In this document: piece by piece, positions 1-36,915 of the stretch
Numbering within the stretch: the stretch's first letter is position 1
Layout: each line of letters opens with the position of its first letter
IMG/VR virus record: IMGVR_UViG_3300032323_001287
Location: 1-36,915 of that record
Direction: 5' to 3' (one strand)
Source of the DNA: a virus
Length of the DNA stretch: 36,915 nucleotides
The notes under the pieces: generated by a model
Database searches by the model: none
The model's input: only the letters and a program-made list of their open reading frames with translations
Told to the model about the DNA's origin: nothing
Translations under genes and position numbers: made by a program

Positions 1-1245
1 ACTAGTAATTCCTACAGTAGTTACGATACCTGAATTAATATAAACTTGATTAATAGAAGCAGTAGAAATTCCAGCAGTTGTTATAATACCAGCATTAATA
101 TTTGCTGTATCTACATATTCTGTGGTTACATGTTCTGTACCCACTACCGCAGAAGTTATAATACCAGCATTAATATTTGCTGTATCTACATATTGTGTAG
201 TTATATGTCCAGTGGTTATTACTGCAGAGGTTAAAATACCCGCATTAATGTTTGCAGTACCAACGTATTGTGTACCTACATGTCCTGTAGTTGTTACTGA
301 TGTTGTTAGAATACCGCTTGTAACATAAAGATTATCTATTCTAGCACTACTAATTCCTGCAGTGGTTACAATACCCGAAGTAGCAAAGAAATTATCTACT
401 CTTGCACTAGTAATTCCAGCGGTTGTTATAATACCCGCATTGATATTTGCTTGATTTACAAATAGAGTTGTTACAACACCAACATTAACAAAATTATCAC
501 CAATATAAGCAACAGCAATTCCTGCAGTTGTTACGACGCCACTGTTAGCATAAAAATTACTAACTGATACACTACCAATTCCGGCAGTTGTTATTGCAAC
601 TGTTGTTATAATACCTGCATTAACGAATAAATCCCGAATATATGCAGTTGTAATACCCGATTCAGCTATAATAGCTTGATGAGAAAGATTTAAATCATAT
701 AGATTTGTTTGTCCTGCTAATGGATCTATAAATCTAAGAGTTACTGTTTCTCCACCTTCTACTTGTCCGCCATGGTTAGCAGATATACCAATAACCCCAT
801 TACCAATAGATGTAACCGTAGTACCTGGAGTTATTAAAACTGAATTATCATCTACTAAATATCCAACTCTAATATTATCAGTTACAATTCCAGTAATATT
901 AAGAAGATCCAGATTATCCAGAATTCCTGTTCTTTCGACAAAAGGATCAAAAATAACATCTAGACTTCTTACTATTAAATTACCAGCTACTTTTGCATCT
1001 CCTATTGTAACAAATTGAACACTTCCCGTTGTTGTAGTTCCTATTCCAATAAAAGACTTATTTACTATTCCTTGTGATACTGTAGCACCAAATCCAGTTC
1101 CAACTAAATAATGACCTCCAAGTTTAACTCCATCATGAACAACTAAAACGTCCAAAGTAGTATCTACAGTTACTTCTCCAGCCGCTCCTGTAAACACTAA
1201 ATGTTCTGAAGATGTTCCCCTTCTAAGCTGTACCTGCTTGGTCAT
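1..1245 (-). CDS. Tail fibre-like protein, Mtd-type N-terminus, 3' end beyond window
   Basis: An open frame of 415 codons runs from ATG at 1245-1243 to the left edge with no stop, so the C-terminus lies outside the window. Residues about 4-40 (VQLRRGTSSEH, FTGAAGEVTVDTT, VVHDG) match the N-terminal signature common to phage fibres related to the major tropism determinant, a domain that attaches a fibre to the virion. From about residue 200 the chain is a series of 20-25 residue units of the type NAGIITTAGI..A.I...Y, which suggests an elongated beta-rich, probably trimeric shaft. The receptor-binding end is presumably in the missing part. No convincing Shine-Dalgarno precedes the ATG, but a GATAAATA late promoter lies about 37 bases upstream. 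Fibre identity is inferred from domain and repeats; the receptor is unknown. Confidence 0.85.
   Translation of the reverse strand, partial: MTKQVQLRRGTSSEHLVFTGAAGEVTVDTTLDVLVVHDGVKLGGHYLVGTGFGATVSQGIVNKSFIGIGTTTTGSVQFVTIGDAKVAGNLIVRSLDVIFDPFVERTGILDNLDLLNITGIVTDNIRVGYLVDDNSVLITPGTTVTSIGNGVIGISANHGGQVEGGETVTLRFIDPLAGQTNLYDLNLSHQAIIAESGITTAYIRDLFVNAGIITTVAITTAGIGSVSVSNFYANSGVVTTAGIAVAYIGDNFVNVGVVTTLFVNQANINAGIITTAGITSARVDNFFATSGIVTTAGISSARIDNLYVTSGILTTSVTTTGHVGTQYVGTANINAGILTSAVITTGHITTQYVDTANINAGIITSAVVGTEHVTTEYVDTANINAGIITTAGISTASINQVYINSGIVTTVGITS
81..269 (-). repeat. 75-bp in-frame direct repeats in fibre gene
   Basis: Positions 81-119 and 156-194 are identical over 39 bases, exactly 75 bases (25 codons) apart. 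A third, diverged copy lies at 231-269, again 75 bases on. They encode the repeated segment QYVDTANINAGI. The spacing is codon-exact, so these are protein-level shaft repeats and not a CRISPR or an intergenic element. Further diverged units with a 60-base period flank them. Confidence 0.85.
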
Positions 1246-1281
1246 AGTACTATACGACTCAAATTACTATTTCTTCTGATT

Positions 1282-1289
1282 TATTTATC
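1282..1289 (-). promoter_or_regulatory. T4-type late promoter (GATAAATA)
   Basis: The minus-strand octamer GATAAATA fits the T4-like late promoter form NATAAATA. It lies 5 bases after the stop codon of the upstream fibre gene and about 37 bases before the ATG at 1245, the expected position to drive the left-edge fibre gene. Confidence 0.65.
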
Positions 1290-1293
1290 AGAA

Positions 1294-4200
1294 TTAAATG
1301 ATTACTATATATGTTCTTGGAATCTGGAATGGATTATCAATAGTTGATCCAGATATTTCTTGAATATAAATTGTTCCAAGTCCAATATAAGTAGATTTTG
1401 TAAATGATTCTAGACCAGAAGAGAATCCAAATAAAGTTCCTGAAGTGTTATCATATATTTTTGTAAGAGATTCGTTTGAAGATCCAAGGATATTAATTGT
1501 ACCAGAACCATCTGGTGATGGAACAAAGATAATATCAGGATAAATCAGTTCACCTGAGAGATTTATAGTTCCAGAACCAATTTGAGTGTACGTTGCAATC
1601 TCTGAAGTTATTGCGTTTCCACTCAATGCGAATAATCCAATACCAACAACTGGATAATCGGATTCTACGGATGTCGTTGCAGATCCGGAAATTTGGAAGA
1701 GAATTGTAGATTCTGGAGTTTGTGCAGAATAAGATTCTGAGTCGCCAGATAGTGTAAACAGATTTCCAGATCCAACATACACGTCTCCTTCACTTTCGGG
1801 AGAAGTCTGTGTAATGAATATTGTACCAATTCCGGATTCGGAATGGGTAAGTTTGATATTTTGATATGTTCCGGAGAATGTATAGAGTCCAGATCCGACT
1901 CCAGTATACGTCGCAATTTCAGCAGTAACCGCATCCCCATCAAAGTCGAATAGAACAGTATTTTCTACTGGATTTGCAGTGAAACTTACATATGCAGAAT
2001 CTTGATCGTCACATGTAATTAATTCATTATCACAAGTATCATAATCATTATCAACATTATGATGTACAAATCTAAAGAATCCTCTGGCTGGATAATTTGG
2101 TACATAGAACGTACTTGAAGATCCACTAAGAGTTGCAGATCCAGATGCAACGTAACTATTAGTAATAGATTCTTTAATAAATCCATTAATAATGTAAAGT
2201 ACTTCAGTTTCTGGGGTTTGTGCAGAATATACTTCAAGACCTATACCAGAAATACTAAAGAGTTGCGTATCTTCTGGAGTTTGTGCGGAGAAGGATTCCG
2301 AAGCAGTTCCAGATAATTGAATAGTAGATAATCCAACAAAAGAGTTTGTAAGTCTTATTACAGAATTTCCACTAACGTTTAGTTGTCCAGATCCCTCATA
2401 GGCATCAATATCTTTTTCAATAGTTAGAGATGTTTGTTGAGATATAAATACCGTTCCAGACGTTCCTGGATTATTGTCATCTCCATAATAACCATATACA
2501 GCGATCTCTCTTGTAGATGCAATTCCGGAAAGTGTACTTATTCCAGATCCATCATAATTTGTTCTACAGAAAGCTTCATTTCCAATACCGGATAGAGAAA
2601 TAGATCCTTGTGCTTTATAAGGCAATACAGATCTTGTTCTAGCAACTCCAGGTAATCTTATTGTACCAATACCAGAACCAAGATTGAAGTCTCCAATTTG
2701 GAATCCATATCTATTAGAGTATGTCTTAGCATCACGAGGATTGCCATCTGCATCTGGGAATGTGCCAACTCCAACACCAAACTTAATACCTGTTGTCCCT
2801 ATCCCGATATTCTTCTCTATACCATAATGAGGTGTATAATCGATATTTGGATGTACAAGTTCTCCAGAAATACTGAAGAGTTGTGTATCTTCTGGAGTTT
2901 GTGCGGAGAAGGATTCTAGACCCGATCCAGACAGAATTAAAGTACCTACACCAACATAAGATTCGGTATTCTTCTCTACAATAAATCCAGAAATAGTGAA
3001 GAGTTGAGTGTTCTCTGGAGGATTTGCAATAAATTGGAGATCGTTATATCCACCAGAGAAAGTAAACTGTGCAAAATCTTCTGGAGTTTGTGCAGAGAAG
3101 GACTCTATAGCAATTCCAGAAATACTGAAGAGTTGTGTATCTTCTGGAGTTTGTGCAGAGAAGGATTCTAGACCCGATCCAGAAATACTAAAGAGTTGCG
3201 TATCTTCTGGAGTTTGTGCAGAGAAGGATTCTGGAGCAGTTCCGGAGAAGGTATAGAGAACCGTATTTTCTGGAGTTTGTGCTGATAAAGCTTTTAGAGC
3301 TGCACCAGAAATTGAAATATTTCCGGACGAAACATAATTTGCCCCAAAACTCCAAGATCTACCAATACCAGGTTCAGGTAACCATGGATATTGTTCTTTA
3401 GGACTAAATCCATTAACAATGTTAATAGAACCACCAGGGCAAACAGTAACTAAAGGAGCTAATATCCATCCAGAATCATCTGGAATATTACCAGTCTCTT
3501 CTTCAGAAACTAATCCATAATCATAAAAATCTGGATCAATCGAATCTATCGGATTTATGGGTTGTCCACTTAAGAACCCATAATCATCAGATTCTGCAAT
3601 AGAATCATAACATGGAGAATCAATACTATATGCAAAGGTGAATCTTTCTGGACGAACTCCTGCTCCAAATTTAATACCTGTAGTTCCTACACCAATATTT
3701 TCATCAATGCCATAATGAGGTGTATAATCTATATTTGGATGTACAAGTTCACCGTAGAATGTATAGAGAACAGTATCTTCTGTACGTTGATACGTGTAAG
3801 ACTCTAGAGATGATCCAGAGATATTGAAGAGAATGGTATCTTCTGTACGTTGATACGTGTAAGCTTCTGAAGCTGATCCAGAAATAGATATTCCTGGAAC
3901 AAATGGAAGCAAAGAATATGAAGAAATTGGAGTTTCTGTAAGCGATCCAAAATCGTCATATGGGAAATATTGCGGATCTTGTTGAGTTAGGAATCCAAGA
4001 TCATCGATATCAGTAACCGATGAAGTTATACTTCCATAATCCAGTTGAAGATTATAAATTGAACTTAAATTATATGCCTTCGTTATACTTTCTAATGCAG
4101 TGGTGCCGGCGGCACCGGAATCAATTCGTAGAGTACCAGAAGCGATGTATGGTTTGACAGTTCTTTCTAGTCCGCTACCAATTTCAAATAGTGTTCCACT

Positions 4201-4659
4201 ACCTACCCAGAACTTGACAAGTGCGGACAAGGCATTACCAGAAATAGGCAACGTTGCCTGTGGTGCCGTGTAATGGAAAGTAATTGCTTCACCGGTCAGT
4301 CCACCACTCGTAGAAAGACTTCCAAATGGAGTAATTGTAGAACTATCGTAAATATTTCCAAAATTTTCATAAAGTGCAGAATCAAAAGTTTCTGCTAAAT
4401 CAAAAGTTTCATTTAAAGATGAAAAATCGGTACTATTAATATCAAAAGTGAAAGAAGAATCGAATGTTTGATTTGTCGATGAAAAATCTGGTTTTGGTAG
4501 AATGTAATTTTGAGTACTATAATTTGGAGTTGTTTGTGTAGGTAAAGATAAGCCAGCAGAATAATCTATACTCTCAGTAACAGGAGAGGAAATACTGCCA
4601 TAATCTCCTGCAGAGTACGTGTTTGTGCTTATTGTAGAATTATATACATAAATGTTCAT
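1294..4659 (-). CDS. Repeat-built tail fibre / virion structural protein (1121 aa)
   Basis: A long low-complexity protein rich in Ser, Gly, Thr, Tyr and Asp, with no signal peptide, membrane segment or enzymatic motif that I can see. Residues 1-150 are Tyr/Ser/Asp-rich and non-repetitive. From about residue 130 to 1100 it consists mostly of 19-22 residue beta-strand units such as ESFSAQTPEDTQLFSISG. The SAQTPE core occurs eight times, with degenerate forms (TYQRTEDT, FIANPPENT, FTANPVENT). A longer module beginning GELVHPNIDYTPHYGI occurs twice. This is the architecture of a fibrous or beta-solenoid tail appendage. The gene follows a rho-independent terminator and I find no canonical late promoter between that terminator and the ATG. 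A weak purine-rich site (GGTAGAG) precedes the start. Function is inferred from repeats and neighbours only. Confidence 0.8.
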   Translation of the reverse strand: MNIYVYNSTISTNTYSAGDYGSISSPVTESIDYSAGLSLPTQTTPNYSTQNYILPKPDFSSTNQTFDSSFTFDINSTDFSSLNETFDLAETFDSALYENFGNIYDSSTITPFGSLSTSGGLTGEAITFHYTAPQATLPISGNALSALVKFWVGSGTLFEIGSGLERTVKPYIASGTLRIDSGAAGTTALESITKAYNLSSIYNLQLDYGSITSSVTDIDDLGFLTQQDPQYFPYDDFGSLTETPISSYSLLPFVPGISISGSASEAYTYQRTEDTILFNISGSSLESYTYQRTEDTVLYTFYGELVHPNIDYTPHYGIDENIGVGTTGIKFGAGVRPERFTFAYSIDSPCYDSIAESDDYGFLSGQPINPIDSIDPDFYDYGLVSEEETGNIPDDSGWILAPLVTVCPGGSINIVNGFSPKEQYPWLPEPGIGRSWSFGANYVSSGNISISGAALKALSAQTPENTVLYTFSGTAPESFSAQTPEDTQLFSISGSGLESFSAQTPEDTQLFSISGIAIESFSAQTPEDFAQFTFSGGYNDLQFIANPPENTQLFTISGFIVEKNTESYVGVGTLILSGSGLESFSAQTPEDTQLFSISGELVHPNIDYTPHYGIEKNIGIGTTGIKFGVGVGTFPDADGNPRDAKTYSNRYGFQIGDFNLGSGIGTIRLPGVARTRSVLPYKAQGSISLSGIGNEAFCRTNYDGSGISTLSGIASTREIAVYGYYGDDNNPGTSGTVFISQQTSLTIEKDIDAYEGSGQLNVSGNSVIRLTNSFVGLSTIQLSGTASESFSAQTPEDTQLFSISGIGLEVYSAQTPETEVLYIINGFIKESITNSYVASGSATLSGSSSTFYVPNYPARGFFRFVHHNVDNDYDTCDNELITCDDQDSAYVSFTANPVENTVLFDFDGDAVTAEIATYTGVGSGLYTFSGTYQNIKLTHSESGIGTIFITQTSPESEGDVYVGSGNLFTLSGDSESYSAQTPESTILFQISGSATTSVESDYPVVGIGLFALSGNAITSEIATYTQIGSGTINLSGELIYPDIIFVPSPDGSGTINILGSSNESLTKIYDNTSGTLFGFSSGLESFTKSTYIGLGTIYIQEISGSTIDNPFQIPRTYIVII
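2987..3308 (-). repeat. Tandem 63-bp repeats in fibre gene
   Basis: Units begin at 2987, 3053, 3116, 3179 and 3242 and the last ends at about 3305: one 66-base step, then 63-base steps, i.e. 21-22 codons. They encode the ESFSAQTPEDTQLFSISG beta unit. Dispersed copies occur elsewhere in the gene: 2864-2931 matches 3116-3183 at 67 of 68 positions, and 2246-2313 closely matches 3179-3246. The high DNA identity suggests recent duplication or gene conversion. Confidence 0.9.
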
Positions 4660-4693
4660 TTTTTAATCTCTACCAACACTTGCAGATATTCGC

Positions 4694-4726
4694 AAAAAAG
4701 AGGATCGCCATAAAATAGCAATCCTC
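4694..4726 (-). terminator. Rho-independent terminator after the 335-aa virion gene
   Basis: On the minus strand, GAGGATTGC (4726-4718) pairs with GCGATCCTC (4708-4700): a 9-bp stem with one G-U pair and a 9-base loop, followed directly by six T residues (4699-4694). It lies about 38 bases past the stop of the gene ending at 4764. It is the only canonical intrinsic terminator I recognised in the window. Confidence 0.85.
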
Positions 4727-4763
4727 CATTCACAATAAAAATATTAAATTTTTAATTCAAATA

Positions 4764-5771
4764 TCAGTCAAGAGCAACATTCAAAGTAATCTTGATTTGG
4801 TCACCATTATTTTGAATTGTGTATGGGCCATTTGTAAATCTTTCAGCATACATAATTGAACTGTAAAGAGTTGCAGTATTAAGTCCGACTACAGTATTAA
4901 GAGTTGGATTAATAGATGGAGTGGTCAAAAATTCATTTGCGTTTGGAACAGAGAATACTGTATACACATTTGAATCATGTCTTGTATTTCCAGCACCAGC
5001 AGCAATATAAAGAATATCTCCAGCAACTAGTTGGTGACCAACTGCGCTAATTTTACCAAAACTAAACTCTACACTTGGATCAGTTGCAACTTGAATATTA
5101 TCAATTAGTGCTTTATCTAGATATACAACTTTTAATGCTCTGTCAATTCCTATAACCTTAGTTCCTGTTTGGATACCAGCATTTCCAGCAACAACCATTC
5201 CAAGAGTGAGATCATCTACACTGATGTCTGGATCAATAGTAATGTAGGAATTGCCAACAACGCCAATAGTTGGATCTGTAGAGTTTCCTTTTGTAATCGT
5301 AGTTCCAATTCCAACAGAGGCATAATGAAGTTTACCTTGAACAGCAACAGGCATGTTGTTTGCACGAGTTACATAATAACCATAAACATCACCAGCATCT
5401 CCAGTAAATGTGAAGGTTTGTTCTGGATATGTAGCAGTTGTTCCGGAACCTACCTGATTAATTCTCCAACGAGAACCATTGAGAAGAATTCCAGTTTGAG
5501 AGGTATAGCTTTGATCATTTCTATTATTTACACAATATGGATAACCTGTATAAGGAGCAAATCCATAAGCGTTGGTATTACCAATACCATATGGTTCATA
5601 ATATGCAGTATTTGAAGGAACATCAGACTCTACTGGAGTCGTATTACTTGTGAAAAGTTTTAAAACCAGATTTCTGGGAGACTGGTCAGCAAGACTTGCA
5701 GTGTGGTTGTTCTGTGCAACCAAGTATCTGAGTGACTCAAGTTCTCCAATATTTGGAACTAATAGTGCCAT
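4764..5771 (-). CDS. Virion structural protein (335 aa)
   Basis: The protein starts MALLVPNIGELESLRYLVAQ and carries the marine T4-like structural signature (YGIGNTN, VGSGTTAT, VGIGTTITKG). I recall similar short virion proteins near the baseplate genes of such phages but cannot name a T4 homologue. The N-terminal 40 residues look helical and could anchor the protein; the rest looks beta-rich with many Gly/Thr turns. No catalytic motif is visible. The start is well supported: AGGGGAG (5786-5780) lies 8 bases before the ATG, one of the best ribosome binding sites here, and a perfect TATAAATA late promoter lies 44 bases upstream. With its own promoter and a terminator after it, the gene forms a separate transcription unit, which suggests a high copy number. 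Role beyond virion component is unknown. Confidence 0.75.
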   Translation of the reverse strand: MALLVPNIGELESLRYLVAQNNHTASLADQSPRNLVLKLFTSNTTPVESDVPSNTAYYEPYGIGNTNAYGFAPYTGYPYCVNNRNDQSYTSQTGILLNGSRWRINQVGSGTTATYPEQTFTFTGDAGDVYGYYVTRANNMPVAVQGKLHYASVGIGTTITKGNSTDPTIGVVGNSYITIDPDISVDDLTLGMVVAGNAGIQTGTKVIGIDRALKVVYLDKALIDNIQVATDPSVEFSFGKISAVGHQLVAGDILYIAAGAGNTRHDSNVYTVFSVPNANEFLTTPSINPTLNTVVGLNTATLYSSIMYAERFTNGPYTIQNNGDQIKITLNVALD

Positions 5772-5814
5772 TTAAACAACTCCCCTACAGGCTATGATTT
5801 TTAATAACTATCTT

Positions 5815-5822
5815 TATTTATA
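5815..5822 (-). promoter_or_regulatory. Consensus T4 late promoter (TATAAATA)
   Basis: This is a perfect TATAAATA on the minus strand, 44 bases before the ATG at 5771. Bases 3-5 of the octamer are the TAA stop codon (5820-5818) of the upstream gene, so promoter and stop share sequence. It should drive the 335-residue virion protein. Confidence 0.8.
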
Positions 5823-6495
5823 ATTTTAATTTTAAAGAAACTAAGAAACGATTTATGTTATTTACTGCAATAACATCAAAAGTTAAAATATCACCAGCTA
5901 CTATTGTAGTATCCCAACCAGTTAAAGTATCATCACGAACTTTTCTGGAATTTGTCATTTGTGGATAAACTCCACCAACTATTGAAGTGAAAGTTGGGAA
6001 GTTATTATAATTTGATTTTTTAATATTTAGCGTTAAATCGCCCTGTTGATCCGATAAAATAACCAAGGATTCAATAACCCCACTTACATCTAAAGTTACA
6101 GAACCCTTGTTTCCTGCAAGCATTGCAATAGACCCGCTATCGACAACATAATTAATAGTTCTAGTTAAATCTGCTGTTGTTGCAAGAGCTATAATAAAAA
6201 CATCATCACCTGGATTTGGAGCAATTGTAAAAATAATATTATTTGTTGAGGTAGTATAGTCCTCAATCGGCTCCATTACGAGATTATTTTTTACGACAAT
6301 AAGTTGTTGATCATTAATAGGAACATAAGAATCACCAGATGCATATAATCCAAAAGTATGGGCAACTCCAGTAAATTGCGAATTAATATTATCAAGAATT
6401 ATGTTTCCATACTGAATAGATTTGGTGGGAATCTCATAATCTACACCAATTCTATAGGGTCCAGGTTCATTTAGTGTTACTAAGTAATCGGTCAT
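5818..6495 (-). CDS. Virion structural / fibre-associated protein (225 aa)
   Basis: Two parts are visible. Residues about 25-110 (GNIILDNINSQFTG, then DDVFII) resemble modules that also occur in the giant protein encoded at 16219-30096 (RNIILDDISTSFTG, QFTIFNDISSSFNG). Residues about 130-225 (NNFPTF..IVGG, DTLTGWDTTIVAGDILTFDV, RFLVSLKLKL) match a beta-sandwich domain that I recognise as recurrent in phage tail-fibre and appendage proteins. The ATG overlaps the TAA of the preceding gene (TAATG), and AGGAG (6507-6503) lies 7 bases upstream, so the two genes are translationally coupled. A fibre or baseplate accessory role is likely. I cannot assign a T4 gene number. Confidence 0.7.
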   Translation of the reverse strand: MTDYLVTLNEPGPYRIGVDYEIPTKSIQYGNIILDNINSQFTGVAHTFGLYASGDSYVPINDQQLIVVKNNLVMEPIEDYTTSTNNIIFTIAPNPGDDVFIIALATTADLTRTINYVVDSGSIAMLAGNKGSVTLDVSGVIESLVILSDQQGDLTLNIKKSNYNNFPTFTSIVGGVYPQMTNSRKVRDDTLTGWDTTIVAGDILTFDVIAVNNINRFLVSLKLKL

Positions 6496-6827
6496 TATGA
6501 CACTCCTGGAGTTACTAGAACATTTCCTTGAACAGCTCGGGATCTATATGAATTTGGAGAAATAAGAATAACATCATAGACATATCTACCACCCTCAATA
6601 GCATCTGTTGCCGTATATCCCATTGAGACAGCAATTTTTCCATTTAATCTATCTACAAAAGAAAGAGTCAATGGATATGCAGTAGAAGAAGATGGATGTT
6701 TTCTAATAGAAGAAATTCCCGTATAACCAGTCAAATTTAATGGTGCATTATTGGTGTTCCTGATTGTAAAGGTGGCCTGAAAATCAACCCCTTGTTCAAG
6801 AACTAAGTTTACATTCCTTGCCGCCAT
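6495..6827 (-). CDS. Small Ig-like virion protein (110 aa)
   Basis: A 110-residue beta-rich protein beginning MAARNVNLVLEQGVDFQATF, followed by LTGYTGISSIRKHPSS and GRYVYDVILISP. This is the pattern of a short immunoglobulin-like domain seen in baseplate or fibre N-terminal adaptors (the BppU N-terminal type is comparable). A CATAAATA late promoter lies 21 bases upstream of the ATG, but no strong Shine-Dalgarno is visible. It is coupled by TAATG to the 225-residue gene that follows, which suggests the two products act together. The Ig-like assignment rests on the sequence pattern, not on a profile search. Confidence 0.7.
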   Translation of the reverse strand: MAARNVNLVLEQGVDFQATFTIRNTNNAPLNLTGYTGISSIRKHPSSSTAYPLTLSFVDRLNGKIAVSMGYTATDAIEGGRYVYDVILISPNSYRSRAVQGNVLVTPGVS

Positions 6828-6847
6828 TATTAGAACCCGTTTTTAAG

Positions 6848-6855
6848 TATTTATG
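6848..6855 (-). promoter_or_regulatory. T4-type late promoter (CATAAATA)
   Basis: CATAAATA on the minus strand fits NATAAATA and ends 21 bases before the ATG at 6827. The TAA stop (6853-6851) of the upstream 71-residue gene occupies bases 3-5 of the octamer, the same register as at 5815-5822. Confidence 0.7.
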
Positions 6856-7066
6856 AGTTAGAGTCTAATTTAGATAGAATAATCTTCATCATATCTTTTA
6901 TTTCACTAACTTCATTTTTTAAATTTTCAATTTGATTTTGTTTTTCAAGTAAAGAATTTTTATGTTCAAGATATGATTCATAATCAGATGAAGAACAGTT
7001 CAATACTGCTCCAGATTCAGCATCTCTATATAAAGACTTATTATTTTCTATTGGTATTAAATCCAT
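6851..7066 (-). CDS. Small coiled-coil protein (71 aa)
   Basis: A short, charged protein. Residues 10-35 contain SLYRDAESGAVLNC and a Tyr-x-x-Tyr segment, a pattern I recognise in small proteins of many T4-like marine phages. Residues about 37-68 (LLEKQNQIENLKNEVSEIKD and on to LSKL) have a heptad spacing of Leu, Ile, Val and Met typical of a coiled coil. The gene sits between two structural genes: its ATG is 1 base after the stop of the 2508-residue gene, with no clear Shine-Dalgarno, so it probably depends on translation of that gene. It could be an oligomerisation or assembly factor; no function can be read directly. Confidence 0.7.
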   Translation of the reverse strand: MDLIPIENNKSLYRDAESGAVLNCSSSDYESYLEHKNSLLEKQNQIENLKNEVSEIKDMMKIILSKLDSNS

Positions 7067-7067
7067 T

Positions 7068-10000
7068 TTATATTGTAGCTATGGCTCTAAAATCTCGTAT
7101 TAGAGGTACATATGAAGAATTAGTACCTGACATTAATATTTTAATTTGGAATCCCTGGAATTGTGGTAAATTTTTAGCGTTATATTCGTAAGAACCAAAA
7201 TCACCAAGAGCATTTGATGATAAAACATTTGTATCAGATAATCCGTTATTTAAAGAAGAATTTATCACATTTTTATTAACATCTAAATTAGTATAACCCG
7301 GGAACAACTCCCATAGGGGATTAGAATTTTGATCAGTTCTGAATAATCTATATAATACTCTTATGTCATTTGTAGAATGTCTATATGCATCGAATAGAAC
7401 TTTAAGATTATCTGAAGACTGTTCTAAAGTAACTATTTTACTCAAATAAATTGCTGCTGTTGGATCCGATGATGAAGTATTAACTCTAAAATCAGAAGCG
7501 TAATTTGTTACCTTAGAATTAATTCTATTACCTATTGTAATTAAATTAACTCTATCTAAATCTATAACAGGAGAAACCAAAGTATTATTAGTTGTCATGT
7601 CAATTTCTAGAGTAAATGACTTGGATCCAGGGAAATTGGATAAGTAAGCAGTTTCATTTACTTTTGAAGCAACTATTCTTGGAGAATCAAAATAATTTGT
7701 TTCATTCAAAGCAACACTCTCAAATCCTTGATCCAAGAAAGCAGTTAAAGATGAATCTGGAGTAGAACCGGAAAATGTTCTTGCTCTAGCAGAAACTGAT
7801 GTCCCTGATGGCAACATCAGTTGAATATTTGGCCTAATTGCATTAAAAGGAACATTTTGAGTAGCTTTTGGACTTCTTCTTGATCCAACCAGAGGAACAG
7901 TATCATACGAACCACAAGATTTACTAGAAGAGAAATATAATTCTGGGAAAGAATTTACGTTTAGAGAAGATCTATCAGTTATTGCTATTCCTGATATTCC
8001 TCCCTGGTTTATTTTGATATAATAAAAATCTAAATCATTTGGATATGTAGATTGATCTGCATCGGCCAAATTATGAGTTTTATTGATTCTATTTAAAGAA
8101 ACTCCAGATAGTTCGTACTTATAAACAAGATTTCCACTGGAATATGATCCAGAAATAGATCCACCAATATTTCTTTGAATACCTGTGATAGAATTAGTAG
8201 CGGTAACTACTCCGGTATACTTAATAATTTCATCTTCTATCAAAATATATCCAGGATTCAAAGTGCTTATGGGAATATTTTCAAAAGTTGTGAGTATTCC
8301 AACAGAACTTACTACTATTGCATCGGTAGAAGATGGGGATACGGAGGATGTTAATGTTACAGGTCTAACATCTGGTTCTATGCTACTCAATATCACATAG
8401 TCATTGTCTGCATACATGCCATGATTATTATGGGAAACTCGGAAATGAAGTCCATCTGATTTTACAGTTGAATATCTTACTGTAGCTCCAGATAAATTAC
8501 TTGTTCCAGAAACTCCGACATAATATAAAGAATCGGTGGAATTTTCGGTTATATTACCTTGAACTCTATCCAATACTAGAGAATTAAAAGCAGATATTAC
8601 ACCAACATTATTTGGAATAGTTAGAACTAAATTTTTGCCTCGGTTATCAGTATCCGAATAATCAATAGTTAACGCATCACCATAAGAGTAACCTGTTCCT
8701 CCAATAGCAACTGTAGCCGCTACAGCAACTCCTCCGGTAACTGTAAGATTTATTTTTGCTCCTACACCGTTTCCAGTTAACGTTATCAAATCCACATTGG
8801 AATAAGTTTTAGAAGAGGAAGTAAATGCTGTACCAACGTTTGTTATCGTTAGAGTACTTCCTATTCCAACAGCCCCACTAAGATTTTTAATTTTTGAAGA
8901 AAACTTAGTATTATTATTTTGCAACACCGTAGTTCCAGGAACTAGAGCTGCTTGTTCAACAGAAGTAAGACTTTTTGCAATACCGACCAATATAGATCTA
9001 GAAATAGTATCTATGGGATTTGGTCTTAAAGTTGCAATTTGTCTATTTCCAATATTTAATTCTGGATTGTAGAATCTTATTGTTGAGGTTCCTCTATAAA
9101 AATCCCCTCTATAAATCGTTAGTTTTAAATCTTCAAGTTGACTTGGATCCCAAGTAGCTCCATTTTGAGATTTAAACAATGATCCCAATAATGGTTGTTG
9201 AGAAACTAAAACCCTTTCTGATTCAACTCTGTTTATAGTTGAGCGATCAGTTTCTCCCATTCTGGAAATCCAAACAGTATATTCATCAGATGCGGATAAT
9301 AAAACAACGCAATAAGCTTGACCACCTTCACAATAAACGGGAGATGGGAATGTAAAAGTAGTGGGGGTTAAACTATCCTCTGAAACACTTACTTGAGATG
9401 GATCTAATATGACCTCACCAAAAGGAAGAATCTCTTGGGTTGGCAAACCAGTTTGCATTGTTCTGACTTGCATTGTAACTGGAAGATTTCTTGTATCCTT
9501 TGTTCTAAAAAATACATCTACTTTGGTGATAAAAATTCCCGGTCTATCAGTTACTTCAAATGATTGAGCTAAAGGATCTACCCATCTGGTCTGTCTTATA
9601 GTCCTATCGCTAAATGACGTGGAAGCGACAGTATTTGTTTCAGTTTCTCCTGTAGTTCTCGTATCCGATCTTGGTACTCTTTGAATAGTTGCATTTCTAA
9701 CTCTAAGAGTAGATTCTTCAACATTATTAATAGTTCCTGAAGCCGTGTAACTTGCTTCACCAGTACTTTCACTTGTACCCCCAACAGTAGTATTTTGTTC
9801 ACTAGTTGTTAGTACGAAAGTTTTAGTTCCAGTTTCAAATGAAGGTGTGGATGGTAATGTTGCATCTGGAATATAGAAAGATCCAATAAGAGTTCCCGCT
9901 TCATCACTAATAAGTCTCAAATTGCTAACTCTAGCAACAGCGCCACTCGTTTCACCACGTAATTGCATTCCACTAACAATGTATCCATAAAATCCAGATG

Positions 10001-13000
10001 CAGCTTGTAGTTCTAAACTTGCAGTATCTACATTAAGTAAAGAAGATGTGCTTGAATAGGAAATTGGAATATTTTCGTTAATATTATATGGATTTGTAAC
10101 AAAAACTTGCGTTGGGTTATTATATGGCCCATACTTGTGATTTAATTTAGCCAATCTGAATCTTATGGAAACCGTACCCAAAGTTCCAGAAACAGTTTCC
10201 CCTAAAGAAAATGTTCCACTTTGCATTTGTATTTCTATTAATTTAGGAATTATGTAATTACTGACAGCTACGTTATCAAAAAATGCATACAATCTAGTTC
10301 TGGGTTTAAGTCTTCTACCTATGAATTCTATATTTCTAGAACGCATTGTATGAATAACATCAGTAGAAACAACTCTATCACCAAGATTAGTTGTATCAAT
10401 TCGTTCTCCCACTCTATATTGAATACCTTGTCTACTTTGATTTGTTGTTGTTAATGTAGTTACATTATTAAAATTAATAAAGCTATCTCTTAAATTTGTT
10501 GTAGTAGTAATTGGAATGCCTCTTCCCCCTTGGAAACCACCTCTAGATTCAGAGCTAGAAAGAGTATCTGTTCCTGTTTGAATACGACCAACAAATGAAG
10601 TATTTGTTGTGGTTGTTCCGGTCCAAGTAGTCTCCCATGAACCCCAATCAATAGGAGATAATCCAGTATTAGTATCTACTCCGAGAGACTGAACTGCGCT
10701 ACTATAACTACCCTCTATGTCTATGTCTCTTCTACTTCTTCTAGTTTCTACCCAAGTATCCGTTGCAGGATTTAATTCTATTACTCCAACCCAATTAACT
10801 ACATTGAATGGATTTACATTTTCAGATCTAGTAGCAAATCTATTCTGTAACCAAACAACATCGTTATACTTTAAACAAACAACATCTCCAACTTTAACTG
10901 AATTTGGTGACCCCAAATCACTAACAAATCGTAAATCCGCATTTGGATTAGAAGTATTTGCAACTCCAATAACTGCTTCAGATCCAAGTAGTAAATCAAC
11001 GGAACTAGTGTAGTGTTGAGGTCTAACGACACCCTCAACGGTATCTATACTACATCTATGGAGAGAATCTCCCAGAGAACCAGATAGATTTGTTTTAAAG
11101 TTGTCTACTAAAAATCCAGATTTAAATCTATCTAATCCAGTTGTAGCATCTCTTATAACTAAATTCCTAGTTTCAGTTTCTAATAGACTTAATGAACTAT
11201 AATATTCTACATTTTTTATCCTATCTTCTAATAGAGATATATCCTTCATTCTATATCTCTTATGACTTACCAATTTAACTTTAATTTGTTCAATGTTATA
11301 AACATATGGCGGTAAAGTTATTGTAGCAACTTCCATACCTCCATCAACTGGATCTGGAGTTACTGGTGATATAGAAGGAACACCTTTTGTTAGTATAAAT
11401 TCTCCAGTTCTATCTAAATAGAGTCTATCAATTCTTCCAAGATAATAATTGTAAGATAGATTTAAATTTTTATTTTTTGCTAAAATGTATGAAGATGAAT
11501 TAGTAACAGAGGAAAAAGTCCTTGCATTCCACTCAAATGGTGAAAATGTATTTGTACTAGGATCATACGGCACTACTCTTGGACGAAGATCAATTAAGTC
11601 TGTAACATTATTTCCATCAAAAGATATTTTATCATTAGTAAATCTATTAATATCATAAGAATTTGATACAACTAAATTTCCTTCGTCTGAAGGATTTATA
11701 TAATAGTAATTATATACTATTTTTAATTTTTTAGAAGGCGGCGTTGCAGAAGATTTTCTTTCAATATAAGAGTAATTTACAATATCTTTTTCTTGTCCAG
11801 AATTAAAAATAAAATCATTGACAATATCTCTATCACCTCCCACCAAGTAGTCAACATTTGCTACTAGGTTTGATTCCAAAAATGTAACTTTTTCGTCTGG
11901 TATAAAAGAATTCTCATTTACATAAACAAAATCAACTCTATTGCTACCATTATTGGAAACTAACATTGCTCTAGCATTACTAGAGGATCCATATATAATT
12001 TCGCCAGTTATCGTATTTAAAATATTTGTGTTTAAATTCTTTATTTGTAATTTTGGTAAATCTGGCTCATTTGTGTCATTTGATTCAAAAATTGCAATAA
12101 TTTCAGTGACATCTGGTACTTGTAAGGAAATTTTATCGTCTTGAACTCTTGTACCATAAATTGTACTATAAGTTAAACCATCGTTTAAAGAAGTATTTCC
12201 TACACCAGAACCTATCAATGAGGATCTAGTAATATTTAAAACTCCGGCTCTTTTATGAACTTTTCTTCTTGGTTTTAAATTTTGTTTTTTAAGAGTTGCT
12301 ATTAAAGTTGCGGATCCACTAGCCACACTCAAATCTACAAAAGTTACAGTTCTTCCAGCAGTAATAGTAAATTTAGTTTCATCTAATGGTTCAATTGTAC
12401 CATTAGAATAAATTATTGTATAATCTTCTTCATCAAAAGGTTCGGCTGTTATAGTAGTATCAGACTCTAAAGTAACTGTAAAACTATTTGATGAAATGGT
12501 TACGGGGTATGATTTTCTAAAAATTAAATTTCCAGAACTAAGATCTACAGAAGATATATTTCTATGTTCTAATTTTTCATATAAGTAAGCTTCTCTAGAA
12601 TTCAATATTCTAGGGACAACTTTAAAAACTTCATTAGATGAAACTTGCGTGGTTGGAAGTGTTCCAGAACAAACATTAGCAACACTTGTAGTAGCTTCGA
12701 CTATGATTGATCTAGATGATGCATTTACAGTTGTTACTCTATTGTAAGTTGGTAAAATTTCTCCAGGTTTAGTATAAGAAATTATGTCTCCAGTTTGAAT
12801 TCCTACACCAAAGTTTATATTTGAAGTTGTTATGGTACTTATTCCGGAATTAGCAGTAGATATAGTAAATCCAGAAGTAACTGGAGCTAATAAAATATTT
12901 TGATTTAATATTGTATCTGCCGTAAAAATATTACCAGATAAACCAGTACCAGTTATTTGGTGTACATCAGATATCGAATAATCATTTACTTTACTGATAA

Positions 13001-14594
13001 TTCTAGTGTTTTCAACTCCATTTATTATTATTGCTTCTTGTAATGAAAATTTTCCTGTAGTTTGATATAAAACTAATTCATTAGTATTGGAAGTATTTTT
13101 AGCTAGAAATCCCGTTGCTCCACTATTTTTTCCTTCAATATAAGCAGGAGCAGATAGAGTAATTGTTGTATTTAAATTTAAATATGTGTAAGTTTGGATA
13201 TCATATAAAACACTCTCAAAAACTGATCCATTATTGACATATGCGGAGTTTTTTAATTTTAAATCATAAATTCTTGCTAAACCAACTTGAATTCCAGAAG
13301 CTGTTCCTTGGGTACTAGTGCGATTTGAAAATAATCTAACTTGGCTAGTAGTACCAAACCCAACATTTGTAGTTCCATATACATTATTTAATTCAAGTTG
13401 ATTTCCCAAATTTATAGTTACAGAAGTATTATTATTTGAAGCAGTAGTTCTTGGTTTATCAACATCTAAATTTATTGTACTAATGGTTTCTACCTCATAT
13501 CCCCTAACATAAGCTTTACCAGGAGATACTTGCAAATTAAATAAATTATCACTAGGGACGTTACCTTGTGTTGTTAATTGAGTAAAATTGAATACTCCGT
13601 TATTACCAATTCCGTTGTTTAAAGATTCTTTAGCGGTTACTGTGAATGGTTTTATATAATAATCTCCAGATTCATCATATGTCCTCCTGGCCATTATATC
13701 AGTTATTAATTTATCTAATTCTATTTTTTTAACAAATCTGGATAAAATTCCATTTTCAATCCTCATCAATTCTACAAAACTTTCATCGTTAAAATCATCT
13801 AAAGATTTTTTAGCCAAAGTTGTAGATATTTTTAATCTGTCAGCTCCTGGAGCAGCAAAATTGGAAAATCCTCTAGCATTATCAAAAAGATCTTGATTAG
13901 ATTGTGACGCTACAGAAATTTCTTCATTTATATTAAGTCCTACTCTATATGAAGGAGTATTACCATACTGATCTAATATCAAAGTCTCTGCAAAAACATC
14001 TACAAAAAATCCTCTGATAAAATAAACTCCATTCTCTATTTTAGCTGCGGATCCAGTGGCTGCAGCATCGTTAATAATACATGTTGCAAAGGTTGAGTCT
14101 TGCCTTATACTACCAACTCCATAGTCAATGGTTTCTACGGATACTAAATCCTCTCCATCTTGAAACACAGATGTAGTGAAGTCTCCTTCACCGGAACTTT
14201 GATATTTTACATACAAAGTATAATTATTATTCTCGGATTCTAAGTCGGATATTACTCTTTCTACTTTTGCAACAACTCCACTAATAGAACCTCTTATTTG
14301 TTTTCCGACAAAATTTGAAATATAAACCGATACTGGCAATCCTAAATGACTGGGATCAATCTGAACGCAAGTATATTCCGAATCATAAGCAATATTTCCT
14401 GGAATTACAACCGCACCTTCTTTTAAGAAATGTTTTCCAAACTTTTCAACCTGGTCTTGGAGAATAGTTTGTAAAGTTGTTAATTCTCTTGCTTGTATAG
14501 GAGTTCCTGGCTTGAATAATACCCTTTGATAATTTTTAGTTGGATCAAAATCATCAAAATATGGAGATGTGTTAAGGTTGGTATTTTGTGCCAT
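7068..14594 (-). CDS. DUF4815-type giant virion structural protein (2508 aa)
   Basis: The N-terminus (MAQNTNLNTSPYFDDFDPTK, LFKPGTPIQARELTTLQTIL, FGKHFLKEGAV) is a clear DUF4815 start, a family of large baseplate or tail-appendage proteins in marine T4-like and other large phages. Further blocks typical of that family are GFLVDNFKTNLSG (about residue 1160) and RWVDPLAQSFEV (about 1670). The C-terminal third is mixed beta modules, including an IEDEIIKYTG...QRNIGG unit and one GxGY unit (AIGGTGYSYGDALTID) like those of the neighbouring giant protein. TGGAG lies about 12 bases before the ATG, and the stop of the gp8-like gene lies 6 bases before it, so it belongs to the wedge operon. By position it is where T4 carries genes 9 and 10, but homology to those is not evident by eye. 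It is probably a baseplate-peripheral, fibre-attachment component. Confidence 0.85.
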   Translation of the reverse strand: MAQNTNLNTSPYFDDFDPTKNYQRVLFKPGTPIQARELTTLQTILQDQVEKFGKHFLKEGAVVIPGNIAYDSEYTCVQIDPSHLGLPVSVYISNFVGKQIRGSISGVVAKVERVISDLESENNNYTLYVKYQSSGEGDFTTSVFQDGEDLVSVETIDYGVGSIRQDSTFATCIINDAAATGSAAKIENGVYFIRGFFVDVFAETLILDQYGNTPSYRVGLNINEEISVASQSNQDLFDNARGFSNFAAPGADRLKISTTLAKKSLDDFNDESFVELMRIENGILSRFVKKIELDKLITDIMARRTYDESGDYYIKPFTVTAKESLNNGIGNNGVFNFTQLTTQGNVPSDNLFNLQVSPGKAYVRGYEVETISTINLDVDKPRTTASNNNTSVTINLGNQLELNNVYGTTNVGFGTTSQVRLFSNRTSTQGTASGIQVGLARIYDLKLKNSAYVNNGSVFESVLYDIQTYTYLNLNTTITLSAPAYIEGKNSGATGFLAKNTSNTNELVLYQTTGKFSLQEAIIINGVENTRIISKVNDYSISDVHQITGTGLSGNIFTADTILNQNILLAPVTSGFTISTANSGISTITTSNINFGVGIQTGDIISYTKPGEILPTYNRVTTVNASSRSIIVEATTSVANVCSGTLPTTQVSSNEVFKVVPRILNSREAYLYEKLEHRNISSVDLSSGNLIFRKSYPVTISSNSFTVTLESDTTITAEPFDEEDYTIIYSNGTIEPLDETKFTITAGRTVTFVDLSVASGSATLIATLKKQNLKPRRKVHKRAGVLNITRSSLIGSGVGNTSLNDGLTYSTIYGTRVQDDKISLQVPDVTEIIAIFESNDTNEPDLPKLQIKNLNTNILNTITGEIIYGSSSNARAMLVSNNGSNRVDFVYVNENSFIPDEKVTFLESNLVANVDYLVGGDRDIVNDFIFNSGQEKDIVNYSYIERKSSATPPSKKLKIVYNYYYINPSDEGNLVVSNSYDINRFTNDKISFDGNNVTDLIDLRPRVVPYDPSTNTFSPFEWNARTFSSVTNSSSYILAKNKNLNLSYNYYLGRIDRLYLDRTGEFILTKGVPSISPVTPDPVDGGMEVATITLPPYVYNIEQIKVKLVSHKRYRMKDISLLEDRIKNVEYYSSLSLLETETRNLVIRDATTGLDRFKSGFLVDNFKTNLSGSLGDSLHRCSIDTVEGVVRPQHYTSSVDLLLGSEAVIGVANTSNPNADLRFVSDLGSPNSVKVGDVVCLKYNDVVWLQNRFATRSENVNPFNVVNWVGVIELNPATDTWVETRRSRRDIDIEGSYSSAVQSLGVDTNTGLSPIDWGSWETTWTGTTTTNTSFVGRIQTGTDTLSSSESRGGFQGGRGIPITTTTNLRDSFINFNNVTTLTTTNQSRQGIQYRVGERIDTTNLGDRVVSTDVIHTMRSRNIEFIGRRLKPRTRLYAFFDNVAVSNYIIPKLIEIQMQSGTFSLGETVSGTLGTVSIRFRLAKLNHKYGPYNNPTQVFVTNPYNINENIPISYSSTSSLLNVDTASLELQAASGFYGYIVSGMQLRGETSGAVARVSNLRLISDEAGTLIGSFYIPDATLPSTPSFETGTKTFVLTTSEQNTTVGGTSESTGEASYTASGTINNVEESTLRVRNATIQRVPRSDTRTTGETETNTVASTSFSDRTIRQTRWVDPLAQSFEVTDRPGIFITKVDVFFRTKDTRNLPVTMQVRTMQTGLPTQEILPFGEVILDPSQVSVSEDSLTPTTFTFPSPVYCEGGQAYCVVLLSASDEYTVWISRMGETDRSTINRVESERVLVSQQPLLGSLFKSQNGATWDPSQLEDLKLTIYRGDFYRGTSTIRFYNPELNIGNRQIATLRPNPIDTISRSILVGIAKSLTSVEQAALVPGTTVLQNNNTKFSSKIKNLSGAVGIGSTLTITNVGTAFTSSSKTYSNVDLITLTGNGVGAKINLTVTGGVAVAATVAIGGTGYSYGDALTIDYSDTDNRGKNLVLTIPNNVGVISAFNSLVLDRVQGNITENSTDSLYYVGVSGTSNLSGATVRYSTVKSDGLHFRVSHNNHGMYADNDYVILSSIEPDVRPVTLTSSVSPSSTDAIVVSSVGILTTFENIPISTLNPGYILIEDEIIKYTGVVTATNSITGIQRNIGGSISGSYSSGNLVYKYELSGVSLNRINKTHNLADADQSTYPNDLDFYYIKINQGGISGIAITDRSSLNVNSFPELYFSSSKSCGSYDTVPLVGSRRSPKATQNVPFNAIRPNIQLMLPSGTSVSARARTFSGSTPDSSLTAFLDQGFESVALNETNYFDSPRIVASKVNETAYLSNFPGSKSFTLEIDMTTNNTLVSPVIDLDRVNLITIGNRINSKVTNYASDFRVNTSSSDPTAAIYLSKIVTLEQSSDNLKVLFDAYRHSTNDIRVLYRLFRTDQNSNPLWELFPGYTNLDVNKNVINSSLNNGLSDTNVLSSNALGDFGSYEYNAKNLPQFQGFQIKILMSGTNSSYVPLIRDFRAIATI

Positions 14595-14600
14595 TTTATT

Positions 14601-16196
14601 TTAGAACTCCAGTATAACTTTAATGTCTTCCTTTTGGTTTGCTGATCTTGGAATTGGCGCCCTGTTATCTATGTATATTATTTCTCCGGATTTTACGTTA
14701 TATTCTGCAGAGGAAATTCCGGAAACAAAATTCAAACCTAACTGATATATTCTATTATTTATTGTAGTAGTAATACCATTAAATCCAGTGTCTATAGATA
14801 GAGCAGGACCAATAATAGAACTGCAATTAATTGTTATTCCATATCCAGAAACTGGAGTTGATGTAAATGGAGTTATTTTAAAACCAGATTCACTTGAAGC
14901 TAATCCAGTTGGTTGATAGTATTTTAATACTCCAGTGATAGGATCCCAAGAAGCCACATATCCAACAGCAGTTGACCCTAATCCTACTGTTTGTTTGATA
15001 ACCGAATCTACCGCATACGTAGTATTTGTCGTAACTCCCGCTAACTTTAGAGCTTTAAGTCCACTAGCTAAAGATATATTTAAAAGTTCAACACTACTAT
15101 TAAGAACCGTAGGATTTCTGATTATTCCTACTCTAGCAAAATCATTTCCAATAATAATATCTGGATTTGAATCTAAGGTTTCGTATCTAGAATATAAAAG
15201 AACTCTATATGCTCCCAATTCTCTGTAAACATCATATCCATGACCACCTTTGGGTGGAATAATTACGTTAAAACTTGATTTTGATGTAGTTCCGATACCA
15301 GTATTACTTAATTTACTTAAAGGTCCATTTATTTCACTTCCTGGAGCTCCTGGATAAAACTCTACAGTACCATAAGTGTAATCTGTACCTCCTTCGGTAA
15401 CAAAAATTTCAGAAACTTTTCCAAAAGAATCAATAGTGATAGTTGCTTTACCATCTTTACCATCACCTAATATTGGAACATTGGAAAATGAAGTTGAAAT
15501 TGGTTGATAGTTACTTCCTCTATTATTAATTAAAATAACTTCAATTTTCCCATCAATAGAATTATTTTTGGTAGCAACTGTTTCTCCGGTGACTCCCCAA
15601 TCTTCAGGAACTGGTATATATTCAATTGAATCAAACTTTATTATTTCTGATGGTTTTATTGTATAAAGATATTTCCACAAATATCCATCACCACTCGATC
15701 CTGCAGTTCTTGGTTCAAGATCAATAAAAGTTGGTTGATCATAAGATGGTCTGCCTTTTGGATTTTCTGGGTCAGTTCCATTTTGTAAACAAATATAAAC
15801 TCTAAGATCTTCATTTACAATATAATAATTTGCTTCATATAGACTTGTGTTACCCGTAACAGGAGTAGGATTGTATACATTATAATCATGCCTATACATT
15901 TCATAAGTATTACCACTAACCCATTGAACTTTTCTTACTAGTCTTCTTACATCTTGACTGGTAATTTGTTTCATTGCAATGATACTTTCTTTTATTTGAT
16001 ACTCTTCTTTAAATCCATCTAGAGGCGAAGGAGTATTATTTATCCAAATTGGAGACCCTCCAGATTGAACGCTAGTTGAATTTGGTAATCCAATAAAAGT
16101 ATAATATTTATTAGTAGTATCTCCCACACCAGAAACACTTTTTACAAAGTTTTCTGCATTTAAAATCCTAAATTGGTCAGATATGATGGCAGGCAT
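14601..16196 (-). CDS. 8: Baseplate wedge subunit, gp8-like (531 aa)
   Basis: The N-terminus MPAIISDQFRILNAENFVKS and the segments YIVNEDLRVYICLQNG, DQPTFIDLEPRT and GDGYLWKYLYTIKPSE are characteristic of the gp8 baseplate wedge protein of marine T4-like phages. At 531 residues it is longer than T4 gp8 (334), with an added C-terminal beta region containing GxGY-like units (NNRGSNYQPIS, TEGGTDYTYGTVEF). In T4, gp8 joins gp6, gp7, gp10, gp11, gp25 and gp53 to form the wedge. Here the gene follows the giant gene at the same relative place (6, large protein, 8). The ATG lies 22 bases after the giant gene's stop, and an ACTAAATA late-promoter-like octamer sits between them, so it may also be transcribed on its own. 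Confidence 0.85.
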   Translation of the reverse strand: MPAIISDQFRILNAENFVKSVSGVGDTTNKYYTFIGLPNSTSVQSGGSPIWINNTPSPLDGFKEEYQIKESIIAMKQITSQDVRRLVRKVQWVSGNTYEMYRHDYNVYNPTPVTGNTSLYEANYYIVNEDLRVYICLQNGTDPENPKGRPSYDQPTFIDLEPRTAGSSGDGYLWKYLYTIKPSEIIKFDSIEYIPVPEDWGVTGETVATKNNSIDGKIEVILINNRGSNYQPISTSFSNVPILGDGKDGKATITIDSFGKVSEIFVTEGGTDYTYGTVEFYPGAPGSEINGPLSKLSNTGIGTTSKSSFNVIIPPKGGHGYDVYRELGAYRVLLYSRYETLDSNPDIIIGNDFARVGIIRNPTVLNSSVELLNISLASGLKALKLAGVTTNTTYAVDSVIKQTVGLGSTAVGYVASWDPITGVLKYYQPTGLASSESGFKITPFTSTPVSGYGITINCSSIIGPALSIDTGFNGITTTINNRIYQLGLNFVSGISSAEYNVKSGEIIYIDNRAPIPRSANQKEDIKVILEF

Positions 16197-16215
16197 TTTA
16201 ATTTAGACTTTTTTT

Positions 16216-16223
16216 TATTTAGT
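16216..16223 (-). promoter_or_regulatory. Possible late promoter variant (ACTAAATA)
   Basis: ACTAAATA differs from TATAAATA at the first two positions only and lies 20 bases before the gp8-like ATG. The upstream TAA stop (16221-16219) again occupies bases 3-5. Two more CTAAATA sites occur at gene starts (33350-33357, 34425-34432), which raises the chance that it is functional. Confidence 0.45.
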
Positions 16224-19200
16224 TACTTAAATTGGGTCTTGTTCTAAAAACTTTTGGAGAAGTTGATAAGCCAGTTAAACCATTATCAGTATAAACATCG
16301 AAAGATTTTGATCCAGTTAGTGATAAAGCTCTATTTTGGAAATCATAGAATTTAGACCAACTATATCTACCATAAAAACCATTAGTATTAATACCAGAAA
16401 AAGTTAAAGTTCCTGCATTATAAGTTCCTCTGTCAGAAACAGATACTGATGTACCAGAATCTGGAGCAAAATGACATGTAACAGTGACTATTCCCGCAAA
16501 AGCAGTCGTAACATTTTCAACGATATAAACTCCATCTAAGAAATTAGTTGCTATTCCAATCTTAGAATTCGGATAGTTTGACATTCCTCCCAAGAATGTA
16601 GAGATTCCTATCAAACTTCCATCTGTCTGAACATTACTTTGACTTATAACAAAATAATCGCCCTTTTGAAGTTGGGATGCTGTTACTCCAAAAGTATTTG
16701 GTGATGAATATCCCACACCAAGAGTAGTATTATCATAGGTTTCGGATTTTAATCTAAATTCAATTTTAGGTGATGTGGTTCCTATTCCTGGTGTTCCAGG
16801 TATAAATGTGGTTATTCCAATAATATCTCCATAATCTCCAGTCACTTTAAAGGATTTTACTAATTCAGTTTTAAATGTGTCTGTTTCTATTATTACACTT
16901 GGAATATCATAATCGAAATACCCAAATCCACCATCAGTAATATCGATGGAAGAAACTTGACCACCAACTACAACAGCTTCAGCAGTAGCTCTATGATAAA
17001 CTGGGGTAGATGTTATAATTGTACCCGCATATCCGACAGAAATAAATGTACCTTCAATGCCCAAATCATTTGCAAATAATGAATCATTTAATTGATTTGG
17101 TTGTAAAGTATCCCTATAAGTCCAATCAGACAAATTATAAGAATAGTACATTTTATTCGCAGATGTAATAGCAACATATAAACTATCAAAATAAGTTATG
17201 TTTATAATATTTTCCGAAGAATCAATATTATTAGGCACTAATTGATATAAGTTTCTATTGATAGACTTCAATATTGTTCCACCGTTTCCTACGACAACAA
17301 ATTTATTTCCGTCAAATATGACTTTATTATATTTTTGAAGTACTACACCATTTTGATTAATGTCCCAAGAAGATCCATTGTCTGAGGAGATAACAGTTCC
17401 GTTATTACCAACCGCAACAAAATATTGATTGCCATAAGCGACAGAATTTAAATCTTGAATAACTCCAGAAAATCTACTAATAAATCTTGAAGTTATAATT
17501 CCAGAAGAAGTAAATATAGATCCTCCAGCTCCAACAACAACCCAGCTATCATTTCCGGCACTTATGGAATTAAAAGTTCCATTATAAGTCGTTAGATTAT
17601 AACCAACGACTCCGACTCCTACTAGAGTAATTTCTTCAAAACATGGGATTTGTGTCCAAGAAGTTAAAGTTGAACTGTATCCAACAGCTTGTGCTATTTT
17701 AGCTTTAGATCCTACTGTTAAAAATATATCAGATGATCCAACACTGACCTTCTTAACTGATTTTAAATTAACAGTACTTCCAACACCAACATTACCAGTT
17801 ATCCAGAGTTGACCGTCAAAACTATATGAATATAAAGAACTATTTCCAACAGCTACAAATTGATTTCCATAAGATACTTCATTAAAAATTGATAATGTTG
17901 TTATTCCACTTATATCTGCATATTGCCAATTGTATATTGGATCTTTTTTCTTTATGGAAGATGAAGATATTCTAACTTTTGGAGATAATGTATTTGCATA
18001 TCCAACTCCAGGATTCGTCACAAGTATTGAAGCAACTGTTGATGCTCCAGAAACTGTTGCTTGGCCAGTAGCTGGTGAAATTTCTCTATGTTCAGTAATT
18101 AAAATATCCCTAACATTTTCATTTAATTGATCAAGATCAGAGAATAATGGGAAAGCATTATCAACATAAATTACATCATCTGAAGGTAATATTTTTTTAA
18201 TTATATTTGCTGTAGGAGTTATATTGGATTGTAAATTTGGTCTTGATTTGGAGAATAACGTTCCAGAAATAATCCTGTCCTGTTTTTGTTTATTCCATGT
18301 TAGAGGTCTAAATTTGGCAACATTAGTATTGATTCCTATATTTGAATAAACAAATGTTTCTAATTGATCCGAAGAGGTTAAAGTTTTTACAACACGATCA
18401 AATTGTTCTATATCAAAAGGATCGTTTGCACTTTCTTGAATAACAACACTATCTCCTTCTTTTATAGTTTTTGGTGGAACTATTTCAACAACATCTACAG
18501 AAGATCCTCTGTAATATAGAATTGTACACTTTGAACCTTCTATTGGAGGTTCTGTGAAAACAACTCTACTACCATTAAACGTGTATGAGTATGTTGGATC
18601 TTGTAATACATCATTTATGAATATGAATATATTATTTGTTATATCTAAATCTGTACCTGTTGGGGTTTTTAAATTAATAATCTGATTTTCTCCATTAATT
18701 TCAACCGATAAAGTAAATTTCCTTCTGAATCCATTAAAAGAAGAACTAATGTCATTAAATATAGTGAATTGTCCAGGATAAAATCCGCTGAATGAGTCAG
18801 TCTCTACGGAATCTATGGTTAAAACAAACTCTGTTAATGTTGAACCAGAAACTGTAGGTATTCCAACCACCTTTAATTTATCACCAACTTTGTAACCAAT
18901 TCCAGGATCATCAAACTTATATGAAATAATACTAGATCCAGAACCAACCTCTACGGTTATTTTGGCCTTTTGACCAACTCCGGATGTTCCTCCAGTGTAA
19001 GCTAAACCGAGATTACTATATCCAGTTGGTATTCCAATTACCACGGTTGGTGGTGAGGTTATAGTATATCCAATTCCAGGAGAAACTACCTGTATAGAAG
19101 TTATGATTCCCAAAGTTGTTCCACTTGTACCAACAAGAGCTACTAAACTTGCACCATATCCAATTGTAGACGCCAAACTAACCGAAGGAGCATTTCTATA

Positions 19201-22200
19201 TCCAGAACCTCCACCATTTACTATAACAGATGATATTGTCCCAGATACTGAAACAACTGCATCAGCAGAAGCTACTAATCTAGGTTGATAACCAAATGAA
19301 GTACTTATTGAAACTGCTGAAATTCTTCCTGCAGAAGGAGTTCCACTTAAAAATGCTAAAGAATTTGTTACAGAATTCTCAACTGTCACATCAACTGATG
19401 GAGTTTGGAAAACACCATTAATAAAAATTAATGGATTATTGCTAATATTAGTACTATTATTAACATTATTGAATAATGTTGTAGTAGTGCTTCCATCTAC
19501 CCTAACTGTAAATTGAGTTGCAGCGATGCCAGTAAATGATGTGGAAATATCATCAAGTATAATATTTCTATCTCTGGGTTCATTAGAGTCAATTTGTCTA
19601 GAAAAAGCTCTTCCGGAGAAAGAAGATCTGGTTTCTATTCCAGTTGGTCCAGTTGACCCATATGGTGGTGTACTAAAGAATATAGTGTCTCCAACAATAT
19701 TGAATTTACCTTTAAAGACTGTTCCAGACGTGCCAACGGTATGTATTCCGGAAACTGATCCGAAAGATCCTCTTTCAACATCAAGTTTATTTTGAGTTAA
19801 CAATATATTTTTTATTTCCAAGTATTCACTATTTAATTTAATAACATCACCAACAATTATTGACGATATTCCTGAAGAAATGTTTATTATTGTAGTGGTT
19901 GCTGTAGAAACCGAAGATCCTAAACTAATAGTCAATGGACTTCTTGAGAGTGGTGGTTGAACAATATTATCAACCGCAATAAGTACACTTGGATTTGGAT
20001 TTTTTAAACTTAAACTATGCGTACCAACTCCCAATTGAGTAATGTCTAGAAATACTGAACTAGTTGATAACCCCAATAGTCCAAATTGATTATCGCTCAA
20101 TTTGTAAACGAATACCGTTTCTGGTAACTTATTTGATCCCAAAACTAATGGAGAGAAACTTACATAGTCATTTGTAGATCCACCAAGATATGTTCCAGCT
20201 ATTGATACCACTGATGTTAAAGCATATCCAACTCCACCATTAACAACATTGACAGATGAAACATATCCAGAAGAATTTCTAGAAACGTTAAAAATAGCAC
20301 CATTAGAATCATTTGAAGGAACATTTGAATAAACTTCATTAGCTCTTGTTTGAATTCCAGTTGGACCAGTCTTAGAAATTTTAAATGTTAAGTTATTAGT
20401 TGGTGTTGTACCCCCAATGTAAGTTCCAGCGATAGAAACAGTTTGTCCAACAACATATCCAGTACCACCTTTAGTTGGTAATATAGACGTTGAAAGTGGT
20501 TGCCCAGTGCTTGGTGAATACGTTATGAATACAGTAAATTCAGCTCCAGATCCAGTGGTTGTCAACCCAACAGATTGAACATATGATTTTGATGTAGGTC
20601 CAACAGGACTCAAAACTGTTGAAATTCCAGTTATCGATGTAGTAATTGATACGGAATAACCATTTTCAAGGACAGCGGTTCCATTCAAATTGTTTACTTG
20701 CATTAAAACAGTGGCACCAGTTCCAACATATGAAGTTGTTGCTATTCCTATCGGAGTCCCATTTCCAAAATTATATGTCAATTCTTGACCTGTTTGATAA
20801 TTGTGATTAACAATATTAAATATATTTTGCGAAACGGAAACTATATCAGAATTGGAGGAGTTGAATTCATGTTTAAACAAACTAGTTCCTTTATTTTTAA
20901 GTTTAAAGGTACTTAATCCAACAACTGCTCCTCCTAAAGTTAGTGTTGGATATGTTCTTGATGGTGCAAAGGCAGTTCCTAATCCAATAATACTTGTTAT
21001 TATACCAATATAATTTCCTAAAGACGTTCTGACATCTGCACAGTCTGTTGTGCCATAATTTTCTGTAGGAATTCCAGAAAGACTACTGTTACCTATGGCA
21101 ACTGTTAAAATTCCAACTAAAGTATCGATATTTGTTTGAATATCAATATAAGAAGAAGGACTTGTATTAACTCCAGTTAGTGGGTCAACCTCAATAGTTA
21201 AATCTCTACCATATAACTGATTAGTTATGGCCTGTTTCATAAAATATTTGGAAGTTTCAAATACTAAGATTGATTGAGATTCTTCGCCGACAAGGCCAGT
21301 TGTTAATGCAACTCCTGCTCCATCAAAATATTTTTTAGTATTATAAATTGTATGTTGATTTGTACCATAAGAAATATCTTGTGCCACACCATCAACAATA
21401 TATCCCAAATCTCTAAAACACTTTAATCCTCCAGTAGTATAAGTTCCCGGATTTGCAACAGGCAATGAAGATGTACTTCCAAGAGAGATAATAGTAGTTA
21501 CTATTCCAGCTAAAGTAATGATAGTATTTTGGACATCAGTACAAGCTGCTGTGGAAGTTATTGCAACTGTTACACCTATTCCATAAACTGGTGGTCCTGC
21601 TGTGACTGTGAGATCTTGTATGGTTAATTGATTTCTTACTGCTTTCCTCATTAAAATTGATGCTTCACCAAAAGCATAAATTGACTCTAATTCTTCTCCA
21701 GCTAATCCATTTAAAATGGGCAAACCATTAGCAAAATATTGTAATACAAATTTTCTGGCATATGAATTACCTCCAGTAAATACATCTGTAGAAATAGCAT
21801 CAACGAAATATCCAATATCTCTCTTACATTTTGTTTGTGTAGAAGATATTCCAGGATAAACGGCTACAGTATTATTCCAAGCAGTATCTACAATTTCGGT
21901 TCTATTTTGTTGAATTAATCTATATCCATCATAGTACCTCGATCTAGAATTAGTCTGGAGATCTCCAGGAAAATAAAAATCGGAGTGAGCTACTGCAACT
22001 GCGGCCAAAGATCTGTCCTGTATTTCTCTCTTATTGAGTAGAATGAGATTACGAGCATTCTTATACTTAGTTGAAGACTCATTTAGCGGATCATCAACAA
22101 TACTAAAGTTAAATTGTTGGGAAACTACACTTTGGTATAATGTTGGTGGAGTTTGATTATTGATTATGTACTGACCAATAAATTTTACATAATTATATGC

Positions 22201-25200
22201 AAATAAAGTTTCTTCAGTTTCGTTAATAACATACGATGCTCCAGCATTCCAATAAGCAAGACCCGCTTCTACCGATTTATTATTAGAATTGTATTTCAAA
22301 TCATGAGATACTGCATCGACGATATAACCAACATCTCTTTTACACTTAGTAGCACTGTAGGTTGTACTTAATCCAATATTTGGATAATTAAATTCAACAA
22401 AAGCTACGACTTCTTCTTGAATAAATTCTCTATTTAAATCCAATAAATCCGATGCATCATAATATCTTCCGTTAAAAGTAGTTTCAGTCGTACCAGTAAA
22501 TTGTGAACTGATATCATCTATTCTTATTACTTTATTTGTTTGATTTAAAATATATGGTCTAAGTTCAACTCCTTCAGTGAAGAAAATTTTATCCACAGAT
22601 CCATCTGGATAAGGATCGTCTTCATAAACTAACGCATAGTTTTTTCTAGATGAAAAATCAAGTTTACTGTCAATATTAAACAGAAGAGTAGAATCGCCAC
22701 CCAAAAGTTTTGGTTTCATGTTTATAGATTTTGCAATTCCAACTGAAACTTCAGTCAAAGTTGGTTGCGTAAACAAAGTATAATCAGAAAATTCTTGGAA
22801 TCCGGATGGATGGACAATAGATCTTACAGATTCTCTCCATGTAGAATATGGGACATTAGTTCTTAAAGAATAGGAAAACTTTTGATAATAGAAGTTGTCA
22901 GAAATTCTTTGTTGATAATCATTTAAAATGCCATCACTATTTGTAGAAGTTTCATTACTTCTAGTAGCTCCTAAACTTGAATCAAGTTCAAAATAACTAA
23001 GATATTCCACTACTCCATTAACTTTTGAAGATTCTCCAAATAATGAATCTCCAATTTGAAGATCTCCAACCCCATTAGTTATCCTCATTTGATTTAATTT
23101 ATTATCCCACCCATTTTCCATTATTTTTCCACTAAATTTGGGGGATATTACTTTCTCAGAAGATTGATAGTTAACATCATCTTTTAGTATCATCTCAAAA
23201 GAAGCCATATCTTTTCTATTGACGACAACCCCCCTTCTATCACTATTATAAGTACCAAAACTGCCTGTAGTTATTCCAGACATATCATAAGTTATGGTAT
23301 TATTTGAGGTATTTACGCCTGTAACTGTAAAAAAGGCATAGTTATATGCTGATGAGTTATAATTTGCTAAAGAATTAGTTTCGTTAGTTAATAGACACTT
23401 TTCAATAAAAATTTCATCTCCAAGTGAAAATGGGAATTCGGTTATTGTGGATCCATATCCAGAATTAATCAATGGATAAGACGTAGGAGTATTAAATAAT
23501 TCAATAGTTACATCTGTTCCAGAAATTTGAAATGCATCAATTTCATATCCATTAGAATTATAGATTGGAATTATATCTAATGGAGATGCAAGATTTGTTG
23601 AATTTTTAATTATATCTACAGAAGTTACCGATCCACCATTTATATTTGATTTCAACTCAATATCACCACCATTTTTTACAAATAAAATAGGTGCTGTATT
23701 ATATTTTTTGCCAGAATTTACAATTTTTATTGTATCAATTGTTCTTATATTTTTTATTCCACAAACTATAGTGGAACTAAGTTGTGCAGATAAAGTTGGA
23801 TCTGTTGGATAATCAAATCCATCTTTTATTCTCTTTAAAGATTCAATTTTTCCGATATCATTTGATGTTAATTTGAGGATAGCATTATTACCAGATTCGG
23901 ATAAAATATTTGAAATAGATGGAATCTTCAAATATCCTCTACCACCAAAATTAATTTTTATATTTTCTATAGGACCATTTGCTGTTTTGGATGTAGTTGT
24001 ATAACTTATGTTTGCGGTTGGTAATATTTGTAATTCAGTTGATGTTAAATTCTTTGTAGAATTAAAGGAGAAAATATTGTCATCATCAATTAAATCTATT
24101 TTAATTTTTGTGTTCAATTGATGATCTATAATATCAATTTTATTAAATGAAGAAACTTCTTTATCTACGGATAGTTGATTTTTAGATTGATCGAGAGGGC
24201 TTAAAGAATTTAATTTATAATATAAAACTTTTGGAAAATTAGTTTTATTTGTATCAAGACTTACAAAAGAGTTTGGTTGCCCAGGAATTCCTGACCTAGT
24301 TATAGCAAATCCCTCTTCAAAAAGTCCTATAATTTCTACCTTTCTAGTGAAATTACTATCAACATAAAAATCTAAAATCATATCCGATAAGGAATCATCA
24401 GATACATCAAAAGTTATTAATGATCCATTATATGGTGTTATTTGTGGATTAATAATTTTTATTGATTGAGTTCCGCCTGACGAAAGAGACGTGATATCAA
24501 TTTCTTTGGATTTGTACACATCATCTTCATATTCACAAAAAGATATTTTGTTAATGTCTCTCTTCAAAATAAAATATGATTTTCCATTTGATAGTCCACC
24601 TAGAGGATTATTTGCAAAATAAATGACTTTTGTTCCATTCTTTATGTTTTCAAAACTAGTATGTTGTATATGATTTTTAGAAATAGAAACGTTTCCATTA
24701 TTAAATGTATATTCTCCTATTAAAATTTTTCTATTAATTTTATCAAAGAAAACCTTATAAGTTTCGGTTAAAGTACTCAAGATTTTCAATTGTATTTCAT
24801 CTCCAACCAATAATCCATGACTATCGGATGTTGTCACAATCCCAGATACTCTTTTTACACTACCTAAAAGATTTGAATTCTGCGTTGTAAGTGAATGAGC
24901 TGCCCCAATTACCCCAAATGATTGATCTAAATCCCAAAATTCCACGCAACTCAAATCTGTCCCGATACCAGAAGAAGTTGTATATCCTACAGTCGATAAT
25001 CCAATATAATCTTGTCCCAAATTTACAGCATAAACAGTTTGATTATTGAGAATTACAAAAGATACTGCAGAACCAACGGTATTAACATACAGAGAAGTTC
25101 CACCCAATCCAGCATTATATGTTAAAGGCTGTCCAGTATAAAACTTATGTCCTGGTAAATAAATTGATTTTGGTGGTATAAATCTGGATTCAAAGGAAGT

Positions 25201-28200
25201 AGTGCCTAAACCAACTACAATCCTAGTAGATCCAGAAGATCCAGTACCTACAGATTCTTTTGGATTAAAAAATGTAACTGTATTGGGAATAAAAATTCCA
25301 GGTATTGGTTTTTTTGTCGTAAAAGTGAATTTTTTAGGTAAAAGTATGACATCATCAATTCCAGTAGTATGAACTCCAGTATTAACAATTCTATTGACAT
25401 AAAATCCTGATCTTTCAGGAGAAATTTCGGTTATTAATAATCTTTCTGAACCTATCCCAATAAAATCATTTACAGAAAATCCAGAAATATCTTTAACTTT
25501 TATAAAAGTAGATATTCCAGTAACAACTTGTGCAGGAATATCTTCTAATAATTGGACTGCTCTACTATTAACATTAATATTATATAAACCTTCTAATTCA
25601 ATTGCAGATATTGTGGAAATTCCAGAGATGACAACTGGTTCTAAATCAGAAAACTCGTGAGGTGTATCGAATTGTGCTTCAATTTTATTGAATTTTGGAA
25701 TAAAAACTACATCCGAAAAAGTTTTTGATTGTATAGATATATCTTCAATGTTCTTTCCTTTCAATTTTGATACAACAATGTTAGCACCAGTTCCACCAGA
25801 ACCTTCATTATCTAATATTACCAGATCATTAACTTTATAATTATCTCCTGGAGAAAATATTGAGACATTTTGAATCTTACCAGTATTGAGCTTTGTAATT
25901 TCAAATTCTTGTTTATAGTTTTCAGAAACATTATCTATAAGTTCGTATGAAGATCTGGAATAATTTAAATAATATGGTCCAATATTTCTTGTTACTTCAT
26001 TAGTGAAAAATTCAGAATCTTGGTTATATACTGGTAAGAAATTTTCTTCAAGCGGTATATTATAAAAAGTTGGACCAACAATATATGGATACTTATTTTT
26101 AGCGACTTTAGAAATATCAATGTCAACACTATAAAAATAAGCATAAACCCCATCTGGATATTCTGGGGTAACACAGAATCTACCATTGTGTTCGTCTAGA
26201 TCTCCAGAACCATCATAAACATAATCATCAACAAAATACCCAGATGGGAAACTTGGTGGACGAATACTTGGGTCTACAATTGGTTTCAATACATAACTAG
26301 TTTTTATTTGTCTTATAGATCCTCCAGAAGGAGTATCATATCCGTATGGGCCATAAATTGGATTTCCGTCATAAGCATATCCAAGTATAGGTGAATGTCT
26401 TAACTCACCAGAAGTTTCTTTATCAAATGCAGTAAAATTATCAGAAAGTTGATATCTAAGTTTTTTAGGAATGTAATACGAACAAACTTGAAGTCCGAGA
26501 TTACGATTTTTACTGTCTAACAGAACAGAATCATCATTTTCGTTAATATAATTCTGTAATTTTACTACTTGATCAACTTTCCATTGTTTTAGATTTGCCA
26601 AAAATTTTGCATTTTTGCCTCTATTTTCAAGTTTTAAAATTGTATTAGATACACCATATCCAACTCCACCATCTATTATATTAACTTGAGATAATTTTCC
26701 TTGAGAATCAATAATGGGTTCAATCTTAGCAAAATCTCCATCACCAGTAATAATAATATCAGAATCTTCTCTATATCCATCTCCACCATTTGTAATTTTA
26801 ACGTCAACTATTTTTCCATTTACAACGATTGGAATTAAAGAAGCTGGTGACTTTATACTAGATATTCCAACATTTGGTCTTCTATGAAAATTTATTATGT
26901 CAGTGCATCCATAAGAAACTCCTGGAGATTCAATGTATACATCATCTATTTGTCCCAAAATTATAGGTTTTAACGTTGGAGATATTATGGAAGTAGATCC
27001 TAAAGCAGAAGTAGCTTCTACACTGATAGTAATAGGTGGATATCCAATAGTATGCGTTCCAACACCCAAAGATTCAAATTTTATATATTTGTTATTTACA
27101 TAATTATCAGTACTTAAACTAGAAATGCCGACCCCAGCAAAAGAAAGTTTAAATCTATTATCATCTAAAACTTTAACATAATAATAATGAGATGTATTCA
27201 ACCCCGAAATTGATGTATTTGTAGTTGAATATGTAACAAGTTCAACATCTGCAAATCCATGTTTTGGAGCAAAAATATAAGAATCAAAAGTATTAATGCC
27301 TGTAGTATTATTATCAAACGATAAAATAGATGGAACTTTTATTTTTCTATTTGAGTATCCTTGTCCGGGATCTTTAACATAAATTTCTGTTATTGTATTT
27401 TTACTTTTTAATGTACTGAAAAAATGAAATCCAGAACTAACACCAACAATATTAACTTCGTTAGTTTTTGTTAGAGCATTTTCTTTACTACTATAAAGTT
27501 TAACTTTGGTTTCACTTACTATCCCAACAAAATAAGTTGATCCATTAATTAGTCCAGGAACATCTAAATTTGTATTTGAATTGTATATTACTTCTTCGCC
27601 ATCTTCAAAAGAAATATTTGTTAAGAACGAAATGCTATTACTTGGTTCATCAACGTTTATATCCGATTTAAATCCATAAGACAATCTAGATTTGACTAGA
27701 TTTGACTCCAATGAACATCCCTGACCATTACCTCCAAAAATATTAATTTTTGGTTTAGTTTGATAACCTATTCCTGGAGAAATTATTTTTATTCTTTCAA
27801 CTTTACCAGATAAATTTACATGGGCTTTTGCACCAGAACCCAATGAATCAACAATTTCAATATTAGGTGGATTTACAACATCATATCCAGACCCCCTGTT
27901 GGTTACTTCTATGGAATCTATGGATCCATAAAAAATATTTTCATCAAAATATGTTGCGGATAGTAGTTCAACTCCATTTGCCAATAATCCTACTTGTTTA
28001 TTATTTGTAGTTCTTTTATTAATATCATCTGAAGCTGATACTTTTGCTGGAGTGAAAGGAAATTTTTTAAGTATTTTTTGATGCTCTAAAGATTTATTTT
28101 CAAATCCACCGATAACTATAGTATCTGATGAAATTCCAGATTTTGCCTCAAGATATTTTTTAGAAAAAATATCAGATTTACTGAAAGATAATTTTATATT

Positions 28201-30096
28201 ATTAGAATCAATAACAGTTACATAATAATATCCAGTTGAAATTCCTGAAGAATTAAAATCATATGTGTCATAGTAAACTAGATTTCCATTTACATAATTA
28301 TGGTCTTGAACATAAAAAGAGGATGTGAATCCCTGAAATTCTGCAGGTCTACTTGGTTGTACAAATGTCTGTATTGTTCTTTTATCGTCAGTTACATAAA
28401 TTGTATAATTTGGCAATCCAGAAGATGTTACATAAAAATATTGATTATCTTTACTTAGGTAAGTATTTTGAACTCCCGTAGGAAATTTTGAAATATTTGG
28501 AAAATAATTAATATTATGATTCGCTTTGTAAATTTTTCTACGTATAAATTTAATTTTATTTACATCTATACCTGTCTGTAAAATTTGTATTAATATTTTG
28601 TTAGAATATTTTTTAACCTGATCTGCTGCATCATAATCAATATCTATAATATCTGCTTCAACCTGATTAGAATTTTCATCAAAAAGTAGTATCCTTTCTT
28701 GTTTATAAGCAGAAATTTTATCATATAAGGTTATTCTAAATTTGTTAGATGTTTCCTGTTCATATACCTGAATGTCATGTTTTGTCGGAATATTGTATAT
28801 CCAAGGATTAAATCTAACATTATCTAGTAGATTTTTACCAAAAGAGGACAATTTAATTTTATCTCCAACCCTCAAATTATTTGTATTTTTATAATCTATA
28901 TCTTGAATGACATTTATAACTCTGAATTCTACTTTTGATGTATTTCCAAATCCAATATAACTATAAGCAAATTTATCTTCTACTAAAGGAAGGCCATAAT
29001 TTAACTTTTTGGTTACTCCACTTACTCCCAAAAACTGATTAGAAGTCTTATTAACATAAGAAAGATCTATAAAGTCGGAATTTTCTGGTTTGACCAAAAT
29101 TCTACCAGATTGAGCAAATCCGACAGTTGAATCTACTAGAATATTATCAGCACCTATCTGAACCTCTTCCAATATTTTTGTTTGACCAGAAGCTTGAAAA
29201 GTTCCAGAGATAGAAGAGGAGTCTAAAGAAATTTCATATAAATTCTTGCCCGCAACGGGTCTGAATTCAACATTAAAAATTGATCCGCTTGCAGTTGAAA
29301 TTCCTATATTTTGGAATAAAAAATTACCTTTAATATTGACGGGATCTCCTCCAGAAATTTTTTCAACAAGAATATTACTAGTAACAAAAAAAGTATCAGA
29401 AGAAGGTTTTAATGTAAAATCATTAGGTTTTACTACATCAATATCACTACCATATAAAACTTTGAATAAAAACTTATAAGAAGAATCAGTGCCCTTTGAA
29501 ATATAAAAATTTCTTGCGTTTAACAGTACATTCTCTACAGATACATTTTCATCAAAATTTCTATTTTCAAATCCAAGGAAAAATTCGTATTTAAAATTTT
29601 CGTAAAATTTAAGTAAGAATAAATTACTTAAATTTATAACTGATGCTCCTTCAGAATGTTCATCTGCATTAGTCTCAGAAAAATTTAAAAATTCAGAATT
29701 TTCAAAAGACTCTATAGCATCAATTCCAGAAAAACCCCTAATACATCCAAAAAATGTTGTATTGTTTTTGGATGTATATGTAATTATTTCATCGTCAATT
29801 TTCAACAAACCATATGTATCTGGCCATCCAATTGTACTCTCTACAACTAGAGTATCATCATAAGCTAATATGTCATTAGTTAATGTAGTTTCGGTTGTTA
29901 AATTTGATGGACTAAATTGATCTATATTCTTATATTTTTTTATATTTAAAGCTAGATCTAATGTTCCAGACTGATGTTCTAAAGACTTATAATACTGTCT
30001 TAGAAACTCAACGAATAGAGGAGAATCTTCGTTTAAAAATTGAGGAATTTGGGATTCCAGGATAGAATCGATTTTTACTCTTTTAATTTCTGACAT
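16219..30096 (-). CDS. Giant modular baseplate-region structural protein (4625 aa)
   Basis: The gene occupies the gene 7 position between gp6 and gp8. The start MSEIKRVKIDSILESQIPQF, with EFLRQYYKSLEHQSG, matches the N-terminus of the large wedge-region protein of marine T4-like phages; T4 gp7 itself is about 1030 residues. Modules in order: an IDDEIITY...RG unit (100-130); many 'YYYVKVLDDNRFKLSF' units; GxGY beta repeats, 17 counted from about residue 720 to 4390; a YHYH-like domain (1233-1322); three CKRDxGY helical modules (2585, 2757, 2893); two DDIS.SF.G modules (about 3510, 3780); a propeller-like Asp-box region (about 4075-4365); and a C-terminal YGRYSWSKFYDFQNRA cap. No transmembrane segment is evident. 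The ATG is 1 base after the gp6 stop, so it is co-translated. A wedge or fibre-scaffold role is inferred. Confidence 0.85.
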   Translation of the reverse strand: MSEIKRVKIDSILESQIPQFLNEDSPLFVEFLRQYYKSLEHQSGTLDLALNIKKYKNIDQFSPSNLTTETTLTNDILAYDDTLVVESTIGWPDTYGLLKIDDEIITYTSKNNTTFFGCIRGFSGIDAIESFENSEFLNFSETNADEHSEGASVINLSNLFLLKFYENFKYEFFLGFENRNFDENVSVENVLLNARNFYISKGTDSSYKFLFKVLYGSDIDVVKPNDFTLKPSSDTFFVTSNILVEKISGGDPVNIKGNFLFQNIGISTASGSIFNVEFRPVAGKNLYEISLDSSSISGTFQASGQTKILEEVQIGADNILVDSTVGFAQSGRILVKPENSDFIDLSYVNKTSNQFLGVSGVTKKLNYGLPLVEDKFAYSYIGFGNTSKVEFRVINVIQDIDYKNTNNLRVGDKIKLSSFGKNLLDNVRFNPWIYNIPTKHDIQVYEQETSNKFRITLYDKISAYKQERILLFDENSNQVEADIIDIDYDAADQVKKYSNKILIQILQTGIDVNKIKFIRRKIYKANHNINYFPNISKFPTGVQNTYLSKDNQYFYVTSSGLPNYTIYVTDDKRTIQTFVQPSRPAEFQGFTSSFYVQDHNYVNGNLVYYDTYDFNSSGISTGYYYVTVIDSNNIKLSFSKSDIFSKKYLEAKSGISSDTIVIGGFENKSLEHQKILKKFPFTPAKVSASDDINKRTTNNKQVGLLANGVELLSATYFDENIFYGSIDSIEVTNRGSGYDVVNPPNIEIVDSLGSGAKAHVNLSGKVERIKIISPGIGYQTKPKINIFGGNGQGCSLESNLVKSRLSYGFKSDINVDEPSNSISFLTNISFEDGEEVIYNSNTNLDVPGLINGSTYFVGIVSETKVKLYSSKENALTKTNEVNIVGVSSGFHFFSTLKSKNTITEIYVKDPGQGYSNRKIKVPSILSFDNNTTGINTFDSYIFAPKHGFADVELVTYSTTNTSISGLNTSHYYYVKVLDDNRFKLSFAGVGISSLSTDNYVNNKYIKFESLGVGTHTIGYPPITISVEATSALGSTSIISPTLKPIILGQIDDVYIESPGVSYGCTDIINFHRRPNVGISSIKSPASLIPIVVNGKIVDVKITNGGDGYREDSDIIITGDGDFAKIEPIIDSQGKLSQVNIIDGGVGYGVSNTILKLENRGKNAKFLANLKQWKVDQVVKLQNYINENDDSVLLDSKNRNLGLQVCSYYIPKKLRYQLSDNFTAFDKETSGELRHSPILGYAYDGNPIYGPYGYDTPSGGSIRQIKTSYVLKPIVDPSIRPPSFPSGYFVDDYVYDGSGDLDEHNGRFCVTPEYPDGVYAYFYSVDIDISKVAKNKYPYIVGPTFYNIPLEENFLPVYNQDSEFFTNEVTRNIGPYYLNYSRSSYELIDNVSENYKQEFEITKLNTGKIQNVSIFSPGDNYKVNDLVILDNEGSGGTGANIVVSKLKGKNIEDISIQSKTFSDVVFIPKFNKIEAQFDTPHEFSDLEPVVISGISTISAIELEGLYNINVNSRAVQLLEDIPAQVVTGISTFIKVKDISGFSVNDFIGIGSERLLITEISPERSGFYVNRIVNTGVHTTGIDDVILLPKKFTFTTKKPIPGIFIPNTVTFFNPKESVGTGSSGSTRIVVGLGTTSFESRFIPPKSIYLPGHKFYTGQPLTYNAGLGGTSLYVNTVGSAVSFVILNNQTVYAVNLGQDYIGLSTVGYTTSSGIGTDLSCVEFWDLDQSFGVIGAAHSLTTQNSNLLGSVKRVSGIVTTSDSHGLLVGDEIQLKILSTLTETYKVFFDKINRKILIGEYTFNNGNVSISKNHIQHTSFENIKNGTKVIYFANNPLGGLSNGKSYFILKRDINKISFCEYEDDVYKSKEIDITSLSSGGTQSIKIINPQITPYNGSLITFDVSDDSLSDMILDFYVDSNFTRKVEIIGLFEEGFAITRSGIPGQPNSFVSLDTNKTNFPKVLYYKLNSLSPLDQSKNQLSVDKEVSSFNKIDIIDHQLNTKIKIDLIDDDNIFSFNSTKNLTSTELQILPTANISYTTTSKTANGPIENIKINFGGRGYLKIPSISNILSESGNNAILKLTSNDIGKIESLKRIKDGFDYPTDPTLSAQLSSTIVCGIKNIRTIDTIKIVNSGKKYNTAPILFVKNGGDIELKSNINGGSVTSVDIIKNSTNLASPLDIIPIYNSNGYEIDAFQISGTDVTIELFNTPTSYPLINSGYGSTITEFPFSLGDEIFIEKCLLTNETNSLANYNSSAYNYAFFTVTGVNTSNNTITYDMSGITTGSFGTYNSDRRGVVVNRKDMASFEMILKDDVNYQSSEKVISPKFSGKIMENGWDNKLNQMRITNGVGDLQIGDSLFGESSKVNGVVEYLSYFELDSSLGATRSNETSTNSDGILNDYQQRISDNFYYQKFSYSLRTNVPYSTWRESVRSIVHPSGFQEFSDYTLFTQPTLTEVSVGIAKSINMKPKLLGGDSTLLFNIDSKLDFSSRKNYALVYEDDPYPDGSVDKIFFTEGVELRPYILNQTNKVIRIDDISSQFTGTTETTFNGRYYDASDLLDLNREFIQEEVVAFVEFNYPNIGLSTTYSATKCKRDVGYIVDAVSHDLKYNSNNKSVEAGLAYWNAGASYVINETEETLFAYNYVKFIGQYIINNQTPPTLYQSVVSQQFNFSIVDDPLNESSTKYKNARNLILLNKREIQDRSLAAVAVAHSDFYFPGDLQTNSRSRYYDGYRLIQQNRTEIVDTAWNNTVAVYPGISSTQTKCKRDIGYFVDAISTDVFTGGNSYARKFVLQYFANGLPILNGLAGEELESIYAFGEASILMRKAVRNQLTIQDLTVTAGPPVYGIGVTVAITSTAACTDVQNTIITLAGIVTTIISLGSTSSLPVANPGTYTTGGLKCFRDLGYIVDGVAQDISYGTNQHTIYNTKKYFDGAGVALTTGLVGEESQSILVFETSKYFMKQAITNQLYGRDLTIEVDPLTGVNTSPSSYIDIQTNIDTLVGILTVAIGNSSLSGIPTENYGTTDCADVRTSLGNYIGIITSIIGLGTAFAPSRTYPTLTLGGAVVGLSTFKLKNKGTSLFKHEFNSSNSDIVSVSQNIFNIVNHNYQTGQELTYNFGNGTPIGIATTSYVGTGATVLMQVNNLNGTAVLENGYSVSITTSITGISTVLSPVGPTSKSYVQSVGLTTTGSGAEFTVFITYSPSTGQPLSTSILPTKGGTGYVVGQTVSIAGTYIGGTTPTNNLTFKISKTGPTGIQTRANEVYSNVPSNDSNGAIFNVSRNSSGYVSSVNVVNGGVGYALTSVVSIAGTYLGGSTNDYVSFSPLVLGSNKLPETVFVYKLSDNQFGLLGLSTSSVFLDITQLGVGTHSLSLKNPNPSVLIAVDNIVQPPLSRSPLTISLGSSVSTATTTIINISSGISSIIVGDVIKLNSEYLEIKNILLTQNKLDVERGSFGSVSGIHTVGTSGTVFKGKFNIVGDTIFFSTPPYGSTGPTGIETRSSFSGRAFSRQIDSNEPRDRNIILDDISTSFTGIAATQFTVRVDGSTTTTLFNNVNNSTNISNNPLIFINGVFQTPSVDVTVENSVTNSLAFLSGTPSAGRISAVSISTSFGYQPRLVASADAVVSVSGTISSVIVNGGGSGYRNAPSVSLASTIGYGASLVALVGTSGTTLGIITSIQVVSPGIGYTITSPPTVVIGIPTGYSNLGLAYTGGTSGVGQKAKITVEVGSGSSIISYKFDDPGIGYKVGDKLKVVGIPTVSGSTLTEFVLTIDSVETDSFSGFYPGQFTIFNDISSSFNGFRRKFTLSVEINGENQIINLKTPTGTDLDITNNIFIFINDVLQDPTYSYTFNGSRVVFTEPPIEGSKCTILYYRGSSVDVVEIVPPKTIKEGDSVVIQESANDPFDIEQFDRVVKTLTSSDQLETFVYSNIGINTNVAKFRPLTWNKQKQDRIISGTLFSKSRPNLQSNITPTANIIKKILPSDDVIYVDNAFPLFSDLDQLNENVRDILITEHREISPATGQATVSGASTVASILVTNPGVGYANTLSPKVRISSSSIKKKDPIYNWQYADISGITTLSIFNEVSYGNQFVAVGNSSLYSYSFDGQLWITGNVGVGSTVNLKSVKKVSVGSSDIFLTVGSKAKIAQAVGYSSTLTSWTQIPCFEEITLVGVGVVGYNLTTYNGTFNSISAGNDSWVVVGAGGSIFTSSGIITSRFISRFSGVIQDLNSVAYGNQYFVAVGNNGTVISSDNGSSWDINQNGVVLQKYNKVIFDGNKFVVVGNGGTILKSINRNLYQLVPNNIDSSENIINITYFDSLYVAITSANKMYYSYNLSDWTYRDTLQPNQLNDSLFANDLGIEGTFISVGYAGTIITSTPVYHRATAEAVVVGGQVSSIDITDGGFGYFDYDIPSVIIETDTFKTELVKSFKVTGDYGDIIGITTFIPGTPGIGTTSPKIEFRLKSETYDNTTLGVGYSSPNTFGVTASQLQKGDYFVISQSNVQTDGSLIGISTFLGGMSNYPNSKIGIATNFLDGVYIVENVTTAFAGIVTVTCHFAPDSGTSVSVSDRGTYNAGTLTFSGINTNGFYGRYSWSKFYDFQNRALSLTGSKSFDVYTDNGLTGLSTSPKVFRTRPNLSN
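17005..17880 (-). other. Propeller-like Asp-box region in giant protein
   Basis: Residues about 4075-4365 contain repeated units of the type YGNQ[FY][FV]AVGN..[ST], e.g. FVAVGNSS, YFVAVGNNGTVISSDNGSSW, KFVVVGNGGTILKS and FISVGYAGTIITS. One is a full Asp-box (SSDNGSSW at about residue 4232), and variants such as YSFDGQLW, YSSTLTSW and YSYNLSDW occur where the others should be. This pattern is known from BNR/Asp-box beta-propellers, including Ycf48-like and sialidase-like folds. About six blades can be counted. No sialidase catalytic residues are recognisable, so a binding rather than enzymatic role is more likely. Confidence 0.6.
20985..22345 (-). other. Triplicated CKRDxGY helical modules in giant protein
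   Basis: Three modules start with Cys-[KF]-R-D-[VIL]-G-Y-[IF]-V-D-[AG]-[VI] at residues about 2585, 2757 and 2893. Each continues into a predicted helical segment with Tyr, Phe and Ala positions (GLAYWNAGASYVI; ARKFVLQYFANG; NTKKYFDGAG). Interleaved shorter helical units follow (CTDVQNTIITLAGIVTTII; CADVRTSLGNYIGIITSII). They stand out as mainly alpha-helical in an otherwise beta-rich protein. I recall the CKRDxGY motif from marine phage structural proteins; its function is not known to me. Confidence 0.65.
26131..26400 (-). other. YHYH-like domain in giant protein
   Basis: Residues 1233-1322 contain LGYAYDGNPIYGPYGY and, about 65 residues later, LDEHNGRF followed by GVYAYFYSVD. These are the two hallmark blocks of the YHYH domain, except that the name-giving Tyr-His-Tyr-His is replaced by Tyr-Ala-Tyr-Phe-Tyr. 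The fold is probably kept while the histidine site is lost. Confidence 0.75.
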
Positions 30097-30097
30097 T

Positions 30098-31969
30098 TTA
30101 TCTCGTATACTGACCGTTTAGATAACTTGAAGTTGGAACATATTGTGTAGCTGAAATATTTTCACCAGAAGTAATTGTATCTTCAATCATAGTTATTATT
30201 GATTTTTGTATATCAACTTGAAGATACAAATCTTTCAGTCCAATAACATCATTAGATTCTGGAATGGCTTGAACTTCAATTACTCCATTTTCTGTAATTG
30301 GATCTACTATATTTACCACATCTAAAAGTATCTCTCCAGTTTTATAATTAATAGTTCCGGCATTAGCTTTAATGATTGTTGGAACATTATTATCTACTTT
30401 AAAAAAGAATATTTTTCCAAAATTTTCTTGAGTTTGAATATCAGCCATGTAAACAGTTTCAGAAATACCAGATATTTTAAATCCGGTTGATTTTACAGAG
30501 TATCCATCTTTTTTGATATGAATTTTATTTCCAAAACATAACTCATATGTAGCTAAACTATTTAACACCGGAATCAAATCCCTTCTCATTTTAACTTTTG
30601 TTATGTTTGATGTAACTGCTTTGTCAGCGTCATCTATCAATCCTACCACTTTACTATATTTAAATCTTCCACCAAAACTATTAACATCAGAAGATTTTGA
30701 ATATGTTGTTAAAGTATTTAAAATTTTACCTCTAATGGATTCTGGTCGTGTAGATCTATTTACGTTGTAATATACAGAAGCGTCTATTTCAACATATAAG
30801 TATGATAAGTCAATAATTTCAGGTTGAATTCCTGCTATTGAATATTGTTTTAATGATCTTGAAATTTCTTGTTTGGTCAGAGATGATAAAAATGTTCCAT
30901 TTCTTGGTTTTATTGAAATGAAAACTTTACCATACTCTGGTGGATCCAACTCTTCTCCACCATATGCAGTGACAGAATCTACATTTGAGTAAATATATGG
31001 AATAAGTCCCTTATAATCATTTGCTGTAACTGCTCTATATTGAGAAGCATATACTCTTGGAGCTAAATATTTGATAGAATCAATGTTTTCTATTTCATCT
31101 CCGTTTTGAGATGTAGATTGTGTAATTGGTAAAGAAACTCCTGACGTAATTTCTTCAAGATTATTATCCTTTAGTATTCCAGCAAAAGTAAAATTGGATG
31201 CACCATTACCAGAAGTACCGTTCGTTACAATATAACTAACTTCAATTCTACTTCCATCGGGCGGCCTTTTTCCTAAAATATCATCTCCAAATCTAATTTC
31301 ATATTTTTGATCAGCAACTTCTTGAATCAGGAATATTCTAGAGTCTTTGTTAATATTTAAAATATTATCATAAATTGTATAAACTTCTGTTACTTCATCA
31401 GTAACCCTAACTCTAATTGTAGTTGTATCGATATTAGGATTTGGTAAAATAAATCTTTGATTTGGTTGAGAGTAATTCATTATAAAGGTACTAGTCAAGT
31501 ACCTACCTTCATAGATTTCTAAATTATTAAAATTTGCAAATCCATCATTTTCTATAGGAGTAGTAAAATTTTCTGGAATTGAAAATATAAAATTACCTCC
31601 AGTTACAGCACCTAATGCGATTGTTCCTGCATAAACAGTGACTGTTCTAGAATTATTATTATTTCTCATATCTACTGAGAAAGTAATCTTAGCTCTTGAA
31701 GATCTTCTAGATCTAGGGACATACCCAATGTTACGAGCTAAGGATACAACGTTTTCTCTCAGAGTTGCACTATCAAGAAAAGTTTCATTTACTGCCATAT
31801 TTGTATTATAGGCAGTGATATAACTGTTATAAGCTAAAAGATCGATTAGTGTAGAGAAGTTCGATCCTTCAAAATCAAAATCTGTAAAATTACTATTTGA
31901 ACGCAAGTAATCCTTGATCTGCGTTCTCAGATCGTTAAAGTCTAAATTTGTAAATTGATTAAATGACAT
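30098..31969 (-). CDS. 6: Baseplate wedge subunit gp6
   Basis: The protein is 623 residues, close to T4 gp6 (660). The N-terminus (FTNLDFNDLRTQIKDYLRSN, LLAYNSYITAYNTNMAVNE, ARNIGYVPRSRRSSRA) is a textbook gp6/baseplate J-like start, and RFGDDILGKRPPDGSRIEVS (about residue 230) and APRVYASQYRAVTANDYKGL (about 310) match the core of the family. In T4, gp6 dimers form the continuous inner ring that connects the six wedges around the hub. The ATG overlaps the TAA of gp25 (TAATG), and the giant gene starts 1 base after its own stop, so all three are translationally coupled and expected in defined ratios. Confidence is high from multiple family blocks and gene order. Confidence 0.95.
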   Translation of the reverse strand: MSFNQFTNLDFNDLRTQIKDYLRSNSNFTDFDFEGSNFSTLIDLLAYNSYITAYNTNMAVNETFLDSATLRENVVSLARNIGYVPRSRRSSRAKITFSVDMRNNNNSRTVTVYAGTIALGAVTGGNFIFSIPENFTTPIENDGFANFNNLEIYEGRYLTSTFIMNYSQPNQRFILPNPNIDTTTIRVRVTDEVTEVYTIYDNILNINKDSRIFLIQEVADQKYEIRFGDDILGKRPPDGSRIEVSYIVTNGTSGNGASNFTFAGILKDNNLEEITSGVSLPITQSTSQNGDEIENIDSIKYLAPRVYASQYRAVTANDYKGLIPYIYSNVDSVTAYGGEELDPPEYGKVFISIKPRNGTFLSSLTKQEISRSLKQYSIAGIQPEIIDLSYLYVEIDASVYYNVNRSTRPESIRGKILNTLTTYSKSSDVNSFGGRFKYSKVVGLIDDADKAVTSNITKVKMRRDLIPVLNSLATYELCFGNKIHIKKDGYSVKSTGFKISGISETVYMADIQTQENFGKIFFFKVDNNVPTIIKANAGTINYKTGEILLDVVNIVDPITENGVIEVQAIPESNDVIGLKDLYLQVDIQKSIITMIEDTITSGENISATQYVPTSSYLNGQYTR

Positions 31970-32367
31970 TAGACTCTAGTTGGTTGTAATATGAAATCTA
32001 CTGTTTGAGTTGCAATTGGCAATCCAATAATGTCATAGCTTATGATAATATTTAATTCATTAGTATATTCTGGATAGTTAACTTCAACGGAAGATACTCT
32101 TATTCTTGGTTCAAAATTTTTAAGTAAAGTTTCAATGTCAATTTGCAAACTTCTTGCTAAAGGGACTGATTGAAGTTCAAATACAGAATTTTCAATATCA
32201 GTCCCTAAGAGAGAATTAAAAAATCTTTCCCCAATTCTAGTTCTAACTAAATTGACTACAGACTTTTTAATAGCATCAGCATCATTTAATGATAAAATAT
32301 CATTAGTTACAGGATTTCTAGTAAATGTAAGACTAATATCTTTAAATTTTCTAGAAATCCTGTTCAT
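31969..32367 (-). CDS. 25: Baseplate wedge subunit gp25 (GPW/gp25 family)
   Basis: The protein has 132 residues from the ATG at 32367, the same length as T4 gp25. Family signatures are visible: the N-terminal FKDISLTFTRNP, the helix DADAIKKSVVNLVRTRIGER, the EPRI-type motif NFEPRIRVSSVEV, and the C-terminal strand block LNIIISYDI. gp25 binds the gp6 ring and helps initiate sheath assembly. A GTG codon lies directly before the ATG (GTGATG). I choose the ATG because the sequence then matches the family start and length. An AATAAATA late promoter ends only about 16 bases upstream, which leaves a very short leader without a good Shine-Dalgarno. The gene opens the wedge operon 25-6-giant-8-DUF4815. 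Confidence 0.95.
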   Translation of the reverse strand: MNRISRKFKDISLTFTRNPVTNDILSLNDADAIKKSVVNLVRTRIGERFFNSLLGTDIENSVFELQSVPLARSLQIDIETLLKNFEPRIRVSSVEVNYPEYTNELNIIISYDIIGLPIATQTVDFILQPTRV

Positions 32368-32382
32368 CACTCAAACTAAGGG

Positions 32383-32390
32383 TATTTATT
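32383..32390 (-). promoter_or_regulatory. T4-type late promoter (AATAAATA) for the wedge operon
   Basis: AATAAATA on the minus strand fits NATAAATA and lies 16 bases before the chosen gp25 ATG. It sits in the short gap after the stop of the 79-residue gene. If used, the mRNA leader would be only about 10 bases. Confidence 0.65.
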
Positions 32391-32407
32391 ATATGTATAA
32401 GACCACT

Positions 32408-32647
32408 TTACCACTTTTTACCATAGGTTGGTTCAGTTCCATATGACCAATCATCATAATCATCATCGTTTCTGATTCTCTCATGAAGATCAGTTTGCTT
32501 TTTGAGATCATGTTTTGGTGCAGTATCGTGCATAATCTCTTGAATGATTCTATTTTTATTTGGTTTTTGGTAATCTGTGACTAAACTTGTGGTTCCCCAC
32601 GTCTGATACATGTAATTAGTATCACGGTCAACTGGTAAATTAGACAT
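32408..32647 (-). CDS. Small hydrophilic conserved-type phage protein (79 aa)
   Basis: I do not recognise a function. The protein is polar and charged: the N-terminus MSNLPVDRDTNYMYQTWGT is followed by a basic middle (YQKPNKNR, KHDLKKQTDLHERIR) and an acidic, aromatic tail (NDDDYDDWSYGTEPTYGKKW). No membrane segment or signal is visible, and it is probably partly disordered. The start is secure: AGGAG (32658-32654) lies 6 bases before the ATG, but that site is partly covered by a 7-bp hairpin (32657-32673), which may tune translation. It lies directly upstream of gp25, so a baseplate or assembly role is possible from position alone. Confidence 0.7.
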   Translation of the reverse strand: MSNLPVDRDTNYMYQTWGTTSLVTDYQKPNKNRIIQEIMHDTAPKHDLKKQTDLHERIRNDDDYDDWSYGTEPTYGKKW

Positions 32648-32656
32648 TTTTAGCTC

Positions 32657-32673
32657 CTGATTTGTTAAATCAG
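32657..32673 (-). promoter_or_regulatory. Hairpin overlapping the ribosome binding site of the 79-aa gene
   Basis: On the minus strand CTGATTT-AAC-AAATCAG forms a perfect 7-bp stem with a 3-base loop, and its last two bases are the first two bases of the AGGAG Shine-Dalgarno. There is no T run after it, so it is not an intrinsic terminator. It is better read as a structure that may limit ribosome access or protect the 5' end of a processed message. Confidence 0.5.
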
Positions 32674-32690
32674 AACTTTTTACGGGGTTG

Positions 32691-33158
32691 CTATCCCGAA
32701 ATTTCGTCTTCTGTTACCGATTCGTAGTCGTCACCAAGTATCTTTTTGAGATAATCCTCGTTCCAGTAGGTATAATACTCAGTTTTTGCTAATTTTTTCC
32801 TAATTTTGCTCAATTTTATCTTCGATTGGCACAAAATTAAGTTAAATCTCTTATTATTTGTCTGAATTCCGTTGATAAACGTTGGTTGAGAGGCGCAATC
32901 CTCAAAAAATGAGTAATATTGGAACTTTTCATTATATATTTCTACCCATTTTTTGACTTGATCGAGACTCCAAAAGTCATCTACAATAAAAACGATGACA
33001 TCATACCCAGGTTCGGGTACAATATCATCGATTGGACATTCAATAATTTTAGTTTTAGAACCAGAAGCATAAGGACATACAGAGAATCCTCCAAGTTCTT
33101 CTCTTTCTTTGGCTACTTCCTTAGCCCATTCTAAAATATACGCTTCTTTCTCGTTCAT
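32691..33158 (-). CDS. Uncharacterised phage protein with CPYA motif (155 aa)
   Basis: The N-terminal 25 residues are helical and charged (EAYILEWAKEVAKEREELGG), followed by FSVCPYASGSKTKIIECPID. Further on are YDVIVFIVDDFWSLDQVKKW, TFINGIQTNNKRFNLILCQS and a C-terminal YYTYWNEDYLKKILG. The order of a W-x(n)-LCPFA-like motif and an N..Y.tL.L-like block is reminiscent of DUF1415 proteins, but this is a weak resemblance made by eye. Four cysteines are present. AGGA lies about 6 bases upstream of the ATG, which begins 2 bases after the stop of the 53-residue gene, so the two are coupled. The function is unknown. Confidence 0.7.
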   Translation of the reverse strand: MNEKEAYILEWAKEVAKEREELGGFSVCPYASGSKTKIIECPIDDIVPEPGYDVIVFIVDDFWSLDQVKKWVEIYNEKFQYYSFFEDCASQPTFINGIQTNNKRFNLILCQSKIKLSKIRKKLAKTEYYTYWNEDYLKKILGDDYESVTEDEISG

Positions 33159-33160
33159 GA

Positions 33161-33322
33161 TTATCCTGCTGCAAGAGGAGAATTTGGATTTGGTTTAGAA
33201 ACGTAATTTCCAGTCTTAACTTGTTGTGCAACATTGTAACCAAAAACTTTTGCCTCTTCTGGTGGAGTTTCAGGAGAATCTGAGGCATTTGGTCCTAGTT
33301 TTGGAGTTAACTCTTCTGACAT
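33161..33322 (-). CDS. Small proline-rich protein (53 aa)
   Basis: The frame runs from ATG at 33322 to TAA at 33161 and encodes 53 residues (begins MSEELTPKLGPNASDSPETP, ends NPNSPLAAG). It has eight prolines, an acidic N-terminal half, and a KTGNYVSKP segment that echoes KTGYVAGKP in the neighbouring 49-residue protein. It is probably disordered, with no recognisable domain. Support as a gene comes from tight packing: an ACTAAATA late-promoter-like site lies 28 bases upstream, and the next gene starts 2 bases after the stop. No Shine-Dalgarno is evident. Function unknown. Confidence 0.65.
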   Translation of the reverse strand: MSEELTPKLGPNASDSPETPPEEAKVFGYNVAQQVKTGNYVSKPNPNSPLAAG

Positions 33323-33349
33323 TTTTATAAAAATATAGTGGTTTAGAGT

Positions 33350-33357
33350 TATTTAGT
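33350..33357 (-). promoter_or_regulatory. Possible late promoter variant (ACTAAATA)
   Basis: The octamer is identical to that before the gp8-like gene and lies 28 bases before the ATG at 33322. Its first base is the last base of the upstream gene's TAA stop. It is a two-mismatch variant of TATAAATA, so support is moderate. Confidence 0.4.
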
Positions 33358-33506
33358 TATTTACCTTGACCTCTATAAGGTTTACGAGCGTTATTACGAC
33401 TCGTTGAAGCATATTTCGTTCCCTTTCCCATACCCTGACGAGTCAGTTTGGGCTTTCCAGCTACGTAACCAGTCTTACTTAATCCACCTTTTGCTTTTAC
33501 TGCCAT
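33357..33506 (-). CDS. Very basic small protein (49 aa)
   Basis: The frame from ATG at 33506 to TAA at 33357 encodes 49 residues: MAVKAKGGLSKTGYVAGKPK, then LTRQGMGKGTKYASTSRNNA and RKPYRGQGK. It has nine Lys and four Arg with no Asp or Glu, and is rich in Gly. This composition suggests nucleic-acid or acidic-surface binding, or a small packaged virion peptide. Arg is encoded mainly by CGT, unlike the AGA-rich structural genes. A GAGG site lies 10 bases before the ATG, a rather long spacing. I recall similar tiny basic proteins in marine T4-like phages but know no function for them. Confidence 0.65.
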   Translation of the reverse strand: MAVKAKGGLSKTGYVAGKPKLTRQGMGKGTKYASTSRNNARKPYRGQGK

Positions 33507-33537
33507 TTTTCTAATACCTCACATATGGTTTTATTTG

Positions 33538-33568
33538 CGCGCCGAAATTGTTTTTCAAACGCGCCGAA
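33538..33568. repeat. Pair of GC-rich 9-bp direct repeats
   Basis: CGCGCCGAA occurs at 33538-33546 and 33560-33568, 22 bases start to start, about two helical turns. The pair sits in the 100-base gap between the glycosyltransferase stop and the basic-protein ATG. Such GC-rich words are conspicuous in this AT-rich window. They could be a protein-binding pair; nothing more can be supported. Confidence 0.45.
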
Positions 33569-33578
33569 CATAAGTATT

Positions 33579-33602
33579 CTAGGGGTTTCAAAGAACCCCT
33601 AG
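33579..33602 (-). other. Strong inverted repeat after the glycosyltransferase gene
   Basis: CTAGGGGTT (33579-33587) is a perfect inverse of AACCCCTAG (33594-33602) around a 6-base spacer: a 9-bp stem starting 5 bases past the stop of the glycosyltransferase gene. Neither strand has a T run after it, so it is not a standard intrinsic terminator. It could be a 3' stabilising hairpin, an RNA processing site or a weak terminator. Confidence 0.6.
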
Positions 33603-33606
33603 GAAA

Positions 33607-34359
33607 TCAAAGAATACGAGTCTTCTCGTGTCCCACGCGAATCTTAGGATCGCACCAGATCTCAAATCCCGCTGCCTTTGCGTCGAGACAGAACGATACG
33701 TCTTCACCACACATATCTTGAACTTCACCAGAGTCAAAGACTTGCATCTTTGGAGCAAACCAAGGATACTCAAGAGACTCAAAGACTCCATGCTTAATCA
33801 GAACCCAACCAAAGCCAGTATAGTCTACGGTAAAGGGTTTACGGCGTTTGGTCATCGTCTCACCAGTCTCATGGTTCATGACTCCGCCATTGTTCTTAAA
33901 GTCATCTTCCTCAAGCCAGTGAGCAACGGAAGTCGTATGACCATCTTCGGTCATATACCAACCAGCTGCAATATCTTTATCCATTGCAACGAGACGATAA
34001 AACTTTTCGGTATCGAAAACAATATCATTATCAATCCAGAGTTGATAATCATACTTGAGTTTACCATCCCAAGGAATCTGTTTTGGACCACGAAGAACGT
34101 TTGCACCAAGACACTTGCAACGTGCAAAGTTAACCATGGAAGAGTAATCCTGTGAAATTTGAATACTTGCACCATTCTGGACAAGATCAAAACACAGTTG
34201 AACAAAATTCTTTAGAAAGATATACGAACATCCACGACCTGGAAGACAAAAGATGATGTTCTTACCTCTTACCATCTCCTTTGCAGATTGAAGATCAAAT
34301 TCATCCTCACTCTTTTTTGGAGTTGGTACATTAGCCTTAATTGTAAATCCTTTTGACAT
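33607..34359 (-). CDS. GT-A type glycosyltransferase (250 aa)
   Basis: Residues 32-40 (GKNIIFCLP) begin a Rossmann-like first strand. LWIDNDIVF (107-115) has the Asp-x-Asp-type metal and sugar-nucleotide motif (D110, N111, D112) of GT-A enzymes. VDYTGFGWVLIKH (178-190) and MCGEDVSFCLDAKAAGFEIW (216-235) match the acceptor and catalytic-base blocks of the GT2-like class, and H244 follows in VGHEK. The product probably transfers a sugar from a nucleotide donor; acceptor and sugar are unknown. There is no Shine-Dalgarno at the ATG; TCTAAATA lies 66 bases upstream. Codons favour AAG, GAG, AAC, ATC and CGN, unlike the AAA/GAA/AAT/AGA-rich structural genes. It may act on host surface glycans, virion glycoproteins or modified DNA bases. 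Confidence 0.8.
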   Translation of the reverse strand: MSKGFTIKANVPTPKKSEDEFDLQSAKEMVRGKNIIFCLPGRGCSYIFLKNFVQLCFDLVQNGASIQISQDYSSMVNFARCKCLGANVLRGPKQIPWDGKLKYDYQLWIDNDIVFDTEKFYRLVAMDKDIAAGWYMTEDGHTTSVAHWLEEDDFKNNGGVMNHETGETMTKRRKPFTVDYTGFGWVLIKHGVFESLEYPWFAPKMQVFDSGEVQDMCGEDVSFCLDAKAAGFEIWCDPKIRVGHEKTRIL

Positions 34360-34424
34360 AAAAATAGAATTGCAACGTTAATATTCTACCACCACAAGTC
34401 AATTCATGCAATGGTTCTTAAATT

Positions 34425-34432
34425 TATTTAGA
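34425..34432 (-). promoter_or_regulatory. Possible late promoter variant (TCTAAATA)
   Basis: TCTAAATA differs from TATAAATA only at the second base. It lies 10 bases after the stop of the small coiled-coil gene and 66 bases before the glycosyltransferase ATG, in the only gap where that gene's promoter could sit. Confidence 0.4.
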
Positions 34433-34441
34433 GGGTTTGAA

Positions 34442-34618
34442 TTAGATACAATCTTCTTCAATTTTGACTAGAAGATCTTCAATTTCATTTTTCAATGATT
34501 CATTAATTACCAAAATTTTATCTGTATCCAAACGATGTTGAAGACAATCGATGAGCAAATCTTTTTCTTGATAATCCAATTTGAGTTCCATATCTTCTTT
34601 TGTACTCATTTCAAACAT
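34442..34618 (-). CDS. Small acidic coiled-coil protein (58 aa)
   Basis: The frame from ATG at 34618 to TAA at 34442 encodes 58 residues beginning MFEMSTKEDMELKLDYQEKD and ending VKIEEDCI. A second in-frame ATG at 34609 (MSTKEDME) is an equally possible start; neither has a good Shine-Dalgarno. The sequence is highly charged, with Leu/Ile spacing over residues about 12-53 that fits a helix or coiled coil. It lies between the acyltransferase stop and the glycosyltransferase gene on the same strand. No function is recognised. Confidence 0.6.
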   Translation of the reverse strand: MFEMSTKEDMELKLDYQEKDLLIDCLQHRLDTDKILVINESLKNEIEDLLVKIEEDCI

Positions 34619-34634
34619 TATATATGATTTTTAA

Positions 34635-35234
34635 TTATTCTCCGACATATCTAGCAATAGATCCAAGATATCTTCCTGGTTGAGTAATATCTTTTGTGAC
34701 ATTACTCAATGCACCTATCGTAACGTCGTCTACGATAGTTACTTTACCAATTGTACCAGATTTATATTTAAATGTACAGTTTTCACCGACTGTTGTTCTT
34801 CCTGCAATCAGTGTTCCTGTATGCATTACACATGCACGACCTAGTTTCACATGATGTGCAACTAAACAATAAGGTTCAATGTAACAATGATTTCCAATCT
34901 CAGTACAATAAAGAGCTGAAGTAAACTGACCGATGATGACTCCTTTACCTATCTTACAATCTTCACAAATTACAGCAGCATCATGAATCCAAGTAATACA
35001 ATCCAAGTCAAGATCATCGATCAATGTACAGATTTCTTTTCTTAACTTCGTATCCATACAAAAAGTAACGAGATATTGGTACTCAGATTTGTTCGGTAAC
35101 TCTAAGAAAACTTCTGGAGTAATCACTTCGATTTCATTCTGAGTCTCTAAAGAAACAAAAGTCAATGCAGTTTCAACCATCGAAGATTCTTTGTAACCAA
35201 TAAATTTAATTGGTTTATTATTTTCTATAATCAT
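34635..35234 (-). CDS. Hexapeptide-repeat acyltransferase, PglD/NeuD-like (199 aa)
   Basis: Residues 1-75 form an alpha/beta domain (KPIKFIGYKESSMVETALTF, YQYLVTFCMD) like the N-terminal domain of PglD/NeuD sugar acyltransferases. Residues about 85-195 are hexapeptide turns of a left-handed beta-helix (AVICEDCKIGKGVIIGQFTS, EIGNHCYIEP, KLGRACVMHTGTLIAG, TIGKVTIVDDVTIGALSNVT). LVAHHVKLG places H127 or H128 where PglD has its catalytic His, so activity is plausible. The expected reaction is acetyl-CoA-dependent acetylation of an amino- or hydroxyl-sugar. The ATG overlaps the upstream TGA in an ATGA, indicating coupling to the glycosyltransferase-like protein. Substrate unknown. Confidence 0.85.
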   Translation of the reverse strand: MIIENNKPIKFIGYKESSMVETALTFVSLETQNEIEVITPEVFLELPNKSEYQYLVTFCMDTKLRKEICTLIDDLDLDCITWIHDAAVICEDCKIGKGVIIGQFTSALYCTEIGNHCYIEPYCLVAHHVKLGRACVMHTGTLIAGRTTVGENCTFKYKSGTIGKVTIVDDVTIGALSNVTKDITQPGRYLGSIARYVGE

Positions 35235-36343
35235 AGTTTAACGTTGAAATGTGTTAATGCTCGTTTAATTTTTTGATGATTCATAATTCTCTGATAACTT
35301 CTATCAAAAAACATTGAATCTATTTTCTTACAATTATCTTCAAGTCTTTTTTGATTATCGTACCATAGTTCATGAATATTTGTTGAACCATCTAATAGAT
35401 GTTGGTTTCGATCAATCGCAGCTGCAAGTCTTTCAAAATGATCTTCAATCTCATCATAACTGTTATCGATAATATCGTCAAATAAATCAAGATCAAATAA
35501 TTTTTTCATCTCTCTTACCATTCCAACTCCATTCATATAAATTGGAAAATTCTTACCGAATACAGATTGAACTTCCTTTTCACTGATTACCGGAGTTTTC
35601 TCAAAGAACATTGTTCCAGTTATAATTTCAATACCAATGTTTTCATAAACAGGTAATAAATTTTCGTTGTAGTTATTTGCTACTCTATCAGTCTTTTTAT
35701 CGAAATTACGTATCTTTAATAAATTAAAATTCTTTGATTTAAATCTCTGATATCCTCTCGATAAATCATTCTTCAATTGAGTTGATATTTGAGTTACATT
35801 TTTATACTGATGATATTTTACAAGTGTCGGAACATCTACATCAAAAGTAATATCACCATTCTCATAATAATCTTTTGACAAAAGATAACATACAGTCATC
35901 ACTCGATGTAACTTCGTATCCAAGTTCAAAGATAACCATCGATTTGATATATTTTTCTTTTCGCAATGCTTTAAGTTTTCTGTAAGATTAGAACTTATAA
36001 TCGTATCCAAATATAGGTTAGAAACTTTTACTTCATTTCCAAGACCTAAGTGTAAATTGAAAATAATGAAACGTTGCTCCGGATGATTCTCACAAAATTT
36101 TGTAAGTTCATCAATCGCAGTATTATCAAATTTATCGATAATACAATCCATGATATTCAAAATTACAATTGAACTTTGAAATTTAATTCGATATAAATCA
36201 TCAAATGATGTTCTTGTTCCATAAGGACAGAACAATAATTGATAACACTCAACATCTTCTTCAATGTTATAAGTATCGAAGAATGTCTCTAAAGTATCGT
36301 TGAATGGTACACCTGGGAATGATGATAAAGTCTCGATCTTCAT
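35231..36343 (-). CDS. Putative glycosyltransferase-like protein (370 aa)
   Basis: The N-terminal half is poorly conserved. From about residue 135 there are blocks I associate with a family of phage and marine bacterial proteins of glycosyltransferase type: WLSLNLDTKLHRVMTVCYLL (like the usual NR.HR..L..L), then VYENIGIEIITGTMFFEKTP (like VEIVSET..FFTEKT), then FPIYMNGVGMVREMKKLFDL and DDIIDNSYDEIEDHFERLAA (like PFI..G.P..L..L...GF.TF..D.SYD.I.D...R). Nothing catalytic can be pinpointed. The gene begins 5 bases after the oxygenase stop and overlaps the acyltransferase start by 4 bases (ATGA), so it is the middle member of a three-gene cassette. The glycosyltransferase label is tentative. Confidence 0.65.
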   Translation of the reverse strand: MKIETLSSFPGVPFNDTLETFFDTYNIEEDVECYQLLFCPYGTRTSFDDLYRIKFQSSIVILNIMDCIIDKFDNTAIDELTKFCENHPEQRFIIFNLHLGLGNEVKVSNLYLDTIISSNLTENLKHCEKKNISNRWLSLNLDTKLHRVMTVCYLLSKDYYENGDITFDVDVPTLVKYHQYKNVTQISTQLKNDLSRGYQRFKSKNFNLLKIRNFDKKTDRVANNYNENLLPVYENIGIEIITGTMFFEKTPVISEKEVQSVFGKNFPIYMNGVGMVREMKKLFDLDLFDDIIDNSYDEIEDHFERLAAAIDRNQHLLDGSTNIHELWYDNQKRLEDNCKKIDSMFFDRSYQRIMNHQKIKRALTHFNVKL

Positions 36344-36348
36344 TTCAA

Positions 36349-36915
36349 CTAAAAATATTTTTTATATATTTCCTCTTCATTTGACAATCTCATGGAAAGT
36401 AAAATTCTTGGTAACTTATGATTTAAAATTTCAATTCCATGAAGTTCTTTGACGTTCATTAACGTAGGAACATCCAACACGTATTTATCCACCTCATAAC
36501 AATCATCTGCATTATAGGAATGACCTACAACTCCATTCGGAAGAGAACTTAACACACCTTCAATATTATCCGAAATTTTTTTATAGAAAATCGTAGACGC
36601 GCTTGAACCATTCATGATGGGCCAATTGAGTCTTATTCTTTTCTTTATCGCAGGATTATTTGCATCTGTGTGTATTGGAACATGACTATGATTATCAATA
36701 AACAAATAAGATATGAATAATACTTCACTTTCAAGATGATTCCGAATGCTTTCAAATAATTCTGGAATCTCTTGTTTAAATTTTTGAAGGTCCTCGTCAG
36801 GTATGAGGTTGTAAAATAATTTTTCTTCCGTGATATTTTGATTTACATAATCAATGATATAAGGAACTATAAGTTCTTGTATATTTTCAAAGGAATCAAT
36901 GTCAAGTTTTTTATA
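36349..36915 (-). CDS. 2-oxoglutarate/Fe(II) oxygenase-like protein, 5' end beyond window
   Basis: The frame is open from the right edge to TAG at 36349: 188 codons, with no stop and no credible start, so the N-terminus is outside the window. A TTG at 36705-36703 is inside the coding frame and is not the start. Counting from the edge, the iron-binding pattern is visible: H82-x-D84 in VPIHTDANN, followed by IRLNWPIMNGSS and TIFYK, a distal H159 in KELHGIEIL, and R170 in LPRILLSMRL, which would bind 2-oxoglutarate. This is the double-stranded beta-helix layout of small phage oxygenases. It starts the cassette with the glycosyltransferase-like and acyltransferase genes, so a sugar or protein hydroxylation role is suggested by context. 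Substrate unknown. Confidence 0.75.
   Translation of the reverse strand, partial: YKKLDIDSFENIQELIVPYIIDYVNQNITEEKLFYNLIPDEDLQKFKQEIPELFESIRNHLESEVLFISYLFIDNHSHVPIHTDANNPAIKKRIRLNWPIMNGSSASTIFYKKISDNIEGVLSSLPNGVVGHSYNADDCYEVDKYVLDVPTLMNVKELHGIEILNHKLPRILLSMRLSNEEEIYKKYF

Follow-up and report, generated by a model that had tools for sequence, protein, structure and literature searches.

The window analyzed here is an entire virus record of 36.9 kb from IMG/VR, in which a frame on the minus strand at 16219–30096 starts with ATG and runs for 4625 codons without an internal stop. This frame was assigned to gp7, a baseplate wedge protein, by tblastn to cyanophage gp7 and by PHROG 2885 ('baseplate wedge subunit'), which matches residues 5–2560 with an E value of 0 in a profile search. 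Three further baseplate wedge genes accompany it on the same strand, with gp25 (31969–32370; PF04965, E = 1e-12) and gp6 (30098–31969; PHROG 219, E = 1e-200) upstream and gp8 (14601–16196; PHROG 438, E = 2e-158) downstream, giving the gene order 25-6-7-8. With 4625 residues against 1032, the protein is about 4.5 times as long as T4 gp7, in agreement with an earlier note on this DNA. Because gp6 stops one base ahead of the gp7 start codon (TAA-A-ATG), the translational coupling of gp7 to gp6 that the same note had claimed is plausible. Also beside the baseplate genes, the region 33607–35234 holds a weakly glycosyltransferase-like gene of PHROG 1574, with a DNA identity of 76–82% to S-SCSM2R, S-SSM7, and others, together with a hexapeptide transferase gene. 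A partial gene at 1–1245 carries the major tropism determinant N-terminal domain (PF18454) and likely encodes a receptor-binding tail protein.

By tblastn, the N-terminal 2500 residues of gp7 matched 470 phage records, and in 93 the match extended over 80% or more of the query; cyanophages made up nearly all of these, besides a few phages labeled Methylophilales or Actinomycetia. Alignment of cyanophage, Methylophilales-phage, and other marine gp7s revealed a conserved N-terminal wedge core at about residues 1–440 (28777–30096, minus strand, as are all the gp7 features below). A profile built from the first 500 residues of 27 sequences was searched against the PDB with hmmsearch and matched T4 gp7 (5hx2/5iv5; 5hx2_A, E = 2.6e-6) over only ~30 residues, the segment fYxsKGtdxSYKfLFKvLYgedvev (29431–29520) being homologous to T4 residues 729–758. 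Since the first-500 profile aligns to this part of T4 gp7, the T4-like core is placed at the N-terminus of the window gp7. The profile match and the gene order both uphold the position of gene 7 proposed earlier, and the window gene encodes the gp7 of a T4-type myovirus, uncultured and cyanophage-like. The whole protein, when compared with the PDB by phmmer, gave zero matches. Although T4 gp7 has been said to be absent from cyano- and pelagimyophages (PMC7029224), the profile match, short as it is, speaks against that absence at the level of sequence. The virion proteome of S-CREM2 includes baseplate wedge proteins in the gp7 gene position (PMC10665884). Thus, the window protein resembles T4 gp7 in being encoded between gp6 and gp8 and in the homologous segment, but differs in its greater length, in the N-terminal location of its T4-like core, and in its added domains, for which the searches made gave no match in T4 gp7.

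Giant gp7 proteins are each encoded by a single gene in P-SSM2 (5195 aa), S-SCSM2R (5172 aa), and S-CAM9 (3884 aa), and the window gp7 is an ordinary member of the PHROG 2885 family, with relatives of 5172–5195 aa. The S-SCSM2R protein (PHROG 2885, 'baseplate wedge initiator') shares with it the gene position, the N-terminal core, the backbone, and a three-domain cassette described below, and aligns to it along the whole length at ~52% identity. Because S-SCSM2R shows the same architecture in one gene at this identity, the frame is no assembly join of several genes, an artifact that the earlier note had considered, and the single genes of the same architecture in S-CAM9 and P-SSM2 argue likewise. 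Such a join would find a precedent in S-SSM7, where the gp7 homolog (14001–33095) consists of three genes of 3007, 340, and 3001 aa, split at a point corresponding to window gp7 residue ~3431; this arrangement is a natural fission or insertion, and the probability that the window frame is artificial is negligible.

The backbone of the window gp7 comprises residues 1–2540 and ~3319–4618, the latter part (16243–20142) being common to S-CAM9 gp7 and the third S-SSM7 piece. Residues 2541–3056 (20929–22476) form a removable cassette, in which three domains with a predicted phycobiliprotein fold follow one another in tandem, as delineated by alignments to relatives, profile search, and model. At its boundary, the alignment to the S-SSM7 and S-CAM9 proteins, which lack the cassette in contrast to the window gp7, skips from residue 2540 to 3056 or 3021. 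The presence or absence of this 515-residue cassette among relatives confirms that gp7 is a mosaic, as had been proposed. At least six module types had been listed in the earlier note, and we found a YHYH domain (residues 1220–1327, 26116–26439; PF14240, E = 6.6e-24), 14 GxGY sites, three CXRD modules, and two DDIS sites; the Asp-box type is weak, its propeller-like repeats at about residues 4140–4370 (16987–17679) containing a single strict match, at 4237. The module type described there as 'CKRDxGY helical' is real and present in three copies, but its identity with the phycobiliprotein fold, as predicted here, had been overlooked.

The three domains were located by profile search at residues 2542–2656 (22129–22473), 2718–2828 (21613–21945), and 2852–2965 (21202–21543), and are designated CXRD domains 1, 2, and 3 after the motif that each contains, namely CKRD at residues 2585–2588 (22333–22344), CKRD at 2757–2760 (21817–21828), and CFRD at 2893–2896 (21409–21420), with Cys2585, Cys2757, and Cys2893, respectively. 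CXRD is a chromophore motif, in which Cys binds the A ring of the bilin and Arg and Asp hydrogen-bond it (PMC10151467). The motif is intact in all three window modules, whereas the S-SCSM2R protein keeps it in one of three.

Singly or in arrays, the CXRD module also occurs in other giant tail proteins. The cassette matched 292 phage records, of which 291 were named cyanophages and one was a 'marine virus'; among isolates, the module is known only from cyanophages, and none was detected in the SAR11 relative HTVC008M. The module is also present on seven contigs that were binned with MAGs of Planctomycetaceae, Rhodobacteraceae, or other proteobacteria, in arrays of up to ~12 diverged CXRD-type copies; at least one of these contigs has a gp7-like, a gp8-like, and a further baseplate-like frame in a row, and they are probably phage contigs. 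In a viral structure library, the names of proteins matching the fold were limited to tail, structural, lectin- or collagen-type, and uncharacterized protein. ORF 218 of S-PM2d, a 'very large hypothetical protein' that was mutated during long co-culture with Synechococcus (PMC9910659), is the module protein beside cpeT if its numbering equals that of S-PM2 p218. According to the S-PM2 entry AJ630128, 16 tRNA genes lie within the p218 gene; ARAGORN, run on positions 160500–176500, found zero tRNAs in p218 and nine at 2883–4803 of the locus, upstream of it, and the tRNA coordinates of the entry look wrong.

The relation of the module to phycobiliproteins was evident from several sequence comparisons. 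A profile of 40 modules gave 33 PDB matches at E < 10, all of them phycocyanin alpha chains (best E = 0.0017), and the alignment spans the bilin site Cys84-Arg86-Asp87. The Pfam family Phycobilisome (PF00502) was matched by 13 of the 40 modules, with a best value of 6e-5, and any other family by at most two. Modules in S-PM2 and in one further phage exceed the PF00502 cut-off; the window modules lie below it, domain 2 (E = 7.4e-4) reaching 19.9 bits against a gathering score of 22.2 bits, and the module is therefore called a likely distant homolog and not a member. In the reverse direction, the best 20 matches of a phycocyanin fragment among 50,697 phage records were cyanophage tail or structural proteins (best E = 1e-3). 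Moreover, hhalign of the modules with nine phycobiliproteins gave P = 2.4e-6, and the trimmed score of 28.9 compares with 0.8 for the reversed profile and with at most 14.4 over 150 column shuffles. On masking of the eight motif columns, the score fell to 6.1, within the shuffle range, which shows that the sequence signal is the motif; we therefore dropped the claim of a profile similarity beyond it. Since the sequence homology rests on the motif, support for the whole fold comes from predicted models.

An AlphaFold model of the cassette, computed with no templates and with no phycobiliproteins in the alignment, had a pLDDT of 82 and a pTM of 0.80. When it was compared with the PDB by Foldseek, most of the best 50 matches were phycobiliproteins, with probabilities of 0.99–1.00 and TM scores of 0.59–0.77, and other helical proteins scored probabilities of at most 0.2; the E values were weak, 0.07 for the best phycobiliprotein. 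In a control model based on 13 modules that all lack CXRD, well modeled only over ~110 residues, the best 50 Foldseek matches were all phycobiliproteins, indicating that the fold call is independent of the motif. Helices precede domain 2 in the cassette model and might correspond to the N-terminal X-Y helices of alpha-beta pairing. The window modules thus share with phycobiliproteins and bilin-binding globins (PF00502, phycocyanin alpha, BBAGs) the predicted fold, the CXRD motif, and the local sequence of the bilin-attachment helix, whereas they differ in being arranged as tandem repeats within a structural protein of the virion, in falling below the Pfam cut-off, and in that their bilin binding is putative. 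Collectively, it is likely that the cassette domains are homologous to phycobiliproteins in identity and fold, as judged from the profiles and the models. Our searches of the open-licence literature turned up no earlier description of phage virions containing a phycobiliprotein-like domain.

Conservation of the motif was analyzed in 57 module clusters formed at 60% identity. Of these, 44 contain Cys and all 44 also have Asp; among the 13 clusters without Cys, five still have Asp. Arg accompanies Cys in 29 of the 44 and occurs in one of the 13, that is, in a single one of the 30 Arg-bearing clusters Cys is missing. Shared ancestry inflates these counts, but the pattern is that of one unit, made up of Cys, Asp, and also Arg, which is either retained or lost as a whole. 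All three residues are missing from seven of the 57 clusters, in which the module is still kept. In a set of 57 modules taken from isolates, 47 retain Cys and 50 retain Asp, but only 21 retain Arg, and many modules of cluster-A phages have CxDD or CKTD in place of CXRD. Because 48 of 123 modules contain no Cys other than that of CXRD, an obligatory disulfide within the module is an unlikely reason for its conservation, a disulfide being conceivable in the module type with two Cys residues.

The distribution of the module was found to parallel that of CpeT, a T-type bilin lyase. Among 24 isolates, modules occur in 17, and CpeT was detected by HMM in 13 of these and in none of the seven without modules. 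When two more of the 17, listed in Table 3 of PMC3037559, are counted, CpeT is present in 15 of them; the co-occurrence gives a Fisher p of 1.0e-4 (9.5e-4 with HMM alone), uncorrected for phylogeny. The two module-bearing isolates without CpeT, S-SKS1 and S-T4, have one module each, lacking CXRD. Among near-complete IMG/VR relatives of the window, G001 and G002 carry both module and CpeT, and G004 has one module and no CpeT; in the window itself and in partial relatives, CpeT was looked for and none was found. Full-length CpeT was present in 66 records and strong modules in 72, from nearly the same phages. Moreover, in ~20 phage types, a full-length cpeT lies within ~5 kb of a module-bearing giant tail gene on the same strand, as in S-PM2 (cpeT at 163952–164479, module gene from 165928) and Syn1 (cpeT ending at 20462, a 4017-aa gene starting at ~21183), and also in S-RIM32, S-RIM44, S-CAM1, S-CAM3, S-CAM4, Sf-FR1, S-H9-1, S-H9-2, S-RSM4, S-WAM2, ACG-2014e/h/i/j, and AG-345-P14; S-SCSM2R is an exception to this adjacency. 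The bilin reductases (pebS/pcyA) were rejected as genes tracking the modules, P-SSM2 and S-SSM7 having PF05996 genes and no modules, and therefore any bilin would in many cases come from the host. In both phages a bilin reductase gene is present while CpeT and the CXRD modules are lacking, and their bilin genes therefore need another explanation.

We propose that the CXRD domains derive from a cyanobacterial biliprotein and that, after their capture, they multiplied and moved between gp7 and the other giant tail proteins, in which they would build an all-helical array on the outer side of the baseplate or fiber. More tentatively, the module Cys might bind a linear tetrapyrrole, with either the phage CpeT or a lyase of the host attaching it before virions are assembled; such a pigment could make the domain stiffer or join in host contact. 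The hypothesis of bilin loading draws support from the retention of Cys and Asp (and Arg) as a unit and from the linkage of the modules to a bilin lyase, and is opposed by the degenerate motifs of many phages. Hence a tail loaded with bilin at the CXRD Cys, that is, a tail that is itself a biliprotein, is a possibility that we regard as less likely than not; equally tentative is the proposal that the phage CpeT attaches bilins, made by the host or by phage ho1/pebS/pcyA, to CXRD domains in baseplate and fiber proteins of the phage itself.

That the domains are descendants of phycobiliproteins which now carry no bilin, acting as a helical spacer or in receptor binding with CXRD kept for structural reasons, has about an even chance of being correct and is at present favored as somewhat more likely than loading. 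This agrees with the CxDD and CKTD variants, with the clusters that keep the module after losing all three residues, with the matching fold predicted for modules devoid of CXRD, and with the lack of a lyase near the window gp7; against it stand the joint retention or loss of Cys, Asp, and Arg, which a purely structural role does not predict, and the co-occurrence and adjacency of CpeT with the modules. The concentration of the sequence signal in ~8 columns could be taken to mean that an unrelated helical phage domain converged on a bilin-binding segment, its CXRD match being coincidental, but we regard this as quite improbable in view of the fold match that persists in models without the motif, the probabilities of at most 0.2 reached by unrelated helical proteins, and the confinement of the modules to cyanophages among annotated phages. 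The view that gp7 is simply a giant mosaic wedge protein serving as a baseplate-to-fiber scaffold, with nothing further of note, accords with its identity and architecture and with a known family in which giant gp7s are common; it leaves the CXRD cassette unexplained and seems unlikely as a full account, but it may hold for the remainder of the protein.

A review describes cyanophage CpeT as a lyase for the phycobiliproteins of the host (PMC10452541), and the role of cyanophage bilin genes 'remains a mystery', Prochlorococcus hosts having no intact phycobilisomes (PMC3037559); in the open-licence literature, we found no proposal of tail domains as a CpeT substrate. The module, which occurs in the same phages as CpeT and in tail genes adjoining it, provides a candidate phage-encoded acceptor for the phage lyase, by which the question of the bilin genes becomes directly testable with purified virions. 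It is also a defined structural target in giant cyanophage tail proteins annotated only as tail or structural. If the proposal is true, a photosynthetic antenna fold has been reused as a building block of the virus particle, and the phage bilin lyase would work for the virion and not for light harvesting by the host. The three pigment-protein-like domains in gp7 may thus be a reason why many such phages carry a pigment-attaching enzyme.
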